Assembly: GCF_012271785.1 (NCBI RefSeq)
Contig: NZ_JAAWVT010000006.1
Span: 62,001 to 126,000 of the forward strand
Length of the DNA: 64,000 nucleotides
Direction: 5' to 3'
DNA from: Paeniglutamicibacter terrestris
Lineage (GTDB): Bacteria; Actinomycetota; Actinomycetes; Actinomycetales; Micrococcaceae
Below are positions 1-64,000 of the stretch, one piece after another. How positions within the stretch are numbered: the first letter of the stretch is position 1; every line of letters begins with the position of its first letter. A program made the translations under genes and the position numbers. The notes beneath the pieces are model-generated. The model was given only the letters and a program-made list of their open reading frames with translations. It did not search any database and was not told where the DNA came from.

Positions 1-171
1 TTGGTCTCCTACCCAACGGCCAAGGGCTGCGCCGCGGCGTACTACCCCGAGGCCAATGCGCTGGTGCACCGGGATCTGGTGGCCCGAGAATCCAACACCC
101 CCGGGTTTAAGGCCATGACGGTGCGCTTTGTGCCGCACGAATTGGCTCCGGGTCCGACTCTAGACAGCTAG
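1..171 (+). CDS. C-terminal end of FdhF/YdeP-type molybdopterin oxidoreductase (partial)
   Basis: The window opens inside a reading frame of 56 codons ending in TAG. Its residues (RGC-like ...KGCAAAYYPEANALV... then RESNTPGFKAMTVRF) match my memory of the C-terminus of the FdhF/YdeP family of molybdopterin-dependent oxidoreductases, where a CAAAYYPE-type segment and a SNTP motif close the molydopterin dinucleotide-binding domain. The family is related to formate dehydrogenase H but its physiological substrate is often unknown. Only the last ~56 of about 750 residues are present, so the active site cannot be checked. A strong hairpin follows 14 bases after the stop, consistent with the end of a transcription unit. 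Confidence 0.7.
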   Translation: MVSYPTAKGCAAAYYPEANALVHRDLVARESNTPGFKAMTVRFVPHELAPGPTLDS

Positions 172-184
172 GGATTCATCACAC

Positions 185-221
185 GGCGGCCGCCACTGCC
201 TCAAACCCAGTGGCGGCCGCC
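185..221 (+). terminator. Hairpin terminator after the molybdopterin oxidoreductase
   Basis: A perfect 14-bp GC-rich inverted repeat (185-198 with 208-221) has a 9-base loop and begins 13 bases after the stop codon. There is no T-tract, which is common for actinobacterial terminators. Confidence 0.6.
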
Positions 222-329
222 TTAGCGAGCGCAATCTTGTGACGCTCGCGCAACGTCGTGATGGTGGGTTAAGGACCGCGGCGTTAGGTTGCGCACCCAC
301 CTAGATCTCGGGAGCATCGCCGTTCGGGC

Positions 330-382
330 GGGCCCTGCTGCAGAGGTCGGACACCTGTCCTTCAGCCTCTGCAGCAGGGCCC
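330..382. repeat. 17-bp perfect inverted repeat with nested hairpin
   Basis: Positions 330-346 pair perfectly with 366-382 (GGGCCCTGCTGCAGAGG arm). The 19-base loop contains a further 5-bp stem, GGACA (349-353) with TGTCC (356-360). It lies between the end of the first gene and a leaderless immunity gene. It may be a second terminator or a transcribed structured RNA; nothing else explains it. Confidence 0.5.
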
Positions 383-421
383 GACGTCTCTTGAAGTTGC
401 CATCACCAGGTTCTCCCGGCG

Positions 422-427
422 TAGGCT
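422..427 (+). promoter_or_regulatory. -10 hexamer of a leaderless immunity gene
   Basis: TAGGCT lies only 6 bases upstream of the ATG at 434. A start site about 7 bases downstream of a -10 element would fall on the ATG itself, so the transcript is predicted to be leaderless. No Shine-Dalgarno sequence is visible in front of this ATG, which agrees. Confidence 0.45.
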
Positions 428-433
428 GGCCGC

Positions 434-949
434 ATGATCCTTCCCGCGGTTCGTGACCCTCGGCTAGTGAGTGTCCGCCGTGGTGGGACGCTCACCGAAA
501 CAGACCACCGTCTTCTAGCCTTATGGGCGGCCATGTGTGCCGAACGCGTGCTGCCTCTATTCGAGGAATCAAATGGCGAGGACAAACGACCTCGTAACGC
601 GATTGAAGCGGCACGGACGTGGGCTCGCGGCCAAGCGAAAATGATGGACACCCGTGCGAGTGGCGGGCACGCAATGGGTGCTGCTCGACCTCTTCGCGGT
701 GCAGCTCGTTTCGCCGCGTACGCAGCCGGTCAGGCGGCCTGCGTTGCTCATGTACCTGAACACGATCTTGGTGCCGCTGCTTATGCGATCAAGGCGGTGC
801 AGGCAGCAGCACCCCGGGGTAAGGAAAAGGAGGCCGGCAAGGCTGAGCGTGACTGGCAGCGCAGACACATTCCGGGCGGTCTTTATCATCTCGTCCTCGA
901 GGACCAAGCGCGCCGCAACGACATCTGTTGGTCTGTGTTCAGCGACTGA
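434..949 (+). CDS. Imm5-like putative immunity protein
   Basis: This 171-residue protein starts MILPAVRD and carries the blocks DHRLLALWAA, CAERVLPLFEE, RPRNAIEAARTWARG and AYAIKAVQAA. These are recognisable from the family annotated 'putative immunity protein' (Imm5-like), an all-alpha, alanine-rich protein found near polymorphic toxins in many bacteria. The final 60 residues (ERDWQRRHIPGGLYHLV) are also typical of the family. No toxin, secretion or adhesin gene is visible next to it, so it looks like an orphan. The ATG is chosen because a -10 hexamer lies just upstream (leaderless). The family assignment is from recalled sequence pattern; the partner toxin is unknown. Confidence 0.72.
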   Translation: MILPAVRDPRLVSVRRGGTLTETDHRLLALWAAMCAERVLPLFEESNGEDKRPRNAIEAARTWARGQAKMMDTRASGGHAMGAARPLRGAARFAAYAAGQAACVAHVPEHDLGAAAYAIKAVQAAAPRGKEKEAGKAERDWQRRHIPGGLYHLVLEDQARRNDICWSVFSD

Positions 950-1432
950 GACTTCGCCCAAATCATTTTGCCCGGTAACGGGTTGCCATCCTTTTGCGGA
1001 CGGCACGGCGCCGTAGGGAAGTCTGTGGACATCGCGGGCCCAAGAAACGATTTTGCCCAACTGGGCCGTCGTGGGGGTGCGCCCGACCGACCAACCTCGA
1101 ATCGCTGACTGAACCGCGCCGATGGAGGGCTGCTTGGTCGTTCCGAGGGAAGCCAAAACCTCTGGTTTTGAGGACGATGCCAGATACGGCTATTCGGCCA
1201 CTTCGCGTTCGGGATATCGCGGAGAATATGCGGCCAAGCACCCGGCTGTCGCCCAAAAAGTCATTGCCGGATAGCCGACTTGGCTAACGCCGGCTGAGGA
1301 ACAGCACCAACATCACAGCGCTTCTACGCGAAGCAGGGGAAGAATATTTGACCAGAATCCGTTATGAGGTTGGCGGGGCCGACCTGACCGCAAGACTATG
1401 ATCATTACTTCCGGTGCCGGAGGATTCACTTC
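950..1432. other. Gene-free interval
   Basis: I find no convincing gene in these 483 bases. Short open frames exist on both strands but have no recognisable domain and poor codon use. A small 7-bp hairpin, CAAAACC/GGTTTTG, lies at 1154-1170. The interval may contain decayed sequence. The last ~15 bases hold the GGAGG (1419-1423) that positions the next gene's start. Confidence 0.4.
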
Positions 1433-3331
1433 GTGGCGCTGCACAACAAGTTAGCTGGATGGCGAGTACACCTCATGAGTATGGAAAACGTAGCCTGGCA
1501 TTCGTTATGGCGAATGACGGGGGACAATAAGGGCAAGGCATATGCCGAGACGACCCCACGGCGAGTTCTCGCCTTCGCCACCAGTTATAAGAACCGACTG
1601 TTGGTTTTTGTACTTTTCTCGGTGTTCTCCGCAGTTCTTGCCGTGATCACCCCGGTGCTCGCTGGCCGCGTGGTTGATGCCATCGTCGCCAACAGTGGTG
1701 TGCAAGCGGTGATAAATCTGGCGGTCATCATTGCCATTGTTGCCGTTCTGGACGTTGGGGTTTCCCTGGTGGTGCGATGGTATTCCTCACGGTTGGGTGA
1801 AGGAATCATCTTTGATTTGCGCACGGCAGTCTTCGACCACGTGCAGAAAATGCCGGTGGCATTCTTCACTCGCACCCGGACCGGTGCGCTGGTTAGTCGG
1901 CTGAACAACGATGTCATCGGTGCCCAAGCAGCATTCGCCGGAACGCTTTCAGGCTTGGTATCTAATACTGTGGCGCTGGTGCTCACTGCCGGCGTCATGT
2001 TCTCCACCTCGTGGCAGGTCACAGTGCTGGCACTAATTTTGTTGCCCGTTTTCCTCTTTCCGGCACGCAGGTTCGGCAAGTCGCTGGCTATGCTTCGCAA
2101 AGAATCCGCTGACCTTAACGCCTCGATGGGCACCCAAATGACCGAGCGATTCTCCGCGCCCGGTGCCACCCTGATCAAGCTCTTTGGCCGCCCCGCAGAC
2201 GAATCGTTGCAATTCGGGCTCCGTGCGGGACGAGTCCGAGACATCGGGGTGAAGATGGCGATGCGCCAGTTCTTCTTCGTCTCAATGCTCACGCTCGTTG
2301 CCGCGTTGGCCCTGGCCTTGGTCTACGGACTCGGTGGGGTATTCGCGATGCGTGGCGAGTTGGCGGCCGGTGACGTCGTGGTATTGGCCATGCTGCTGAC
2401 CCGGCTCTACGCCCCACTAACCGCTCTTGCCAACGCTCGAGTAGAAATCACCAGTGCGCTGGTCAGCTTTGACCGCGTCTTTGAGATCTTAGATCTGAAA
2501 CCGCTGATCACCGACGCTCCTGATGCCCGGGTATTGGACGCGGGACCGGTGGCCGTGAAGTTCAATAACGTCTCCTTCGCCTACCCCAGCGCGGAAAAGG
2601 TGTCGCTTGCCTCGCTTGAAGATGTCTCCGTACTCGACACTCGTGGTGGGGAAACGGTGCTACACGGCATTGACTTTGAAATTCCTGCCGGCTCCACGGT
2701 GGCGCTGGTCGGATCTTCCGGGGCCGGTAAATCAACTATCGCCTCGCTGCTGGCGCGACTCTACGACGTTGATTCTGGAAGCGTGGAGCTCGCCGGCGAG
2801 GACATTCGCAATCTCAAGCTTGACTCGCTGCGCTCAACGGTTTCCATGGTCACTCAGGATGGACACCTGTTCCACGAGACCATCGGTGCCAACCTACGCC
2901 TTGCTCGGCCCGAGGCCAGTGATGAAGAAATCTGGCAGGCACTACGCAGGGCCCGACTCGAGCCAACCATTGCCTCGCTTCCAGATGGACTAGACACCGT
3001 CGTGGGGGAGCGGGGCTACCGACTTTCCGGTGGTGAACGCCAGCGCATGACTATCGCTCGGTTGCTGTTGGCCGCTCCTCAAGTGGTGATCCTCGACGAG
3101 GCCACCGCCGCGTTGGATTCGGCCAACGAAGCTGCCGTACAGGCGGCACTTGCCGAGGCTCTGGCCGATCGGACCGCTTTGGTGATTGCCCACCGGCTCT
3201 CCACCGTCCGCTCGGCCGACCTGATCCTGGTGATCGAGGACGGACGTGTTGCCGAACGTGGAACCCACTCCGAATTGATGGTGGTCCGTGGGCGCTACGC
3301 AGAACTGCACGATACGCAGTTCGCCCAGTAG
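1433..3331 (+). CDS. ABC exporter, fused membrane and ATPase domains
   Basis: This 632-residue protein is a half-size type IV ABC exporter that would work as a homodimer or heterodimer in the cytoplasmic membrane. Residues ~45-340 form a six-helix ABC-transporter transmembrane domain. The nucleotide-binding domain follows, with Walker A GSSGAGKST near residue 427, signature LSGGERQR near 531, Walker B VVILDEA near 551 and the H-loop in IAHRLST. It resembles multidrug/lipid exporters, and the substrate cannot be deduced. I keep the GTG start because GGAGG lies 9 bases upstream. An in-frame ATG at 1475 (MSMENVAWHS) matches the usual family N-terminus and is a real alternative. It appears to be monocistronic, with a NUDIX gene convergent downstream. 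Confidence 0.88.
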   Translation: MALHNKLAGWRVHLMSMENVAWHSLWRMTGDNKGKAYAETTPRRVLAFATSYKNRLLVFVLFSVFSAVLAVITPVLAGRVVDAIVANSGVQAVINLAVIIAIVAVLDVGVSLVVRWYSSRLGEGIIFDLRTAVFDHVQKMPVAFFTRTRTGALVSRLNNDVIGAQAAFAGTLSGLVSNTVALVLTAGVMFSTSWQVTVLALILLPVFLFPARRFGKSLAMLRKESADLNASMGTQMTERFSAPGATLIKLFGRPADESLQFGLRAGRVRDIGVKMAMRQFFFVSMLTLVAALALALVYGLGGVFAMRGELAAGDVVVLAMLLTRLYAPLTALANARVEITSALVSFDRVFEILDLKPLITDAPDARVLDAGPVAVKFNNVSFAYPSAEKVSLASLEDVSVLDTRGGETVLHGIDFEIPAGSTVALVGSSGAGKSTIASLLARLYDVDSGSVELAGEDIRNLKLDSLRSTVSMVTQDGHLFHETIGANLRLARPEASDEEIWQALRRARLEPTIASLPDGLDTVVGERGYRLSGGERQRMTIARLLLAAPQVVILDEATAALDSANEAAVQAALAEALADRTALVIAHRLSTVRSADLILVIEDGRVAERGTHSELMVVRGRYAELHDTQFAQ

Positions 3332-3348
3332 CGAGGCTGGCGCCGGGC

Positions 3349-3750
3349 TTATACGCCGAGTAAGCCCGGCAGTACCTTGAGCCGCAGAAGCGGGGCAATG
3401 TCCTCCCGTTCCATGGCCTCGGCGGGGTCGAGCCACATCATGGCTTCGATTTCGGCCCGGATATTTGGTGCAGCCTCGGTGCGCGCAGCAAAGAGGTGGG
3501 CGTGGATGTCGGTGTCGGCCTCATTGGCCGCTGCACCCTTCCAAAGGCCCATCGAAATGACTTCGTCAGGCGCAAATATTAGGCCAGTTTCTTCCTGAAC
3601 TTCACGCAGTACTGCGGCCAGCGGGGTTTCATCGGGCTCCAATTTTCCGCCGGGTTGCATGAACATGCTTGTACCGCGTTTACGGACAAGGAGGATACGT
3701 CCAGCAGCGTCTAGAAGTTGCAGGGCAGAGATGGTAAGAATCTTTGGCAC
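3349..3750 (-). CDS. NUDIX hydrolase
   Basis: This 133-residue NUDIX-superfamily protein probably hydrolyses a nucleoside diphosphate linked to another moiety. The Nudix box GX5EX7REUXEEXGU is intact as GGKLEPDETPLAAVLREVQEETGL, split here as GKLEPDE and REVQEETGL around residues 35-58, with the catalytic REVQEE glutamates present. The N-terminal ALQLLDAAGRILLVRKRG and the MQPGGK motif are typical of MutT-like enzymes. It starts with GTG and ends 17 bases from the convergent ABC exporter gene. The substrate cannot be read from sequence. Confidence 0.85.
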   Translation of the reverse strand: MPKILTISALQLLDAAGRILLVRKRGTSMFMQPGGKLEPDETPLAAVLREVQEETGLIFAPDEVISMGLWKGAAANEADTDIHAHLFAARTEAAPNIRAEIEAMMWLDPAEAMEREDIAPLLRLKVLPGLLGV

Positions 3751-3815
3751 AACTTGAGCTTAACAACCGTCAATGCACAGGTGTGAATGATAGCGTGCTG
3801 TGTGAACAGGCTTTC

Positions 3816-3829
3816 ATAAACGCGTTTAT
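3816..3829. promoter_or_regulatory. 14-bp palindromic operator candidate for the ROK repressor
   Basis: ATAAACGCGTTTAT is a perfect palindrome in the intergenic space between the divergent NUDIX and ROK-repressor genes. Its position suggests autoregulation by the ROK protein, but the link is inference. Confidence 0.45.
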
Positions 3830-3962
3830 CCAAATAAGAGCTGGATACTGGTAGGTAACTAAGCCAGTGCGTGGTGTGAGATGAATCGCAGTGGTCATTG
3901 GGGACACTGCGATTCGGATATGGCCGTGGGGGATCAAATGTGGATCTACAAATGGAGAATTG

Positions 3963-5192
3963 ATGCAGCGGGGCACCAACTTAGGTCGACTCGGGGATTT
4001 TAATCAGGCAGTCATCTTTGAATCGATCCGTAGGGCAGTAGACGGGGTGAGCCGTGTCGAATTGGCTGGCTCCACCGGTCTCTCCCCACAGACGATATCA
4101 AATGTTGTTCGACGCCTTCTTGACGAGGGGCTCGTCAGGGAAGACCGTACGATCGTATCCGGCCCAGGCAAGCCGAGAACCGTTCTGGAACTCGAAGCCG
4201 GTCGCATGGTTGCCGTTGGCATCCATCTGGACCCGGGGGTCATCACCGTGGTGATGCTGAACCTCCGAGGGGAAATCATGCACTCGCGTCGCCTTGATAT
4301 CCCTGCAGTGGAAGTTCCGGAAAAGACTATCGAAACCATGGCTCGCACCGTGGACGAGATCATTTCCATGGCCGGTGTGCCGCGCTCCAACGTGTTAGGT
4401 GTCGGTGTTGTCGTTCCGGGTCCGCTGGATCCAGTACGTGGTGTCATGACCAATCCGCCGCTGCTTGATGGCTGGAAAGACGTTGACATGGTTGAGCCAC
4501 TGCACCGCATGCTCAAGCTCGATGTTCTCATTGAGAAGGACACCATTGCCGCCTCCATTGCCGAGCAGTGGAAGAGCAATGAAGCCGAGCGCGACAATTT
4601 TGTCACCATGTACATCGGTGCCGGAATCGGTGCGGGCATGGTCCTCAACGGTGAGATCCACCGTGGCATTAGCGGCAATGCCGGCGAAGTAGGACACTAC
4701 TCCACAGGGGTTGTCGCTCACGACTGCGATATTTGCGGTCGAAATGACTGCCTCCATGCAGCACTTGCTTTCAGTAAGTTCGCACAATTAGCACGCGAGC
4801 GTGGACTGGACCTGACGGTGCCGGCTGATGGCTCCGTGGCAGAACGCGCCGTGGGCATCGCAGAGCTTGTCAGGCTGGCAAAGTCCGGCAATGAGGCAGC
4901 GGTGGAGATCCTCCGCGATCGCATGGGACTTGTCGGCCAGGTGGCCGGTCAGCTCGCCAATACCTTGGACGTCGGCCTCATCATTTTCGGTGGACCGTTG
5001 TGGGCCGAGGTAGGCGAACTGTGCCTTGAGGATGTGAGTTCAATCATCAACGAGAGATTCATTTCCAAGAATGTTCATGCCGTAGAGGTCAGGTCGTCGA
5101 GCCTGGGTCACGAAGTCGGCGCCATTGGTGGCGCATGCGTGGTTATGGATGCGAATTTGTCCCCGAAGGCTGCAGCCTTGTTGCTGCGCTAA
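3963..5192 (+). CDS. ROK-family transcriptional repressor
   Basis: This protein combines an N-terminal winged helix-turn-helix (MQRGTNLGRLGDFN, then VSRVELAGSTGLSPQTISNVVRRLLDEGLV) with a ROK sugar-kinase-like effector domain. The zinc-binding ROK signature appears as GEVGHYSTG...CDICGRNDCLHAA around residues 240-270. That layout is typical of NagC/Mlc/XylR-type repressors that sense a sugar or sugar phosphate. The ATG is preferred over an upstream start 24 codons earlier because GGAGA lies just before it and the family begins near this residue. The kinase-like domain probably binds ligand rather than catalysing. A palindrome at 3816 could be its operator. The target genes are not identifiable here. 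Confidence 0.87.
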   Translation: MQRGTNLGRLGDFNQAVIFESIRRAVDGVSRVELAGSTGLSPQTISNVVRRLLDEGLVREDRTIVSGPGKPRTVLELEAGRMVAVGIHLDPGVITVVMLNLRGEIMHSRRLDIPAVEVPEKTIETMARTVDEIISMAGVPRSNVLGVGVVVPGPLDPVRGVMTNPPLLDGWKDVDMVEPLHRMLKLDVLIEKDTIAASIAEQWKSNEAERDNFVTMYIGAGIGAGMVLNGEIHRGISGNAGEVGHYSTGVVAHDCDICGRNDCLHAALAFSKFAQLARERGLDLTVPADGSVAERAVGIAELVRLAKSGNEAAVEILRDRMGLVGQVAGQLANTLDVGLIIFGGPLWAEVGELCLEDVSSIINERFISKNVHAVEVRSSSLGHEVGAIGGACVVMDANLSPKAAALLLR

Positions 5193-5207
5193 TCGGCTTA
5201 TGTTTGC

Positions 5208-5249
5208 GACAATGGGTCGTTCGATGACGCTATCGAACGGCCCATTGTC
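5208..5249 (+). terminator. Terminator after the ROK repressor gene
   Basis: An 18-bp stem with one G-U pair (5208-5225 with 5232-5249) and a 6-base loop begins 15 bases after the stop codon. Confidence 0.65.
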
Positions 5250-5660
5250 ATACCTACTCATGAGTCAGTTGACAAACTTTCTCTAATGGATTTAGATGAC
5301 CAATAAGAGTTGGTAGTAATTAAGCTGCCCACCGTGATTTGCGTGAAGTCTTGTCTTGTCCGCATATGTAGCGCGTGGGGGAACGGCAGGTTGATTGCTG
5401 GGGAGCTAGCTCTTATCGCCGTCGACCGGTGCCGTAGGATGTAATGGGAGTTATCCCACGGTTTCACCGGTCGACGGCACCATTATTTAAGGTCGTCTCC
5501 GCGCCCTAGACCCGCCAGTGCCGCGGGTTTTGCGACGCTGGCACAGTGCGACAGTAGTCTCTTAGCTTGGCCAGCCATTTCACTTGCGGCAAAGGCCTTA
5601 TGTAGATCTGAAGAGTCGATCTAAACAACGAATGACCTGCACGAAAGCGCAGGTCATTCT
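5250..5660 (+). other. Non-coding stretch with promoter-like and structured elements
   Basis: About 400 bases hold no convincing gene. A consensus -35 hexamer TTGACA occurs at 5269-5274. A nested inverted repeat lies at 5418-5478 and a canonical rho-independent terminator at 5630-5668 on the plus strand. The arrangement (promoter-like element, structure, terminator) could encode a small RNA of roughly 370 bases. I recognise no known RNA family in it. Confidence 0.35.
5418..5478. repeat. 14-bp perfect inverted repeat with inner stem
   Basis: GCCGTCGACCGGTG (5418-5431) pairs with CACCGGTCGACGGC (5465-5478). The loop contains a second stem, TGGGA (5445-5449) with TCCCA (5454-5458), and short CCGT/ACGG complementarity. 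It may be part of a non-coding RNA or a protein-binding site. Confidence 0.5.
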
Positions 5661-5668
5661 TTTTATTA
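5630..5668 (+). terminator. Rho-independent terminator, plus strand
   Basis: The 11-bp stem GAATGACCTGC/GCAGGTCATTC (5630-5640, 5649-5659) is followed by a run of five T in TTTTTATTA. The T-tract shows it works on the plus strand; the same hairpin also lies just downstream of the minus-strand tRNA. Confidence 0.75.
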
Positions 5669-5669
5669 G

Positions 5670-5743
5670 TGCCCCTGACCGGAATTGAACCGATGGCCTA
5701 CTCTTTAGGAGAGAGTCGCTCTATCCAACTGAGCTACAGGGGC
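5670..5743 (-). tRNA. tRNA-Arg (anticodon CCT)
   Basis: The minus strand folds as a complete cloverleaf. The acceptor stem is GCCCCTG/CAGGGGC, the D arm is GCTC...GAGC, the anticodon stem is ACTCT/AGAGT around loop CTCCTAA (anticodon CCT), and the T arm is ATCGG-TTCAATT-CCGGT. The discriminator base is A, and CCA is not encoded. It reads AGG arginine codons, which are rare in high-GC genomes. No integrase or attachment-site duplication is visible beside it. Confidence 0.95.
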
Positions 5744-5837
5744 TGGCTTCGTCAAAACGATCCGTATCAATCCTAACGGCATTTTGATGAAGCTTGGTAA
5801 ATCTCACGCAGCGTGCCGCGGGTTATCTGCTTCGCTG

Positions 5838-6482
5838 CTACAGGAGCCCCTTCTTGGAAAGTTCCCACTTTTCACGGAAAGTCCGGACGAACGACGCGAT
5901 GATTACGCCGACGAGTATCGCTGCGGTGGCAAAGAAGAGAATCCATCGAGCCGTTGTCAGCGTTGAAGCCAAGGACACAGCGGCAGGATCCAATGCACCG
6001 GTGAACAGAACGTCAATGGCACGGTTCTCCCACAAATCAACGATGGCGAAGAGCACGGGGAAGGCCCAGAGGAACCAACGAGCGGCACCTCGGTGGGTAT
6101 TGATGTTCACGGCCAACATGGTTACTAGGGCAAAAAAGAGCGGAAAGAGCATGCCTGCGGTCTTATGGACGTAGTTCAATTGGCCAATAGCATCGGAATC
6201 CATGGCTTGGCGTAACGCCTCGATATGTTCCACCGTGTAGCCGCCGATCATTTGATCGGGCATGGCCAAGCTGTTGGACAGATCGGTCATCTGGGTCAAT
6301 ACCAGCAGGTGGTAATACCAAAAGAGGAAGAACACCACGACAACACCTGCCACCAAGATCAAGTTGCCATTGCCGGCAGCCTTTTCTGGTGAACGTTGCG
6401 TCGAGGCGTTGACCAGCGGAGCGGCCTCGGCTGCGGGGGTGGGACGGTAATACTGCTTCGTTTTCTTCTTTGACTTGGCCAT
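5838..6482 (-). CDS. Four-helix membrane protein of unknown function
   Basis: This 214-residue protein begins with a lysine-rich cytoplasmic segment (MAKSKKKTKQYYRP). Four predicted membrane helices follow near residues 42-62, 105-125, 133-150 and 175-196. The loop between helices 1 and 2 contains NSLAMPDQMIGGYT. The C-terminus is basic (RTFREKWELSKKG). I recognise no domain; similar proteins occur next to the pcrA helicase gene in Micrococcaceae, as here, where it is transcribed divergently from pcrA. The function is unknown. Confidence 0.7.
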   Translation of the reverse strand: MAKSKKKTKQYYRPTPAAEAAPLVNASTQRSPEKAAGNGNLILVAGVVVVFFLFWYYHLLVLTQMTDLSNSLAMPDQMIGGYTVEHIEALRQAMDSDAIGQLNYVHKTAGMLFPLFFALVTMLAVNINTHRGAARWFLWAFPVLFAIVDLWENRAIDVLFTGALDPAAVSLASTLTTARWILFFATAAILVGVIIASFVRTFREKWELSKKGLL

Positions 6483-6539
6483 GACCCCAATTATGCCGCT
6501 TTAGACCGGCTGTTCGGCCAACCCGTGGTCCCGCCACCG

Positions 6540-6545
6540 TAGACT
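6540..6545 (+). promoter_or_regulatory. -10 hexamer just upstream of pcrA
   Basis: TAGACT ends 10 bases before the pcrA ATG, so transcription would begin within a few bases of the start codon. No Shine-Dalgarno sequence is visible, suggesting an almost leaderless transcript. Confidence 0.4.
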
Positions 6546-6555
6546 AGGGCCCATC

Positions 6556-8964
6556 ATGGATTTTCTTTTCGATGACTTCGCTGCACCTGCTGAAGCCCCA
6601 CACCTGCCCGACGCCCAAGAGCTGCTTGCTGGGCTGAACCCCCAACAAGAACAGGCCGTCAAGCATGCCGGTTCCCCGCTGCTGATCGTTGCCGGCGCCG
6701 GATCTGGCAAGACTCGGGTCCTGTCGCACCGTATCGCCTATCTTTTGGCAACGGGGCGGGCTCGCCCGCATGAGATCCTCGCCATTACGTTCACCAACAA
6801 GGCTGCAGCGGAAATGCGTGAGCGGATCTCGGCATTGGTGGGTGAAGATGTGGCCAAGAAGATGTGGATTTCAACCTTCCACTCCTCGTGTGTGCGCATT
6901 CTGCGCCGCGAAGCGGCTTCCGTCGGACTGAAATCAAGCTTCTCCATTTACGACTCGGCCGATTCCTTGCGCCTGATCACGATGGTTGCCAAGGGGCTGG
7001 AACTGGATCCCAAAAGATTCGCACCCAAGGCGATGTCCCACAAGATCTCCGCGCTGAAGAACGAACTCATCGACGATGAGCAATACGCTTCAACCGTTGC
7101 CAGCAATGATCCGTTCGCGTCGGCCGTCTCGCAGGTATATCGCGGATACACCGAACGCCTGCGCGCCGCCAACGCGCTAGATTTTGATGACCTGATTGCC
7201 CATGTGGTCAACGTCTTCCGGGCATATCCCGCGCTGGCCGATAACTACCGGCGCCGCTTCCGCCACGTGATGGTGGACGAGTATCAGGACACCAACCACG
7301 CCCAATACTCCCTGGTGCGTGAATTGACCGGGCCGGACGGACCGACACCCGGTGGCGAACTGACCGTGGTGGGCGATTCAGACCAGTCCATTTATGCGTT
7401 TCGTGGCGCCGATATCCGCAATATCGTGGAGTTCGCCAAGGACTACCCGGACGCGGAAACCATCAAGCTGGAACAGAACTACCGATCAACACAAACCATC
7501 CTCTCGGCCGCCAACGAGGTCATCAAACGCAACCCGGGCCGACAAGAAAAACGCTTGTGGACGGCCGAAGGCGACGGAGAGCAGATCATTGGCTACGTGG
7601 GTGAATCCGAATCCGACGAGGCTCGTTGGATCGCCGATGAAATCCTGCGGCTGAATGATGAGGACGACATTCGCCCCGGCGATGTCGCCATTTTCTACCG
7701 CACCAACGCACAGTCGCGCTCCCTCGAGGAACAACTGATGCGTGTGGATCTGAAGTACAAGGTCATCGGGGGCACTCGGTTCTATGACCGCAAGGAGATC
7801 AAGGACGCCTTGGCCTACCTGCGGGCGCTGGTTAATCCGGACGACGACATTAACGTGCGCCGAATCCTCAATGAACCCAAGCGGGGGATCGGAGACCGTG
7901 CGGAATACGCCGTTGCGGCCCTGGCCGAACGTGAACGCATCTCCTTTATGGCTGCCCTACGGCGTGCAGATGATGCTCCGGGTCTTGGCACTCGCGGGCT
8001 GAATATGGTTGGCGCGTTCGTGAAAATCATCGATGACTTGGCCGTCGTGGCGGATGGTTCGGGCCCTGCGGAGGCTCTGGAGGCGGTGCTGGAGCAGACC
8101 GGTTACCTGGAAATGCTGCGCTCCTCCTCGGACCTGCAAGACGAGTCACGCGTGGAAAACTTGGCCGAGCTGGTGGCGGTGGTGCGGGACTTCGTGAAGG
8201 AGAACCCGGAGGGTACGCTGATCGACTTCCTGGAGCGCGTAGCTCTGGTGGCAGACGCCGACTCCATCCCGGAAGCGCCCAACGACGCCGAGGGTGTGGA
8301 CATGGCGAGGCGCGAAGGAATGGTGACTCTCATGACACTGCACACGGCCAAGGGACTCGAATTCCCCGTGGTATTTCTCACGGGTATGGAACACGGGATT
8401 TTCCCTCACCAACGTTCCTTGACCGATGAAAAGGAACTTGCAGAGGAGCGCCGGCTGGCTTATGTGGGCTTGACCCGCGCCCGGCAGCGCCTCTACCTAA
8501 CCCGTGCCGAATACCGCAGTCTCTGGGGTCAATCCCAGGCTAATCCGGCGAGTCAGTTCCTGGAGGAAATCCCTTCCAACCTCGTTGATTGGAAGCGGGA
8601 GGGCATGAAACGTCCCAGCCTGGATTCCTTTGGTGGGCGCAATAGCTTTGCTACCAGCCGCTACGAGTCGGGCTCATATTGGGGTGCGGGTTCTGGCTCG
8701 AGCGCCACTGCCGGCAGATTGTCGGGGGCTCCGGAGATTCATCAGCTCAAAACTACACCGACGGCTCGGGCCCAGGGACGGGTCCAGCCGAACAAGGAAA
8801 TCATTGCCCTGAACGTCGGAGACAAGGTCGATCATGGCACCTTCGGGCAGGGTGTTGTTCTGGCAATTGAGGGTGCGGGGGACAAAACCGTGGCCAAGGT
8901 TAAGTTCGCCGAGGCAGAAAAGCGACTGCTACTTCGTTATGCCCCACTTACGAAGCTTGACTAG
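6556..8964 (+). CDS. pcrA: ATP-dependent DNA helicase PcrA/UvrD
   Basis: This 802-residue superfamily 1 helicase unwinds DNA 3'-5' in repair and in removal of stalled complexes. Motif I is AGAGSGKTR near residue 46, motif II VDEYQDTNHAQY near 240, motif III GDSDQSIYAFRGAD, motif IV EQNYRST, motif V TLHTAKGLEFPVVF and motif VI VGLTRARQRLYLTRA. The C-terminus has a low-complexity linker and a final Tudor-like segment (VGDKVDHGTFGQGVVLAIEG), as in actinobacterial PcrA. Length is normal for the family. It lies head-to-head with the membrane-protein gene. I favour PcrA over RecB-like helicases because of the length and motif spacing. Confidence 0.95.
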   Translation: MDFLFDDFAAPAEAPHLPDAQELLAGLNPQQEQAVKHAGSPLLIVAGAGSGKTRVLSHRIAYLLATGRARPHEILAITFTNKAAAEMRERISALVGEDVAKKMWISTFHSSCVRILRREAASVGLKSSFSIYDSADSLRLITMVAKGLELDPKRFAPKAMSHKISALKNELIDDEQYASTVASNDPFASAVSQVYRGYTERLRAANALDFDDLIAHVVNVFRAYPALADNYRRRFRHVMVDEYQDTNHAQYSLVRELTGPDGPTPGGELTVVGDSDQSIYAFRGADIRNIVEFAKDYPDAETIKLEQNYRSTQTILSAANEVIKRNPGRQEKRLWTAEGDGEQIIGYVGESESDEARWIADEILRLNDEDDIRPGDVAIFYRTNAQSRSLEEQLMRVDLKYKVIGGTRFYDRKEIKDALAYLRALVNPDDDINVRRILNEPKRGIGDRAEYAVAALAERERISFMAALRRADDAPGLGTRGLNMVGAFVKIIDDLAVVADGSGPAEALEAVLEQTGYLEMLRSSSDLQDESRVENLAELVAVVRDFVKENPEGTLIDFLERVALVADADSIPEAPNDAEGVDMARREGMVTLMTLHTAKGLEFPVVFLTGMEHGIFPHQRSLTDEKELAEERRLAYVGLTRARQRLYLTRAEYRSLWGQSQANPASQFLEEIPSNLVDWKREGMKRPSLDSFGGRNSFATSRYESGSYWGAGSGSSATAGRLSGAPEIHQLKTTPTARAQGRVQPNKEIIALNVGDKVDHGTFGQGVVLAIEGAGDKTVAKVKFAEAEKRLLLRYAPLTKLD

Positions 8965-9212
8965 CACGTTCTTTGCCGAGCGGCGGGCAGTGCCTGGTGC
9001 TTGTGAGGTGCCCGCATCCACACCATGGTGATAGGGGTCACACACCCTAATTCTCTACGGTGCGTAGAACTGTGTCATTGGCTCCGAAAGCGTTAGGCTG
9101 AGCAAGGAGCCCAACCTTTTCGGGTGGGGCTCTTCCCCCTCAACGCATGGAACCGTGCTTACGGAGCCGTGTCTTGAGTCAGCATAGACTTCGACAAGAA
9201 GGACACAAGCCC

Positions 9213-10382
9213 GTGGACCTGTATGAATACCAGGCGCGCGATATGTTCGAGTCCCACGGTGTACCCGTGCTGGCCGGCATCGTTGCCTACACACCTGAAG
9301 AAGCCAAGGCCGCTGCCGAGAAAATTGGTGGCGTCGTGGTCGTTAAAGCCCAGGTAAAGGTCGGTGGCCGCGGCAAGGCCGGCGGCGTCAAGGTCGCAAA
9401 GACCGCCGACGAAGCTTTCGCCTACGCAACTGACATTCTCGGTATGGACATCAAGGGCCACACCGTGAACAAGGTCATGATCGCTCAGGGCGCAGACATC
9501 GCCGAGGAGTTCTACTTCTCCGTGCTGCTGGACCGCGCAAACCGCAACTACCTGGCCATGTGCTCGGTTGAAGGCGGCATGGAAATCGAGGAACTCGCCG
9601 TAGAGCGTCCCGAGGCCCTGGCCCGCATCGCCGTTGACCCGGCCGTTGGCATCGATCAGGCCAAGGCCGACGAAATCGTTGCCGCTGCAGGATTTGCTCC
9701 GGAGCTGACCGCTAAGGTTGCCTCGGCAATCCTGAAGCTGTGGGACGTCTTCACGAAGGAAGATGCAACCCTGGTTGAGGTCAACCCGCTAGTTCTCACC
9801 GGCGCAGGCGAGATCGTTGCCCTCGATGGCAAGGTCTCCATCGACGAGAACGCCGAGTTCCGCCACGCGGATCACGCTGCTCTTGAAGACAAGGAAGCTG
9901 CCGATCCGCTCGAGGCCAAGGCTAAGGCCATGGACCTGAACTACGTCAAGCTTGACGGCGAAGTTGGCATCATCGGTAACGGTGCCGGCCTGGTCATGTC
10001 GACCTTGGACGTTGTTGCTTACGCTGGCGAAAACCACGGCAACGTGAAGCCCGCCAACTTCTTGGACATCGGCGGTGGAGCTTCCGCCGAGGTCATGGCC
10101 GCAGGCCTTGACGTCATCCTGAACGACGAGCAGGTCAAGTCGGTGTTCGTCAACGTCTTCGGTGGCATCACCGCATGTGACGCCGTCGCCAACGGCATCG
10201 TCGGCGCACTGAACACCTTGGGTGCAGCGGCCAACAAGCCGCTCGTTGTTCGCCTTGATGGCAACAACGTGGAGGAAGGCCGTCGCATTCTTGCCGACGC
10301 CAACCACCCGCTGGTCACCCTGGCCGCAACCATGGACGAGGGCGCCGACAAGGCTGCCGAGCTCGCCAACGCAGCGAAGTAA
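9213..10382 (+). CDS. sucC: Succinyl-CoA synthetase beta subunit (ADP-forming)
   Basis: This 389-residue subunit of the TCA-cycle enzyme interconverts succinyl-CoA and succinate with ADP/ATP. The N-terminus [22 protein letters not shown] is characteristic, and residues 1-~205 form the ATP-grasp domain. The glycine-rich stretch [18 protein letters not shown] and [14 protein letters not shown] lie in the C-terminal CoA-ligase domain. The GTG start is chosen because it gives the exact family N-terminus and AAGGA lies 9 bases upstream; an ATG 22 codons earlier adds non-homologous residues. It forms an operon with sucD, 16 bases downstream. Confidence 0.97.
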
Positions 10383-10398
10383 GTAGGGATACGCGAAC

Positions 10399-11301
10399 AT
10401 GAGCATTTACCTTAACAAGGACTCCAAGGTCATCGTTCAGGGCATCACCGGTGGCGAGGGTACCAAGCACACCGCACTGATGCTCAAGGCCGGCACCAAC
10501 ATTGTCGGTGGCGTTAACGCCCGCAAGGCCGGCACCACCGTGACCCACGGCGAAAAGAACATCAAGGTTTTCGGTGCAGTTGCCGAAGCCATGGCCGAGA
10601 CCGGTGCGGATGTTTCCATCGTTTTCGTTCCGCCGGCATTCACCAAGGATGCTGTTGTTGAAGCCATCGAGGCAGGCATCGGCCTGGTCGTTGTCATCAC
10701 CGAAGGCGTTCCGGTACAGGATGCAGCCGAGTTCTGGGCCCTGGCCCAGTCCAAGGTTGACGCCGAAGGCAATCAGGTCACCCGCATCATCGGCCCGAAC
10801 TGCCCCGGCATCATCACCCCGGGTGAGTCACTGGTTGGCATCACGCCGAACAACATCACCCAGAAGGGCCCGATCGGCTTGGTCTCCAAGTCCGGTACCT
10901 TGACCTACCAGATGATGTTCGAACTGCGCGACCTGGGCTTCTCCACCGCCATCGGCATCGGCGGCGACCCGGTCATCGGAACCACCCACATCGACGCCCT
11001 GGCTGCGTTCGAAGCGGACCCGGAGACCAAGGCCATCGTCATGATTGGTGAAATCGGCGGCGACGCCGAAGAGCGTGCAGCCGAGTACATCAAGGCCAAC
11101 GTCACCAAGCCGGTTGTTGGCTACGTGGCAGGCTTCACCGCTCCCGAGGGCAAGACCATGGGCCACGCTGGCGCCATCGTCTCCGGCTCGGCCGGTACGG
11201 CTCAGGCCAAGAAGGAAGCACTTGAGGCTGCCGGCGTGAAGGTCGGCAAGACCCCGTCGGAAACCGCAACGCTGCTGCGCGAAGTTTTCGCCGCACTCTA
11301 A
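10399..11301 (+). CDS. sucD: Succinyl-CoA synthetase alpha subunit
   Basis: This 300-residue alpha subunit binds CoA in an N-terminal Rossmann fold ([19 protein letters not shown]) and carries the phosphohistidine. The active-site region is seen as [23 protein letters not shown], where the GHAGA histidine is phosphorylated during catalysis. [13 protein letters not shown] is the second signature. The length is normal. It directly follows sucC, and a strong terminator closes the operon. Confidence 0.97.
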
Positions 11302-11319
11302 ATCTCTAGAGCGCACCTT

Positions 11320-11365
11320 GAGTGGCGGTCACCGTGTTGATTATTCAACCAGGTGGCCGCCACTC
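11320..11365 (+). terminator. Terminator of the sucCD operon
   Basis: A 14-bp stem with one G-U pair (11320-11333 with 11352-11365) encloses an inner 5-bp stem, GTTGA/TCAAC. It begins 18 bases after the sucD stop. Confidence 0.7.
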
Positions 11366-11411
11366 GTGCGTTCTGAGGTGTGTGGCCATGCTCAAGGCCA
11401 AGAATTACCGC

Positions 11412-11705
11412 TTAGTGGTGCAGCCGAAAGAAGGAGCTGCCGACCAGCTGGTGCGCACCGGGCAGCAGGACGACAAGTAGCTCAGGATTAAACTGGATTT
11501 CCACTGGACCCGAACCGGCCAACGCATCGGTGAGTTTGTGGGGAGCATAGGCCTCGAGCACCCATTCGGTGGGTCCCGCACCAATGTGCAGCAGTCCGGT
11601 ATCACGGTCGAGATCAAGCCAGGCGGTGATCCAGTCACCGGCAAAACGCGGCAAGAGGCTGGACGGAGAAACGGTGGTCAGGGTCGGGCTGTACATGATG
11701 CGCAC
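11412..11705 (-). CDS. Small conserved-looking hypothetical protein
   Basis: This 97-residue frame (starting GTG; an ATG nine bases inside is an alternative) encodes a protein with WITAWLDLDRDTGLLHIGAGPTEWVLEAYAPHKL. The amphipathic pattern and balanced composition look like a folded small protein rather than a shadow frame. I recognise no family. An AGGA element lies upstream. It is convergent with sucCD. The call rests mainly on composition and on there being no competing gene. Confidence 0.45.
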   Translation of the reverse strand: MRIMYSPTLTTVSPSSLLPRFAGDWITAWLDLDRDTGLLHIGAGPTEWVLEAYAPHKLTDALAGSGPVEIQFNPELLVVLLPGAHQLVGSSFFRLHH

Positions 11706-12098
11706 ACGTCCTAAGGGTCAGTTGTCCTTGCCCCGGTGTGCGGAAATGCGCGCCAAGGCCACTTCGTCATCCGAACCACCCGCCGTGCAACTATGGGGTT
11801 GGTAACTGACTGGTCGGAGCCTTGCCTATGTGGCAGTCAGTATTCGTGAAGCTATAACCAGCCTACGGTGAAGCGCGGATATTTCGCCACCTAGGCTATC
11901 TGGGCGCAACAAACGGTCATTTTCCTTCGGCCCCCCACCCACCTATGGGGTTGACGTCCCTAGGTCATGCGAACTGCCGCTCCACCCGCGGACGCGGCGA
12001 TCCCACTGGCCGCGAGCACGAGAGAATCACGAGCCCCCACGATCGGGCATAGGCTGGAAGGCAACCGACATTCCCCCTTTTCGCAAAGGACAGCTCTC
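11706..12098. other. Intergenic region upstream of the alcohol dehydrogenase
   Basis: No gene is evident in these 393 bases. TAGGCT-type -10 hexamers occur near 11892 and 12049, and either could drive the dehydrogenase gene. An AAAGGA ribosome-binding site at 12085-12090 precedes its ATG. Confidence 0.35.
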
Positions 12099-13154
12099 AT
12101 GCGCGCCACAATGATCCATGGACAGCGGGACATCCGCGTCGATAACCGCCCCGAACCGACCCTGCTCACCGACACCGACGCCATCGTGCGCGTCACCGCA
12201 GCCTGTGTCTGCGGATCGGATCTGTGGCCGTACCGAGGATTCCGTGAGATCACCGAACCACGGCCGATCGGCCACGAGTTCATCGGTATCGTTCAGGAGA
12301 TTGGTGCGAGGGTGACCTCCCTAGCCGTGGGTGATCTCGTGGTGGCCCCGTGGGCCAATAGCTGCGGTACCTGCCCACCGTGCCGTGATGGGGTCCAGGT
12401 GGCTTGCGAACATCGCGCCGTCTGGGGTGGTGAGGATGAAAACGGATTGCCGGTTGATGGTGGCCAGGGCGAGATCGTTCGTGTACCGAACGCCGACGGC
12501 ACACTGGTCGCGGTTCCCGGAGTCACGGAGCCCGATGAAGCCCTGACCAAATCCCTGCTGACGCTCTCTGACGTCATGGGCACCGGGCACCATGCAGCTC
12601 TTGGCGCACGGGTGGCCCCGGGTCGCACGGTTGTGGTGGTGGGCGACGGAGCGGTAGGACTATGCGCCGTGCTCGCTGCTAAGCGACTCGGTGCCACGCG
12701 CATCATTGCCATGTCCCGACACGCTGATCGTGCGGCTCTGGCCAAGGAATTTGGCGCCACCGATGTGGTGGCCGAGCGCGGGGACGCCGCGGCGGCCAAG
12801 GTCCGCGAACTGCTCGGCGGGGTACTGGCCGACTCGGTACTCGAATGCGTGGGCACTGCCGAATCCATGGGGCAAGCCCTCGCCTGTACTCGACCCGGTG
12901 GGGCACTGGGCTTTGTTGGCGTGCCCCACGGCGAGAATCCGTTGCCCGTTTCTGTGCTCTTCGCCAAAAACATCTCCGTGGCCGGAGGCGCGGCAAGCAC
13001 CCGGGAGTACCTGCCCGAACTTCTCACGGACGTACTGTCCGGCGCCATCAACCCCGGGCTCGTCTTTGATGCTGTCATGAACCTCGAGCAAGCCCCCGAA
13101 GCCTACGCCGCGATGGATGAGCGCCGGGCGATCAAGGTGATGCTGCGCCCCTAG
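12099..13154 (+). CDS. Zinc-dependent alcohol dehydrogenase (MDR family)
   Basis: This 351-residue medium-chain dehydrogenase starts MRATMIHGQRDIRV. The catalytic zinc site is seen as VCGSD (Cys) and GHE near residue 59. The structural-zinc lobe is CGTCPPCRDGVQVAC. The coenzyme-binding glycine motif is VVVGDGAVGLCAVLAAKRLGA. It resembles the broad 'zinc-dependent alcohol dehydrogenase' class that acts on simple alcohols or polyols with NAD(P). The start was chosen from the AAAGGA eight bases upstream and from family alignment; upstream in-frame codons look non-homologous. The substrate is unknown. It is convergent with the SNF2 helicase. Confidence 0.88.
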   Translation: MRATMIHGQRDIRVDNRPEPTLLTDTDAIVRVTAACVCGSDLWPYRGFREITEPRPIGHEFIGIVQEIGARVTSLAVGDLVVAPWANSCGTCPPCRDGVQVACEHRAVWGGEDENGLPVDGGQGEIVRVPNADGTLVAVPGVTEPDEALTKSLLTLSDVMGTGHHAALGARVAPGRTVVVVGDGAVGLCAVLAAKRLGATRIIAMSRHADRAALAKEFGATDVVAERGDAAAAKVRELLGGVLADSVLECVGTAESMGQALACTRPGGALGFVGVPHGENPLPVSVLFAKNISVAGGAASTREYLPELLTDVLSGAINPGLVFDAVMNLEQAPEAYAAMDERRAIKVMLRP

Positions 13155-13190
13155 ATCTCCCGGCGACCCACCGCGGGGCTGCCGCGCTGC

Positions 13191-16100
13191 TTAGCGCAGC
13201 AGCTCGCGGATGTCGTCCGCGTTCAGCACCTTGCCGAAGCCCGCACCCTCGTCCATGACCGAGGAAATGAGCTGACGCTTGGAATCCTGCAGCGCCACCA
13301 CCTTCTCCTCGATGGTGTTTTTGGCAACCATCCGGTAGACCATCACATTGCGGGTCTGTCCGATGCGGTGGGCCCGGTCAACCGCCTGGGATTCGGCGGC
13401 GGGGTTCCACCACGGATCCAACAAGAAGCAGTAGTCTGCCTCGGTGAGGTTCAGCCCGAAGCCGCCGGCCTTCAGCGAAATCAGGAATACCGGTGCCTCG
13501 CCGGACTTGAACGAGTTGATCACCTCGGCACGCTTACGCGTTGAGCCATCGAGGTAGGCGTAGGGAACACCCGCTGCATCCAACCTGTCGGCCGCCTTCT
13601 TCAGGAAGGAGGTGAACTGGGAGAAGATCAGCGCACGGTGGCCCTCGGCCAAAACATCCTCAAGCTGCTCGAAGAGCACATCAAGTTTGGCGCTGGAGAC
13701 ATGTGCGTACTCGGGATCCACCAAGGAGGCGTCCAAGGCCAACATGCGAAGCAGGGTCAGCGACTGGAAGATCGTGAACCGGTTCTTATCCATGTCATCA
13801 ACCAAGCGCAACACCTTCTGGCGTTCGCGCTGCAGGTGCGTGTCGTACACCTTGCGGTGCTCCGGACCCAGCTCAACCTGCAATACCTGTTCCTGCTTCG
13901 GCGGCAGATCTGTCACCACCGCATCCTTGGTACGGCGCAACATAAACGGTCGGACTCGGCGGCGCAGGCGCGTGAGCGGTTCGGGCAGGCCCTGACGCTC
14001 GATGGGCCGCTGGTAGTTCTCCGCGAAGCGTACCGATGAAGGGAAGAGCCCGGGGGAGACGATGGCGAAGATCGACCAGAGCTCCATCAGGTTGTTTTCC
14101 ATCGGGGTACCGGTGATGGCCAGCTTAAAGCGTGCAGGCATGTCCCTGGCCACGTGGTGGGCCTTGGTGGCCTTGTTTTTCACAAACTGGGCCTCATCCA
14201 AGATCAGACCGGCCCAGGGGATATCGGCGTAGGCGTCGTCATCCAGGCGCAGCAGCGTGTAGGAGGTCACCACGATGTCGTAATCCTTGGCCAGCGTCGC
14301 CAGCGAGGAAGTCGCCCGCGACTCGGTATCGGTGACGGCGATGACCCGCAGCGAGGGGGCAAAGCGTGCCGCTTCTTCCTTCCAGTTGGAGACCACCGAG
14401 GTGGGGGCCACTACCAAGAAGGGAGCACGCTTTCCGATGTGCGGGTTGGGCGCACCGAAGGCCTCGGGGTCGGCCCACACCTGGTGTGCGTGCAGGATCA
14501 AGGCCAAGGCTTGGAGGGTCTTACCCAGACCCATATCATCGGCCAGCACCCCGCCCAGACCGTTGCGCCACAGCGTGGCCAGCCAGCCGAAGCCCTCCAC
14601 CTGGTAGGGGCGCAGCGTGGCATTAAGCGTTGGTGGCAGGTCGGCAACCTCGGTGGTCTTCAGGTTCACCAGCGAATTCAGGGCACTGATCCACGCGTCG
14701 GGCCCCTCAACATGCGAGGCCAAATCCTCCAGCTCTTCCCACAGGGAGAACTGGTACTGCGTCAGGGAAATGTCCGCTTCCTTGTCCTTCATGTCCCGCA
14801 GCCCGCCGGCTTCGCTCACCAGCTCACGCAATTTGTCGAAGAGCGGGTCGGAGAGGGAGAAGTAGCTGCGGTCCGGCATCAGCAGCTTGGTTTCGCCCTT
14901 GGAGAGGGCGCGCAGGATGTCGGCGAAGGGGATCTGGCGATCTCCGATGGAGATCAGTAGGCCCAGATCAAACCAGTCACGGCGGTCAGATTCCACGGTG
15001 GTGATGATCAGTTCCGGCGCTTCGGTGAGCTCGTGGAATTCCGGGCGGATTCCGGACTCGGAGATGACCAGTCCTTCGATTTCCATGAGCTCGGGCAGCA
15101 CCCGGCGCACGAAGTCGATGACTTCCAATCCCTGGAGGTGACGCGGGCCCAGGACTGCTGCCTCAAATCCGGGGAAGACATTCAGGACGTCAAGCGCGGC
15201 ATGTTCCAGGGCCGATTCGGTCTCCCGATCCCGGTCAATCGCGTCCACGGCCAGGCCGTGATAGTCATAGGTCCAGTCCATGTCCACGGAATCACGCGCA
15301 CCGTAGCGGATCTTAGCCACCAGCTTCGGCGGCAGTACCGCAGGCAGCTCAACGGAGGCATCGGGGCTGGTCACGCGCAGCTTGCGGGCCAGTCGCGGGT
15401 AAACGCGGGAGAAGAATTCGTCGCGTTCGGCCAGCGGAACGTTAAGTTCTTCGGGGTGCTGCAGCAAGGTGAGCTCGGTGTGGCTCAGACCGGCGGGCAC
15501 CTGACCCAGGAAAATCTGGGTGTGTTCCTCGTTGGCCGCATACACACCGTGGTTACCGATGGAACCAGCGGCGCTGTGTGAATCAAGGACAAAGTCGTGT
15601 CCCGCGAGCGACAGCGTTGGCGCAAGCGCCAAACCGGACTCGGAGATTTGGGCGCCGAGGGCCACCTGAGCGGGGGAACCGATCAGAATTTGGGTGTTAG
15701 GTCGCACGCCGATGAGCTTGATGCCCAGGCGCTTGGCCTCGGTAAAGAGGTCCCAGAGCAGCGAAGAAGAATACTCGTCGAGGTAAAGCCAGTCGTTGTC
15801 CTCGCCGAAGTAGAGCTCACCCTTGGCCCGGTAGAGCGGGACAAACTGGCAGAACCAGCGGTGCTGCTCGTTATCGAGGTTCAGCCCGTAGGTTTTGAAG
15901 CTGATGTTGTTCCAGCGCAGATTTCCGCGCACCCAGCGGTCCCCGCCCGAATGCACCATCGGGCGCACGGCCAAGCGCCAACGGCGGGACGCGACCTTCA
16001 GCTGGCCGACTCCGGAACCCGGTGCCCATTGCTGGTGTGCCGAGAGCGTGGTGTCCTGCAACTCGAATTGCAGTCCCATCGGCAATACCGGGTGCTTGGA

Positions 16101-16523
16101 ATTCGGTCCACCCAAGGACTTGGCGGCGGCAGGTGCCGGGGCCAGCAGCTCTTGCAGGGTCTGCTGCCAAACGGGCACAGCCGCGGCGGTGTCGCGGTAG
16201 AGAACGTCCTTGGCCCGCAGGTACATCGAGTTGGAGTAGATCAGCACCGCAGCCACGTGCTTGCACTTGGGGGCGTCACCGCACGAGCATTCGCCCTCGG
16301 CGATGATCCGCTCTTCCTTTTTCATGCCCAGCGTTATGCGCACGGGACGGTTCTCTTCTCCGTCTTCGGCCACCGTTCCGGAGAGGATCTGGTCCACTGG
16401 GTCCCACTGGAAATCGCTCATTGCAGCGTCGGTGGCCAGCACCTTGCCGCGTGTGAAGGAGGCACCGCCGACGACGCTAAGAATTTCGCGTGCGTCAACC
16501 ATGGGAAAAGCTGATTCGGTCAT
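13191..16523 (-). CDS. SNF2-family helicase with SWIM zinc finger
   Basis: This 1110-residue DEAD/DEAH-like ATPase has an N-terminal SWIM zinc-binding motif (CSCGDAPKCKH, residues ~78-90), a long middle region typical of bacterial SNF2 proteins, and a C-terminal SNF2 core. The core shows LADDMGLGKTLQ (motif I), LDEAQFVKN (motif II), ITGTPMENN (motif III), FSQFTSFL, LKAGGFGLNLTEADY and DRAHRIGQTR (motif VI). Bacterial relatives are double-stranded DNA translocases linked to transcription or repair, and some occur in defence loci. Here the neighbours are metabolic, so a housekeeping role is more likely. The gene is divergent from the LOG-protein gene. Confidence 0.92.
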   Translation of the reverse strand: MTESAFPMVDAREILSVVGGASFTRGKVLATDAAMSDFQWDPVDQILSGTVAEDGEENRPVRITLGMKKEERIIAEGECSCGDAPKCKHVAAVLIYSNSMYLRAKDVLYRDTAAAVPVWQQTLQELLAPAPAAAKSLGGPNSKHPVLPMGLQFELQDTTLSAHQQWAPGSGVGQLKVASRRWRLAVRPMVHSGGDRWVRGNLRWNNISFKTYGLNLDNEQHRWFCQFVPLYRAKGELYFGEDNDWLYLDEYSSSLLWDLFTEAKRLGIKLIGVRPNTQILIGSPAQVALGAQISESGLALAPTLSLAGHDFVLDSHSAAGSIGNHGVYAANEEHTQIFLGQVPAGLSHTELTLLQHPEELNVPLAERDEFFSRVYPRLARKLRVTSPDASVELPAVLPPKLVAKIRYGARDSVDMDWTYDYHGLAVDAIDRDRETESALEHAALDVLNVFPGFEAAVLGPRHLQGLEVIDFVRRVLPELMEIEGLVISESGIRPEFHELTEAPELIITTVESDRRDWFDLGLLISIGDRQIPFADILRALSKGETKLLMPDRSYFSLSDPLFDKLRELVSEAGGLRDMKDKEADISLTQYQFSLWEELEDLASHVEGPDAWISALNSLVNLKTTEVADLPPTLNATLRPYQVEGFGWLATLWRNGLGGVLADDMGLGKTLQALALILHAHQVWADPEAFGAPNPHIGKRAPFLVVAPTSVVSNWKEEAARFAPSLRVIAVTDTESRATSSLATLAKDYDIVVTSYTLLRLDDDAYADIPWAGLILDEAQFVKNKATKAHHVARDMPARFKLAITGTPMENNLMELWSIFAIVSPGLFPSSVRFAENYQRPIERQGLPEPLTRLRRRVRPFMLRRTKDAVVTDLPPKQEQVLQVELGPEHRKVYDTHLQRERQKVLRLVDDMDKNRFTIFQSLTLLRMLALDASLVDPEYAHVSSAKLDVLFEQLEDVLAEGHRALIFSQFTSFLKKAADRLDAAGVPYAYLDGSTRKRAEVINSFKSGEAPVFLISLKAGGFGLNLTEADYCFLLDPWWNPAAESQAVDRAHRIGQTRNVMVYRMVAKNTIEEKVVALQDSKRQLISSVMDEGAGFGKVLNADDIRELLR

Positions 16524-16625
16524 CCTCCTATCGTTTCACGTTCGCCAGCCCAGCACGAACCGCGCGGGCACGTGAAGGCGAGAAATACAGCACGTGTCCG
16601 CCTTCGTGGCCTAGTCTTTGAACTC

Positions 16626-17831
16626 ATGAACAGCACTCCAGCTTTCCAACCGCTCCCACGAGTCATTGAGATTGCCTCGCTGGCCGACTTCGATAAGCAT
16701 GTGGCCACGGTCCTGGCACTGAGTGATAAGCGACTTGCCGCCTCGATGCATGGTTGGCACGTGCAGTCGGTTGACCTGCGTTCCCGCAGTGCGGTGCTGG
16801 AGAAATTACGTTCGTCGGGCTCGGTGTTCATGGGGTGCGAGATCGAAGCGAAGATTGAGCGCCGGCTACGTGGTGGCGGGGCGCTGGTTTTCCCCGAGAT
16901 ACCCGGGCTGCCCTTTGATCCCTACCGGGGTGAGTTGTATACCGGGGCCGAACTTTATGCGGGCCTGGCTGCCGGGTCCTATGAGGGTGTTGTTGACGCG
17001 AGAATTTATGCGTGGGCGGCGCACCGGCTGGGGGCAGGAGCTCACGATTCACTGAACGCGGCACTTTCCTCCACCCTGCACGATCACGCCATTGGACTGC
17101 GACTTGACTCGCAAATCCGCGATGGAGAACTCTCCCATGCCCCGCTGGTCGGGGTCATGGGCGGGCACGCGGCCGCGCGCGGCAGCACCGGATATGCGCT
17201 GGCGGCCAGGCTGGGACAGGCGCTCTCGGGGGCGGGCTTCATCGTGGCCACCGGTGGTGGCCCCGGTGCCATGGAGGCGGCGAACCTCGGGGCGTACCTA
17301 GGCGCGGGCAACCAGCAGATACTCGATGAGGCACTGGCGATACTCGCGGAGGAACCCGGTTTTGCTCCCTCGGTCACCCGTTGGGCGCGAGCAGCGGCAA
17401 GGGTCTGTGAACGGTGGCCAGATGGCTTGGCCAATCTGGGGATCCCGACCTGGTTCTACGGGCACGAGCCACCAAATATGTTTGCCACCCATATCGCTAA
17501 GTACTTCGCCAATGCCACCCGCGAAGCGGTCTTGCTGCAGAAATGTTCTGGAGGCATCATTTTCCTGCCCGGAGCCGCCGGAACCGTACAGGAAATTTTC
17601 CAAGACGCCTGTGAGAACTTCTACGGAGCCGCCGAGCGCATTAGCCCGATGGTGCTGGTCGGAGTCGAGCATTGGACCAAGACGCTGCCTGCCTACCCGC
17701 TGCTTCTGGAACTGGCCCGGGGCAGGGCGATGGAGGAGAAAGTCTTCCTCGTGGATCACCCCGACGAGGCGGTGCGCATCTTGGTGGAGCTAAATAATGG
17801 CACGATCTTCGGTGTCCGGGGGCTGGCCTAA
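16626..17831 (+). CDS. LOG-family Rossmann-fold nucleotide-binding protein
   Basis: This protein of about 401 residues belongs to the long form of the LOG (lysine decarboxylase-like) family. The glycine motif GGGPGAMEAANLGAYLGAG and the catalytic-type PGAAGTVQEIFQDACENFY stretch are both present. Related LOG proteins hydrolyse nucleoside monophosphates at the N-glycosidic bond (cytokinin-activating phosphoribohydrolases), but the function of the long bacterial form is not settled. The ATG is chosen over one 18 codons upstream because a TAGTCT -10 hexamer (about 16611) lies so close that the mRNA would start near it. It is followed by a ROK kinase gene 135 bases downstream. Confidence 0.82.
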   Translation: MNSTPAFQPLPRVIEIASLADFDKHVATVLALSDKRLAASMHGWHVQSVDLRSRSAVLEKLRSSGSVFMGCEIEAKIERRLRGGGALVFPEIPGLPFDPYRGELYTGAELYAGLAAGSYEGVVDARIYAWAAHRLGAGAHDSLNAALSSTLHDHAIGLRLDSQIRDGELSHAPLVGVMGGHAAARGSTGYALAARLGQALSGAGFIVATGGGPGAMEAANLGAYLGAGNQQILDEALAILAEEPGFAPSVTRWARAAARVCERWPDGLANLGIPTWFYGHEPPNMFATHIAKYFANATREAVLLQKCSGGIIFLPGAAGTVQEIFQDACENFYGAAERISPMVLVGVEHWTKTLPAYPLLLELARGRAMEEKVFLVDHPDEAVRILVELNNGTIFGVRGLA

Positions 17832-17966
17832 CTGCGCACACCGGCAGCAGACGACTAAGCTAGAAAGATCATTTCCGGAACTCCGCGCCGCTTTGCTCGA
17901 CCATTCTCCGCGTTGCTTCCGACCCGTTGGTGCGTTCCTCGCACCTTTAAAGACCGAAGAGAATTC

Positions 17967-18926
17967 ATGCCCGCGCAAAAACTCGCCATCGGCGTAGACA
18001 TCGGTGGAACGAAAATTGCCGCGGGATTAGTGACTCCCGAAGGGAAAGTGGTGGATCGGCTCCGCCGCCCCACCCCCGGCCACGATGCGCGCGCCGTTGA
18101 GGCCACGGTGGTAGAACTGGTGACGCTACTCGGCGAGCAGGCACCTTCCGCGGTAGTTGGCGTGGGTGCGGCCGGTTGGATGGACTCCAGCGGAAGCACC
18201 GTACTTTTCAGCCCGCATCTGGCTTGGCGCAACGAACCGTTGCGCCAGCGCCTTGAATTGGCCTTGGGCCGCAGCGTGATGTTGAGCAACGACGCTGATG
18301 CGGCGGGCTGGGCTGAACACCGCTTCGGAGCGGCTCGCGGTGAAAACGAGATGTTGTGTCTAACTCTCGGCACGGGAATCGGTGGTGCCATCGTGCTCGG
18401 TGGAAAGCTGCAGCGCGGGCGATTTGGCGTCGCCGGAGAATTTGGGCATCAAACACTGGTTCCCGGTGGACACCGGTGTGCCTGCGGAAACCGTGGATGC
18501 TGGGAACAATATGCTTCCGGCAATGCGCTGGGGCGCGAAGGACGTAGCCTCGCCGGCTCCAACTCTCCGGTGGCGCATGCGTTGCGCGCCGAGACTCATG
18601 GGGACGCCTCGGCGGTCACCGGTGAAATGGTCACGCGCTTGGCCGAGGCCGGGGATCCGGCCTGCTCCGATCTGGTGGCCGAGGCAGGTGAGTGGCTGGG
18701 GTTGGGATTGGCGAATCTGGCCGCGGTGTTGGATCCAGGAATCATGGTTATTGGCGGGGGACTAGGCTCGGCTTCGCCTTCCCTGATTGAGGCGGCCACC
18801 GTCGCCTACAAAAAGGCCCTGAGCGGGCGTGGCTACCGGCCGTACGCAAAAATTGCCCAAGCAGAATTGGGGCCCGACGCGGGCCTCGTTGGGGCCGCTG
18901 ATCTGGCCCGCCTGCCCCGCGGTTAA
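17967..18926 (+). CDS. ROK-family glucokinase-like sugar kinase
   Basis: This 319-residue cytoplasmic kinase opens with the phosphate-1 motif LAIGVDIGGTKIAAG. It has the ROK signature, the sugar-binding ESxxGH-like segment (GEFGHQTLVPGGHRCACGNRGCWEQYASG, here quoted in parts: GEFGHQTLV and CACGNRGCWEQY) and the zinc-binding CxCGxxGCxE pattern. It has no helix-turn-helix domain, so it is a catalytic ROK protein, most like glucokinase. The ATG is 18 codons inside the longest frame and fits the family start. It ends at a hairpin shared with the convergent SDR gene. Glucose as substrate is inferred. Confidence 0.85.
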   Translation: MPAQKLAIGVDIGGTKIAAGLVTPEGKVVDRLRRPTPGHDARAVEATVVELVTLLGEQAPSAVVGVGAAGWMDSSGSTVLFSPHLAWRNEPLRQRLELALGRSVMLSNDADAAGWAEHRFGAARGENEMLCLTLGTGIGGAIVLGGKLQRGRFGVAGEFGHQTLVPGGHRCACGNRGCWEQYASGNALGREGRSLAGSNSPVAHALRAETHGDASAVTGEMVTRLAEAGDPACSDLVAEAGEWLGLGLANLAAVLDPGIMVIGGGLGSASPSLIEAATVAYKKALSGRGYRPYAKIAQAELGPDAGLVGAADLARLPRG

Positions 18927-18928
18927 CC

Positions 18929-18975
18929 AACGGCACCCGATACGCGGTGGAGTCCACCGGGTATCGGGCGCCGTT
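18929..18975. terminator. Bidirectional terminator between ROK kinase and SDR genes
   Basis: A roughly 20-bp stem with two mismatches (arms about 18929-18950 and 18954-18975) lies between two convergent genes and starts three bases after the kinase stop. Confidence 0.6.
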
Positions 18976-18979
18976 CGAT

Positions 18980-19759
18980 TTATATCGGGCGAGGCGTTCC
19001 CGAGGAGGCGGTGGTTCCGCCGTCTACGGGAATAATGGCCCCGGTGATGTATCCGGCATCTGGACTCGCCAAGAACAACACGGCACGGGCAATGTCTTCC
19101 GGCGTTGCTGGCCGATCCAGGGCGAGCCGGTCCAACAGCCGTGCGGCGAACACCGGATCCTCCAACCGCTGTCGGGTCAGTTGCGTATCGGTGAAGGCCG
19201 GGGCCACGGCATTGACCCGCACCCCGTGGTCACCTAGGTCCAGGGCCAAGCTCTGGACCATGGCGTTCAGGGCTCCTTTGGTGGCGTTGTAGGCGAACTG
19301 GTTCCAATCTCCGCGGATTCCCGAAACCGAGGAAATGGCCACGATATTGCCGCGGCTTGTCTTTAACGCCGGCAGAACAGCCCTGGCCAGAATGATGAAC
19401 GCGTCAACGTTGACCGCATGCATCCGGTGCCACGCGTCATCGTCAAAAGTCTCAAGATCACTGGGCTCGCACCAGCCGGCATTACTGATGACGATATCCA
19501 GTCGGCCGAAACGTGCCAGCAGATCGGCAACTGACCGTCCGACCTCGGCACGATCGGTCACATCGCAGACCAATACCAGGGACCGGTCTTCCGGATGGTC
19601 TTGGACCGTGGTGCGCAACGAACTCGCGGTGCGACCCAGAACCACCACCGTGGCGCCCTGCTCCAAGAATCCCCGGGCGATGCTGCGACCGATGCCGGAG
19701 CCGGCTCCGGTGACGAGCACTACGCGGCCCTCGTAGGGGTAGCGGGCCCAAGCAATCAC
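18980..19759 (-). CDS. Short-chain dehydrogenase/reductase
   Basis: This 259-residue classical SDR is a cytoplasmic NAD(P)-dependent oxidoreductase. The cofactor motif is VTGAGSGIGRS (TGxxxGxG), the structural motif NAG occurs in VISNAGW, and the catalytic Ser-Tyr-Lys is seen in ISSVSG and YNATK. It overlaps the 3' end of the upstream isomerase gene by four bases (ATGA type), so the two are translationally coupled and share the promoter near 20,930. The substrate is probably a polyol or keto-sugar related to inositol catabolism, inferred from the operon and its palindromic operator. Confidence 0.88.
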   Translation of the reverse strand: MIAWARYPYEGRVVLVTGAGSGIGRSIARGFLEQGATVVVLGRTASSLRTTVQDHPEDRSLVLVCDVTDRAEVGRSVADLLARFGRLDIVISNAGWCEPSDLETFDDDAWHRMHAVNVDAFIILARAVLPALKTSRGNIVAISSVSGIRGDWNQFAYNATKGALNAMVQSLALDLGDHGVRVNAVAPAFTDTQLTRQRLEDPVFAARLLDRLALDRPATPEDIARAVLFLASPDAGYITGAIIPVDGGTTASSGTPRPI

Positions 19760-20763
19760 CGCGTTGTACCGGCCAGTGCCTCATTGGCGGCGCGCAGCAC
19801 CGTCGAGGCGACCTCGAGGCCTTCGATGCGGCCCAAGGAAACGTCTTCGTGCTCAATGTTGACCCACATGTCGGGATCGATTTCGTGCAGGGCACGTAAG
19901 AATTCCGTCCAATACGCAGCGTCGTGCCCCTTGCCGAGGGCCACGAAGTCCCAGGCGGCGTCCTTGGGCCATTCATTGGCCCATTCGTCCCCGCCAAGGT
20001 TGGTGCGCGGCTCAGAAATATCGAGTTTGCGGAAGCGGTTATCCAGCACGCCATAGATGGCGGCCGCCGGATTAATCCGAACGTCCTTGGCTGCAGCATG
20101 GAAGACCAGCGGGCCGAGATCTCGGATGACAGCCACCGGGTCCATCTGCTGCCAGAAAAGGTGGGAGGCATCAAGCTCGACACCGACGTGTGTTGCGCCG
20201 GTGCGCTCGATCAGTTCGCGAATTCCCGCGGGATTAAAGACAACATTCTGCGGGTGGAGTTCGAGTGCCACCTTCACACCGTGATCGGAGGCAAGTTTGT
20301 CGGTTTCCATCCAGAAATCGGCGGCAACACCCATTTGGTAGTCGAGGACATCCAGCGAGGCGGAGTTCCAGGCGTTGACGATCCAGTTCGGTGTGGTGGC
20401 CCCGGGCTCTCCGCCCGGTAGACCTGACATGGTGACCACTCGGTCCTGACCCAGACGTTCGGCCAGTCGGATGGAACGACGGATGTCTTCGGCATGGGCG
20501 TCACCGATAATTGGGTTCGGATGCAGGGGGTTGCCATTGCAATTTAGCCCTGCGATCGAAACACCCGTTCCCTCGAAGGTTCCCAGATATTCGTCACGGG
20601 CGGCATCGCTGGAGAGGATCTCGTCAAAATTTGGGATGTGCACCGGAGGAAGGAAGCCGCCGGAATTAATCTCGATCCCGGTCAAACCAGCCTTGCCGAC
20701 GGCTTTAAGTGCCTCCGGTAGCGAGCGGTCGTGCAGGACGGCGTTGTAGACACCGAGTTTCAT
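19756..20763 (-). CDS. Sugar phosphate isomerase/epimerase (AP-endonuclease-like TIM barrel)
   Basis: This 335-residue xylose-isomerase-like TIM barrel begins MKLGVYNAVLHDRS. Metal-binding and substrate residues of the fold are visible in GIEINSG, ALELHPQN, VGVELDASHLFWQQ, FHAAAKD and NIEHEDVSLG. Enzymes of this family in polyol islands isomerise, epimerise or dehydrate keto-sugars and inososes (IolE, IolI, IolH types). It leads a two-gene minus-strand operon with the SDR. The promoter has a LacI-type palindrome at its start site. It is clearly homologous to the pseudogene near 30.3-31.2 kb (shared CNGNPLHP-like, SGLPG and DPSHL-like blocks). The exact substrate is unknown. Confidence 0.85.
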   Translation of the reverse strand: MKLGVYNAVLHDRSLPEALKAVGKAGLTGIEINSGGFLPPVHIPNFDEILSSDAARDEYLGTFEGTGVSIAGLNCNGNPLHPNPIIGDAHAEDIRRSIRLAERLGQDRVVTMSGLPGGEPGATTPNWIVNAWNSASLDVLDYQMGVAADFWMETDKLASDHGVKVALELHPQNVVFNPAGIRELIERTGATHVGVELDASHLFWQQMDPVAVIRDLGPLVFHAAAKDVRINPAAAIYGVLDNRFRKLDISEPRTNLGGDEWANEWPKDAAWDFVALGKGHDAAYWTEFLRALHEIDPDMWVNIEHEDVSLGRIEGLEVASTVLRAANEALAGTTR

Positions 20764-20880
20764 GGCTTTCCTTACTTTCTGGAGATGGTGAGGGCGGGAG
20801 CTTCCGGCGATTCAACGCTGGATCTGTCGAAATCGGTCAACATGTTGGACCAGGGCACCCAGGCGCGGCGGCCCTAGGGA

Positions 20881-20902
20881 CATTTTGGAGCGCTCCAAAA
20901 TG
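20881..20902. promoter_or_regulatory. 22-bp palindromic operator (LacI type), core TGGAGCGCTCCA
   Basis: This is a perfect 22-bp palindrome with central CG, the hallmark of LacI-family operators. The same 12-base core occurs at 55418-55429 beside a lacI-type gene. It lies just downstream of the predicted -10 of the minus-strand isomerase operon, where a bound repressor would block initiation. Confidence 0.7.
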
Positions 20903-20907
20903 TGGCC

Positions 20908-20935
20908 TACCTAAAATATATCCACACTAGGTCAA
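20908..20935 (-). promoter_or_regulatory. Promoter of the isomerase-SDR operon
   Basis: On the minus strand, TTGACC (20930-20935) and TAGGTA (20908-20913) are separated by 16 bases. The palindrome at 20881-20902 would cover the start site. Confidence 0.5.
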
Positions 20936-21021
20936 GTTGTCCATACAAAGTTCTGAACACACCCATTTCCATGGAGAGCGACGAGGGGGAGTTGTCAGTG
21001 GCGCGCGTTATCTTGAGTCTA

Positions 21022-21050
21022 TTGACTTTGTAAGTATGTCAGGACAAACT
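21022..21050 (+). promoter_or_regulatory. Tautomerase promoter with IolR-type site in the spacer
   Basis: TTGACT (21022-21027) is separated by 17 bases from CAAACT (21045-21050). The spacer carries TGTCAGGACA (21037-21046), whose complement TGTCCTGACA fits the KGWCHTRACA motif I recall for the GntR-type IolR of Corynebacterium glutamicum. Confidence 0.55.
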
Positions 21051-21114
21051 GTTCTTAGTATCCACCGAATCGAGGTGGATTGCCCCGGCTGAATAGGAAG
21101 AGAGTGTCGGAACC

Positions 21115-21528
21115 ATGCCGATGATTCGCATTGATGTCACCGAGGGGCGCGCGCCCGAGGAGCTGGGGAAGCTCAGTAGGGCCATTCATATCGCGGTGGT
21201 GGAGGAGTATTGCATCCCGGAGGGTGATTACTTCCATGTCATCACCGAACATCCACGCGGCCAGGTTGTTGCTCTTGATGCCGGGCTTGGGTTTGAGCGC
21301 AGCGATGCGGTGGTGATGGTCCAGATCTTCACCCAGCGCGGGCGCTCCGGGGAAGCCAAGAGTGCCCTGTTTGCTGCCATCGCACGCGAGCTGCAGGGGG
21401 TTGGTGTGGCCGGGGAGGATGTCTTTATTGGCTATATGGAAAACGGTGCCGAAGATTGGTCGTTCGGATTCGGCCGCGCCCAATATTCCACCGGCGAGCT
21501 GGCCATCCCGAGCTCCCGTGAGGCTTGA
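21115..21528 (+). CDS. Tautomerase-superfamily protein
   Basis: This 137-residue protein starts MPMIRIDVTEGR. The proline after the initiator methionine is the catalytic base of the 4-oxalocrotonate tautomerase superfamily. The length corresponds to a fused double-unit member (cis-CaaD/MSAD or 'tautomerase family protein' type) rather than the 62-residue monomer. Such enzymes interconvert keto and enol forms, or hydrate unsaturated acids. The promoter has an IolR-type site, and the gene precedes iolC by 189 bases, so a role on keto-enol intermediates of inositol breakdown is plausible but unproven. Confidence 0.75.
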   Translation: MPMIRIDVTEGRAPEELGKLSRAIHIAVVEEYCIPEGDYFHVITEHPRGQVVALDAGLGFERSDAVVMVQIFTQRGRSGEAKSALFAAIARELQGVGVAGEDVFIGYMENGAEDWSFGFGRAQYSTGELAIPSSREA

Positions 21529-21581
21529 GTGAATGATGAGACTTGTGACCGAGCATCATTTCATTACTCTCGTTGTAAATA

Positions 21582-21625
21582 TGACAGTACAAACCTTTGA
21601 CAGGACAAAGTTTATGGTGCAGAGT
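21582..21625 (+). promoter_or_regulatory. iolC promoter with two IolR-like elements
   Basis: TTGACA (21597-21602) and CAGAGT (21620-21625) are 17 bases apart. TTGACAGGACA overlaps the -35, and a related TGACAGTACA lies at 21582-21591. A repressor bound here would occlude the -35 box. Confidence 0.55.
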
Positions 21626-21717
21626 ATTTCCTGTGGCTTGACTCACAATCATGAACCCCTCGAAGCTGATGCGAAACCGCACAGCCAGGAACCAGCGAAG
21701 AAAGGACGTCGATCCGC

Positions 21718-22716
21718 GTGACTCACGACGTACTCACCATCGGACGCATCAGCGTCGACGTCTACCCGAACGACATCGGAGTCCCACTCGGCGAGGTGAA
21801 CAGCTTCGGCAAGTACCTGGGCGGATCGCCCACAAACGTGGCTGTTGCCGCGGCCCGACACGGGCGCCGCACCGCAGTCATCACCCGCATCGGCGACGAC
21901 GAGTTCGGCAGCTACCTTGAGCGCGAACTAGACAAGTTCAACGTCGACCGCCGGCATGTCAGCCGCGTGCCTGGACTGCAGACTCCCGTCACCTTCTGCG
22001 CCATCATGCCGCCGGAAGATTTCCCGCTCTACTTCTACGGCCGTTTCCCCACCGCGCCCGATTGGAAGATCGCCACCGAAGAACTCGATGTAGACGCCAT
22101 CCGAAGTACACGGATTTTCTGGTCCACCGTCACCGGACTGAGCCAAGAACCCAGCGCCAGCGCCCACATCGCCGCACACGAAATAAGGTCCCGCGACACC
22201 TTGCGGCCAGACCAATTCACTGTCCTGGATCTGGATTACCGCCCCATGTTCTGGGAGTCGGAAGAGGCCGCCCGGCTGCAAGTCGCCAAGATCCTTCCCC
22301 ACGTCACCGTGGCCATCGGCAACGACAAGGAATGTGCCGTGGCCGTCGGTGAAGGCACTCCCGACGAGCAGGCTGATCGACTGTTGGCCGCTGGTGTAGA
22401 AATTGCCGTGGTCAAGCTGGGCGCCGAGGGCGTCATGGCCAAGACCCGCACCGAACGCGTGGTCTCCGCCCCGGTGCCGGTGCAGACCGTCAACGGGCTC
22501 GGGGCCGGAGATTCCTTCGGTGGAGCCTTCTGCCACGGTCTGCTCTCCGGCTGGCCCTTGGAACAAGTCCTTGACTATGCCAACGCGTCGGGCGCCATCG
22601 TCGCGTCCCGGCTGGCCTGCTCCGACGACATGCCCACTCCATCCGAGGTCAACGCATTGTTGGCCGAACGTGGCCGCACCGTACCCGGGCCAGCAACCAT
22701 CGAGGTCTCCCCATGA
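21718..22716 (+). CDS. iolC: 5-dehydro-2-deoxygluconokinase
   Basis: This 332-residue PfkB-family kinase phosphorylates 5-dehydro-2-deoxygluconate (DKG) in the cytoplasmic inositol pathway. The N-terminal signature GEVNSFGKYLGGSPTNVAVAAA is split here as FGKYLGGSPTNVA, and the catalytic GAGDSFGGAF motif has its Asp at residue 265. The GTG start follows an AAAGGA element and gives the usual family N-terminus (TIGRISVDVYP). It heads the main iol operon and overlaps the next gene by four bases. The IolC assignment rests on the sequence pattern together with adjacent iolD, iolA, iolE and iolG. Confidence 0.93.
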   Translation: MTHDVLTIGRISVDVYPNDIGVPLGEVNSFGKYLGGSPTNVAVAAARHGRRTAVITRIGDDEFGSYLERELDKFNVDRRHVSRVPGLQTPVTFCAIMPPEDFPLYFYGRFPTAPDWKIATEELDVDAIRSTRIFWSTVTGLSQEPSASAHIAAHEIRSRDTLRPDQFTVLDLDYRPMFWESEEAARLQVAKILPHVTVAIGNDKECAVAVGEGTPDEQADRLLAAGVEIAVVKLGAEGVMAKTRTERVVSAPVPVQTVNGLGAGDSFGGAFCHGLLSGWPLEQVLDYANASGAIVASRLACSDDMPTPSEVNALLAERGRTVPGPATIEVSP

Positions 22717-23636
22717 GCGCCAACCCGTCCGCCGATCGCGAAGATCCGCGCCGCTACGAACATTTGACCACCCTCCGTCTGGAAGATCCGAGCGCCGTGG
22801 CCCGTGCTGCGACCACCCGAATCCGCCACGAGGGCGCGCGCGCCGGGAAACAGAACTTCATCATCGCCGCCGACCACCCCGCACGCGGCGCGCTATCGGT
22901 TGGCAATCGCACCATGGTCATGGCAGACCGCCGCGAACTGCTGGACCGACTCCAGATTGCCTTGCAAAACCCCGCCGTTGACGGCATCTTGGCCAGCCCC
23001 GACATCCTTGATGACCTGTTGCTGCTAGGCGCACTTGATCACAAATTGGTCTTCGGTTCAATGAACCGCGGGGGGCTATCCGGCTATGTTAACGAATTTG
23101 ATGATCGTTTCACCGGGCACACGGCCCAGGCGCTGGCCAACATCGGCGCAGACGGTGGCAAGATGCTCACCCGCATCGCCTTGGGCGACCCCGCAACGGC
23201 CGTAACCCTCGAAGCCACCGCCCATGCCATCGACGAACTGGCGCAGCGCAAGCTGATCGCCATGGTTGAGCCGTTCCTTTCCGAATGGCACCAGGGCAAG
23301 GTCCGCAACGATCTGAGCCCCGATGCGGTGATCAAGTCGATCGGCATCGCGTCCGGACTCGGCGGCACCAGCGCCTACACCTGGATGAAACTTCCGGTGG
23401 TGCCCGAGATGGAACGAGTCATGGCAGCCACCACGTTGCCCACCGTATTACTCGGTGGAGACCCAGCAGGATCCCCGGATGAAGTCTTCGCATCCTGGCA
23501 AGCGGCATTGGCCCTACCCGGGGTCCAAGGACTCACCGTCGGTCGCACCCTGCTTTATCCGCAGGACGGCGACGTCGCCGCAGCGGTAGCCACCGCAGCC
23601 TCCCTGCTTAACCCCGCCAACATCCCCGCCGAATAG
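22713..23636 (+). CDS. Cgl0159-type (beta/alpha)8 aldolase, likely IolJ functional replacement
   Basis: This 307-residue protein matches the Cgl0159 family of (beta/alpha)8-barrel proteins found in actinobacterial iol clusters. FIIAADHPARGALSVGNR, LASPDILDDLLLLG and KLPVVPEMERVM are recognisable family blocks; the lysine of WMKLPVV or GKMLTRI may form the Schiff base of a class I (DhnA-like) aldolase. No class II IolJ occurs in the window, so this protein most likely cleaves DKG-phosphate to malonate semialdehyde and dihydroxyacetone phosphate. Translation is coupled to iolC by an ATGA overlap. The activity is inferred from context. Confidence 0.82.
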   Translation: MSANPSADREDPRRYEHLTTLRLEDPSAVARAATTRIRHEGARAGKQNFIIAADHPARGALSVGNRTMVMADRRELLDRLQIALQNPAVDGILASPDILDDLLLLGALDHKLVFGSMNRGGLSGYVNEFDDRFTGHTAQALANIGADGGKMLTRIALGDPATAVTLEATAHAIDELAQRKLIAMVEPFLSEWHQGKVRNDLSPDAVIKSIGIASGLGGTSAYTWMKLPVVPEMERVMAATTLPTVLLGGDPAGSPDEVFASWQAALALPGVQGLTVGRTLLYPQDGDVAAAVATAASLLNPANIPAE

Positions 23637-23651
23637 GAGCACCGCAGAGTA

Positions 23652-25598
23652 ATGGCTACACGCAGAATGACTGTCGCCCAGGCCGTCGTGGAATTCCTGG
23701 GCAAGCAATACACCGTGGATAACATCGGTGCCGAGTCCTATCGCGAACGACTCATCCCGGGCATGTTCGGTATTTTCGGGCATGGCAACGTGGCAGGAGT
23801 GGGCCAGGCGCTGAAGCAGTGGCAGGTGCGCGATCCCGCCCTCATGCCCTACTACCAGGGCCGAAACGAGCAGGCCCAGTCGCACCAGGCCGTCGGCTAT
23901 GCCAGACACACTCGTCGCCGAGCTACCTACGCGGTTTCCACCTCCATTGGACCGGGCTCCTCCAATCTGCTCACCGGCGCGGCTCTGGCCACGGCCAACC
24001 GCCTCCCGGTGCTCTTGTTGCCCTCCGATACCTTCGCCACCCGGGCCGCGGATCCGGTGCTGCAGCAGCTGGAACATTCACACGGCTACGACATCACCGT
24101 CAACGACGCCTTCCGACCGCTGTCCAAGTACTTCGACCGAGTCAACCGCCCCGAGCAGCTGTTCTCAGCGATGCTGCACGGACTGCGGGTGCTCACCGAT
24201 CCGGCCGAGACCGGGGCGGTGACCATCTCCCTGCCCCAAGACGTGCAGGCAGAGGTCTTTGATGTGCCAGAGGAATTCCTGGCAGAACGAGACTGGAAAA
24301 TTCGTCGACCCGAACCCGAGGCGGATGACATCGCCCGTGCCGCGGCAATGATCAAGGCTGCAAAGCGCCCGCTAATTATTGCTGGCGGAGGCGTCTTGTA
24401 CTCCTTCGCCCAAGAGGCGCTGCTGGAACTGGCCCAAAAAACCGGCATCCCGGTCGCCTACACTCAGGCCGGTGTCGGAACCATCGCCTGGGACTCTCCC
24501 CATTCTCTGGGCGCCATCGGTTCCACCGGTACCACCGCTGCCAACGCGCTGGCCGCCGAGGCCGATCTGGTCATTGGTGTCGGGACCCGCTACGAGGATT
24601 TCACCACCGCCTCACGCACCGCTTTCCAGAACCCCGATTTGCGCTTCATCAACATCAACGTCGCACCGCTAGACGCCTACAAGCACGGCACCGCGCTGCC
24701 TATCGTCGCCGATGCACGCAAGGCATTGAACGCACTGAACATTGCCCTGGGTGGGTACCGCGTTGGCGCCGATCTTCAATCCATGATCGCCGCCGAAAAG
24801 AAGCGTTGGGATGCGACTGTTGACGAGGCATTCTCCACCCGGCACAACCCGTTGCCGGCGCAAAATGAGATCATCGGCGCCGTTCACGGCGCCATGGACG
24901 AACGCGACGTGGTCATCTGTGCTGCCGGGTCATTGCCCGGCGATCTGCACAAGATGTGGCGCATCAAGGATGCCTACGGCTACCACGTGGAATACGCGTT
25001 CTCCTGCATGGGGTATGAGATTGCCGGCGGCCTGGGCGTTAAACGCGCAGTCATCGACGAGGCGACCCGCGGTGCGGCAGATAACCGCGACGTGGTGGTC
25101 ATGGTCGGCGACGGCTCCTACCTGATGATGCACACCGAATTAGTCACCGCGGTGGCCGAGGGAATCAAACTAATCACCGTGCTGATCCAGAACCACGGTT
25201 ACGCCTCCATCGGCTCGCTCTCCGAATCCTTGGGTTCCCAACGCTTTGGCACTCAATACCGTGAGTTGGACGCAAAAACGCATTCCTTCGACGCCGGAGA
25301 AAAACTGCCCATCGATCTGGCCACCAACGCCGAGTCCCTGGGCGTGCGGGTCATCAGGATCGAACCGGGCACCGACGCGATCAGCAAACTCGCCGAGGCC
25401 GTGAGTACGGCCAAGGCCGCACCGGAAGGCAGTGGACCCATCCTGATCCATGTTGAATCCGACCCACTGCTGGACGCCCCGGATTCCGAATCCTGGTGGG
25501 ACGTGCCGGTCTCCGGGGAATCGGACCTCGAGAGCACCCGAGCCGCTTTCGATACCTACACCGGGCACAAGGCGCGCCAACGCCCGTTCCTGGGCTAA
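23652..25598 (+). CDS. iolD: 3D-(3,5/4)-trihydroxycyclohexane-1,2-dione acylhydrolase
   Basis: This 648-residue thiamine-diphosphate enzyme opens the cyclohexane-dione ring to 5-deoxyglucuronate. The start MATRRMTVAQAVVEFLGKQ is typical of IolD. The protein has the three-domain acetolactate-synthase fold: an N-terminal PYR domain with its catalytic Glu region, a central TPP-M domain (RPLIIAGGGVLYS), and a C-terminal PP domain with GDGSYLMMHTEL and QNHGYASIG forming the ThDP motif. The length is normal. It lies 15 bases after the aldolase gene and 44 bases before iolA in one operon. Confidence 0.95.
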   Translation: MATRRMTVAQAVVEFLGKQYTVDNIGAESYRERLIPGMFGIFGHGNVAGVGQALKQWQVRDPALMPYYQGRNEQAQSHQAVGYARHTRRRATYAVSTSIGPGSSNLLTGAALATANRLPVLLLPSDTFATRAADPVLQQLEHSHGYDITVNDAFRPLSKYFDRVNRPEQLFSAMLHGLRVLTDPAETGAVTISLPQDVQAEVFDVPEEFLAERDWKIRRPEPEADDIARAAAMIKAAKRPLIIAGGGVLYSFAQEALLELAQKTGIPVAYTQAGVGTIAWDSPHSLGAIGSTGTTAANALAAEADLVIGVGTRYEDFTTASRTAFQNPDLRFININVAPLDAYKHGTALPIVADARKALNALNIALGGYRVGADLQSMIAAEKKRWDATVDEAFSTRHNPLPAQNEIIGAVHGAMDERDVVICAAGSLPGDLHKMWRIKDAYGYHVEYAFSCMGYEIAGGLGVKRAVIDEATRGAADNRDVVVMVGDGSYLMMHTELVTAVAEGIKLITVLIQNHGYASIGSLSESLGSQRFGTQYRELDAKTHSFDAGEKLPIDLATNAESLGVRVIRIEPGTDAISKLAEAVSTAKAAPEGSGPILIHVESDPLLDAPDSESWWDVPVSGESDLESTRAAFDTYTGHKARQRPFLG

Positions 25599-25642
25599 CC
25601 CCTCACCTCAACGAACTCACACCACAGAAGGACTGTCTTTTC

Positions 25643-27163
25643 ATGAGCATCACTACTCAGGCCACCTCGGTGACCACCATCCAGCACGTCATCAATGGTC
25701 TTGAGACCTCCGGCGAGGGAACCACCACCCAGCCGGTCTACAACCCGGCCACCGGTGAAATCACCGCCAACTTGGCGCTGGCTTCCGCAGCCGACGTGGA
25801 AGCAACAGTTGCTGCCGCCCGCACGGCAGCCGATTCCTGGGGGGACACCTCCATCGCCAAGCGCACCGCGGTGCTCTTCAAGTTCCGCGAATTGCTGGCA
25901 GCCAACACCGACGCCCTGGCCCACATTGTCACCGCCGAACATGGCAAGGTCCTCTCCGACGCCGCCGGTGAAATTGGTCGCGGATTAGAAGTTGTTGAAT
26001 ACGCCTGCGGCATCTCGCAGTCGCTCAAGGGCGAATACTCCGACCAGGTCTCCACCGGCATCGATGTCTTCTCCTTCCGCCAGCCCCTTGGCGTGGTCGC
26101 CGGCATCACCCCCTTCAACTTCCCGGTGATGGTCCCGCTCTGGATGGCACCCGTCGCGATCGCCGCTGGCAACGCATTTATCCTCAAGCCCTCCGAGCGT
26201 GACCCCTCCGCGGCAGTGTTCATGGCTCGCCTTTTCAAGGAAGCTGGACTTCCCGACGGCGTCTTCCAGGTCCTGCACGGTGGCAAGGAAACTGTTGACG
26301 GTTTATTGCACCATCCGCTGATCGACGGAATCTCCTTCGTCGGCTCCACCCCCATCGCCAAGTACGTCCATGAGACGGCTACCGCCAACGGCAAGCGTGT
26401 CCAAGCGCTGGGTGGGGCAAAAAACCACGCGGTGATCATGCCCGATGCCGACATGGAACTTGCTGCAGACCACCTCACGGCCGCCGCCTTCGGTTCCGCC
26501 GGACAGCGCTGCATGGCCATCTCCGTGGCAGTTGCCGTCGGCTCCGCCGCCGACGTCCTGGTGGACAAGCTGGTGGCCCGCGCCAAGGACATCAAGGTGT
26601 CCCACGGCATGGATGCCGAGGCCGACATGGGCCCGGTCATCACCCCGGTCTCCAAGACCCGCGTCGAAAAGATCGTGGGTGAGGCAGCTGAGGCCGGTGC
26701 CGCGATCATCGTTGACGGCCGCGACCTGGTGGTCAAGGACCACGAAAACGGCTTCTTCGTTGGCCCGACCATCATCGACAAGGTCAACACCGAAATGAGT
26801 GCCTACACCGAGGAAATCTTCGGACCGGTTCTGGCCATCGTGCGCGTCGCAACCCTCGCCGAAGCCATCGAGGTGGTGAACGCCAACCCGTACGGTAATG
26901 GCACCGCGATCTTCACCTCCAACGGTGCCGATGCACGCACCTACACGCGTCGTGTCCACGTCGGTATGGTCGGGGTCAACATCCCGCTGCCGGTTCCGGT
27001 GGCCTGGCACTCCTTCGGCGGCTGGAAGAACTCGCTCTTTGGTGAGCACCACATCTACGGTGCCGATGGTGTGCGCTTCTACACCCGGGGCAAGGCCGTG
27101 ACCCAGCGCTGGCCAGAACACAAGGAAGAATCCAATGCTTCCTTCGCGTTCCCCTCGAACTAG
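25643..27163 (+). CDS. iolA: Methylmalonate-semialdehyde dehydrogenase (CoA-acylating)
   Basis: This 506-residue aldehyde dehydrogenase converts malonate semialdehyde (or methylmalonate semialdehyde) to acetyl-CoA (or propionyl-CoA). The catalytic cysteine is Cys290 in GQRCMAIS. The cofactor-binding KPSERDPSA and the GGAKNHAVIMPDAD segment are characteristic of MmsA/IolA. The ATG is chosen because AGAAGGAC lies upstream and the protein then begins at the expected MSITTQA residue; the longer frame reads back into iolD. A 10-bp hairpin follows, which may reduce read-through into iolE. Confidence 0.94.
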   Translation: MSITTQATSVTTIQHVINGLETSGEGTTTQPVYNPATGEITANLALASAADVEATVAAARTAADSWGDTSIAKRTAVLFKFRELLAANTDALAHIVTAEHGKVLSDAAGEIGRGLEVVEYACGISQSLKGEYSDQVSTGIDVFSFRQPLGVVAGITPFNFPVMVPLWMAPVAIAAGNAFILKPSERDPSAAVFMARLFKEAGLPDGVFQVLHGGKETVDGLLHHPLIDGISFVGSTPIAKYVHETATANGKRVQALGGAKNHAVIMPDADMELAADHLTAAAFGSAGQRCMAISVAVAVGSAADVLVDKLVARAKDIKVSHGMDAEADMGPVITPVSKTRVEKIVGEAAEAGAAIIVDGRDLVVKDHENGFFVGPTIIDKVNTEMSAYTEEIFGPVLAIVRVATLAEAIEVVNANPYGNGTAIFTSNGADARTYTRRVHVGMVGVNIPLPVPVAWHSFGGWKNSLFGEHHIYGADGVRFYTRGKAVTQRWPEHKEESNASFAFPSN

Positions 27164-27213
27164 GGCGCTAGCCCACTAAAAGCCCTCGGGAACCCAAAAA
27201 CGCCCGGGGCACC

Positions 27214-27240
27214 GGTGGCGGGCCCGAACCGCCCGCCACC
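27214..27240 (+). terminator. Intra-operon hairpin after iolA
   Basis: A perfect 10-bp stem, GGTGGCGGGC/GCCCGCCACC with a 7-base loop, lies 50 bases after the iolA stop. It has no T-tract and may act as an attenuator or a 3'-end stabiliser within the operon. Confidence 0.4.
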
Positions 27241-27292
27241 ACAGCAACAGCACACACTTCACGTCACGACTCCTGAGAGAAAGGTCCGCGAG

Positions 27293-28225
27293 ATGCCGGA
27301 CATCGAGAACAAGCTCATCATTGGCACGGCTCCGGATTCGTGGGGCGTCTGGTTCCCGGATGATGTCAAGCAGACCCCCTGGGAACGATTCCTGGATGAG
27401 GTCGTTGAATCCGGGTATAAGACCATCGAGCTGGGTCCCTACGGTTATCTGCCGACCGATCCGGTGCGGTTGGCCGAGGAACTGACGGCTCGTGACCTGA
27501 AGGTGTGTGCGGGGACGGTATTCACCGCCTTCCACCGCGGCCTCGACGGCAGTGCCGCGGCGTGGGACGAAGCCTGGGAACCAGCACGCCAGGTAGCCGA
27601 ACTCACCGCCGCCATGGGAGGAGAACACATTGTGGTCATCCCCGCCATGTGGCGCGATGACGTCACGGGTGAAGCGGTGGAAAGTGAGCAGCTCAGTGCC
27701 GCTGGCTGGGATGCACTTTTCACCGGCCATGACCGGCTGGGCAAGATCCTCCTGGAGGACTTCGGGCTGAAGCAGCAGTTCCATTCGCACGCCGATTCGC
27801 ACGTCTGCGCCCAAGTGGACATCGAAACCTTCCTGCAGAACACCGACCCCGCCTACACCAACCTCTGTCTAGACACCGGTCATGCCGAATATGGGGGAGC
27901 CTCCTCGCTGGAATTGATCCGCAAGCACCCCGAGCGCATCGGATACCTGCACCTAAAGCAGATCGACCCGGGTGTGCTGGCCACGGTTCGTGAACAGAAT
28001 ATGACCTGGGCAGCTGCCAACAAGGCGGGGGTCATGGTGGAACCACCCAACGGGTTGCCCGACCTGCGCGCGGTGATCGAGGCCGTGGAGGCCCTGAACA
28101 AGCCCGTCTACGGGATCGTTGAACAGGATATGTACCCGGTCTTAGACTTCTCGGTTCCCATGCCCATTGCCAAGCGCACCGCCACACACTTGCTCTCCTG
28201 CGGTTCACGCACGCGCGTCCGCTAG
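27293..28225 (+). CDS. iolE: Inosose dehydratase-like TIM-barrel protein
   Basis: This 310-residue protein begins MPDIENKLIIGTAPDSWGVWFPDD. The TAPDSWGVW motif is a hallmark of IolE/MocC-type inosose dehydratases, which remove water from scyllo-inosose to give the cyclohexane dione. Metal-ligand blocks of the barrel are TIELGPYGY, QQFHSHADSH, LCLDTGHAEYGG and GYLHLKQID. The ATG is chosen over a start 26 codons upstream because GAGAGAAAGG precedes it. It is in the iol operon between iolA and an IolG-like gene. IolE proper and MocC (rhizopine) are hard to separate by eye; pathway completeness favours IolE. Confidence 0.87.
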   Translation: MPDIENKLIIGTAPDSWGVWFPDDVKQTPWERFLDEVVESGYKTIELGPYGYLPTDPVRLAEELTARDLKVCAGTVFTAFHRGLDGSAAAWDEAWEPARQVAELTAAMGGEHIVVIPAMWRDDVTGEAVESEQLSAAGWDALFTGHDRLGKILLEDFGLKQQFHSHADSHVCAQVDIETFLQNTDPAYTNLCLDTGHAEYGGASSLELIRKHPERIGYLHLKQIDPGVLATVREQNMTWAAANKAGVMVEPPNGLPDLRAVIEAVEALNKPVYGIVEQDMYPVLDFSVPMPIAKRTATHLLSCGSRTRVR

Positions 28226-28294
28226 CACCACCCTCACCCCCCAACGCTGCTGGCCTCTTAAAAAGGGGCTCTTAAAGACAAGGAAACACCCCAG

Positions 28295-29308
28295 ATGAGT
28301 TCACCATTGCGCGTAGCGGTCATTGGAGCCGGACGTATGGGCGCTGATCACATCCAGCGCCTGCATCACCGGATCTCCGGTGCCGTTGTTGCCGCCGTTG
28401 TTGACATCGATGAGGTCAGGGCCAATGCCGCCATCGCCGGGATTGAGGGCGCCGTGGCGCTCACCGACGCCCAGCTGGCTCTGGACTCCGCTGACATCGA
28501 TGCGATCCTGATCGCCACCCCGGGATTCTTACATCAGGACATCTTGTTTAAGGCCCTGGAGCGGGACATCCCGATCCTCTGCGAAAAGCCGCTGACCCCG
28601 GATGCCGAGTCGTCCTGGGCCGTGGTGCAGGCCGAGGCCAAGCTGGGCCGCAAGCGCATTCAGGTTGGCTTCATGCGCCGCTACGACGCCGAATACGCCC
28701 AGTTGCGTGAGCTGATTGCCGGTGGGGACTTGGGCGAGCTGCTGATGCTCCACCACCAGCACCGCAACCCCGACACCCCGGCTGGCTTCACCAACGAGAT
28801 GCTGATCAACGACTCGGTCGTCCACGAGTTTGATGCCATCCGTTTCTTTACCGGCGAGGAAATCACCTCGGTGCAAGTGCGTCTGGGCAAGGCCACCAAA
28901 AACGCCCCGGAAGGCCAGCATGACCCGCAGCACGTGCTCCTTGAGACCGAGTCCGGTGTTCTGGCCGACGTGGAAATCTACGTCAATGCACTCTTTGGTT
29001 ACGAGGTCGCTACCCAGGCGTCCTTCGAAACCGGCATCGTGTCCATCGGCAACGATTCGGGACCGTATGTACGCACCTCTGGTAAATGGGGAGGCAACGT
29101 CACCCCCGGTTTTGAGGAACGTTTTGGTGCCGCCTACGATACCGAGATTCAGGCCTGGGTTGATGCCGCGGCAGTCGGGGAATTGGGTGGACCGAGCGCC
29201 TGGGATGGCTACGCCACCGCAGCCTGCTGTGAGGCGGGCGTCGAGGCCCAGCGCACCGGCGACAAAGTCGCAGTGAAGCTCAACGAAAAGCCAGCCCTGT
29301 ACAGCTAG
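28295..29308 (+). CDS. iolG: Inositol 2-dehydrogenase-like Gfo/Idh oxidoreductase
   Basis: This 337-residue Gfo/Idh/MocA protein has the NAD-binding motif VAVIGAGRMGADHIQRL, the conserved EKP triplet (CEKPLTP) and the catalytic pair in VVHEFDAIRFF (Asp/His of the IolG type). It oxidises myo-inositol or a stereoisomer to an inosose with NAD. The length is standard. It lies between the iolE-like and iolH-like genes with short spacers. Seven other Gfo/Idh proteins occur in the window, so isomer specificity cannot be assigned; this one is the likeliest core IolG because of its operon position. Confidence 0.85.
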   Translation: MSSPLRVAVIGAGRMGADHIQRLHHRISGAVVAAVVDIDEVRANAAIAGIEGAVALTDAQLALDSADIDAILIATPGFLHQDILFKALERDIPILCEKPLTPDAESSWAVVQAEAKLGRKRIQVGFMRRYDAEYAQLRELIAGGDLGELLMLHHQHRNPDTPAGFTNEMLINDSVVHEFDAIRFFTGEEITSVQVRLGKATKNAPEGQHDPQHVLLETESGVLADVEIYVNALFGYEVATQASFETGIVSIGNDSGPYVRTSGKWGGNVTPGFEERFGAAYDTEIQAWVDAAAVGELGGPSAWDGYATAACCEAGVEAQRTGDKVAVKLNEKPALYS

Positions 29309-29330
29309 CCACGAGATTTAGGATCCATCG

Positions 29331-30215
29331 ATGAAGATTGCTCTTGACCCCACTCCGTTCCATCACAGCCATTCGCTGCTGGAATTTCCCGAGCTGGCCG
29401 CAGAACTTGGTTACAAATATCTGCAGCTGACCCCGCACCAGGACCTGCTGCCCTTCTTCACCCACCCGAAGGCGGATGACCAACTGGTCGCCGATCTGAA
29501 GACCGCCTGCACAAAGGCCGGTATTGAAATCGCCTCGGTACTGCCGGTGCATCGCTGGTCATCCCCGGATCCGGTGCTGCGCGAGGCTGCCGTACGCTAT
29601 TGGAAGCGCGCTATCCAGATCACCGTGGATTTGGGTGTGAACCAGATGAACACCGAGTTCTCTGGTCGCCCCGAACTGCCGGAGGAATCCGAGGCGGCGT
29701 TCTACCGCTCCATGGAGGAACTTGTTCCACTCTTCGAATCCGAAGGTATCAATGTTGCCTTCGACCCGCATCCGGATGACTTTGTGGAGGAAGGGCTGGC
29801 GGGCTGGCGGGTCATTCGAGGAGTTAATTCTCCCAACCTGTCCTTTGCCTACGTCGCGGCGCATACCTTCCACATGAAGGATGAGCCGTTGGAGATCATG
29901 GCCGCAGTAGGCCAGAAGCTACGCGTGGTGCACGTTGCCGACACCATGAATCATCACGCCTCGCACGGGTTGCGTTACATCACCAATCCGCCGGGCAATG
30001 CGGTGCGTGTGCATCAGCACCTGAAAATCGGTGATGGTGATGTGAACTGGGACGAATTCTTTGGGGGACTGGCCGATAACGGCTTCACCTCCCGCGAGGA
30101 ATCCGTCATGGTGTCGTGTGTTTTTGCGGAAAATGAAAACGCCAAGGAAGTCGCAAAGTACCAGCTGCAAACCATGCGCAGCAGCGTGGCCGCGGCCGAG
30201 GCGGCACGAGTCTAG
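29331..30215 (+). CDS. iolH: IolH-like sugar phosphate isomerase/epimerase
   Basis: This 294-residue TIM barrel starts MKIALDPTPFHHSHSLLEFP, as in IolH proteins of actinobacteria. Other family blocks are LQLTPHQDLLPFFTHPKA, NTEFSGRPELPEESEAAF, VAFDPHPDDF, HVADTMNHHAS and the final DGDVNWDEFF. The biochemical role of IolH is not firmly established; it may isomerise an inosose or a pathway intermediate. It is the last gene of the core iol operon, 22 bases after the dehydrogenase, and a 16-bp hairpin follows 8 bases after its stop. Confidence 0.83.
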   Translation: MKIALDPTPFHHSHSLLEFPELAAELGYKYLQLTPHQDLLPFFTHPKADDQLVADLKTACTKAGIEIASVLPVHRWSSPDPVLREAAVRYWKRAIQITVDLGVNQMNTEFSGRPELPEESEAAFYRSMEELVPLFESEGINVAFDPHPDDFVEEGLAGWRVIRGVNSPNLSFAYVAAHTFHMKDEPLEIMAAVGQKLRVVHVADTMNHHASHGLRYITNPPGNAVRVHQHLKIGDGDVNWDEFFGGLADNGFTSREESVMVSCVFAENENAKEVAKYQLQTMRSSVAAAEAARV

Positions 30216-30223
30216 TCATCACC

Positions 30224-30257
30224 GCTTGCGTCCGGCCCCGAGGGGCCGGACGCAAGC
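30224..30257 (+). terminator. Terminator closing the core iol operon
   Basis: GCTTGCGTCCGGCCCC (30224-30239) pairs perfectly with 30242-30257, giving 16 bp with a very tight turn just after the iolH stop. Confidence 0.7.
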
Positions 30258-30281
30258 ACTTTAACCGGAAGGTGCACCGCC

Positions 30282-31179
30282 ATGGAGATAGGAATGATCA
30301 CGGCCTCGCTGTCCTCACGCAGCTTCGATGATGTCGTGGACATCTCAGCTGACCTGGGGCGCCTCGCACCTGGACCGTTTGCTGGGCTCCGAGACGGCGC
30401 GTGCGGACTATCTGGGTAAGGTCGCCTAGCACGGCTTGCGCATCAGCGCACTGAACGCGAATGGGAACCAGCTGCACCCGGTGTCGACTCCGGCGCCGGA
30501 CGCCGTATTGCGCAAAACGGTCCGCCTAGCGCGACTTATGGAAGTGCCCATAATCGTGTGCATGTCCGGGTTGCCCGCGGCGCCGGGGGACAGCTCACCG
30601 AACTGGGTGAGCAGCTCGTGGCCGCCGGAGAACGTGACAATCTTGGAACATCAGTGGGAGCAGGTCGCGATTCCTTACTGGAGGGATTTTGCGTTCTTCG
30701 CCGCGGAGCAGTCCGTCCAATTGGCCATTCAGCCGTGCTTCGCTCAGCTGATCTATAACGCCTCGACTGCCCGGCGGCTGATCGATTCCGTGGGTAGCCG
30801 GTCTATCGGGGTCAACCTGGATCCCTCGCACCTGATGGCCATGGGCGCCGATATCCCGAGCGTGATTCGCGCGCTCGCCGGATCGATCGTCCATGTCCAG
30901 GCCAAGAGCGATCTACTGAACGCGCCGATTGTGGCGGCCAACGGTTTGCACGACGGCACGGCCATGACGCTGCCGCAGGATCGAGCGTGGAACTACGAGA
31001 CGCTGGGCCTGGGGCATCCAGCCGGTGAATCCGTAGGGATGCCGGATCGTCATGCGAGATGTTCTTTCACGAGGAATTATCCCTATTTGAACGCCGAGGC
31101 CCAGGTCATCTCGGGTGCCCTGGAAGGGTCTTTCTGCCTTCAAATTTCTTGCCATCCATTGCATCGGACAACCAAATGA
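30282..31179 (+). pseudogene. Decayed sugar phosphate isomerase/epimerase
   Basis: A Shine-Dalgarno GGAAGG and ATG start a protein (MEIGMITASLSSRSFDDVVD) homologous to the intact isomerase at 19,756. After SADLG an out-of-frame deletion of about 20 codons removes the second beta strand. A TAG at 30427-30429 then stops the restored frame (DYLGKVA-stop-HGLRISALNANG). The middle is intact (CMSGLPAAPGDSSPNWV, NLDPSHLMAMGADIPSVI, DRAWNYETLGLGHPAG). Near 31,030 the frame shifts again and the C-terminus decays. At least three disabling lesions make this a pseudogene. It sits upstream of the IolT-like transporter, perhaps its former operon partner. Confidence 0.85.
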
Positions 31180-31184
31180 CGTAA

Positions 31185-31194
31185 TGTCCTTACA
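31185..31194 (+). promoter_or_regulatory. IolR-like site upstream of the MFS transporter
   Basis: TGTCCTTACA differs from TGTCCTRACA by one base. It lies 141 bases before the transporter ATG, just beyond the pseudogene end, with TGTGTCACTC nearby. Confidence 0.45.
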
Positions 31195-31335
31195 TACTGA
31201 TTTCGTGAAGTGTGTCACTCTCTTCGGTGGTAAAGCACAATGCTCCGGTCGCCCGGATCGCAGACCCGGTCTCCTTGAATCCTCGAGCTTCCACCGACCC
31301 CATGCGCTTCAACCGGTCACAACAAAGGAGTTTCC

Positions 31336-32835
31336 ATGTCCGAAAAGCATCAGGTCTTGGCTGGGGCAAAGCTGCCCCCATTGACGCCGGGACCTCATCA
31401 GAAGCGAATCGGACTGATCTCGATCGTCGCCTGTTTCGGTGGCCTCCTGTTCGGATACGACACCGGCGTGGCTAACGGCGCTGAGGGGCCGATGGCCGAG
31501 GAGCTGGGACTGAGCCTGATCCAGATCGGCGTGGTCATCAGTTCGCTGGTGTTCGCCGCCGCCTTCGGCGCGTTGGTCTGCGGTCAGATTTCCGACCTGT
31601 GGGGACGCCGCAAGACCATCATCCTGCTTGCGGTGCTGTTCTTCGTGGGCACATTGCTGGTGATCTTCTCCCCGGGCGGCCCGGAACATGGCACGTTCTC
31701 ACCGGCAGGCTTCGCCATACTGGTGGCGGGGCGAATCATGCTGGGTATTGCCGTGGGCGGAGCCTCCACCGTCGTCCCGATCTACCTGGCCGAGATCGCC
31801 CCCTACGAGATCCGCGGCTCGATCACCGGACGCAACGAGCTGGCCATCGTCGTCGGGCAGCTGTCCGCGTTCGTCATCAATGCGATCATCGCCGCGACCC
31901 TTGGCGGCACCATCGATGGCATCTGGCGCTTCATGTTCGCCATCTGTGCGATTCCGGCGGTCGCATTGTTCATTGGCATGCTGCGGATGCCCGAATCCCC
32001 GCGCTGGCTTGTCGAGAAGCGCCGCTACGCCGAGGCGCTGCGGGTGCTGAAAACCGTGCGTCCCGCGGAACGAGCCCTGGCCGAACTACACGATGTTCAG
32101 CGCACCGCCGCCGCGGAGAAAAAGGGCAACAAGCCGATTGGCATCAAGGCCATCGTGACCAACAAGTGGCTCATGCGCATCATTCTCGTCGGCATCGGCG
32201 TATCCATGGCCCAACAGCTGACCGGCATTAACTCGATCATGTACTACGGCACCCGCGTGCTGGAGGAATCCGGCATGTCCGCTCAGCAGGCGGTGCTCGC
32301 GAATATCGCCTTCGGTGTAGTCGCCGTGGTTGGCGGCGTCATTGCCCTGCGGAACATGGACCGCATCGACCGCCGGAAGACGTTCCTGATCGGCCTGTCG
32401 CTGACCACTCTTTGCCACGTGCTGGTCGGTGTTGCTGGCATGCTGCTGCCCGAGGGCAGCGCCGCCCGTCCCATCGTGATCCTCATTCTCGTCGTTGCGT
32501 TCGTCTTCTCGATGCAGACATTCCTGAACGTCGCCGTGTGGGTGTGGCTGGCCGAAATCTTCCCGCTGCACATGCGCGGCCTGGGCATCGGCATCTCCGT
32601 GTTCTTCGGCTGGACCACCAACGGCTTCCTAGCGTTGTTATTCCCGTCGATGGTCTCGGGGATCGGGATCACCGGTTCATTCTTCCTCTTCGCCGGAATC
32701 GGTGTGCTCGCCCTGATCTTCGTGGCCACCCAGGTCCCTGAGACTCGCGGCCGTACCCTGGAAGACCTCGAGGACGATGTCTCCACCGGTGCGATCTACC
32801 TCATTCGTGCGGAAGACGCCGAGGCCAACTCGTAG
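31336..32835 (+). CDS. iolT: MFS sugar porter, probable myo-inositol transporter
   Basis: This 499-residue sugar-porter family member has twelve predicted membrane helices. Family signatures are GGLLFGYDTGVANGAEG (helix 1), SDLWGRRKT (the D-R-GRR loop), RIMLGIAVGGAS, PESPRWLVEKRR, QQLTGINSIMYYGTRV and PETRGRTLEDLE. IolT-type proton symporters of Corynebacterium and Arthrobacter share this architecture. The assignment to inositol relies on the IolR-like site upstream and the neighbouring iol operon; glucose or another polyol is possible. Its terminator is shared with the convergent lacI-type gene. Confidence 0.85.
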   Translation: MSEKHQVLAGAKLPPLTPGPHQKRIGLISIVACFGGLLFGYDTGVANGAEGPMAEELGLSLIQIGVVISSLVFAAAFGALVCGQISDLWGRRKTIILLAVLFFVGTLLVIFSPGGPEHGTFSPAGFAILVAGRIMLGIAVGGASTVVPIYLAEIAPYEIRGSITGRNELAIVVGQLSAFVINAIIAATLGGTIDGIWRFMFAICAIPAVALFIGMLRMPESPRWLVEKRRYAEALRVLKTVRPAERALAELHDVQRTAAAEKKGNKPIGIKAIVTNKWLMRIILVGIGVSMAQQLTGINSIMYYGTRVLEESGMSAQQAVLANIAFGVVAVVGGVIALRNMDRIDRRKTFLIGLSLTTLCHVLVGVAGMLLPEGSAARPIVILILVVAFVFSMQTFLNVAVWVWLAEIFPLHMRGLGIGISVFFGWTTNGFLALLFPSMVSGIGITGSFFLFAGIGVLALIFVATQVPETRGRTLEDLEDDVSTGAIYLIRAEDAEANS

Positions 32836-32867
32836 ATCACGGTGAAACTCCCGGACTGATGCACGGG

Positions 32868-32909
32868 AAAGGGGGGGGGCGAACCGAGCTCGATCGGTTA
32901 GCCCCCTTA
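32868..32909. terminator. Bidirectional terminator with nine-G run
   Basis: A G-rich arm with nine consecutive G (32871-32879) and AACCGA pairs with TCGGTTAGCCCCCTT, with small bulges, around GCTCGA. It lies between the convergent MFS and LacI genes. Confidence 0.5.
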
Positions 32910-32920
32910 TCGGTGATCCA

Positions 32921-33922
32921 TCAGTGTTTTGAGGTGGCGCTACTTCCCCGCACTACCAGATGCGGGGCATGCCGGCTGGAGGCTGCGCCCGGTGACGTAG
33001 CCGCGGCCATTGCAGCCGAGGCCAGCGCGGCGACATCCTGGCGCACGCTGGTCAGGTCTGCATGGGCCAGCCGAGCGAATTCGCTGTCGTCGAACCCGGT
33101 CAGTGCGATCTGGTCCGGCACCCGGAGGCCGGCCAGATCGATCGCCCTGCGGGCGCCCAGCGCGGCCCTGTCGTTGAACGCCAGTACCGCGGTGGCCCGC
33201 TGATCGGCCGCTGTCTCCCGTAGGTAGGCGTCCAACACGTCGAAGGTGGTGCTCTCATCTGCTCCGGCGCCGAGCACGGTTCCGACGACGTTGCCGTTCG
33301 CGCGGGCCACAGCTCGCTCGAAGGCGGTACGCCGCTGGGCGGCCGCCACGGCGTGGCCACCGTCCAAATGCAGCAGCCGGCGGTGCCCGAGATGCAATAG
33401 GTGCGCCACTAGTTCGTCGATTCCCGCGGCCTCGTCGGTGAGCACCGAGGGCAGCTGGCGGTAGCCGCGCAACAAGCTCACCACCGGCACTTGGCTGGCC
33501 ACCTGCGCCATTTGTGCCGCCGGGAGGGTGGGGGAGATGCCGATGATGGCCTCCGCCCCCGCATCGATGAGGGTATTCAGAACGCGGCGCTCGTCGCGAT
33601 TGCCTCCGATCGCGCCCAAGATGATCTCGTAACCCCGTGCCTCGGCCTCGGCGTACAGGGCATCGGCCAGCTCGGCGTGCACGGGCTCGCCCAGCCGCAG
33701 TGCCACTCCGACGGTCCGGTTGTGGTGGCTGCGCAGTGAACGCGCGCGCGAATCCGGCCGATATCCAAGCTCCAGCGCGGCGGCTTTGACCTTGGTGCGG
33801 GATGCCTCGCTGGCGCCCTCGGTGCCGCGCATGACGATAGAGGCCAAGGCCACGGAGACGCCGGATTCCCGGGCCACATCCGCAAGGGTGGGGCGTCGGG
33901 CCGGGGGAGTGCTCGGGGCCAT
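32921..33922 (-). CDS. LacI-family transcriptional regulator
   Basis: This 333-residue repressor has an N-terminal LacI helix-turn-helix (PTLADVARESGVSVALASIVMRG), a hinge (ALELGYRPDSRARSLRS) and a periplasmic-binding-protein-like effector domain (TVGVALRLGEP...IALTGFDDSEFARL). It is divergent from the Gfo/Idh-hydroxypyruvate isomerase operon. The gap holds two copies of CTAGAACGNTCTAG, the probable operators. It is therefore likely to repress that operon and itself. The effector is presumably the sugar or cyclitol handled by the adjacent dehydrogenase. Confidence 0.88.
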   Translation of the reverse strand: MAPSTPPARRPTLADVARESGVSVALASIVMRGTEGASEASRTKVKAAALELGYRPDSRARSLRSHHNRTVGVALRLGEPVHAELADALYAEAEARGYEIILGAIGGNRDERRVLNTLIDAGAEAIIGISPTLPAAQMAQVASQVPVVSLLRGYRQLPSVLTDEAAGIDELVAHLLHLGHRRLLHLDGGHAVAAAQRRTAFERAVARANGNVVGTVLGAGADESTTFDVLDAYLRETAADQRATAVLAFNDRAALGARRAIDLAGLRVPDQIALTGFDDSEFARLAHADLTSVRQDVAALASAAMAAATSPGAASSRHAPHLVVRGSSATSKH

Positions 33923-33945
33923 GGGGGTGCCTTTCGTAAATTCAC

Positions 33946-33959
33946 CTAGAACGATCTAG
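33946..33959. promoter_or_regulatory. LacI-type operator 1, CTAGAACGATCTAG
   Basis: This near-perfect palindrome lies 24 bases upstream of the lacI-type start codon. It matches the second copy at 34003 except for one base. Confidence 0.6.
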
Positions 33960-34002
33960 ACGATTGTTTCACAGTGTGGCATAGTTGCCGGGAAAGCAGA
34001 TA

Positions 34003-34016
34003 CTAGAACGTTCTAG
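34003..34016. promoter_or_regulatory. LacI-type operator 2, CTAGAACGTTCTAG
   Basis: This is a perfect 14-bp palindrome with central CG, 22 bases before the Gfo/Idh ATG. Its centre is 57 bases from operator 1, so looping or cooperative binding is possible. Confidence 0.68.
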
Positions 34017-34038
34017 AAGAGAAGGGTGATACCCCGTA

Positions 34039-35127
34039 ATGTCATACTCACTTGAATTGCCCCCGGCCAAGGAAACGATCCGCATTGCCGTCATCGGTTG
34101 CGGATGGATCGGTGCCTTCCATGCCCGTACACTGGCAGGCAACCTGCCCGGGGTGAGGCTCGAGGCTCTAGCCGATCCGGCTCCCGGAGCCGCGGCTGCA
34201 CTGGCCGCCGAGCTGGGCATTTCCAAGCACACCACCGACCCTGCCGATCTCTTCGCGGATCCTGACATCGACGGTGTGCTCATCGCGGCACCCTCGGCCG
34301 TCCATTCGGCACTGATAATCCAGGCAGCGGCCGCAGGAAAACACATTTTCTGTGAGAAGCCGGCCGGCCACGGGCTCGAAGAACTGCGCGCGGCCCTGGA
34401 CGCCGTCGAACGTGCTGGCGTCGAATTCCAGATCGGCTTCAACCGGCGCTTCGCCTCCGACTTCGCCGAGGCTAAGAAGCGCATCCAGGCCGGGGACCTG
34501 GGCGAGGTGCAGCTGATGCGCTCGCTGACCCGCGACCCGGGGGTCGCCGAAGGCATCGCAAATGCAGAGCGCATCAAGCCCAACACCATCTTCACCGAAA
34601 CCCTCATCCACGATTTCGACGCGCTGAACTGGTACAACGAGGGTGCCAGGGTGACCGAGGTGCGTGCCATCGCCGATGCCCTGGTTGAACCCGGCTACCG
34701 CGAGGCGGGCCTGCTGGACACCGCAGTGGTGACGCTGCGCTACGACAACGGGGCGATCGCGGTGGCCGAGGCCAGCTTCAGCGCCCTCTACGGCTACGAT
34801 GTGCGCGGGGAAATCTTCGGTTCCGCGGGAATGACCGTGGCCGGCAACCCGGTGCAGCTCCACAGCGGCAGCTACACCGCGGCCGGGGCACTGGCGCCCA
34901 CCTCGCGCGTGAACACCGAGCTCTTCGCCCAGGCCTACCGCGACGAACTGGCACACTTCGCCCGGATCATCGCCGCACGCAAGGGCCTTGGTGAGGCCCC
35001 GACGGTGCCCACGCCCGGGGCGCAGGCAGCCATCGACGCACTGGAAATCGCCCTGGCTTGTGTCGAATCCGTGCGTACCGGTGCGCCCGTTGTGCTCGAG
35101 CGCGCAACCATGGGCGGTGTCCTTTGA
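34039..35127 (+). CDS. Gfo/Idh/MocA family oxidoreductase
   Basis: This 362-residue dehydrogenase has IRIAVIGCGWIGAFHARTL as its NAD(P) motif, CEKPAGHG as the EKP lysine motif, and LIHDFDALNWY with the catalytic Asp/His pattern of inositol dehydrogenases. Family knowledge predicts oxidation of a cyclitol or sugar hydroxyl. The next gene, a hydroxypyruvate-isomerase-like TIM barrel, overlaps its stop codon. The pair is under the divergent LacI regulator, forming a self-contained catabolic unit. The substrate is not identified. Confidence 0.86.
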   Translation: MSYSLELPPAKETIRIAVIGCGWIGAFHARTLAGNLPGVRLEALADPAPGAAAALAAELGISKHTTDPADLFADPDIDGVLIAAPSAVHSALIIQAAAAGKHIFCEKPAGHGLEELRAALDAVERAGVEFQIGFNRRFASDFAEAKKRIQAGDLGEVQLMRSLTRDPGVAEGIANAERIKPNTIFTETLIHDFDALNWYNEGARVTEVRAIADALVEPGYREAGLLDTAVVTLRYDNGAIAVAEASFSALYGYDVRGEIFGSAGMTVAGNPVQLHSGSYTAAGALAPTSRVNTELFAQAYRDELAHFARIIAARKGLGEAPTVPTPGAQAAIDALEIALACVESVRTGAPVVLERATMGGVL

Positions 35128-35894
35128 GCCTTGAACTAGCGGTCTGTGCGGAAATGGTGTTCCTCGAGCTTCCCTTCGTCGAACGCGTGAAGAAGCTCCA
35201 CGCGTTAGGTTTCGGGATCGAGATGTGGGATTCGCGCACCAAGGACCTCGCTGCACTGAAGGCGACGGGCGCGAACTTCGGCTCGATGACCGGTTACTCC
35301 GCCGGAAGCCTCGTGGACCCGGAGGGAAGCGCGGAGGTTCTGCGCACCGCGGCGGAGCTGATCCCCACGGCCCTGGAACTGGGCATCAAACGCCTGGTCA
35401 TCCACCCCGCGGAACTTATCGACGGGCAGGCGGCGAACCCGCGCCATCGCGCCACCGGGCAAATGTGGCTGACCGCTTCGCGCACCCTAGAGAAGCTCGG
35501 CGCGCTCGGCGTGGAACACGGGGTGGTGTTCGTGCTCGAGAACCTCAACACGATCCTGGACCACCCCGGGATTCCACTGGGGCGGGCCAAGGACACCCTG
35601 GCGCTGGTGGCCGGCGTGGGGCACCCCAATGTGAAGATGATGCTTGACCTCTACCACGCGCAGATCGGGGAGGGTAACCTCATCCAGCTACTACGCGATT
35701 CCCTGCCCCATCTCGGCGAGGTCCAGGTGGCCGACGTACCGGGACGTTGCGAACCCGGCACGGGGGAGATCAACTATCCGGCAATCGCGGCCGAGCTGCA
35801 CTCGCTGGGCTACTCGGGTCCCGTGGGGCTCGAGGGCTGGGCCTCCGGGGATCCGGAGGAAGCCCTTGCCAGCTTCAGGAACGCTTTCTCCTGA
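35124..35894 (+). CDS. Hydroxypyruvate isomerase-family TIM barrel
   Basis: This 256-residue TIM barrel carries the C-terminal signature of hydroxypyruvate isomerases: MMLDLYHAQIGEGNL, HLGEVQVADVPGRCEPGTGEINY and GYSGPVGLEGWA. Metal ligands of the fold lie in LVIHPAEL, FVLENLN and LDLYHAQ. The proposed TTG start overlaps the TGA of the upstream gene, which implies translational coupling; no ATG is available near the conserved N-terminus LELAVCAEMVFLELPF. In islands like this the enzyme may act on a keto-sugar rather than on hydroxypyruvate, so the specific name is uncertain. Confidence 0.82.
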   Translation: MSLELAVCAEMVFLELPFVERVKKLHALGFGIEMWDSRTKDLAALKATGANFGSMTGYSAGSLVDPEGSAEVLRTAAELIPTALELGIKRLVIHPAELIDGQAANPRHRATGQMWLTASRTLEKLGALGVEHGVVFVLENLNTILDHPGIPLGRAKDTLALVAGVGHPNVKMMLDLYHAQIGEGNLIQLLRDSLPHLGEVQVADVPGRCEPGTGEINYPAIAAELHSLGYSGPVGLEGWASGDPEEALASFRNAFS

Positions 35895-35910
35895 AGCCAG
35901 CAATCCCAAG

Positions 35911-37116
35911 CTAGGCCGTAGGGAGCCCGGTGCCCAGGCGCCGGGCTCCCTGTGCGTCTAAGGCGTCGTTGAGCTCGGCCGGGAATCCGGAGCGCGCGAG
36001 GTGCTCGGCCACCAGCTCGGCCTGCGACTGCGGGGCGAGCCCTCCGATTGGCTGGTCCAGATCCAGATTGGTGGGGAAGGCATAGCCCTCCGCCGAGGCG
36101 GCAATGATGTTGTGCAGGGCGGCCTCCGAGGATCCCGCGGATTTGAGTTCCAGCAGCACCGGGTACAGGGCCTTGCTCATGGCCGTGCGGTCCACCGTTT
36201 CCATGGCCCGTCCGAAGGCGGAGGAGACCTGGAGCAGGTTTGCCATGCGCTTGATGTCGGCTGAAACGTTGGTGCCGGCTCCATGGAACAACGCCGGGTT
36301 GAAGAACGCTGCGTCCCCCTTGGACAAAGGTAGCTGGGCATAATTGGCCTGAAAGTATTCGGTGAAGTCCTCCCGGTGGAAGGCCAGGAAGCCCGGGGCG
36401 TACTTGTGGGAGTGCGGTAGGTAGAGAGTGGGACCCGATTCCAGGGGCATGTCGCAATGTGCGACGGCCCCCTGCAGGGTCAGCGCCGGGGTGAGCAGAT
36501 GGGCGTGGGCAGGGTAGGCAGCGGCCTGCTCTGCGGACATGAACCCCAGGTGGTAGTCGCGGTGCGCGCGTTGGGCGCTGCCGCCGGGATTCACCACATT
36601 GACCTGGCTGGTCACCTGGTAGTTGGGTCCTAGCCAGGCCTCCGACACCAGGGCGAGAATATCCGAGGCATAGTAGGCGGCGAAGACCTCCGGGTCGGCC
36701 AAGGCCAGTTTGTCTAGGGCGCCCCAGACCCTGTCGTTGGCACCGGGCTTGGCGAAGTGGTCCCCGCCGGTGACCCCTGCGGCCTTCTGGGCCGCGATGA
36801 GGTTGTCGAAGGCGGCAGTGGCGCGGTCCACAACGGACGTGTCGGGGAAGGCGCCCTTGAAGACCACGATGCCCGGGCCCTCGGTGAGCGCCTTGGCCAA
36901 TTCGGCCTGGACGTCGGTGCGCTCGGCCGGGTCGTCCAGGTAGGAATGCAGTCGCGGGCCGTAAATGAGCACGTTCTGCTCCACTGCATCGGCATACGGG
37001 TAGTCTTCCAACCGCGTGGCCGCGGACACGACCTGCTTGAAGTCCTCCAGATTGCAGGCTTCGGTGCGGAACCAACGGCTGGCGGCGGCGGAGGAGTAGG
37101 TCGGGGTGATGGTCAC
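35911..37116 (-). CDS. Phytanoyl-CoA dioxygenase (PhyH) family protein
   Basis: This 401-residue protein belongs to the PhyH branch of Fe(II)/2-oxoglutarate dioxygenases. The probable iron triad is HRD (in QRAHRDYHLGFM) plus the later histidine in FFNPALFHGAGTN, followed by SADIKRMANLLQ with the 2-oxoglutarate-binding Arg. PhyH proteins hydroxylate diverse small molecules. It is divergent from a LacI-type regulator with a palindromic site between them, so its substrate may be linked to that regulator's ligand. The 3' end overlaps the hairpin that terminates the convergent isomerase operon. The substrate is unknown. Confidence 0.82.
   Translation of the reverse strand: MTITPTYSSAAASRWFRTEACNLEDFKQVVSAATRLEDYPYADAVEQNVLIYGPRLHSYLDDPAERTDVQAELAKALTEGPGIVVFKGAFPDTSVVDRATAAFDNLIAAQKAAGVTGGDHFAKPGANDRVWGALDKLALADPEVFAAYYASDILALVSEAWLGPNYQVTSQVNVVNPGGSAQRAHRDYHLGFMSAEQAAAYPAHAHLLTPALTLQGAVAHCDMPLESGPTLYLPHSHKYAPGFLAFHREDFTEYFQANYAQLPLSKGDAAFFNPALFHGAGTNVSADIKRMANLLQVSSAFGRAMETVDRTAMSKALYPVLLELKSAGSSEAALHNIIAASAEGYAFPTNLDLDQPIGGLAPQSQAELVAEHLARSGFPAELNDALDAQGARRLGTGLPTA
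35920..35951. terminator. Terminator hairpin inside the 3' end of the PhyH gene
   Basis: AGGGAGCCCGG (35920-35930) pairs with CCGGGCTCCCT (35941-35951). It lies 25 bases after the isomerase stop and within the last codons of the convergent PhyH gene. Confidence 0.6.
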
Positions 37117-37251
37117 GGAAATTGTCCTTTCGGAAGACCGGTGCGTAAAACTGTCCGGTGGGAATTGGGCGCCTCAGGAAAACGTCAGCTGCACCACAAC
37201 GTCTTGGTGTGGTGGTCCGGGCTGATTCGGCTTTCGGCTACGTACCATTCT

Positions 37252-37263
37252 CCGAATATTCGG
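37252..37263. promoter_or_regulatory. Palindromic operator candidate CCGAATATTCGG
   Basis: This perfect 12-bp palindrome lies between the divergent PhyH and LacI-type genes, 52 bases before the regulator's GTG. It is probably the operator of that regulator. Confidence 0.5.
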
Positions 37264-37315
37264 GGGTGGGATACTAGGGTGGAGTCCATCAAAAACACCT
37301 CAGGAGGGCATCATC

Positions 37316-38347
37316 GTGGCGCATAGGTTTTCCATCCGGGAAATTGCCCGGCAGGCGGGGGTCAGCGACGCCACGGTGGACAGGGTCATCCACGCCAGAG
37401 CCGGCGTCCGTGCCGGAACCATCGGGCAGGTGAAGCAGGCAATTGTCGATCTGGAAGCACAAAGCACGCAGCTTGAGCTCTCCGGCCGTCAATTCATGAT
37501 CGACGTGGTGGTGGATGCCCCGGCCCGCTTCCACATGGCGGCCCGTCGTGCACTTGAAGCCGAATTGCCGTTGCTGCGTCCGGCGGCATTCCGTGCCCGT
37601 TTCCACATGCGCGAACGTTGGGCAGCAGGTTCGCTAGTGCTCGAGCTTGATGCCATCATTCGGCGCGGCTCGCACGGGGTTCTGCTCAAGGCTCCGGACA
37701 CCCCGGAGATTGCCGCGGCTGTCCAACGCCTGTTCCAGGCCGGGATCCCCGTGGTCACCTTCGTCACCGACCTTCCTCGCAGCCCCCGTCTGGCCTATGT
37801 CGGCATGGACAACAGAGCCGCCGGTGCGACCGCGGCCTACCTGATGAACTCATGGCTGGTCGGATGCCACGGATCGGTGGCCGTGACACTGAGCAGCGGG
37901 ATCTTCCAGGGCGAGGAAGAGCGGGAGATGGGGTTCCGCGCCACGATGCGTTCCCTGGGCGGGCGGAGGGACGTTCATTACCTGCCTGCCTCTGATGGCT
38001 TGGACAGTACCGCCTATGAGCTGATGCGCACGGCGCTCGCCGAATATCCTGACCTGTCGGGCGTGTATTCACCGGGCGGTGGAAACCCCGGCTTGGCCCG
38101 GGCCTGGCGGGAAGCCGGGCACATGCCCAAGGTGTTCATCGGCCATGACCTCAACCCGGAAAATGCCCTGCTGCTCGCCGACGGCACCCTTAGCGTGGTC
38201 CTTCACCACAAGCTGCAGGGAGATATGCATTCGGCCTGCCGGGCGCTGATGCATTTCCACGGGGCATTACCCGGAGGGTGGACGCCGCCGCCCACGCCCA
38301 TTGACGTGATCACCCCGTACAACATGCCACTAGGGCCACATCGGTAG
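37316..38347 (+). CDS. LacI-family regulator with sugar-binding domain
   Basis: This 343-residue regulator starts at GTG (MAHRFSIREIARQAGVSDATVDRVIHARAGV), a LacI-type helix-turn-helix. The effector domain is of the type I periplasmic-binding kind (VVVDAPARFHMAARRALEAE, RLAYVGMDNRAAGATAAYL, KVFIGHDLNPENALLLADG). GGAGG lies 11 bases upstream of the GTG. The divergent PhyH dioxygenase gene is the likely target. The ligand is unknown, but such domains bind sugars or cyclitols. Confidence 0.85.
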   Translation: MAHRFSIREIARQAGVSDATVDRVIHARAGVRAGTIGQVKQAIVDLEAQSTQLELSGRQFMIDVVVDAPARFHMAARRALEAELPLLRPAAFRARFHMRERWAAGSLVLELDAIIRRGSHGVLLKAPDTPEIAAAVQRLFQAGIPVVTFVTDLPRSPRLAYVGMDNRAAGATAAYLMNSWLVGCHGSVAVTLSSGIFQGEEEREMGFRATMRSLGGRRDVHYLPASDGLDSTAYELMRTALAEYPDLSGVYSPGGGNPGLARAWREAGHMPKVFIGHDLNPENALLLADGTLSVVLHHKLQGDMHSACRALMHFHGALPGGWTPPPTPIDVITPYNMPLGPHR

Positions 38348-38569
38348 GCCTTCGACACTGCACGGAAGAGCACTCGCCTTGATGCTCGGAACCATTCGGT
38401 GACAAGCACGCGGTTGTGCGTCGATAGGTCCCCGAACCGCCCCGTGGTTTCCGCAGCAGCGCCGTGGAGTGCCGACAGCGCGCGACCCTGGCCAAAACAT
38501 CTCGGCGCGCAGCGGTGAGCCTCCGTAGTGCCATTGTCCCCTTGGCTCGTCCCGGCACCATGGAAGGCA

Positions 38570-38620
38570 AAAAACGGGGGTGGTTTTCTCCCAGCGGATT
38601 GCTGGGAGAAAACCACCCCC
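38570..38620 (-). terminator. Terminator of the minus-strand Gfo/Idh-isomerase operon
   Basis: A perfect 20-bp stem (38576-38595 with 38601-38620) has a 5-base loop. On the minus strand it is followed by a T-run (AAAAAAC on the plus strand), so it is a canonical rho-independent terminator for the operon ending at 38,664. Confidence 0.85.
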
Positions 38621-38663
38621 TATCGAGGTCAAAGACGTCGGGATTATTCTCCGCCGCCGGTTG

Positions 38664-39680
38664 TTACGAAAGCTTGGTGACCTTCACCGTCTTGCCCGTT
38701 TTCGCGGACTCGAGTGCCGCATCGGCCAGTACCAGGGCCGCAACCCCGTCGTCGAAACTAGGCGAGCAGGGGCCGCCATTGCGGATGGCTTGCGCAAAGG
38801 CATCCAGCTCACGCTGGTAGGCCTGTGTGTAGCGTTCCAGGAAGAAGGGCATGTAAGCCTCGCCCTCGGCAGTACCGGCCGCTCCGTACTTGCGGACCGT
38901 GGTCGGTGTGATGTTTTTGGCTTCCAACATTCCCTCGGAGCCGAAAGCTTCCAGCCGCTGATCGTACCCGTAGGCGCAATGGCGGGAGTTGGTGATCGTG
39001 ATGAGCTCGCCACGGCTGCCACGCAACGTGACAACGACGGAATCATAGTCGCCCAGCTCCTCAATGTCGCTGCTGAACTGGTTGGAGCCCACTGCTGTGA
39101 CCTCCACAATGTTCTCCACGAAGAAACGGGCCATGTCCAGGTCGTGGATCGTCATGTCACGGAAAATTCCGCCAGAGGTTTCGATGTAATCGCGGGGAGC
39201 CGGAGCCGGGTCGCGGCTGATGATGGTGACCTGTTCCAACGATCCAATTTCGCCAGCGGCAACGCGCGCGTTGATGGATGCGAAGCTTGGGTCAAACCTC
39301 CGGTTGAAGCCGAGCATGATGGGCACGTTCGTGTCCTTCAACTTATCGCGACACTCCATGACAGTGGCCAGATCCAGATCGATGGGCTTTTCGCACAGGA
39401 CGGCGAGTCCATGGGCTGCGGCGCGGGTGATGAGATCGACGTGGGTGTTGGTCGGTGATCCAATAATCACTCCGTCCAGGCCGGGCTCGGCAAACACTTC
39501 TTCCGGATCCTGTACCGCACGGGCCCCGGTCAGTTCCGCAAGTTTGCGGGCGCCATCAATAAACGGGTCGGCAATGAGAACGAGCTCGATGTCCGGGTGA
39601 GCGGCAAGGTTGCGGGCGTGTACTTGACCAATCCGGCCTGAGCCGAAAAGTGCCATGCGCAACGGGCGAGGTGAAGTCAT
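38664..39680 (-). CDS. Inositol 2-dehydrogenase-like Gfo/Idh oxidoreductase
   Basis: This 338-residue protein has LRMALFGSGRIGQVHARNLA as the NAD motif, LCEKPIDLDL as the EKP motif and MTIHDLDMARFF as the catalytic Asp/His segment. Together with FNRRFDPSFASI these make it the most canonical IolG-type sequence in the window. The ATG is chosen 13 codons inside the longest frame because AAAGGA lies 9 bases upstream. It is the last gene of a three-gene minus-strand operon with a TIM-barrel protein and another Gfo/Idh. The operon lies beside the double-IclR gene, so its substrate may be the one that feeds the hydroxyquinol module. Confidence 0.87.
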   Translation of the reverse strand: MTSPRPLRMALFGSGRIGQVHARNLAAHPDIELVLIADPFIDGARKLAELTGARAVQDPEEVFAEPGLDGVIIGSPTNTHVDLITRAAAHGLAVLCEKPIDLDLATVMECRDKLKDTNVPIMLGFNRRFDPSFASINARVAAGEIGSLEQVTIISRDPAPAPRDYIETSGGIFRDMTIHDLDMARFFVENIVEVTAVGSNQFSSDIEELGDYDSVVVTLRGSRGELITITNSRHCAYGYDQRLEAFGSEGMLEAKNITPTTVRKYGAAGTAEGEAYMPFFLERYTQAYQRELDAFAQAIRNGGPCSPSFDDGVAALVLADAALESAKTGKTVKVTKLS

Positions 39681-39790
39681 AGGGTGTAGTCCTTTCAAGA
39701 ATGGGGAATCCGTATTCACGGCTGTCTAGGGCGGCAAGTGTGCTGCACCTGGAGGGTTTTGTGCCTAGGGCATGGGGTGGTTGCTGGGGC

Positions 39791-40672
39791 CTAGCCGGGG
39801 AAAGAAGCGATGGCGGTGTCGAAGGCCCGCCGGAGTCCTTCATGCAGGGGTGTTGCCCGGTGCTCGCGGGAAATGATCTCCACTCCCCACGGTCCCTGGT
39901 ACCCGGCCTCAATGGCCAGCCTGACGAATGTTGAGGTGGCGAATTCGCCGTGGCCGCAGTAAGCGCGATTGTTGATGGTGTCCTCGAACAAGGTCCCTTC
40001 GGTCTTGTGGAACCCGTCGTCGATTTCCACGGCGAACACGCGGTCCATCGGGGTGATCTGCCAGAGTTCCTCGTGCGACAGCCCCGATTTGGCGGTGTGC
40101 CAGATATCGATCATCAGCCCGGCCGAGGGGCTGTCCGACGCGGTCACCACCTGGATCGCCTCGGCGGTGGTGCGCAGGTTAGAGAACGGGGTGGCCTCCA
40201 GGGCTAACCGGATGCCGGCATCGGCAGCTTCGTCAGCGAGATCGGAGAAGGCGCTGGTCATCAATGCGTTGGGCAGTGGCTCATCGGCGTTGCCTGCTCC
40301 CACCTTGATGTGTCTGGCACCCAGCAGGTTGGCTGCCTCGAAAAGCTCGGCCTGGACCTTATCCGCGGTCTTGCGCTCTGCCCCGGTGGACCACCAACCG
40401 TTGATGAACTCGACTTCGATGATGTTGATTCCGGCGCCGCGGATCTGCCGTCCCAGCTCTTCGTAGCCGATCGTGTCGCGGGCTGCCAGCAGATCGTCAT
40501 GGACCAGGCCGATGCCGGCCCAACCGGTGGAGGCGACTGCGGCGATGCGTTCCGCAATGGTTAGTGGGCTGCGCTCTGTGGCACTAAGCGGCGCGGCATT
40601 CCCGGCGCTGGTCCAGCACGTGGCAATCAGTTCCGGAGATGGTTTGACGGGGTCAGTGTTCTGCATGTTCAT
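39791..40672 (-). CDS. Sugar phosphate isomerase/epimerase (TIM barrel)
   Basis: This 293-residue AP-endonuclease-like barrel shows GWAGIGLVHDDLLAAR, NIIEVEFINGWW, LALEATPFSNLRT, LMIDIWHTAKSG, FAVEIDDGFHKT and GVEIISREHR, the typical metal-binding strand ends. Its sequence differs clearly from the IolE- and IolH-like proteins here. The start codon overlaps the stop of the upstream Gfo/Idh gene (ATGA), so the two products are made together. Pairs of Gfo/Idh plus this type of barrel are known to oxidise a sugar hydroxyl and then eliminate a leaving group (C-glycoside and levoglucosan systems). That precedent supports, but does not prove, a dehydratase or lyase role. Confidence 0.82.
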   Translation of the reverse strand: MNMQNTDPVKPSPELIATCWTSAGNAAPLSATERSPLTIAERIAAVASTGWAGIGLVHDDLLAARDTIGYEELGRQIRGAGINIIEVEFINGWWSTGAERKTADKVQAELFEAANLLGARHIKVGAGNADEPLPNALMTSAFSDLADEAADAGIRLALEATPFSNLRTTAEAIQVVTASDSPSAGLMIDIWHTAKSGLSHEELWQITPMDRVFAVEIDDGFHKTEGTLFEDTINNRAYCGHGEFATSTFVRLAIEAGYQGPWGVEIISREHRATPLHEGLRRAFDTAIASFPG

Positions 40673-41769
40673 GGCACCTCAATGAGTGTTGGTTCGACGA
40701 TGTTGGCCATGCCTCCGGCGTTGTTGCTCGAGCGGTAGCAGGCATCAACAATGCGGGCCACGGTCAGGGCATCGGACACCGGGGCCACGTTGGGTGCACC
40801 GGTGCGAATGCTGTCGACCCAGCCACGCATCTCGGTGCGGAAGTTGCTGATGTTCTCCAGTTCGGGAAGTTCGGAGAACTTGTTGCCTTCGGTCCGCGCG
40901 AAGGGTGGGGTGAAGTAGCTTTCGGTCCATTCGGTCCAACCCGCCGGCAGCCCTGCGGCGGCCTCGTCCAAGTAAACGCGCAAGCGTTGGGGAAGGATGC
41001 CGATTTCGATCATTCCCCGTGTGCCGTAGACGAAGATGCGGGAGCTTTCGAACCATTCGAGTTTGTCGTGGCCGTCGAAGCTGAAGGTGGCTGACATATC
41101 GGGGTAGTTCAGCAACACCGATGCGGAATCTTCCCGGCTTTTTTCGTCGGAGAGTCGCGTGGACTTGTGCACTCGGGCGTTGACGGACTCCGGTGCGCCA
41201 AACATGTGGACCAGCGAATCAAGCATGTGGCAACCGAGGATCCACAGGACTCCGCCCATGTCGGCCGGTTGGTTGAGGTGGTCGGTGACATGCTCGCCGA
41301 CCATTGCCGCGCCTCGGGCCGAAATGGTGACGACCTCGCCGATGGCTCCATCGTCGATGAGCTTCTTAGCCCGCGTAATCGACTCTGCAAGTCGTACGTT
41401 GTAGCCCACCTGGACAACCTGCGTCGAGGGGACCCGGTGTTCGGCCTCGGCAAGCTGCATAAGGTCCAGAACCGTTCCGCCCCCTGGCTTTTCCACGACA
41501 ACTGACTTGCCGGCAGCCAATGCGCGAAGTGCGTGGGGGACCATGTCCTTGCTCTTGGAGTGGATCATGACGGCGTTGATCCGCTCGTCGTTGAGCACCC
41601 CGTCGATGTCGCGAAGCTCAACATCGTATTTCTCGGCGAAGTATCCCAGGCGCGGATCTTCATCGGCGGCGGCAACCACTTCCACGTTCTCAATTTCACG
41701 CAGCGCCCTGACGCGGGCGGAAGCATGCGGGTGGGTTATTCCAAGCAGTCCCACAACGATACGTTTCAT
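40669..41769 (-). CDS. Gfo/Idh/MocA family oxidoreductase
   Basis: This 366-residue protein starts MKRIVVGLLGITHPHASARV. The nucleotide-binding loop is unusual (GITHPH in place of GxGxxG). The EKP motif is present as VVEKPGGGT, and GVLWILGCHMLDSLVHMFG supplies the conserved His-Asp region. The ATG is 38 codons inside the longest frame and has AGGAG eight bases upstream. It leads the three-gene minus-strand operon. The promoter region holds a 7-3-7 inverted repeat (41887). The substrate is unknown; the modified loop may mean different cofactor geometry. Confidence 0.84.
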   Translation of the reverse strand: MKRIVVGLLGITHPHASARVRALREIENVEVVAAADEDPRLGYFAEKYDVELRDIDGVLNDERINAVMIHSKSKDMVPHALRALAAGKSVVVEKPGGGTVLDLMQLAEAEHRVPSTQVVQVGYNVRLAESITRAKKLIDDGAIGEVVTISARGAAMVGEHVTDHLNQPADMGGVLWILGCHMLDSLVHMFGAPESVNARVHKSTRLSDEKSREDSASVLLNYPDMSATFSFDGHDKLEWFESSRIFVYGTRGMIEIGILPQRLRVYLDEAAAGLPAGWTEWTESYFTPPFARTEGNKFSELPELENISNFRTEMRGWVDSIRTGAPNVAPVSDALTVARIVDACYRSSNNAGGMANIVEPTLIEVP

Positions 41770-41886
41770 TGAGTTTTCTCCTGTAGCTGTTTCCCGAGCG
41801 CTTTCGTTTGGTACGAGGGCACGTGGATCCGGATCGGTCATGCCCATGCGGATTCCAGGTTGTCTATTTCGACCTAGTCGCATCTA

Positions 41887-41903
41887 TTGGACAGTGTGTC
41901 CAA
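41887..41903. promoter_or_regulatory. Inverted repeat TTGGACA-GTG-TGTCCAA
   Basis: A perfect 7-3-7 inverted repeat lies upstream of the minus-strand Gfo/Idh operon and downstream of the double-IclR gene. TGTCCA half-sites recur on the other side of that gene (43566 and 43703 regions), so it is the best operator candidate for the IclR-type protein. Confidence 0.5.
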
Positions 41904-41971
41904 AGTATTGCATGTCACATCAAGAGGGGTCAAGTCACGGAGTGGACGGATCGGCCAACTGGTGAAAGCGG

Positions 41972-43546
41972 TCAGGGCCGCGCGGGGGCTGGGGCCTGGG
42001 CGCCGAGGTACTCCGAGAGGTGGCGAGCTCCTTCCCGGGCAAGTTCAATTACGGTGTGACCGTCTTCCGGTTCCGCAAGAATGCCTTCGCGCAGGCCGCT
42101 GACGGAAAGGGAAGCGACAACGTGCCCCTTGTGGTCAAAAATCGGGGCGCCGATTGCCGCGATGCCCGGTGTTAGCTCATCATCACTCAAGGAGTATCCC
42201 GCGGAGCGGATGGCCTCGAGATCCGAGTAGAACTTCGTCCGAGCGCGCACGTCGAATTGGATGTCGGCATTCTGCGAAACGATGGTCGCGTAGTCTTCCC
42301 AGGTCTGCCGGTCCTCAAAGGCCAAAAGTGCACGGGGGGCTGCGCCGGTATGCAGTGGCAGCGAACCGCCCAGGGCCAGCAAGCGGCTGTTCACGCGCTT
42401 CCCGTCTACCCGTTCGATGCAGACAGCCCTAGTATTTCGCCGGATGCACATGAAGGCCGATTCGCCCGTTGCTTCATGAATTGAACGAAGGACGGGAACC
42501 GCTGCACGGCGCAGGTCCAGGTCGTTGAGTAGTTTGCCGGACAGTGAGATGAGTTTGCTGCCGATCCGGAAGGCGCCGCGAGGTCCCAGTTGCTCAACCC
42601 AGCCTGCCTCGGCGAGGGTGGCGAGCATGCGATAGACGGAACTGACCGGCTCCTCAAGAAGCTCGGTCAGTCGCGCGGAGGTCGAGATGCGCTCGTTGGC
42701 AAGTGCTTCCATGAGAGCGTTTGCTTTGGCAATGATCGATGAGCTGTTGCTCGTAGTGGTGCTGAGCACGCGCGCGGTTGGCTTTGGAGTGAAATGCACC
42801 ATGGCCTCGGTCAGGATCCTTGCGGCCTCGGCGATTACGTCCCTAGCCTCGTCCTGCTGGAGCAAGACTTGGTCCACGAGGCCGGCTGCCGTGAGTGAAC
42901 CGAATATCGTGCCATCGGGATTTAGCACCGGGAAGCTGATGGCCGCAATCCCGTCAACGACTTCATTGACCTCCAGTCGCCAGCCTTGGCGCCTGGTTTC
43001 CTCGAGGTGATTCCGCAAAGTGTCAGCGTCAATCGGTGTCCTTGAGGACAGCTTCTCGTACGGTGCTGCGCCTAGCACCCTTTCCTGGACTTCCTCGGGC
43101 TGGAAGGCGAGCAGTACATGGGAGGCTGCGCCGGCGTGCATGGGCAGAATGCGCCCGGAAGAAAGCTCGAATAGGTCGACATCGGTGGCGTCGACCTGCT
43201 CTAGGCATACCGCGGTCTCGTTGCGGGGGATCCAGAAGGATGCCGTGAGCCCCAGCTGGCGCTGGACGGCGGCAAGCTGCCCGGCCAGAACGTTTCGGTC
43301 AATGATTGCATCGGCCGCGGCCTCCCCGAGGTGCAGGATCTGTGTCCCGAGTTCAATGCGGCCGTCTTCGGAGCGTCGGACCAGCCCCGGCTGTTCCAAG
43401 GCGGAAACGATCCGATACACCGAGGGGCGTGGTTCCTCCACGGCCTTGGCCAATTCCGCCGACGTTGATGGCCCGAGGGTAGATATTTCATCGATGACCT
43501 GAGTTGCCTTCGCGACCAGCTGGATTACATTCGCTGCGGGTTTCAT
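41972..43546 (-). CDS. Tandem double IclR-type transcriptional regulator
   Basis: This 524-residue protein contains two complete IclR units in one chain. Residues ~1-255 have a winged helix (LGPSTSAELAKAVEEPRPSVYRIVSALEQ) followed by an effector domain ending in FPVLNPDGTIFGSLTAAGL. Residues ~265-520 repeat this with a second helix (ERISTSARLTELLEEPVSSVYRMLATLAE) and effector domain (APIFDHKGHVVASLSVSGL). Normal IclR proteins have one unit of ~250 residues. It lies between the Gfo/Idh operon and the divergent transporter-hydroxyquinol operon, so it probably controls both. IclR proteins often sense aromatic acids or sugar-derived ligands; the ligand here is unknown. Confidence 0.87.
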   Translation of the reverse strand: MKPAANVIQLVAKATQVIDEISTLGPSTSAELAKAVEEPRPSVYRIVSALEQPGLVRRSEDGRIELGTQILHLGEAAADAIIDRNVLAGQLAAVQRQLGLTASFWIPRNETAVCLEQVDATDVDLFELSSGRILPMHAGAASHVLLAFQPEEVQERVLGAAPYEKLSSRTPIDADTLRNHLEETRRQGWRLEVNEVVDGIAAISFPVLNPDGTIFGSLTAAGLVDQVLLQQDEARDVIAEAARILTEAMVHFTPKPTARVLSTTTSNSSSIIAKANALMEALANERISTSARLTELLEEPVSSVYRMLATLAEAGWVEQLGPRGAFRIGSKLISLSGKLLNDLDLRRAAVPVLRSIHEATGESAFMCIRRNTRAVCIERVDGKRVNSRLLALGGSLPLHTGAAPRALLAFEDRQTWEDYATIVSQNADIQFDVRARTKFYSDLEAIRSAGYSLSDDELTPGIAAIGAPIFDHKGHVVASLSVSGLREGILAEPEDGHTVIELAREGARHLSEYLGAQAPAPARP

Positions 43547-43800
43547 TTTTTACTCCTTGACTTGTCCATTCACGGCTTACCCATTCCTGCGGCGGCGATT
43601 AGTCCAGTTTTGCCTGTTCCCGACGAAAGGGAAAATCTTGGCACTGGGTTCAGTTAACCAGTCTCGCAGTGATTTGGATCATGTGATACTGTCTGAACAC
43701 GTTGTCCATTCTATGACACTAGACGTCGGTAGCTCGCACCAGAGAAAACCGAAGACAGCGCACATACGACAAGCAGCTCGTTTCAACTTCGGGAGAAGAC
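43547..43800. promoter_or_regulatory. Divergent control region of the IclR/hydroxyquinol module
   Basis: Two copies of TTGTCCATTC (about 43565-43574 and 43702-43711) lie in this 254-base gap between the double-IclR gene and the sugar-binding-protein gene. They share the TGTCCA half-site with the inverted repeat at 41887. A consensus -35/-10 pair for the plus operon is not clear to me. Confidence 0.4.
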
Positions 43801-44952
43801 ATGCAAAGACGAATCTTTCTGGCTGGTGCCGCAATGGCCGCAACCTTGCTGGTTTCAAGTTGTGGCGGGCCGGGTGCCACGGGCGGATCGACGAATGGGC
43901 AGAGCCAGGAACCCACTGACATCAGAATCGGGGTGTCGCTGACCAGCCAAGATGAGGAGCGCTGGATCACCGATGGGCGGGCCATCCAGAAGGGGCTGGA
44001 GGACCTTGGCTACCAAGTGGACCTGCAGTACGCGAACAACGACATTCCCACGCAGCAGCAGCAGGTGGACCAGATGATCACGCGCGGTGCCGATCTGCTG
44101 ATCCTTGCCCCTCTTGACGGCACGGCCCTGGCGCCGCAGCTACAGGCGGCGGTAAATGCCGAGATCCCCATCATTTCCTACGACCGGTTGATCCGCAACA
44201 GCCCGGATGTTGACCTCTACGTCACCTTTGACAACTACAAGGTAGGTGCGGAACAAGGCAAGGCGTTGTTGACCGGCCTAGGCATCCTGAACGAGGACGG
44301 GTCGGAAGGCAAGGCCAAGGGCCCGTTCAACGTCGAGCTCTTCGGCGGATCGCTCGACGACAACAACGCAACCTTCGTCTACGACGGGGGCATGTCCGTG
44401 CTACAGAAATACATTGACGACGGCACAATCGTGATCACGTCGGGCCAGACGAAGCTTTCGCAAATTGCCACGAAGGATTGGTCGCAGCAGGAAGCCCAGT
44501 CCCGCATGGACAACTTGATCACGTCCAGCTATTCCGACGGAACCTCCCTTGATGCGGTTCTGACCCCCAACGACAGCGTCGCCCGCGGCGCAATCACTGC
44601 TCTGGGCAACTCCGGTTACGGACCGAAGCACGGCACTGGCGCACATCCCATGCCGATTACCACCGGCCAAGACGCGGAGATCGCGTCGATCAAGCTGATC
44701 AACGACGATGTCCAGTACGCAACGGTTTTCAAGAACACCAAGCTGCTCGCGGCCCAGGCCGTCAAGGCGACCGAGAATCTGCTCAACGGCAAGGAACCGG
44801 ATGTCAACGACTCGACGTCGTATGACAACGGTGCCGAAGTGGTCCCCTCCTTCCTCATGCCGATCGAAGTGGTCTTCAAAGACAACATCAAGAAGCTCCT
44901 GGTGGACTCGGACTACTACACCGCGGAGCAGATCAAGACGGGCAGACTCTGA
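43801..44952 (+). CDS. ChvE-like sugar-binding lipoprotein
   Basis: This 383-residue extracytoplasmic solute-binding protein has a lipoprotein signal (basic MQRR, hydrophobic core, lipobox LVSSC with Cys21). The mature protein is a type I periplasmic-binding fold: DIRIGVSLTSQDEERW, ADLLILAPLDGTALAPQL, IPIISYDRLIRNSPDVDLYV, and LTPNDSVARGAITAL. This pattern matches ChvE/XylF-type proteins that bind aldoses and related sugars. It is the first gene of an operon with GguA-like ATPase and GguB-like permease genes. The exact ligand is unknown and matters for the hydroxyquinol hypothesis. Confidence 0.88.
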   Translation: MQRRIFLAGAAMAATLLVSSCGGPGATGGSTNGQSQEPTDIRIGVSLTSQDEERWITDGRAIQKGLEDLGYQVDLQYANNDIPTQQQQVDQMITRGADLLILAPLDGTALAPQLQAAVNAEIPIISYDRLIRNSPDVDLYVTFDNYKVGAEQGKALLTGLGILNEDGSEGKAKGPFNVELFGGSLDDNNATFVYDGGMSVLQKYIDDGTIVITSGQTKLSQIATKDWSQQEAQSRMDNLITSSYSDGTSLDAVLTPNDSVARGAITALGNSGYGPKHGTGAHPMPITTGQDAEIASIKLINDDVQYATVFKNTKLLAAQAVKATENLLNGKEPDVNDSTSYDNGAEVVPSFLMPIEVVFKDNIKKLLVDSDYYTAEQIKTGRL

Positions 44953-45013
44953 CGGCTTCCCGCGTTCATCCACAGGACCCACCCAATTACTAGAGAATCG
45001 ATAGGACTGCACG

Positions 45014-46552
45014 ATGCCTGATTACATTCTGGAAATGCGTTCCATCACCAAGAGTTTTCCCGGTGTGAAGGCGCTGGCTGATGTCACCTTCTCCGCGGAG
45101 CGTGGAGAAGTGCACGCCATTTGCGGTGAAAACGGCGCGGGCAAGTCCACGCTGATGAAGGTGCTCTCGGGTGTCTACCCCCATGGCAGCTACGGGGGTG
45201 AAATCCTCTTTGAGGGCAAGACCTGCGAATTCTCCGGAATTCGCGATTCCGAGCGCGCCGGCATCGTGATCATCCACCAGGAATTGGCGCTGGTTCCGCA
45301 CTTGTCCATCGCCGAGAACATCTTCCTGGGCAATGAACGCCGGGGCCGCGGAGGGCTGATTGACTGGCACAAAACCCAGGCCGAAGCCGCGGAGCTGCTG
45401 AATGCGGTGGGCCTGGGCGAGGAACCCACGACCCCGGTCGGCCAACTTGGTGTGGGAAAGCAGCAGCTGGTGGAGATTGCCAAAGCGCTGGCCAAAGACG
45501 TGAAACTGCTGATTCTTGATGAGCCGACCGCTGCCCTGAACGACAACGACTCCGCCCACCTGCTCGACCTCGTGCGCGCACTGCAGGAGCGCGGCATCAC
45601 CTCCATCATCATTTCGCACAAGCTTAATGAGATCGAGGCGACAGCCAACCGCACAACCGTGATCCGTGACGGGCAGACCGTTGAAACCCTGGACATGGTG
45701 GCACCCGACGTAAATGTGGACCGCATTGTGCGCAGCATGGTGGGCCGGGATCTCGAGTCCTTTTACCCGGAACGGAACCCGACCCCCGGCGAGGTGGTGC
45801 TGGAGGTTCGGGACTGGACGGTGCGCCACCCGCAACAGGACCGGCTCGTGGTTGACGGTGCCTCGTTCGAGGTGCGTGCCGGCGAAGTCGTGGGCATCGC
45901 TGGCCTTATGGGTGCCGGGCGCACCGAAATGGCCATGAGCCTCTTCGGGCGGTCCTACGGCCGATTCGTCTCGGGACGGACGCTGATACACGGCAAACCG
46001 GTTGCTCCCCGCACGGTTGCCGAGGCGATCGGGCACGGACTGGCGTATGTGACCGAGGACCGGAAACAACTGGGCTTGAACCTGCTCGATACGATCACGC
46101 GCAACGTCTCCGGAGCGGCGCTGCCGAAGCTGGCCAAGTGGGGCTTCGTGGATGCGAACCTGGAAGCGAAGCTGGCTAGGCACTCGATGGATTCTATGCG
46201 GATCAAGGCCCCGAGCGTCCAGTCGGTGGTGGGCAAGCTCTCCGGCGGCAACCAACAGAAGGTCGTCCTGTCCAAGTGGTTGCTGACTGGCCCCGACGTG
46301 CTGATCATCGATGAACCCACCCGAGGGATCGATGTCGGGGCAAAGTTCGAGATCTATACCCTGATCAACGAGTTCGTGGAATCGGGCAAGGCCGTCGTGG
46401 TGATTTCCTCGGACCTGTTGGAGCTGCTGGGCACCTGTGACCGGATCTACGCGCTCTCCGGTGGGCGGATCACCGGTGAACTTCCGGTGGCGGAAGCGAA
46501 TGAAGAAAAACTCATGACTCTCATGACCAAAGAAAAGGAAGCAATAGGATGA
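45014..46552 (+). CDS. gguA: Sugar ABC transporter ATPase, GguA/MmsA-like (two ATPase domains)
   Basis: This 512-residue CUT2-type ATPase has two fused ABC domains. The first has Walker [10 protein letters not shown] and Walker [12 protein letters not shown] with a [16 protein letters not shown] signature. The second has the degenerate Walker [10 protein letters not shown], the signature [15 protein letters not shown] and Walker [15 protein letters not shown]. This asymmetric pattern is typical of GguA/XylG/AraG. It energises uptake of the ligand delivered by the upstream binding protein. The start overlaps nothing; the end overlaps the permease start by four bases. Confidence 0.93.
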
Positions 46553-47781
46553 CTGTCACAGCCTCCCGCGGACCCAAGGGCGCCCTCGCCCAGCCTCCCG
46601 AAAAAAACGGCCTGGGCGAACTGCGCCTTGCCCTGACGCGGAACCTGCGCACCAGTGGAATCTACGTCGCCCTCGTGGCGCTGATTGCCTTGTTCGCCCT
46701 CATTACCGGCGGGGCTTCGTTGTCGGCCGGAAACGTTACCAACATCGTCTTGCAGTACTCCTACATCCTGGTTCTGGCCATCGGCATGGTCATCGTGATC
46801 ATCGCCGGGCACATCGACCTGTCGGTCGGCTCCGTCGTGGCCCTGACGGGAGCGATATCGGCGATCACGGTCATCAAATACGACCTGCCCTGGTGGGTCG
46901 GTGTCCTGGCGGCGCTGGCCACCGGACTGTTGATCGGTGCCTGGCATGGTTTCTGGGTTGCCTACGTCGGCATCCCAGCCTTCATTGTGACCCTTGCCGG
47001 CATGCTTCTATTCAGGGGACTGACCCTCTTCGTCCTGGACAATGTCTCGCTGTCGCCGTTCCCTGACGAATACGGGGTCATCGCCTCGGGATTCATCAAC
47101 GGATGGCTCGGCGGATACGGCTACGACGTATTCACCTTGGTTGTCTTCGCGCTCGGTGTCGTCGGGTTTGCCATGAGCCAGTACCGCTCGCGCAAGGCCC
47201 GCATGGGTTACCACCAGCCGGTCCCGCCACTTTCGCTGTTTGCCCTCAAAATCCTGGCCGTGGGCGTGCTCGTGATGGCATTCGCCTGGAAGCTGGCCTC
47301 GGCCCGCGGGTTGCCTGTCGTGTTGATCATGCTGGCCGTGTTGATCATGGCCTACACCGTGATGATGCAGCACACCGTGTTCGGCCGCCAGATCTACGCC
47401 ATTGGAGGCAACCTGGCCGCCGCCTCGCTCTCGGGCGTCAAGGTCCGTGCAGTGAACTTCTGGATCTTCGTCAACATGGGCCTGCTCTCGGCCGTGGCTG
47501 GCATCGTCTTTTCCTCACGCACCAATGGTGCCCAGCCGGGTGCCGGGAACATGTTTGAACTCGATGCCATCGCGGCGGCCTTCATCGGCGGCGCGGCGGT
47601 CACCGGAGGCGTTGGCAAGGTCGTAGGGGCCATGGCCGGTGGCCTGATCATGGCGGTCATGAGCAACGGCATGCAGCTGATGGGCATCGACCAGTCCCTG
47701 CAGTCGGTGGTCAAGGGCCTGGTGCTCCTGCTCGCCGTAGCCTTCGACATCTGGAACAAGCGCCGCGCCGGTGCCCACTAG
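46549..47781 (+). CDS. gguB: Sugar ABC transporter permease, GguB-like
   Basis: This 410-residue inner-membrane permease of the CUT2 (RbsC/XylH) family has about ten hydrophobic helices. The conserved [19 protein letters not shown] and [22 protein letters not shown] cytoplasmic-loop motif and [20 protein letters not shown] are diagnostic. The four-base overlap with the ATPase gene indicates tight coupling. It forms the complete importer with the upstream two genes. The next gene, maleylacetate reductase, begins 87 bases downstream with no strong terminator between, so the catabolic genes are probably cotranscribed. Confidence 0.92.
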
Positions 47782-47868
47782 GCCTTCGAACAACAATTCC
47801 GGAATACCACTGACGGTGGAACGAAAAACCATCTTGCACACGAAACATCCCACGGAGGAGTCCATTCA

Positions 47869-48948
47869 ATGACCAAGCAATTCACCTACGACGCACTTCC
47901 CATGCGAGTCCGGTTCGGAGCGGGTTCCCTGGCAGAGCTGCCCGCCGAGCTTGACCACCTTGGACTGAAGCGGGTCCTGGTCCTGTGCTCACCCGAACAG
48001 CAGGACACCGGCGACCAAATTGCCGGAATCCTTGGTGCACGTGCGGTCGGAGTCTTGGCCGAAGCGGTGATGCACGTGCCCGCCGAAGCTGCGCAACGCG
48101 CCAGCGACGAGGCCGCACGGGTAGGGGCCGACGGGTGCGTCACCGTTGGCGGCGGCTCGGCCATCGGCCTGGGCAAGGCGATCGCACTGAATCACAACCT
48201 GCCGATTGTTGCCGTGCCCACGACCTATGCGGGTTCGGAAATGACCCCCGTCTGGGGTCTGACGACCAACGGACGGAAGGAGACCGGCAGGGATCCTCGG
48301 GTGCTTCCCCGCAGCGTCGTCTACGACCCGGAACTGAGTGCGACATTACCGGCAGCGATGTCGGTGACCAGCGGCATCAATGCCATTGCGCACGCGGTCG
48401 AAGCCTTGTACGCGCCGGATGCGACGCCCATCATTTCCCTGATGGCCGAGGACGGGGTCCGCGCCCTTGTCGCGGCACTGCCGTCCATTGTGGAGAACCC
48501 CACCGACCTGGAAGCCCGGAGCAACGCCCTGTACGGGGCGTGGCTCTGCGGCGCTTGCCTCGGGGCGACGACGATGTCACTTCACCACAAGCTCTGCCAC
48601 GCACTGGGTGGAACCTTGAACCTTCCCCATGCCCAGACCCACACGGTTGTCCTGCCCTACGCGTTGGCATTCAACCAGCCAGCTGCCCCGGCGGCAAAGT
48701 CGGCACTGTCCCGGGCCCTAGGGGACGTGGACGATCCGGCATTAAAACTGTGGGAGCTGGCCCAGGAACTCGGGGCCCCGCGCTCGCTGGCCGAGTTGGG
48801 AATGCTGGAGGAAGACATCGAGCGGATTGCCGAACAAGTCACCAGCTACTCCTATGGCAATCCCCGACCCATCGATCTGGCCGCGGTTCGAGGGATTCTT
48901 CGTGATGCCTGGGCAGGAGACAAACCACGTGAAAATCCTTCGGCTTAA
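47869..48948 (+). CDS. Maleylacetate reductase
   Basis: This 359-residue member of the iron-containing alcohol dehydrogenase fold reduces maleylacetate to 3-oxoadipate with NAD(P)H, the step after hydroxyquinol ring cleavage. Diagnostic blocks are FTYDALPMRVRFGAGSL, VGGGSAIGLGKAIAL, VPTTYAGSEMTPVWGLT, HALGGTLNLPHAQTHTVVLPY and MSLHHKLCHALGG, which match maleylacetate reductases rather than general Fe-alcohol dehydrogenases. The presence of hydroxyquinol 1,2-dioxygenase two genes downstream confirms the pathway. It follows a sugar importer, which is an unusual setting. Confidence 0.93.
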   Translation: MTKQFTYDALPMRVRFGAGSLAELPAELDHLGLKRVLVLCSPEQQDTGDQIAGILGARAVGVLAEAVMHVPAEAAQRASDEAARVGADGCVTVGGGSAIGLGKAIALNHNLPIVAVPTTYAGSEMTPVWGLTTNGRKETGRDPRVLPRSVVYDPELSATLPAAMSVTSGINAIAHAVEALYAPDATPIISLMAEDGVRALVAALPSIVENPTDLEARSNALYGAWLCGACLGATTMSLHHKLCHALGGTLNLPHAQTHTVVLPYALAFNQPAAPAAKSALSRALGDVDDPALKLWELAQELGAPRSLAELGMLEEDIERIAEQVTSYSYGNPRPIDLAAVRGILRDAWAGDKPRENPSA

Positions 48949-49041
48949 CCACATGCCCGCGCGGCGTTCAGATCGGGACGCTGCAGCTCTCGCATCCCCG
49001 GTGCGCACCTGGCGCGCACCCGTACGTTCTGGAGTTTGATC

Positions 49042-49980
49042 ATGCCTTCGCAGCTAGCAGTTTCACAACAAATCAAGGTAGCGCCGATGGTGCTTGGCAC
49101 CAATGTCTTCGGCTGGACCGCCGATGTTGAGGTTTCCCACAGGATCCTCGATGGGTATGTGGCGGCGGGTGGAAACTTCATTGACACCGCTGACTCGTAC
49201 TCCTTCTGGGCCGAAGGGAACTCGGGCGGCGAGGCTGAAACCATCATCGGGTCGTGGCTGGCGCGGCGTGATGTCCGGGACGGGATTTTGGTGGCCTCCA
49301 AGGTCAGCCACCATCCGCAGCTCTCGGGGATGGCTCCGTCGACAATCAACGCAGCCGTGGACGGTTCGTTGACCAGACTGGGGCTCGATTACCTCGACAT
49401 CTACTACGCGCATTTTGATGATCCTTCCACCCCGCTGGTGGAGAGCATCGAGGCAATGTCGGGGCTGGTGGACCGGGGTAAGATTCGCTCGATCGGCATC
49501 TCCAACTATTCACCGGAGCGGATCACCCAGTGGCTTGAGATCAGCGAACGCGAAGGCTTCCACCTTCCCGTGGCTCTCGAACCCCAATATAACCTCATGG
49601 AACGCGACGTCGAGGCATCGCTCCTGCCGCTGGCGGAAAAACACTCCCTTGAGGTCTATCCCTACTATTCGCTCGCCCACGGATTCCTGACCGGGAAGTA
49701 CCGGAGCACACACGACGTCGACAGCGTTCGGGCGGCCGACGCTAAACGGTACCTGACGGCTCGCGGCGAAAAGGTACTGGGTGCCCTCGCGCAGGTATCG
49801 ACCGACCGCGCGTGCCCCTTCGCTCCGATTGCCTTGGCATGGCTGCGGGCGAAAACCGGGGTCACGGCTCCGATTGTCAGTGCGCGCACCGTGGCACAGC
49901 TCGAGCCACTGGTAGCCAACATGCATCTGGCCCTGACCGAAGGCGAAGTGCAGCTTTTGGACGAAGCTTCACAACCGTAA
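49042..49980 (+). CDS. Aldo/keto reductase
   Basis: This 312-residue (beta/alpha)8 NADPH-dependent oxidoreductase has the AKR pattern: VLGTNVFGWTAD, GGNFIDTADSYSFW (catalytic Asp and Tyr), LVASKVSHHP (Lys), YLDIYYAHFDD (His) and GISNYSPERI. It resembles the AKR families that reduce sugar or keto-cyclic aldehydes and ketones. I chose ATG 49042 because GGAG lies seven bases upstream; TTG 49036 is an alternative. It sits between maleylacetate reductase and hydroxyquinol dioxygenase genes, so it may reduce an intermediate on the way to hydroxyquinol. The substrate is not known. Confidence 0.88.
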   Translation: MPSQLAVSQQIKVAPMVLGTNVFGWTADVEVSHRILDGYVAAGGNFIDTADSYSFWAEGNSGGEAETIIGSWLARRDVRDGILVASKVSHHPQLSGMAPSTINAAVDGSLTRLGLDYLDIYYAHFDDPSTPLVESIEAMSGLVDRGKIRSIGISNYSPERITQWLEISEREGFHLPVALEPQYNLMERDVEASLLPLAEKHSLEVYPYYSLAHGFLTGKYRSTHDVDSVRAADAKRYLTARGEKVLGALAQVSTDRACPFAPIALAWLRAKTGVTAPIVSARTVAQLEPLVANMHLALTEGEVQLLDEASQP

Positions 49981-50022
49981 ACATCTTTGGTGCATGGCCA
50001 CCAACCACAAGGAGGAAACAAC

Positions 50023-50955
50023 ATGAGCAGTTCAATTGAAGAATCGCGTACGGCGGACGATGCCAGCCGGGCGGCAATTTCCCCGGCGCAGTCCGACGTT
50101 GAAGCACGACTGATCGAAAACGTTCTTCGGTCCTTCGAGCAATGCACCGAGCCGCGGACCAAGAGCTTGATGCAGTCGCTGGTGCGCCACCTGCACGCCT
50201 TCATCCGCGAGGTCCGGCTCACGGAAGCCGAGTGGGAAAAGTCCATTGAATTTCTCACAGCCGTCGGTCACATCACCGACGACCGGCGCCAGGAGTTCAT
50301 CTTGCTCTCGGATGTCCTGGGCGCTTCGATGCAGACGATCAACGTCAACAACGAAGCCGTGGGCAACGCCACCGAGGCCACCGTCTTCGGGCCGTTCTTT
50401 GTTGACGACGCACCCTTCATCGCCAATGGCGGCGACATTGCCGGTGCCGGTGTCGGACAGCCCTGCTGGGTGGAAGGCAGCGTCAAGGATGTGGAGGGAA
50501 ATCCCATTCCCAATGCACGCATTGAGGTGTGGGAAGCCGATGAAGACGGATTCTACGATGTCCAGTACACCGACGATCGGGTATCGGGCCGGGCACATCT
50601 CTTTAGCAACGACGCAGGAAGCTACAACTTCTGGGGTCTGACGCCAACCCCGTACCCGATTCCACACGACGGCCCGGTCGGCAAGATGTTGGAAACCACC
50701 GGCCGGTCGCCTATGCGGGCATCACACCTTCACTTCATGGTGACTGCCCCAGGGTTCCGCACCTTGGTGACGCATATTTTCGTGCGAGGTGACGAACTGA
50801 TCAAGTCCGACACTGTATTTGGCGTCAAGGACAGCCTCGTCAAGGACTTTGCGCACCAACTCCCGGGAACGCCGGCGCCCGACGGACGCGAACTCGCTGA
50901 TAGCGACTGGTCGAGGGTGCGATTCGACATCGTTTTGGCCCCCGAAGTGGCTTGA
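50023..50955 (+). CDS. Hydroxyquinol 1,2-dioxygenase
   Basis: This 310-residue intradiol dioxygenase cleaves 1,2,4-trihydroxybenzene to maleylacetate using non-haem Fe(III). The N-terminal dimerisation helices ([42 protein letters not shown], quoted in parts) are followed by the catalytic beta-sandwich. Family-specific blocks are [50 protein letters not shown] and [11 protein letters not shown]. The probable iron ligands are Tyr in FYDVQY and [10 protein letters not shown] and the two His in ASHLHF. Maleylacetate reductase in the same operon favours hydroxyquinol over catechol. An AAGGAGG Shine-Dalgarno fixes the ATG. It is the last gene, followed by a terminator at 51,119. Confidence 0.94.
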
Positions 50956-51118
50956 GGAACATCGTCCTGCTTGTGAATCGGCCACGTCTCATGGCCTGAA
51001 TCGGCCGAGAAAGCTCCCGACGGGTTGTTGGAAGGGGCAGGCCATGTTGGGATACAGTGCATTCCCCGTGATTTGAAAATTCCCAGGTGACCCTCTTTCG
51101 CAGGGCGGGACCTACTAC

Positions 51119-51157
51119 AAGGAGCCGGTTTCCCCGAGATGGGTGAACCGGCTCCTT
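51119..51157. terminator. Bidirectional terminator between hydroxyquinol operon and iolB
   Basis: AAGGAGCCGGTT (51119-51130) pairs perfectly with AACCGGCTCCTT (51146-51157), with further C-G pairing in the loop. It separates the convergent operons. Confidence 0.72.
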
Positions 51158-51169
51158 TAGTACCTGTGC

Positions 51170-52063
51170 CTAGGGTGTGAAGGGCAACCGTGGGTCGATC
51201 GTAGCTTTGTCCCACGTCTCGCGAACCCAGCCGTGGTGCGGGTCATCGCTGATCAGCCACTCTCGTACGCGACCCGGTCCGGCCATGACGTTGAGGTAAT
51301 ACAAGTCGTAGCCCGGTGCGGCCATGGCGGGTCCATGCCAACCGTAGGGAACCAAGACGACGTCACCGGTGCGCACCTCGGCGGTCACATCGATGGGACG
51401 CTGGTCCGATGCATAAACCCGGGCATAACCGATCGGATCGGAGGGTTCCGGAGCCCGCGAATCTTGCGCGACCCGGGTCTCGAAGTAGTAGATCTCCTCG
51501 AGATTGGTTTCCCCGTCCTTTTCTTCGTCATGCTTGTGCGGCGGGTAGGAGGACCAATTGCCCGCCGGGGTGATGACCTCACAGACAATAAAGCGGTCGG
51601 CTTCCAGCGCGGCGGGAGTGCCGAAATTGTGGACTTGCCGAGAGCAGTTGCCCGCTCCCCGAAGCTCAACCGGCGTCTGAGCCGCTGTAATCAGTCGAGT
51701 TGGGTAGGACGCTTTGGCCGGGGCGAGGGCTACTGCAAAGCGACCTCCTGCGGGTGAAGCAACGCTCACCGCCGTGTTAATACCGGTATAGAGCACGTCC
51801 GATGGTCCCTCGAAGACCGACCGCCGCCCTGCCAGCGCATAATGCTCACCGTCGACCACCGCGGTGAAAGCTCCTTGAAGCGGGATGATGATGCGTTCTT
51901 CCGCCGCTGCCTGCAGAGATAATTCTTCGCCGGCTTTAAGCTCGGCAATCTTGATGCCGGTGTGCGCCCAGCCGGGGACTACCAGTGTTGAATCCGCAGC
52001 ACCGATGGAGGTAGTCCATGGTCCGTCAATGGCTGTTCCTGCCGGATAAACCCAATCTGTCAA
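51170..52063 (-). CDS. iolB: 5-deoxy-glucuronate isomerase
   Basis: This 297-residue double-cupin enzyme converts 5-deoxyglucuronate, the IolD product, into 5-dehydro-2-deoxygluconate, the IolC substrate. IolB signatures are the metal-binding PPHKHDEE (in NWSSYPPHKHDEEKD) and LEEIYYFETR, and the late GDVVLVPYGWHGPAMAAPG histidine. The length is normal. It is separated by about 20 kb from the core iol operon and is cotranscribed with the upstream GntR regulator (37-base gap). It completes the pathway that lacks this step at 21-30 kb. Confidence 0.94.
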   Translation of the reverse strand: MTDWVYPAGTAIDGPWTTSIGAADSTLVVPGWAHTGIKIAELKAGEELSLQAAAEERIIIPLQGAFTAVVDGEHYALAGRRSVFEGPSDVLYTGINTAVSVASPAGGRFAVALAPAKASYPTRLITAAQTPVELRGAGNCSRQVHNFGTPAALEADRFIVCEVITPAGNWSSYPPHKHDEEKDGETNLEEIYYFETRVAQDSRAPEPSDPIGYARVYASDQRPIDVTAEVRTGDVVLVPYGWHGPAMAAPGYDLYYLNVMAGPGRVREWLISDDPHHGWVRETWDKATIDPRLPFTP

Positions 52064-52100
52064 GGTATTTTCCTTTCGAGGTAGCTGGCGTCCGGAGCCG

Positions 52101-52871
52101 TTAGCGCTGGACGAGAGTCATTTCAAAACTGTAGGAATCGGCGCGGTAGACATGGCTACCGGTCTCCACATTGCGCCCCGCATCATCCACTGCGGTACGT
52201 TCCATGGTGACCAGAGCCGATCCCTCGCCGACCTTCAGCAATGGAGCCTGATAGTCGTTGGCGACCATGGCGCCGATGCGCTGATTGGCCAGGCGGAAGT
52301 TCACGCCCGCGTCACGCAGAATCTGATACAGACCACGCTCGTTGAGGGCCTGTTCGTCAATGCTGACAATGTCGTCGCGCACCCAGTTTTCCATCAGGGC
52401 CAACGGCTTGCCATCCACACTGCGCAGCCTGGTGAAGTGGAAAACATTCACACCCGCTGGCAATTGCAACAGCTCGGCCACGCGTTTGTCGGCCGGACCG
52501 TGGCTAAAGCTCAGTGACTCGGTGGTGGGCGTCTTCCCTGAGCGCTCAAGGTCGTCATTGAGGCTGGAGAGTTCCAAATGACGGCGCACCTGGCTTGATA
52601 CCACCTGGGTGCCCACGCCGCGCTTGCGCACGAGCAGTCCCGAGCGGACCAACTCATCCATGGCCTTGCGCATCGTGGGCCGGGAGAGGTTCAGGCGTTG
52701 CGCGAGATCAATTTCGTTTTCCAGCCGGCTACCCGATTCCAAGGTTCCGTCGTGGATGGCGGCCTCGATGCCCTGGACAATCTGATGATAAAGGGGAACC
52801 GGTGACGAGCGGTCGATCTGGATATTCAAGTCCGTGCTCAAGGGGTTCCTCCGTGTGATTGCCAGTGCCAT
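52101..52871 (-). CDS. GntR/HutC-type regulator, probable IolR
   Basis: This 256-residue protein has an N-terminal GntR winged helix (PVPLYHQIVQGIEAAIHDGTL, then ENEIDLAQRLNLSRPTMRKAMDELV) and a C-terminal UTRA ligand-binding domain. It resembles the GntR-type IolR of corynebacteria that represses inositol genes. A one-mismatch motif, TGTCTTATCA (complement of 52884-52893), lies upstream of its start, compatible with autoregulation. Cotranscription with iolB and the similar motifs at six other promoters of the island make it the best candidate master regulator. The ligand would be an inositol-pathway intermediate. Confidence 0.85.
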   Translation of the reverse strand: MALAITRRNPLSTDLNIQIDRSSPVPLYHQIVQGIEAAIHDGTLESGSRLENEIDLAQRLNLSRPTMRKAMDELVRSGLLVRKRGVGTQVVSSQVRRHLELSSLNDDLERSGKTPTTESLSFSHGPADKRVAELLQLPAGVNVFHFTRLRSVDGKPLALMENWVRDDIVSIDEQALNERGLYQILRDAGVNFRLANQRIGAMVANDYQAPLLKVGEGSALVTMERTAVDDAGRNVETGSHVYRADSYSFEMTLVQR

Positions 52872-52883
52872 GTGGGAAAAGTT

Positions 52884-52893
52884 TGATAAGACA
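52884..52893 (-). promoter_or_regulatory. IolR-like site upstream of the GntR gene
   Basis: TGATAAGACA (complement TGTCTTATCA) lies 13 bases beyond the start codon. It differs from KGWCHTRACA at one position and may mediate autoregulation. Confidence 0.45.
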
Positions 52894-52965
52894 TACTAAC
52901 TTTAGATGAGCATAGCAGTCTAGATGTTGGTGTTTGGTTGAAGCTTTCCTGCCTTCAAGACACGA

Positions 52966-54036
52966 TCAACACCATCGACAGCTGCCAATGTCCGCTTCGA
53001 AGACGGATATCTCTAGCCCATCTTGTGCTGCACTCAGACGTGCGGCATCCAGCACCTGCATGGTCGCCACCGCTCGGCAGGCGCACACCGGCAGCGGCTT
53101 TTCGTGGCGAACGGCGTCCGCCAGCAACTCATAAAACCGGTGATAACTGCCCTGTCTTGAGGCCACTTTGCCCATATGACCATTGGCTACGAGGAAACCA
53201 TCTGTAGGGTCAATTCCCCAGGCCGCGGGACTCTGCGCGGGTCGTTGTCCCTTTAGCAGGGCCTCTGCCTGAATGTCCCGACCGGCCAGTGTGAGAGTGC
53301 CAGCATCGCCCCGAGTTCGGATCATCCGGTTAGCCCGGGGTGCCAGTTTGTCTGCCGAAAGCCAGCTGGTGACGCCATTGGAGTGGTCAATACGCAGCGT
53401 AAAAGCCGAATCGTTGATTCCCCACGAGGTGTCCGTCCAGATCATGGTCGCCGAGACGTGCGCTGCTCCGCCAAAGAGCCACAGGGCTTGGTCCACCAGG
53501 TGGCTACCCAGATCGAGCAGGGTTCCACCGCTGGTCCTGGATTCTACCGAACGAGGTTCGTCTTGGTCGAAGACCGACTCAAAGCCACGGATCGTTCCGA
53601 GCTTGTCCTCGGCGAGCACCGATCGCAACGTGGTGATGTTAGTGTCCCAGCGCCGGTTTTGATAAACGCCCAAGCGGCATCCGGCAGCGCGTGCTCCGGC
53701 GATCAGTTCCATGGCTGCTGCGGCGTCGGTGGCAAATGGCTTGTCCAAGATGACTAGCGGGCACAATTCCATGGCCGCCGTGACCACGGACTCCCGTGCT
53801 GGAACTGGAACCGAAAGAACTAGGGCGTCGACGCCGGTTGCAACCAGCGATTCAAGCGAATCGTGTATCGGAACCTCGGGAAAATCGGCGCCCAGTTCGA
53901 CCCGTCGTGTCTCCGATGTGCTCACCACTCCGGCCAGCACGGCTCCGACCGCGGCCTCAATGACTGGCGCATGAAAGTAGCGCCCGCCCCAGCCATAGCC
54001 GACTAAGCCGACGCGGATATCGGGGTCATGATGCAT
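52966..54036 (-). CDS. Gfo/Idh/MocA family oxidoreductase
   Basis: This 356-residue dehydrogenase has IRVGLVGYGWGGRYFHAPVI as the cofactor loop. The usual EKP triplet is DKP (LDKPFATD), a common conservative change. LLDLGSHLVDQALWLFGG carries the conserved GSHL-x-D motif. The NAD-binding fold and the C-terminal substrate domain are complete. It is upstream-facing to the GntR-iolB pair on the same strand but separated by 94 bases. Hairpin 54102-54146 separates it from the next Gfo/Idh gene, so it may have its own promoter. The substrate is unknown; a role in inositol isomer interconversion (scyllo-inositol dehydrogenase-like) is possible. Confidence 0.83.
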   Translation of the reverse strand: MHHDPDIRVGLVGYGWGGRYFHAPVIEAAVGAVLAGVVSTSETRRVELGADFPEVPIHDSLESLVATGVDALVLSVPVPARESVVTAAMELCPLVILDKPFATDAAAAMELIAGARAAGCRLGVYQNRRWDTNITTLRSVLAEDKLGTIRGFESVFDQDEPRSVESRTSGGTLLDLGSHLVDQALWLFGGAAHVSATMIWTDTSWGINDSAFTLRIDHSNGVTSWLSADKLAPRANRMIRTRGDAGTLTLAGRDIQAEALLKGQRPAQSPAAWGIDPTDGFLVANGHMGKVASRQGSYHRFYELLADAVRHEKPLPVCACRAVATMQVLDAARLSAAQDGLEISVFEADIGSCRWC

Positions 54037-54101
54037 TCGATGGCAACCCTTTCCCTTGGTGATCAGTGGTTGTGACGCTGTGACGCTGTGGCGTTGCGGG
54101 C

Positions 54102-54146
54102 AGCCGGGGCGACGATTGTTGGTGCTTTGGGCTCGTCGCCCCGGCT
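54102..54146 (-). terminator. Terminator after the 393-residue Gfo/Idh gene
   Basis: AGCCGGGGCGACG (54102-54114) pairs perfectly with CGTCGCCCCGGCT (54134-54146). It lies 20 bases beyond the minus-strand stop at 54,167. Confidence 0.65.
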
Positions 54147-54166
54147 TTGCGGTCTGCGCTGTTCAA

Positions 54167-55348
54167 CTAGAGGGTGATGAGTTTTCCGTTGGCCTGAGCC
54201 GAGGCCGTCACCGCGTCCAAGATTTCCATGTTGCGCACGCCTTCATCGAAGGTGGCGCAACGCGGCAGCGAGTCGGCTTCCGGTACACCGGCAACCTCTT
54301 CGAGGAAGGCACGGGCCTGATAGGAAAAGGCCTCGTTCTGGCCGAATCCGACGCTCGGTGCATCCATGGGCAGACCACCGGACAGGTAGGGGTGCTCCGG
54401 GCCAAGAATGACCTGACGGTAGCCGTTCTGTGCGCTGTCGCCTTGGTTCAGGAATAGCTGGATCTCCGACGGGCGCCGCTGGTCGAAGCGTGCCGAGCCG
54501 TTGGCGCAGAAGACCTCGAAGATCAGCGAATTGGCATGCCCCGCGGCCACACGGGAGACTTCGAAGCCGCCGGAACCGCCGTTGGCGAATTCAGCGGAGA
54601 AGGCAGCGTAGTCGTCGTTTTCAACAGCCTCGAATGTATCGCTGACGGCTACATGGTCGTGACCCATGACGGCGCCCAGGGGAAGTGGGCGTTCCTTGAT
54701 GGCGGTGCTCAGCCGACCACCGCTGACTGCGGTGATGTCGCCGCAGAGGAATTCGGAAACGTAGGTCAAATGGCTGCCCACATCGGCCAGCGCTCCGGAT
54801 CCGGCACTGCCCTTGTATCGCCAGCTCATGGGGGCTGCCGGGTCGAAGCCGTAGTCCGTCCAATACCGGCCACTGAAGTGCAAGACGTTACCCAAGACTC
54901 CGTTGCGGATCAGGTCGCGGATATAGGCGATGCCCGGCGTACGGCGGAAGGTGAAACCGACTCGGGCGATCCCGGGGGCATTGGCTGCAAGTTCGGCCAT
55001 GGCACGGGCATCCTCCATGGTGTCGCTTAGCGGCTTTTCGCACAAAACATGCTTGCCTGCCGCAAGCAGTCCCTCGACGGCTTGGCGGTGAAGCGAATTG
55101 GCGATCACGACGCTGACAACGTCAATGTCGTCGGCCGCGGCAATGGCCTGCCAGCTAGTGTCAGTGCGTTCGTAGCCAAAGCGGCGAGCAGCAAGGGAGC
55201 CGAACTCGGGATTCATGTCAGCAATCGACACGAGCTTGATGGGCGGTAGGACGGGCGAGTAGAGGGTGGAGGCGCTACGGAAGGCGGCCGCGTGGGCCTT
55301 GCCCGCCATGCCGGCGCCGATGACGGCAACCCTGATTTCATTCGACAT
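54167..55348 (-). CDS. Gfo/Idh/MocA family oxidoreductase
   Basis: This 393-residue protein is longer than a typical IolG. It has IRVAVIGAGMAGKAHAAAFR, the EKP motif in LCEKPLSDT, RVGFTFRRTPGIAYIRDLI and LADVGSHLTYVSEFLCG. The region where IolG has His-x-x-Asp reads GSHLTYVSEF, so the acidic catalytic residue is shifted or absent. The domain resembles the 'Gfo/Idh with GSH' subgroup that acts on sugars. Its promoter has an IolR-like site over the -35 and a TGGAGCGCTCCA palindrome at the start, and it is divergent from a lacI-type gene. It is therefore a probable target of both regulators. Confidence 0.84.
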   Translation of the reverse strand: MSNEIRVAVIGAGMAGKAHAAAFRSASTLYSPVLPPIKLVSIADMNPEFGSLAARRFGYERTDTSWQAIAAADDIDVVSVVIANSLHRQAVEGLLAAGKHVLCEKPLSDTMEDARAMAELAANAPGIARVGFTFRRTPGIAYIRDLIRNGVLGNVLHFSGRYWTDYGFDPAAPMSWRYKGSAGSGALADVGSHLTYVSEFLCGDITAVSGGRLSTAIKERPLPLGAVMGHDHVAVSDTFEAVENDDYAAFSAEFANGGSGGFEVSRVAAGHANSLIFEVFCANGSARFDQRRPSEIQLFLNQGDSAQNGYRQVILGPEHPYLSGGLPMDAPSVGFGQNEAFSYQARAFLEEVAGVPEADSLPRCATFDEGVRNMEILDAVTASAQANGKLITL

Positions 55349-55417
55349 GTGATGACTCCTTTAGAAAGCAAAAATTGGAGGTTGATGGTCAATCGTTGTG
55401 CTGATGCTCTAGACTAT

Positions 55418-55429
55418 TGGAGCGCTCCA
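55418..55429. promoter_or_regulatory. LacI-type operator TGGAGCGCTCCA
   Basis: This palindrome is identical over 12 bases to the core of the palindrome at 20881-20902. It covers the predicted start site of the minus-strand Gfo/Idh gene and lies 58 bases from the lacI-type gene, the likely source of its repressor. Confidence 0.7.
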
Positions 55430-55434
55430 TAAGA

Positions 55435-55463
55435 ACGTTACGGTTGTCCATATGTCCTGTCAA
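55435..55463 (-). promoter_or_regulatory. Promoter of the 393-residue Gfo/Idh gene, with IolR-like site
   Basis: On the minus strand TTGACA (55458-55463) and TAACGT (55435-55440) are 17 bases apart. TTGACAGGACA overlaps the -35, as at the iolC promoter, so an IolR-type repressor would compete with RNA polymerase. Confidence 0.6.
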
Positions 55464-55486
55464 TCTTTTTCTGGAAGGTTTTGAAA

Positions 55487-56512
55487 GTGGCTGAAAAATC
55501 CCCATCATCCCGTTCTCCGGATGCTCCGCGTCCCACCATCTACGACGTTGCCACGCGAGCTGGAGTATCCAAGTCATTGGTTTCCTTGGTCTTAAGGGGG
55601 TCTTCCAACGTCTCTGCCGAGCGCCGAACCGCCGTGGAAACTGCGATTGCCGAGCTGGGCTACCGACCGAGTCAAGCGGCGGCAGCGCTCGCAGGAAATC
55701 GCACGGGCACCATCGGAGTCATCATCGATGACTACCGGAACCTGTGGTTCGTGGATTTTCTACATGGCATGCAGGAGGTTCTGGCCGAACGCGGCATCCG
55801 GGTGGCGGTAGCCGACAGATCGTTCAACTCCCACGTGGATGCCTCGCCGTTGGAAGGTTTTCTGGCGATGCGAGTGGACGGAATAGTTGTAGCCTCCGAG
55901 CCCAGCGATGAAATGGGTCGGGGGATTGGGGTTCCAGCAGTCTTGGCCGGAAACCGGCTTCAGCAAATCCCTGGGGCCGACATTGCCACGAGTGACGACA
56001 GATTCGGAGGCGGGTTGGCCGCCAATCACCTCTTGGGGCTAGGACACCGGAAGATTGGCCATGTCACCGGCGGTGGTGGATCGGCTCGTGAGCGCTGTGA
56101 GGGATTTAGGGAGGCGCTGCGCAATGCAGGTGTTGTTCCCGTCATTGTGGGCGATGGGGGCACATCGGAGCAAGATGGATTTCGCTTTACCCGGCAGCTG
56201 CTCTTGACCCATCCGGGCATTACAGCCGTTTTTGCCGCCAACGATTCGATGGCCATGGGAGCGGCGGCGGCGATTAAGGACGCCGGTCTGCAAGTGCCCC
56301 GGGATGTCTCCCTGATCGGGTATGACAATTCCCCATTGGCATCTTCTAATCTCTTGCGGTTGACGACGGTGGATGCAGTAAACGGTGAGGTTGGGCGCCG
56401 CGCAGCCAAAGCACTGTTGGCCCGCTTTGATGGCGGTCAGCAAGATACCGTGATCAATCTCGTGGAGCCGCAGCTTGTTGTCCGTGGCTCCACCGCCGAG
56501 GCCCGCGAATAG
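55487..56512 (+). CDS. LacI-family transcriptional regulator
   Basis: This 341-residue regulator begins at GTG (GGAAGG lies eight bases upstream; a TTG two codons earlier is too close). The helix-turn-helix is PTIYDVATRAGVSKSLVSLVLRG and the hinge is AELGYRPSQAAAALAG. The effector domain includes TIGVIIDDYRNLWFVDFLHGMQ and VSLIGYDNSPLAS. The palindrome TGGAGCGCTCCA at 55418 is upstream, and an identical core occurs at the isomerase-SDR promoter 34 kb away. It is therefore the best candidate repressor for both sites. The effector is presumably a cyclitol or sugar. Confidence 0.89.
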   Translation: MAEKSPSSRSPDAPRPTIYDVATRAGVSKSLVSLVLRGSSNVSAERRTAVETAIAELGYRPSQAAAALAGNRTGTIGVIIDDYRNLWFVDFLHGMQEVLAERGIRVAVADRSFNSHVDASPLEGFLAMRVDGIVVASEPSDEMGRGIGVPAVLAGNRLQQIPGADIATSDDRFGGGLAANHLLGLGHRKIGHVTGGGGSARERCEGFREALRNAGVVPVIVGDGGTSEQDGFRFTRQLLLTHPGITAVFAANDSMAMGAAAAIKDAGLQVPRDVSLIGYDNSPLASSNLLRLTTVDAVNGEVGRRAAKALLARFDGGQQDTVINLVEPQLVVRGSTAEARE

Positions 56513-56606
56513 CAACTAACTCGTAATTCGCATCCAAATATAGAGCTAGTTCACCCATTTGTGAATGGCTTTATTTGTCGTGTTCTTGTAATTATATTAA
56601 AATATT

Positions 56607-56650
56607 TGTCCTGACAATCTATTGACTTCTTGAAATTAACAAATCATGCT
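56607..56650 (+). promoter_or_regulatory. Promoter of the first inositol-type binding-protein gene
   Basis: The IolR-type site TGTCCTGACA (56607-56616) is followed by TTGACT (56622-56627) and, after 17 bases, CATGCT (56645-56650). It shares CAATCTATTGAC with the promoter at 57893. Confidence 0.55.
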
Positions 56651-56757
56651 CGATTGTGATGAAACTGATGGCCCAGCGCTAAGTCGCCGTCCTCCCTTGC
56701 GGAATCTCACCGCGGCATCATCACCTTCAATTCACTGCTAATTCGAGGAGTATTTTT

Positions 56758-57753
56758 ATGTCCAAAAATCTTTCGTGGCGCACTATTTCGGCGACGCTGG
56801 TGCTGATTCCAGCACTCGGGTTGACGGCCTGCTCCGGTCAGGGTGGTCGCGCTCCGAGCGTGGATGTACCGGCGGCAGGAGCAGTTGCTGACACTCCGCG
56901 CCTTAAGATTGCCCTGATCACGCATGCGCCAGCTGGTGACACGTTCTGGGACATCGTACGAAAGGGGGCGGAGGCGGCCGCTGCCAAGGACAATATTGAT
57001 CTGCAATATCTCAATGATCCAGAGGGCGGTAATCAGGCTCAGCTGATCGAGCAAGCAGTTGATCAGGGTGTTGACGGCATTGCCGTGACCTTGGCCAAGC
57101 CCGACGCGATCGCTGGCGCGCTGGCCAAGGCGAAGGCGGCTGGCATACCGATTACGAGCCTCAATGGTGGAGAAGATCGTTACAAGGAGCTGGGCGCCTT
57201 TGCGAACTTTGGTTCGGACGAGCGGGCGGCCGGCGAAGCCGTGGGGGAGAAGCTTCTGGACGAAAACTACAGGAATCCTATCTGTGTGATTCAGGTCCAG
57301 GGCCATGTGGGTTTGGAAGCCCGGTGTGCCGGAGTGAAGTCAAAAATCCCGGCCACTGAAGTGCTTTACGTACAGGGAACCGACATGACGCAGGTTCAGT
57401 CGACGGCGACCGCAAAGCTGCAAACCGCCAAGGACGTGGATGTGGTCATTGGTCTGGGAGCGCCGATTAGCCTGACGCTGTTGAAATCGATTGCCGAATC
57501 GGGGAGTGCTGCCAAGGTCGCTTCCTTTGATATGAATGCCGAAATGGCTCAGAAAATTGTTGACGGTGAAATTCTCTTTACCGTCGACCAGCAGCCATGG
57601 CTTCAGGGGTATGCGGCAGTTGATGCTATTTGGCTTGACGCCCATGGTGGATTTGCCTTGGGTGGCGGAAAGCCGGTGCCCACGGGCCCGAGCATTGTTG
57701 ACAAGAACAATGCCGAAGCGGTGCTGGAGTTCGCCAAGGGCGGCATTCGGTAG
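56758..57753 (+). CDS. Sugar/cyclitol-binding lipoprotein, paralogue 1
   Basis: This 331-residue type I solute-binding protein has a lipobox LGLTAC (Cys25) after a hydrophobic signal. The mature part has LKIALITHAPAGDTFWDIVRKG, IAVTLAKPDAIAGAL, IPITSLNGGEDRYKELGAFANF and a C-terminal SFDMNAEMAQKIVDG. It resembles the periplasmic proteins of CUT2/FrcB-IbpA type systems. It shares roughly 70-75% of its residues by eye with the next gene. It has its own promoter, with an IolR-type site, and ends at a strong hairpin (57758-57801), so it is monocistronic. The ligand, perhaps myo-inositol or an isomer, is inferred from the site and neighbours. Confidence 0.87.
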   Translation: MSKNLSWRTISATLVLIPALGLTACSGQGGRAPSVDVPAAGAVADTPRLKIALITHAPAGDTFWDIVRKGAEAAAAKDNIDLQYLNDPEGGNQAQLIEQAVDQGVDGIAVTLAKPDAIAGALAKAKAAGIPITSLNGGEDRYKELGAFANFGSDERAAGEAVGEKLLDENYRNPICVIQVQGHVGLEARCAGVKSKIPATEVLYVQGTDMTQVQSTATAKLQTAKDVDVVIGLGAPISLTLLKSIAESGSAAKVASFDMNAEMAQKIVDGEILFTVDQQPWLQGYAAVDAIWLDAHGGFALGGGKPVPTGPSIVDKNNAEAVLEFAKGGIR

Positions 57754-57757
57754 GGTG

Positions 57758-57801
57758 CCGCGGGGTGGGGGGCTTGGCCTGATCTACCCGCCGCCCCGCG
57801 G
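57758..57801 (+). terminator. Terminator after binding-protein paralogue 1
   Basis: CCGCGGGGTGG (57758-57768) pairs with CCGCCCCGCGG (57791-57801) with one G-U pair. It begins 4 bases after the stop. Confidence 0.6.
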
Positions 57802-57892
57802 ATCACTCCGCTGAAATCCTGGAACTTTTCATGGCAAGATCCACGCCGGTGAAGCTGCTGTGAACCTCCTAAGGTTAGGGCTGATGTAAATA

Positions 57893-57936
57893 TGTCCTAA
57901 CAATCTATTGACATGTGTGACAGTAGTCACGATGAT
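57893..57936 (+). promoter_or_regulatory. Promoter of the second binding-protein operon
   Basis: TGTCCTAACA (57893-57902), an exact match to KGWCHTRACA, precedes TTGACA (57908-57913), a 17-base spacer and GATGAT (57931-57936). The spacer contains GTGACAGTAGTCAC, a second short palindrome. Confidence 0.65.
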
Positions 57937-58047
57937 CAATGGAAAGGGAATAGCTGGTTGGCGACAAAGACGCCTTCGATTTTCGGCTGGAGTCCCTGAG
58001 GCCGCCTTGGGAGACAGGCCGGCCGACAACTCGAGGAGATTCGTGTA

Positions 58048-59043
58048 ATGGCAAAAATTTCTTGGCGTAAGGTCGCGGTGGCAGCCGTGATGGTTCCTGC
58101 CCTCGCTTTGACCGCCTGTTCCAGCGGTGGCGGCCGAGCCCCCGAGCCAAGCACCGGCGAGGGAGCCGGAGCCGTTGCAGCGACCCCGAAAATCAAGGTT
58201 GCCTTGATAACCCACGCAGCTCCCGGCGACACTTTCTGGGACACCGTGCGCAAGGGGGCTGAGGAAGCAGCAGTCAAGGACAACGTTGACCTGCAGTATC
58301 TTTCGGATCCGGATGGCGGGCGCCAGGCCCAGCTTATCGAGCAGGCAATTGACCAAAAAGTCGACGGCATTGCCGTCACACTGGCGAAGCCCGATGCTTT
58401 GGCTTCTGCCCTCAAGAAGGCAACGGCGGCAGGCATTCCCGTCGTTAGCCTGAATGCCGGCGAAGACCGTTTCAAGGAGCTTGGGGCTTTTACTCACTTC
58501 GGTTCCAATGAAAAAATTGCAGGTGAAGCGGTCGGCGAAAAACTTGCCGCGGAAGGTTACAAGCATCCGGTTTGCGTCATCCAGGAACAGGGCCACGTTG
58601 GCCTCGAGAATCGTTGTGCGGGTGTGAAAGAAAAGGTCCCCGGCTCGGAGATCCTCTACGTGCAGGGCACCGACATGACGCAGGTCGAATCGACCGTCAC
58701 AGCCAAGCTGCAAGCCAGCAAGGACGTCGACGTGGTTATTGGTCTCGGCGCTCCCTTCACCTTGACCATCCTGAAATCTGTGGCTGGCGCAAAGTCCACT
58801 GCCAAGGTCGCTTCCTTTGACATGAATCCAGAATTGGCACAGCAAATCGTTGACGGAAAGGTCCTTTTCACCGTCGACCAGCAGCCCTGGCTCCAGGGCT
58901 ACGGCGCGATTGATGCACTGTGGCAGAACACCCGTGGCGGTTTCGAAATCGGTGGAGGCCTGCCGGTACTGACCGGACCAGCCATCATCACTCCCGATAA
59001 CGCAGCGGAAGTCCTCGAATTCGCCAAAGAAGGCGTCCGCTAG
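58048..59043 (+). CDS. Sugar/cyclitol-binding lipoprotein, paralogue 2
   Basis: This 331-residue protein has the same length and plan as the preceding gene. The signal peptide ends in LALTAC (Cys24). The core reads KIKVALITHAAPGDTFWDTVRKG, VTLAKPDALASALKKATAAGIP, GEDRFKELGAFTHFGS and SFDMNPELAQQIVDGKVLF. It heads the importer operon with the permease and ATPase genes. A tandem duplication explains the two copies. Divergence in the ligand-contact segments (for example SLNGGEDRYKE versus SLNAGEDRFKE) is modest, so the two may bind the same or closely related cyclitols. Confidence 0.88.
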   Translation: MAKISWRKVAVAAVMVPALALTACSSGGGRAPEPSTGEGAGAVAATPKIKVALITHAAPGDTFWDTVRKGAEEAAVKDNVDLQYLSDPDGGRQAQLIEQAIDQKVDGIAVTLAKPDALASALKKATAAGIPVVSLNAGEDRFKELGAFTHFGSNEKIAGEAVGEKLAAEGYKHPVCVIQEQGHVGLENRCAGVKEKVPGSEILYVQGTDMTQVESTVTAKLQASKDVDVVIGLGAPFTLTILKSVAGAKSTAKVASFDMNPELAQQIVDGKVLFTVDQQPWLQGYGAIDALWQNTRGGFEIGGGLPVLTGPAIITPDNAAEVLEFAKEGVR

Positions 59044-59115
59044 AAGTCAATGACCCACGTGCCGGTGGTGGAGACATCCACCACCGGCACGGACCAACGG
59101 AAAGTAATTCACATC

Positions 59116-60171
59116 ATGACGAACACAGTCCTCACTCCACCCGCCGCACCAAAGGCGGCCGACGAGCGGGTGGCGTCAAAGGGCGCCATCACTACGCTGC
59201 TCGGTCGCCCCGAATTCGGTGCCCTAGTTGGCGCGGTTGCCATGTTTGCGTTCTTCGCCCTCGTGGCACCCGTATTTTTGCAGCCCTCATCTTTCGCGAC
59301 CGTGTTGTACGGGTCATCGACCATCGGCATCATGGCCGTCGGCGTTTCGCTGCTCATGATCGGTGGAGAATTTGACCTCTCCACCGGTGTTGCGGTTATT
59401 TCTTCGGCTCTAAGCGCTTCACTCTTCTCTTGGTACTTTGGAACCAATGTTTGGGTGGGCGTGGTACTTGCACTAATCGTTTCGTTGGCCGTCGGCTTCA
59501 TCAACGGTTGGATTCTGATCAAGACCAACCTCCCGTCCTTCATCGTCACCCTGGCCACATTCTTGATGCTCACCGGTCTGAACCTAGGATTGACGCGCCT
59601 GATCGGTGGCTCGGTGTCCACCCCCTCGATTGCCGATATGGACGGTTTTGAATCGGCTAAGGCGGTCTTTGCCTCTTCGGTGAACATTGCCGGGGTCGAC
59701 GTGAAAATTACCGTCTTCATCTGGATCGCTTTGGTGGCAGTTGCCTCCTGGATCTTGCTCCGCACCCGGGTGGGGAACTGGATCTTTGCCGTTGGTGGCG
59801 ACGACAAGGCCGCCCGTGCGGTAGGTGTCCCCGTTGTCCGCACCAAGATTGGACTCTTTATGGGTGTGGGTTTCTGCGCCTGGATCCTGGGCATGCACAA
59901 CCTCTTTGCGTTCGCTACGGTCCAGTCCGGTGAGGGTATCGGTAACGAATTTCTCTACATCATTGCCGCCGTCATCGGTGGTTGCCTGCTGACCGGTGGC
60001 TACGGATCGGCCGTCGGTGGTGCCATCGGTGCCTTCATCTTCGGCATGGCCAACAAGGGCATTGTCTACGCGGAATGGAACCCGGACTGGTTCAAGTTCT
60101 TCCTGGGTCTGATGTTACTGCTGGCCACGATCGTGAACCTGGTCGTGAAGAAACGTGCAGAGACCAAGTAG
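59116..60171 (+). CDS. Sugar/cyclitol ABC transporter permease
   Basis: This 351-residue CUT2-type permease has about nine to ten predicted helices. [63 protein letters not shown] and [21 protein letters not shown] are the family motifs. The ATG is chosen 22 codons inside the longest frame, next to GGAAAG. It forms the importer with the upstream binding protein and the downstream ATPase. The start [19 protein letters not shown] is a flexible cytoplasmic tail. Confidence 0.9.
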
Positions 60172-60199
60172 CAGCGTAAGGAACCAAGGAGCGAATCCC

Positions 60200-61141
60200 A
60201 TGACCAATACCAAGAATTCCCCAGCAGCCGAACGTATCGACCAGGCGACGCTGCTACATGAACAGACCGACCCCCTGACACACACACCGGTTCACCTTCT
60301 TGAGCTCAAGGATGTCGGCAAACATTACGGCAACATCATCGCCCTGACCGGTGTCACGATGGCCGTGGACACCGGACGCGTCACCTGCGTGCTGGGCGAT
60401 AATGGAGCCGGAAAATCCACGTTGATCAAGATCATCGCAGGATTGCACCAGCACACCACCGGCACCCTGGAAATCATGGGTGCCGAACGAAAACTCAACT
60501 CTCCACGAGAGGCATTGGACTCCGGTATCGCGGCCGTTTATCAGGACCTCGCGGTGGTCTCCTTGATGCCCATCTGGCGCAATTTCTTCCTCGGTTCTGA
60601 GCTCACCAAGGGTATCGGCCCGTTTAAGAGCCTCGACGTGGAGGCGATGAAGAAAATTACCAAGGATGAGCTCGCCGCCATGGGCATCGACCTGCGTGAC
60701 GTGGAACAGCCCATCGGACAGCTCTCCGGTGGCGAACGTCAATGTGTTGCCATTGCCCGCGCAGTGCATTTCGGGGCCAAGGTCCTGATCCTTGATGAGC
60801 CCACCGCTGCCTTGGGCGTCAAACAGTCCGGTGTGGTGCTGCGCTATATTCTGCAGGCCCGTGATCGCGGCCTGGGCGTCATCTTTATTACACACAACCC
60901 GCACCATGCCTTCCCCGTCGGGGACCGCTTCCTGTTGCTCAAGCGCGGCAAGTCGATTGGTTACTACGACAAGAAGGACATCACCATCGACGAGTTGACC
61001 AGCCAAATGGCCGGTGGCGCGGAGCTGGCCGAGCTAGCTCATGAGCTCGAGCAGGCCGGTGGCCACGACGAGGTGCTCGCCGAAGTAAAGGCCGAGGTTG
61101 CCGAGACCCTGGGAACACAAGAACCCAGCCATCGGGCCTAA
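60200..61141 (+). CDS. Sugar/cyclitol ABC transporter ATPase (single domain)
   Basis: This 313-residue protein has only one ABC domain: Walker [12 protein letters not shown], signature [14 protein letters not shown] and Walker [14 protein letters not shown]. Most CUT2 ATPases have two fused domains; a single-domain form is seen in the FrcA class of Frc-type systems. It would therefore act as a homodimer. The C-terminal ~40 residues are acidic and helical ([25 protein letters not shown]), of unknown role. The ATG follows AAGGAGC and is 45 bases inside the longest frame. Confidence 0.9.
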
Positions 61142-61159
61142 AACCATGAAAGAAATCTA

Positions 61160-61195
61160 GGGGTGGCTCTCGACGCGCCGATGCAGGGCCACCCC
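61160..61195 (+). terminator. Intra-operon hairpin after the ATPase gene
   Basis: GGGGTGGCTCT pairs with AGGGCCACCCC with one G-U pair, starting 18 bases after the stop. It may limit read-through into the dehydrogenase genes. Confidence 0.5.
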
Positions 61196-61256
61196 AGCGA
61201 ACCAAACACGGCGCCCTTCGTTACCAACACCAACACCAACAAATAAAGGAGCTCAG

Positions 61257-62303
61257 ATGAGCATCTTCCCCGATGCCTTGCCCGAGTCCCGGGTCCCGGA
61301 CTCTCGAGATGCACCGGTGCTCAATTGGGGAATTGCCGGCCCCGGATGGATAGCCGAACGATTCATCGAGTCCGTCCGGGCCCATACACACCAGAATCTG
61401 GCGGCGGTTGGCTCCCGATCAGCAGCGCGGGCCGCCGATTTTTCCGCTAAACACTCGGTTCCCGCGAGCCATGGAAGCTACAAGGAACTTGCTCAGGATC
61501 CGAACGTGGACATCGTCTACGTCGCGACTCCGCACCCGCACCACTTCGATGTAGCAATGACCGCCATTGAGTCGGGCAAACACGTCCTGATAGAAAAACC
61601 CATGGGGATCACCGCCACCGAGGTTGCGGCCATCATCAAGGCCGCGGACGCCCATCAGGTGTTCGCTGCCGAGGCCATGTGGACATTCTTCCTGCCCAAA
61701 TTCGACGTGATTACCCAACTATTGGAGGCCGGAGCGCTGGGGGAGCTGGTCACCGTTGCGGCAGAATACGGCGAGTACTTTGAACCCGACCACCGAATCT
61801 TTGATCAGGATCTGGCCGGTGGGCCGCTTCTAGATTTGGGTACATACCCGCTGGCTTTTGTCAGCAGGGTCATGGGCGCCCCCGACACCGTGGCGGCGAT
61901 CGGCACCCAACACCCCACCGGGGTAAACGGTCAGCTTTCGGCCCTACTACGTTTTGCCGGTGGTGGGCACGGCACCGTGAACACTCACCTCCACAACTTC
62001 ACCCCCACCACCGCGTTGATCACCGGAACCGAAGCAACACTGCACATCGATGGGCCCTTCAACATGCCGGGCGGCTTCACCCTGCGTCATCATGACGGGC
62101 GTGAACTACGCTACGACCAGGCGGCAGGGGCCCATCTCGAAGGACTGCACTTTGAGGCCGCGGCCGTTGCCCGATGCATCGCTCAGGGATTGACCCAAGC
62201 CCCGCAACGTCCCTTGGCTGACACGCTCATGACGCTAGAACTGGCCGATGAAATTCGCCGTCAGATCGGCGTCACACTCCCCGAAACCACCACACGGAAG
62301 TAA
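61257..62303 (+). CDS. Gfo/Idh oxidoreductase of the dihydrodiol/xylose dehydrogenase type
   Basis: This 348-residue protein has NWGIAGPGWIAERFIESV as the cofactor loop and LIEKPMGIT as the EKP motif. AEAMWTFFLPKFD and GGPLLDLGTYPLAF are typical of the subgroup that includes dimeric dihydrodiol dehydrogenase and NADP-xylose dehydrogenase, where the usual His motif is replaced by GTYPL. It is not an IolG-type enzyme. It is downstream of the inositol-type importer and five bases before another Gfo/Idh gene, so it probably acts on the imported compound. The substrate is unknown. Confidence 0.85.
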   Translation: MSIFPDALPESRVPDSRDAPVLNWGIAGPGWIAERFIESVRAHTHQNLAAVGSRSAARAADFSAKHSVPASHGSYKELAQDPNVDIVYVATPHPHHFDVAMTAIESGKHVLIEKPMGITATEVAAIIKAADAHQVFAAEAMWTFFLPKFDVITQLLEAGALGELVTVAAEYGEYFEPDHRIFDQDLAGGPLLDLGTYPLAFVSRVMGAPDTVAAIGTQHPTGVNGQLSALLRFAGGGHGTVNTHLHNFTPTTALITGTEATLHIDGPFNMPGGFTLRHHDGRELRYDQAAGAHLEGLHFEAAAVARCIAQGLTQAPQRPLADTLMTLELADEIRRQIGVTLPETTTRK

Positions 62304-62308
62304 ACACC

Positions 62309-63343
62309 ATGAAGACCCTGAATCTTGGACTTATCGGCGTCGGTCGCATCGGCACGATGCACGCCAACAACCTCAATGCGCTCCGGCCGCAGCTGGCCGA
62401 TCGAGGCCTGGAGGTGAATCTGTGGATCACAGATGTCGCCGCTGACTATGCGCGCATCGTGGCCGCCGGGCTGGGCGCCACCTTCTTTGACTCCGTAAAC
62501 GCCATGATCGAGGCCGGGGTTGACGCCCTGCTGATCGCCACCGGAACCATGACGCACCCCGATTTGATCCGGGCCGGGATCGCAGCAAACCTGCCGGTCT
62601 TCTGTGAAAAGCCCGTGGCCGGAGACGTGGAATCCGCGCTCCCGTTGCTCGAAGAAATTGCCGCCAGTAACGGACGGGTGCAAATTGGGCACCAGCGCCG
62701 CTTTGATGCCGGGTATCTTGAAGCCAAACGTCGGTTGGATGCCGGAGACCTGGGCTGGATCCACACCATGCGAGCTGTAACGGGTGACATGGTCCCGCCT
62801 TCGCTGGAATTCATCGCCACCTCCGGAGGGCTGTTCCGTGACTGCTCGGTCCACGACTTCGACATCCTGCGTTGGCTCACCGGCAAGGAAATTGTTGAGG
62901 TCTACGCCAAGGGGTCGAACAACGGAGACCCGGGAATTGGCGCAGCAGGCGATGTAGATACCGCCTTGGCGGTCCTGACCTTTGACGACGGCACCGTGGC
63001 CACGGCAAGTGCCACCCGCTATAACGGGGCTGGCCACGATGTGCGTCTAGAAATTCAGGGCTCCAAGTCCACCGTGGTGGTCGGGCTAGACGAACAATCA
63101 GCCATGCATTCGGCAGAGCTGGGAGTCGAATTTCCGACAGGTACCTCGCACCAAACATTCATTGAGCGCTTTGACGGTGCCTACCGCGCGGAAATGGTGG
63201 CATTCATTGAGTACGTGCTGGGGGAGCGGGAAAATCCCTGTTCCGCCTGGGACGCCGTGGCAGCCTCGCGGGTTGCTGATGCTGCCCAAGAATCGTTGCT
63301 CACCGGGGCCCCTGTGGCCATCAATCCCGTCCCAGTGGCCTAA
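62309..63343 (+). CDS. Inositol 2-dehydrogenase-like Gfo/Idh oxidoreductase
   Basis: This 344-residue enzyme has LGLIGVGRIGTMHANNLNAL as the NAD motif, FCEKPVAGD as the EKP motif and CSVHDFDILRWL as the Asp/His catalytic segment. GHQRRFDAGYLEAKRRLDAGDLG matches IolG-like enzymes. It begins five bases after the previous gene and precedes an IolE-like gene. With the importer it forms a second inositol or inositol-isomer module. A stereoisomer such as scyllo- or D-chiro-inositol is a reasonable guess but is not demonstrated. Confidence 0.87.
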   Translation: MKTLNLGLIGVGRIGTMHANNLNALRPQLADRGLEVNLWITDVAADYARIVAAGLGATFFDSVNAMIEAGVDALLIATGTMTHPDLIRAGIAANLPVFCEKPVAGDVESALPLLEEIAASNGRVQIGHQRRFDAGYLEAKRRLDAGDLGWIHTMRAVTGDMVPPSLEFIATSGGLFRDCSVHDFDILRWLTGKEIVEVYAKGSNNGDPGIGAAGDVDTALAVLTFDDGTVATASATRYNGAGHDVRLEIQGSKSTVVVGLDEQSAMHSAELGVEFPTGTSHQTFIERFDGAYRAEMVAFIEYVLGERENPCSAWDAVAASRVADAAQESLLTGAPVAINPVPVA

Positions 63344-63400
63344 CCCTTCTCAATAAGTACCGCACGCCTTCACCAATTCATGACGCAAAGGAAATCCACC

Positions 63401-64000
63401 ATGAGCACTAGCATTGCCGATCAGCTTGCCGCTGCCCCGATCTCTTGGGGCGTGTGCGAGGCCGCAGACTGGGGCATCCAGTTGAGTCCGGACCAGGTCC
63501 TGAGCGACATGCGGGAACTGGGCATTAAAGCCACGGAATTTGGTCCATTGGGTTTTTTGCCCACCGACCCAGCTTCTCGTGCGGCACACCTGGAGGATTA
63601 TGGGTTGAAGGCAGTTGGCGGTTTCCTCCCGGTGGTGTTGCATGATCCCGACGTGGATCCGTTGGTGCTGGTCAGCACCGAATTGATGGCATTCATCGCA
63701 GCCGGGGCATCGGTGATGGTACTGGCCGCCGACTCCGGAACCGGAGACTACGAAGAACACCATGAAATGGATGAGGCACAGTGGGAGGTCTTCGGGAACA
63801 ACCTACAGGCAGTGGTTGACCTTGCGGCCGAATCCGGCATCCTCGCCGTGCTCCACCCACATGTGGGCACCATGATCGAATCCGCTTCCTCAGTCCAGCG
63901 TTTGCTGGAATCAACCACCGTGCAAATCTGCCTAGACACCGGCCACCTACTGGTCGGCGGAACCAATCCACTGCAGCTAGTGCAACGGCACGCTGCACGG
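63401..64000 (+). CDS. IolE-like inosose dehydratase, truncated by the window end
   Basis: The frame runs 200 codons from ATG to the last base with no stop. The start MSTSIADQLAAAPISWGVCEAADWG has the ISWGVCE motif of IolE-like proteins, followed by KATEFGPLGFLPTDPA, which parallels TIELGPYGYLPTDP in the core IolE. Later blocks are AVLHPHVGTMIES and ICLDTGHLLVGG (metal ligands). AAAGGAAA precedes the ATG. It is likely the dehydratase partner of the preceding Gfo/Idh enzymes. The C-terminal third is missing. Confidence 0.82.
   Translation, partial: MSTSIADQLAAAPISWGVCEAADWGIQLSPDQVLSDMRELGIKATEFGPLGFLPTDPASRAAHLEDYGLKAVGGFLPVVLHDPDVDPLVLVSTELMAFIAAGASVMVLAADSGTGDYEEHHEMDEAQWEVFGNNLQAVVDLAAESGILAVLHPHVGTMIESASSVQRLLESTTVQICLDTGHLLVGGTNPLQLVQRHAAR

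Follow-up and report, generated by a model that had tools for sequence, protein, structure and literature searches.

Two divergent operons at 38.7-51.0 kb of the window, the 64,000-nucleotide stretch of Paeniglutamicibacter terrestris DNA that was analysed, are read here, with slightly better than even probability, as one catabolic module for a hydroxylase-free route from a cyclitol to hydroxyquinol (Table 1). A sugar-like alicyclic polyol (cyclitol) would enter through the ChvE/Ggu-type importer, and the IolG-type dehydrogenase at 38664 would turn it into a ketone. The TIM-barrel protein (TIM, 39791), aided by the atypical Gfo/Idh protein (GFO, 40669), would then remove water from the ketone by beta-elimination, and the dehydrated ring would collapse to 1,2,4-trihydroxybenzene (hydroxyquinol), which would also release the IclR-type repressor. 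The hydroxyquinol 1,2-dioxygenase (HQD) would cleave the ring to maleylacetate and the maleylacetate reductase (MAR) would reduce this to 3-oxoadipate, from which pcaI and thiolase genes elsewhere would complete the route. No hydroxylase would be used. We infer the substrate class, the order of the steps and the roles of TIM and the Gfo/Idh protein; gene content, conservation, co-occurrence, the absence of an adjacent flavin hydroxylase and the family membership of HQD and MAR are observed directly. Since one oxidation next to the CH2 and the loss of two waters give C6H6O3, a deoxyinositol (quercitol, C6H12O5) is the simplest candidate substrate by formula and fits best. Among the open-licence PMC matches listed, no title or opening of an abstract describes a cyclitol-to-hydroxyquinol route.

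Table 1. Features of the two divergent operons, in window coordinates
Feature	Position	Strand	Basis or remark
Inositol 2-dehydrogenase (IolG type, OxiD position)	38664..39719	-	TIGR04380, 395.1 bits (cut-off 355)
Xylose-isomerase-like TIM barrel (TIM; Cg3390 position)	39791..40672	-	PF01261
Atypical Gfo/Idh protein (GFO; OxiC position), cluster marker gene	40669..41769	-	PF02894/PF22725
Tandem IclR regulator (IhtR position)	41972..43546	-	IclR_C in two stretches
Divergent intergenic region, presumed operator/promoter	43547..43800	.	254 bases separating the divergent operons
ChvE-like periplasmic binding protein	43801..44952	+	NF040907, 451.6 bits (curated cut-off 460)
GguA-like ATPase	45014..46552	+	NF040905, 807.8 bits (cut-off 810)
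GguB permease	46549..47781	+	NF040906, 512.5 bits (above cut-off 450)
Maleylacetate reductase (MAR)	47869..48948	+	Solved relatives 3jzd, 3w5s, 3hl0
Aldo/keto reductase (AKR), accessory	49042..49980	+	PF00248
Hydroxyquinol 1,2-dioxygenase (HQD)	50023..50955	+	1tmx match; Dioxygenase_N and _C
Strong hairpin 3' of HQD, probable terminator	~51121..51155	.	55-base stretch, -33 kcal/mol, z -8.9

The first-pass annotation of this DNA had placed six genes, from the importer to HQD, in one direction with short gaps, and this layout is confirmed, all six being on the + strand with successive gaps of 61, -4, 87, 93 and 42 bases. The listed open reading frames of AKR and HQD start with TTG, but ATG at 49042 and 50023 fits better; that of GFO begins at 41883. 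No sign of a split is seen between gguB and the MAR gene, where the consensus scan flags no terminator-like site and the gap folds no better than its shuffles (z +1.2). The single terminator proposed for the end of the operon is probably the hairpin after HQD. This hairpin is strong, but its T run is short and the consensus terminator scan did not flag it; since it lies between the convergent stops of HQD and iolB, it is probably common to both. The tandem regulator consists of two IclR units that are 31% identical to each other in a half-against-half alignment. The 254 bases in front of it are presumed to be the operator/promoter by analogy with the IhtR paper (PMC7764795). In a search for a shared operator motif, the commonest 8-mers occur in 7 of 17 such gaps at most.

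The dioxygenase matches the hydroxyquinol 1,2-dioxygenase 1tmx best (471 bits, 1.7e-140, residues 31-319 of 322) and, judged from this match, is a true hydroxyquinol dioxygenase. A catechol or chlorocatechol enzyme, the kind to which its best NCBIfam matches point, all of them far below their cut-offs, is ruled out by the 1tmx match. The dioxygenase is the one HQD match in the host genome at E <= 1e-60. The best solved-structure matches of MAR are 3jzd and, at full length, the maleylacetate reductases 3w5s (346 bits) and 3hl0 (344 bits). A pcaI-type gene adjoins a thiolase gene. The closest solved chains to the ChvE-like protein are 4wwh and ChvE (3urm), which bind monosaccharides; this is a point against the cyclitol reading.

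In the divergent operon, the dehydrogenase at 38664 has intact catalytic motifs (EKP, the D/H motif and a GxGxxG-type motif) and is likely, from its sequence, to be the cyclitol-oxidising enzyme; dehydrogenases of the IolG type adjoin TIM and GFO in divergent-type loci. In a 13-row alignment of GFO (L103 left out), K94 and H181 are invariant, the nearly invariant Ile177 occupies the expected site of the catalytic Asp, and the motif GLLGITHPH is an incomplete GxGxxG. The first-pass annotation had made GFO the oxidant. Because the catalytic Asp is missing, GFO is disfavoured as an ordinary inositol oxidant, and the intact dehydrogenase is the likelier one. The same feature is a point against the main reading, in which the chemistry that GFO would contribute to the cyclitol route rests on an Asp-less protein. 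TIM, whose predicted structure has a pLDDT of 84.6, is closest in fold to 2g0w, 5hmq and IolI (1i60), and its similarity to the QuiC model is weak (63.2 bits, cut-off 1200). Its residues E159, D189, E216 and E265, invariant in 8 sequences, are presumably metal ligands, by likeness to IolI and QuiC, and TIM is a candidate dehydratase or aromatising enzyme.

Genome comparison supports the first-pass proposal that the hydroxyquinol genes form a unit with the importer and the divergent Gfo/Idh-TIM operon; this unit recurs across actinobacterial families. Of 295 family genomes, 12 have GFO and 37 have HQD, and every genome with GFO is among those with HQD (hypergeometric 2.6e-12, kinship ignored); the two genes share a region in 11 of the 12 and lie on separate contigs in one. 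A pattern-based, non-exhaustive scan of named genomes from several actinobacterial families gave 25 GFO loci. TIM lies near GFO in 23 of them, MAR in 22 and HQD in 21, with all three together in 20, in varying orders, and the IclR regulator is divergent from the operon in 14. Gene order and strand vary by lineage, the gene set is kept, and the importers are exchanged: relatives have an MFS sugar porter (IolT2 position) or another ABC importer, and one locus (L108) has a homologue of the rhizopine-type importer of the window. Co-occurrence and synteny rule out chance neighbours. A phylum-wide GFO search at a strict threshold found 1 of 396 genomes, the host itself, which makes the cluster rare and its distribution patchy.

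Several loci depart from the full set and count against the main reading. One genome (G085, locus L043) has the importer, MAR, TIM and HQD and no GFO match genome-wide at E <= 1e-60; GFO is thus not indispensable there. TIM was not found near GFO in Klenkia (L107), and in Kocuria (L095) GFO stands alone, with TIM-MAR-HQD on a separate contig. In L081 the dioxygenase is 66-69% identical to those of the Arthrobacter/Kocuria variant; TIM, MAR and GFO were not found. A Corynebacterium genome (G813) has the regulator, porter, GFO, TIM and dehydrogenases with no MAR or HQD beside them, its HQD being elsewhere in the genome, and a 7.6-kb Modestobacter contig (L110) has adjacent GFO and TIM, also without MAR or HQD. 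A Nocardioides locus (L116), by contrast, speaks for the main reading. There a distant GFO/TIM pair lies in one stretch with an importer, an IolG-like protein and a true IolD (804 bits, cut-off 715), and HQD is without a match in this genome at E <= 1e-40; relatives of GFO and TIM thus also accompany hydrolytic opening of an alicyclic ring.

In trees from which seven second-copy regions were left out (L092, L093, L094, L101, L105, L133, L134), the cluster MARs form one clade, Corynebacterium instead having a classical-type MAR in the same place, and the HQD position is filled by enzymes from distant lineages. AKR homologues occur in 8 of the 25 GFO loci, beside the cluster in Micrococcaceae only; none was found in the clusters of Rhodococcus, Mycobacterium, Corynebacterium and Geodermatophilaceae or in the second Arthrobacter arrangement. 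This rules out AKR as an obligatory reductase, and with it the compensating role once proposed for it; on its distribution, AKR is dispensable and accessory to the cluster.

No aromatic hydroxylase is seen among the annotated genes of the window, part of which is annotated, in agreement with the earlier reading, and the seven PF01494 flavin hydroxylases of the host genome all lie outside it. The neighbourhood search that had been proposed as a check was run for hydroxylases of the flavin (FAD) class, with a profile of 5 of the 7 host PF01494 proteins (the regions L086 and L091 left out of the search). None of the 12 linked regions has a hydroxylase of this class within 2.5 kb of HQD, against 21 of the 41 others, a contrast for which p = 0.0015 overstates independence because the regions are related. 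None was found in the examined DNA of the 21 GFO loci with HQD.

The closest described counterpart is the iol2 cluster of Corynebacterium glutamicum, given as cg3388-cg3392 with iolT2-rhcM2-rhcD2 (PMC9603128, PMC7764795). Regulator binding and effector have been demonstrated for this like-ordered cluster: IhtR (Cg3388) responds best to 1,2,4-trihydroxybenzene, which releases it above 0.05 mM, is hardly affected by 5 mM inositol or resorcinol, and also has hydroquinone and indole as effectors (PMC7764795). In OxiC, Asp179 is replaced by Ile and GxGxxG is incomplete; genes of both iol clusters are reported to rise on myo-inositol, and growth on inositol does not require iol2 (PMC9603128). The dispensability of iol2 and the failure of inositol to free the regulator also count against the main reading. 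Like iol2, the window has an IclR regulator that faces away from the operon, an importer followed by MAR and HQD, a GFO/OxiC without the catalytic Asp, a TIM protein and an inositol dehydrogenase. Corynebacterium L102 and L130 have their genes in the published order, in which, as in the window, IclR is divergent from importer-MAR-HQD and is followed by GFO-TIM-IDH; C. glutamicum itself is likened by its published description. The regulators of the window and of L130 are 42% identical. The window differs in having a ChvE/Ggu-type importer in place of the porter, in the added AKR, and in a MAR clade other than that of L102 and L130. The first-pass claim that a sugar or cyclitol becomes 1,2,4-trihydroxybenzene survives in the linkage, the lack of a neighbouring flavin hydroxylase and the reported IhtR effector (PMC7764795), but not in the roles given to AKR and the Gfo/Idh protein.

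The proposed logic is also that of the conversion of quinate to protocatechuate. In the quinate/shikimate route, a hydroaromatic polyol is oxidised, dehydrated on an AP_endonuc_2 TIM barrel (QuiC, the 3-dehydroshikimate dehydratase) and aromatised, and an intradiol dioxygenase then cleaves the ring for entry to 3-oxoadipate. Unlike in the QuiC route, the product here would be hydroxyquinol and the substrate would have no carboxylate, and TIM scores below the QuiC cut-off. The canonical myo-inositol (iol) pathway resembles the window in its IolG-type first step and IolE/IolI-like TIM-barrel fold, but opens the ring by IolD hydrolysis, whereas the window would do so by the O2-dependent HQD. The window does have an inositol catabolic island with iolD, iolC, iolA and iolB homologues, its IolD (23652-25598) being in an operon separate from the HQD cluster. 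Actinobacterial resorcinol/hydroxyquinol clusters likewise lead through HQD and MAR to 3-oxoadipate; the window differs from them in having no adjacent flavin hydroxylase and another MAR clade. Levoglucosan and C-glycoside pathways (LgdA, DgpA) pair a Gfo/Idh oxidoreductase with a TIM-barrel partner. Compared with these, the window proteins have low similarity, lack the Asp and have ring-cleavage genes attached.

Hydroxyquinol glycosides are a serious rival as substrate, even though we consider this explanation unlikely. An imported hydroxyquinol glycoside or C-glycoside would be oxidised at sugar C3 by the Gfo/Idh protein, TIM would eliminate the aglycone as happens with levoglucosan and C-glycosides, HQD and MAR would use the freed hydroxyquinol, and AKR or the IolG-like enzymes would reduce the keto sugar. 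Such eliminations are performed by Gfo/Idh and TIM-barrel pairs, which also serve 3-keto-glycoside cleavage; the sequence and fold relatives of GFO include DgpA and levoglucosan dehydrogenase, the binding protein resembles monosaccharide binders, and a levoglucosan-dehydrogenase-like gene (261 bits; cut-off 650) lies at 54167-55348. However, GFO, with its Asp missing, reaches only 40 bits against the levoglucosan dehydrogenase model (cut-off 650), the recurring companions among mapped homologues of the window are IolG-type dehydrogenases and MFS sugar porters, the Nocardioides GFO/TIM/IolD stretch requires no aglycone, and the aglycone would need to be hydroxyquinol itself. The ordinary alternative, a resorcinol- or phenol-type pathway with its hydroxylase encoded elsewhere in the genome, is very improbable. 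HQD and MAR normally serve such routes, the host has seven candidate flavin hydroxylases, and 20 of the 41 unlinked regions likewise have none of this class nearby, though 10 sampled neighbours of such regions include a P450 and a ring-hydroxylase C-terminal domain. Yet the best-scoring matches between host enzymes and HQD-linked ones reach only 25-31% identity, such a pathway has no place for the importer and the IolG/GFO/TIM set, and resorcinol hardly affects IhtR (PMC7764795).

Two further explanations keep the cyclitol genes and change what they do. If genes for cyclitol uptake and oxidation merely shared a regulator with an HQD and MAR that scavenge or detoxify external hydroxyquinol or hydroquinone, which is improbable, the response of IhtR to hydroquinone and indole (PMC7764795) and the Corynebacterium G813 and Modestobacter L110 clusters with no MAR or HQD beside them would be accommodated; but the association persists where genes are rearranged, the importer is exchanged and MAR and HQD of other lineages take over, and in the family sample HQD is present in every one of the 12 genomes with GFO. 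Still a little less probable is the redox-neutral use of inositol proposed in the first-pass annotation, in which an inosose would become a dione, be reduced by AKR or GFO and reach hydroxyquinol after two more dehydrations. In its favour, the formula balances, the score of the dehydrogenase at 38664 is that of a true inositol 2-dehydrogenase, the inositol island is in the window, and genes of both C. glutamicum iol clusters are reported to rise on myo-inositol (PMC9603128). Against it, AKR is not found in most lineages, iolD, iolC, iolA and iolB homologues are already at hand, iol2 is dispensable on inositol (PMC9603128) and inositol does not free the regulator (PMC7764795).

The wider form of the cyclitol-to-hydroxyquinol reading is more tentative, and we put it at somewhat less than an even chance: actinobacteria may have a dedicated aromatising cyclitol catabolism, hydroxylase-free and with O2-dependent cleavage, that takes all six carbons to 3-oxoadipate and in which the OxiC family represents a Gfo/Idh branch with a new chemistry that needs no Asp. 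If so, C. glutamicum OxiC and Cg3390 would have a purpose, and the presence of an inositol porter in one operon with MAR and a ring-cleaving dioxygenase, controlled by a repressor that responds to hydroxyquinol, would be explained. Plant cyclitols would feed the 3-oxoadipate pathway by a route that might pass for resorcinol or inositol catabolism. In several groups of soil actinobacteria, the metabolism of sugar alcohols and that of aromatics would be connected in a new way, and benzenetriol might be made biologically from polyols.

The ChvE/Ggu sugar importer, maleylacetate reductase (MAR), aldo/keto reductase (AKR) and hydroxyquinol 1,2-dioxygenase (HQD) that the first-pass annotation had placed in one operon are encoded by six genes, all of which are found in the window annotation in the order claimed. 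Judged by sequence, the ring-cleaving enzyme is a true HQD, since its best match among solved structures is 1tmx (471 bits, nearly the whole length). A catechol or chlorocatechol enzyme was considered and rejected on this match and because the corresponding NCBIfam models score far under their cut-offs. MAR matches solved maleylacetate reductases; by the NCBIfam curated cut-offs, GguB scores above and ChvE and GguA just short. Scanning and folding flagged no terminator-like site between gguB and the MAR gene, the point at which a confirmed split would have told against the proposal, and a strong hairpin follows 3' of HQD. The divergent upstream set encodes a tandem IclR regulator, an atypical Gfo/Idh protein at the OxiC position (GFO), a xylose-isomerase-like TIM barrel at the Cg3390 position (TIM) and an IolG-type inositol 2-dehydrogenase, which scores over its curated cut-off. 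The regulator is a single chain of paired IclR units, each about 255 residues long and 31% identical to the other, and its relatives in loci L098, L102, L130 and L131 align across at least 510 of 524 residues.

Features of the hydroxyquinol cluster, its surroundings and two related loci
Sequence	Feature	Position
Window	Cgl0159-like protein	22713-23636
Window	PhyH-family protein	35911-37116
Window	IolG-type inositol 2-dehydrogenase	38664-39719
Window	TIM	39791-40672
Window	GFO	40669-41769
Window	Tandem IclR regulator	41972-43546
Window	ChvE/Ggu importer	43801-47781
Window	MAR	47869-48948
Window	AKR	49042-49980
Window	HQD	50023-50955
Window	Levoglucosan-dehydrogenase-like protein	54167-55348
Window	LacI regulator	55481
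Window	Second importer	56758-63343
L116 (Nocardioides)	GFO/TIM/IolD stretch	1-12639
L131 (Corynebacterium)	GFO/TIM stretch	7165-14728

In a sample of 295 genomes of the family, HQD (E <= 1e-60) occurs in 37 genomes at 54 places, one of them in the window's own genome. Homologues of the window were mapped in the 53 regions surrounding all the others. The divergent arrangement with GFO recurs in ten regions, of which L036, L037 and L049 lack the ChvE/Ggu genes. In two more, L043 and L082, there is a variant in which TIM, HQD and a MAR from the same clade accompany a zinc alcohol dehydrogenase, SDRs and an ABC importer of the sugar type. In a separate search GFO was found in 12 of the 295 genomes, all within the 37 that bear HQD (hypergeometric 2.6e-12).

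The arrangement extends beyond the family. Among 25 GFO loci from a pattern-based scan of species genomes, TIM is nearby in 23, MAR in 22 and HQD in 21, and 20 loci have the full set. Paeniglutamicibacter, Sinomonas, Pseudarthrobacter, Arthrobacter, Rhodococcus, Mycobacterium, Corynebacterium, Geodermatophilus and Blastococcus are among the hosts of these 20. Near copies occur, such as L103 and L104, whose MAR and HQD are identical, and five of the loci belong to genomes that also supplied regions to the family sample. One locus, L106, is a Rhodococcus MAG by its title and Cyanobacteriota by the tree origin table, and is probably a mislabelled bin. Gene order differs between groups: Micrococcaceae and Mycobacteriales have divergent operons, Geodermatophilaceae a single run of IolG-TIM-HQD-MAR-GFO-IolG, and some Arthrobacter an importer-HQD-MAR-TIM-GFO order with other genes interspersed. 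The loci also differ in their importer (ChvE/Ggu type, MFS sugar porter or a different ABC system), and AKR is found in 8 of the 25 loci, in Micrococcaceae only. Genomes bearing GFO are scarce (12/295 in the family, 3/181 in a Corynebacterium sample and 1/396 in a phylum sample, strict threshold).

Different lineages of the same enzymes refill the same place in the cluster, which suggests, on sequence grounds, that it needs hydroxyquinol cleavage. Of the 31 cluster-linked proteins in a 67-member MAR tree, 29 share one side of a long branch with full support, and the remaining two (Corynebacterium L102 and L130) fall among classical MARs. On the HQD tree, judged by well-supported branches, the cluster label needs at least three changes. 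The Arthrobacter variant has a distant dioxygenase; for the L100 protein, the one searched, the best matches are a 6-chlorohydroxyquinol dioxygenase, PnpC and an HQD.

The absence of an aromatic hydroxylase, which had been taken to set this neighbourhood apart, was checked with a profile built from PF01494 flavin hydroxylases of the window's own genome. Within 2.5 kb of HQD the profile matched in 21 of 41 unlinked regions versus none of the 12 linked ones. Some of the 20 unlinked regions that gave no match have hydroxylases of other kinds: ten sampled neighbours include the C-terminal domain of an aromatic-ring hydroxylase and a P450. The same profile found no flavin hydroxylase in the available DNA around the 21 HQD-bearing GFO loci of the species-genome scan. 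The seven PF01494 proteins of the window's own genome show 25-31% identity to HQD-linked hydroxylases in the best-scoring matches.

Hydroxyquinol would instead arise from a cyclitol by oxidation and dehydration. With its catalytic motifs intact, the IolG-type enzyme is the likely oxidant. TIM keeps in alignment four acidic residues, which from IolI and QuiC we take to be metal ligands; its model (pLDDT 84.6) resembles 2g0w first, then 5hmq (the QuiC-type dehydroshikimate dehydratase) and IolI. The GFO model (pLDDT 81.0) has the Gfo/Idh fold, near inositol and sugar dehydrogenases. A deoxyinositol, C6H12O5, would give C6H10O5 on loss of 2H and C6H6O3 on loss of two H2O, and by our reasoning elimination from a ketone adjoining the CH2 would leave the oxygens at 1,2,4. 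For the end of the route, a pcaI-type gene over its cut-off adjoins a thiolase gene under the pcaF cut-off. Acid dehydration of an inosose to a tetrahydroxybenzene is described in PMC11467972, and eucalypts and oaks are named as quercitol sources in PMC8919412.

A cousin of the cluster has been described in C. glutamicum, where oxiC-cg3390-oxiD-oxiE (cg3389-cg3392) belongs to cluster iol2 (PMC9603128) and Cg3388 controls the divergent iolT2-rhcM2D2 operon (PMC7764795). The published gene order is matched in L102 and L130. Cg3388/IhtR is a repressor of rhcM2. 1,2,4-Trihydroxybenzene releases it above 0.05 mM, hydroquinone and indole do so at higher concentrations, and 5 mM inositol or resorcinol has hardly any effect (PMC7764795). 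PMC9603128 terms OxiC, which lacks the catalytic Asp and supported no growth on three inositols, function-unknown, and Cg3390 a putative sugar phosphate isomerase; it also reports that myo-inositol raises the genes of both iol clusters, and that iol2 is dispensable for growth on myo-inositol. Set against the published description of OxiC, the window GFO shares the Asp-to-Ile change and has its first motif altered.

The cluster sits in an inositol/cyclitol island with iolC, iolD, an iolA-type dehydrogenase, an IolE-like protein, iolB, additional IolG-like genes and rhizopine-type binding proteins under the model cut-off. A Cgl0159-like protein (PF22649, 402 bits) between iolC and iolD is perhaps an aldolase of the inositol operon, and a PhyH-family (phytanoyl-CoA dioxygenase-like) protein is encoded in mid-island. 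A levoglucosan-dehydrogenase-like Gfo/Idh protein (261 bits against a cut-off of 650), divergent from a LacI regulator, points to possible anhydrosugar catabolism. The second importer has a permease, an ATPase and a pair of rhizopine-type binding proteins (under cut-off); with its two Gfo/Idh genes it suggests uptake of another cyclitol or aminocyclitol.

An aryl glycoside, from which GFO and TIM would eliminate the aglycone, is a less likely but serious candidate substrate. Gfo/Idh and TIM-barrel pairs do glycoside-type work elsewhere, and among solved chains the closest to the ChvE-like binding protein are sugar binders. A cyclitol is favoured by the companions that recur at the loci, IolG-type dehydrogenases and MFS sugar porters, and by homologues of the second importer in the vicinity of the HQD cluster of Geodermatophilus L108. 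It is also favoured by L116, where a distant GFO/TIM pair (43% and 40%) accompanies a true IolD, an IolG-like protein, an SDR and an importer; no HQD match was found in a search of that genome, and the stretch may be a form of the route that ends in IolD.

Several loci depart from the cyclitol module and count against the reading. G085, the genome of variant L043, has TIM, MAR and HQD and yielded no GFO match in the search of the 295 family genomes. L081 has a variant-type dioxygenase without the rest of the cluster. In Corynebacterium G813 (L131), a porter, regulator, GFO, TIM and two dehydrogenases have no adjoining MAR or HQD, and one HQD lies elsewhere in the genome. In Modestobacter L110 GFO adjoins TIM on a 7.6-kb contig from which MAR and HQD are absent, Klenkia L107 has no TIM nearby, and in Kocuria G273, one of the 12 family genomes with GFO, the gene is alone at its locus (L095), on a different contig from HQD. 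G085, L081 and the inositol induction bear more on the role of GFO than on the linkage. Overall, the cluster is a recurrent and conserved module in which an imported sugar-like compound would be turned into hydroxyquinol for cleavage, with candidate roles for GFO and TIM and very probably with no hydroxylase taking part.
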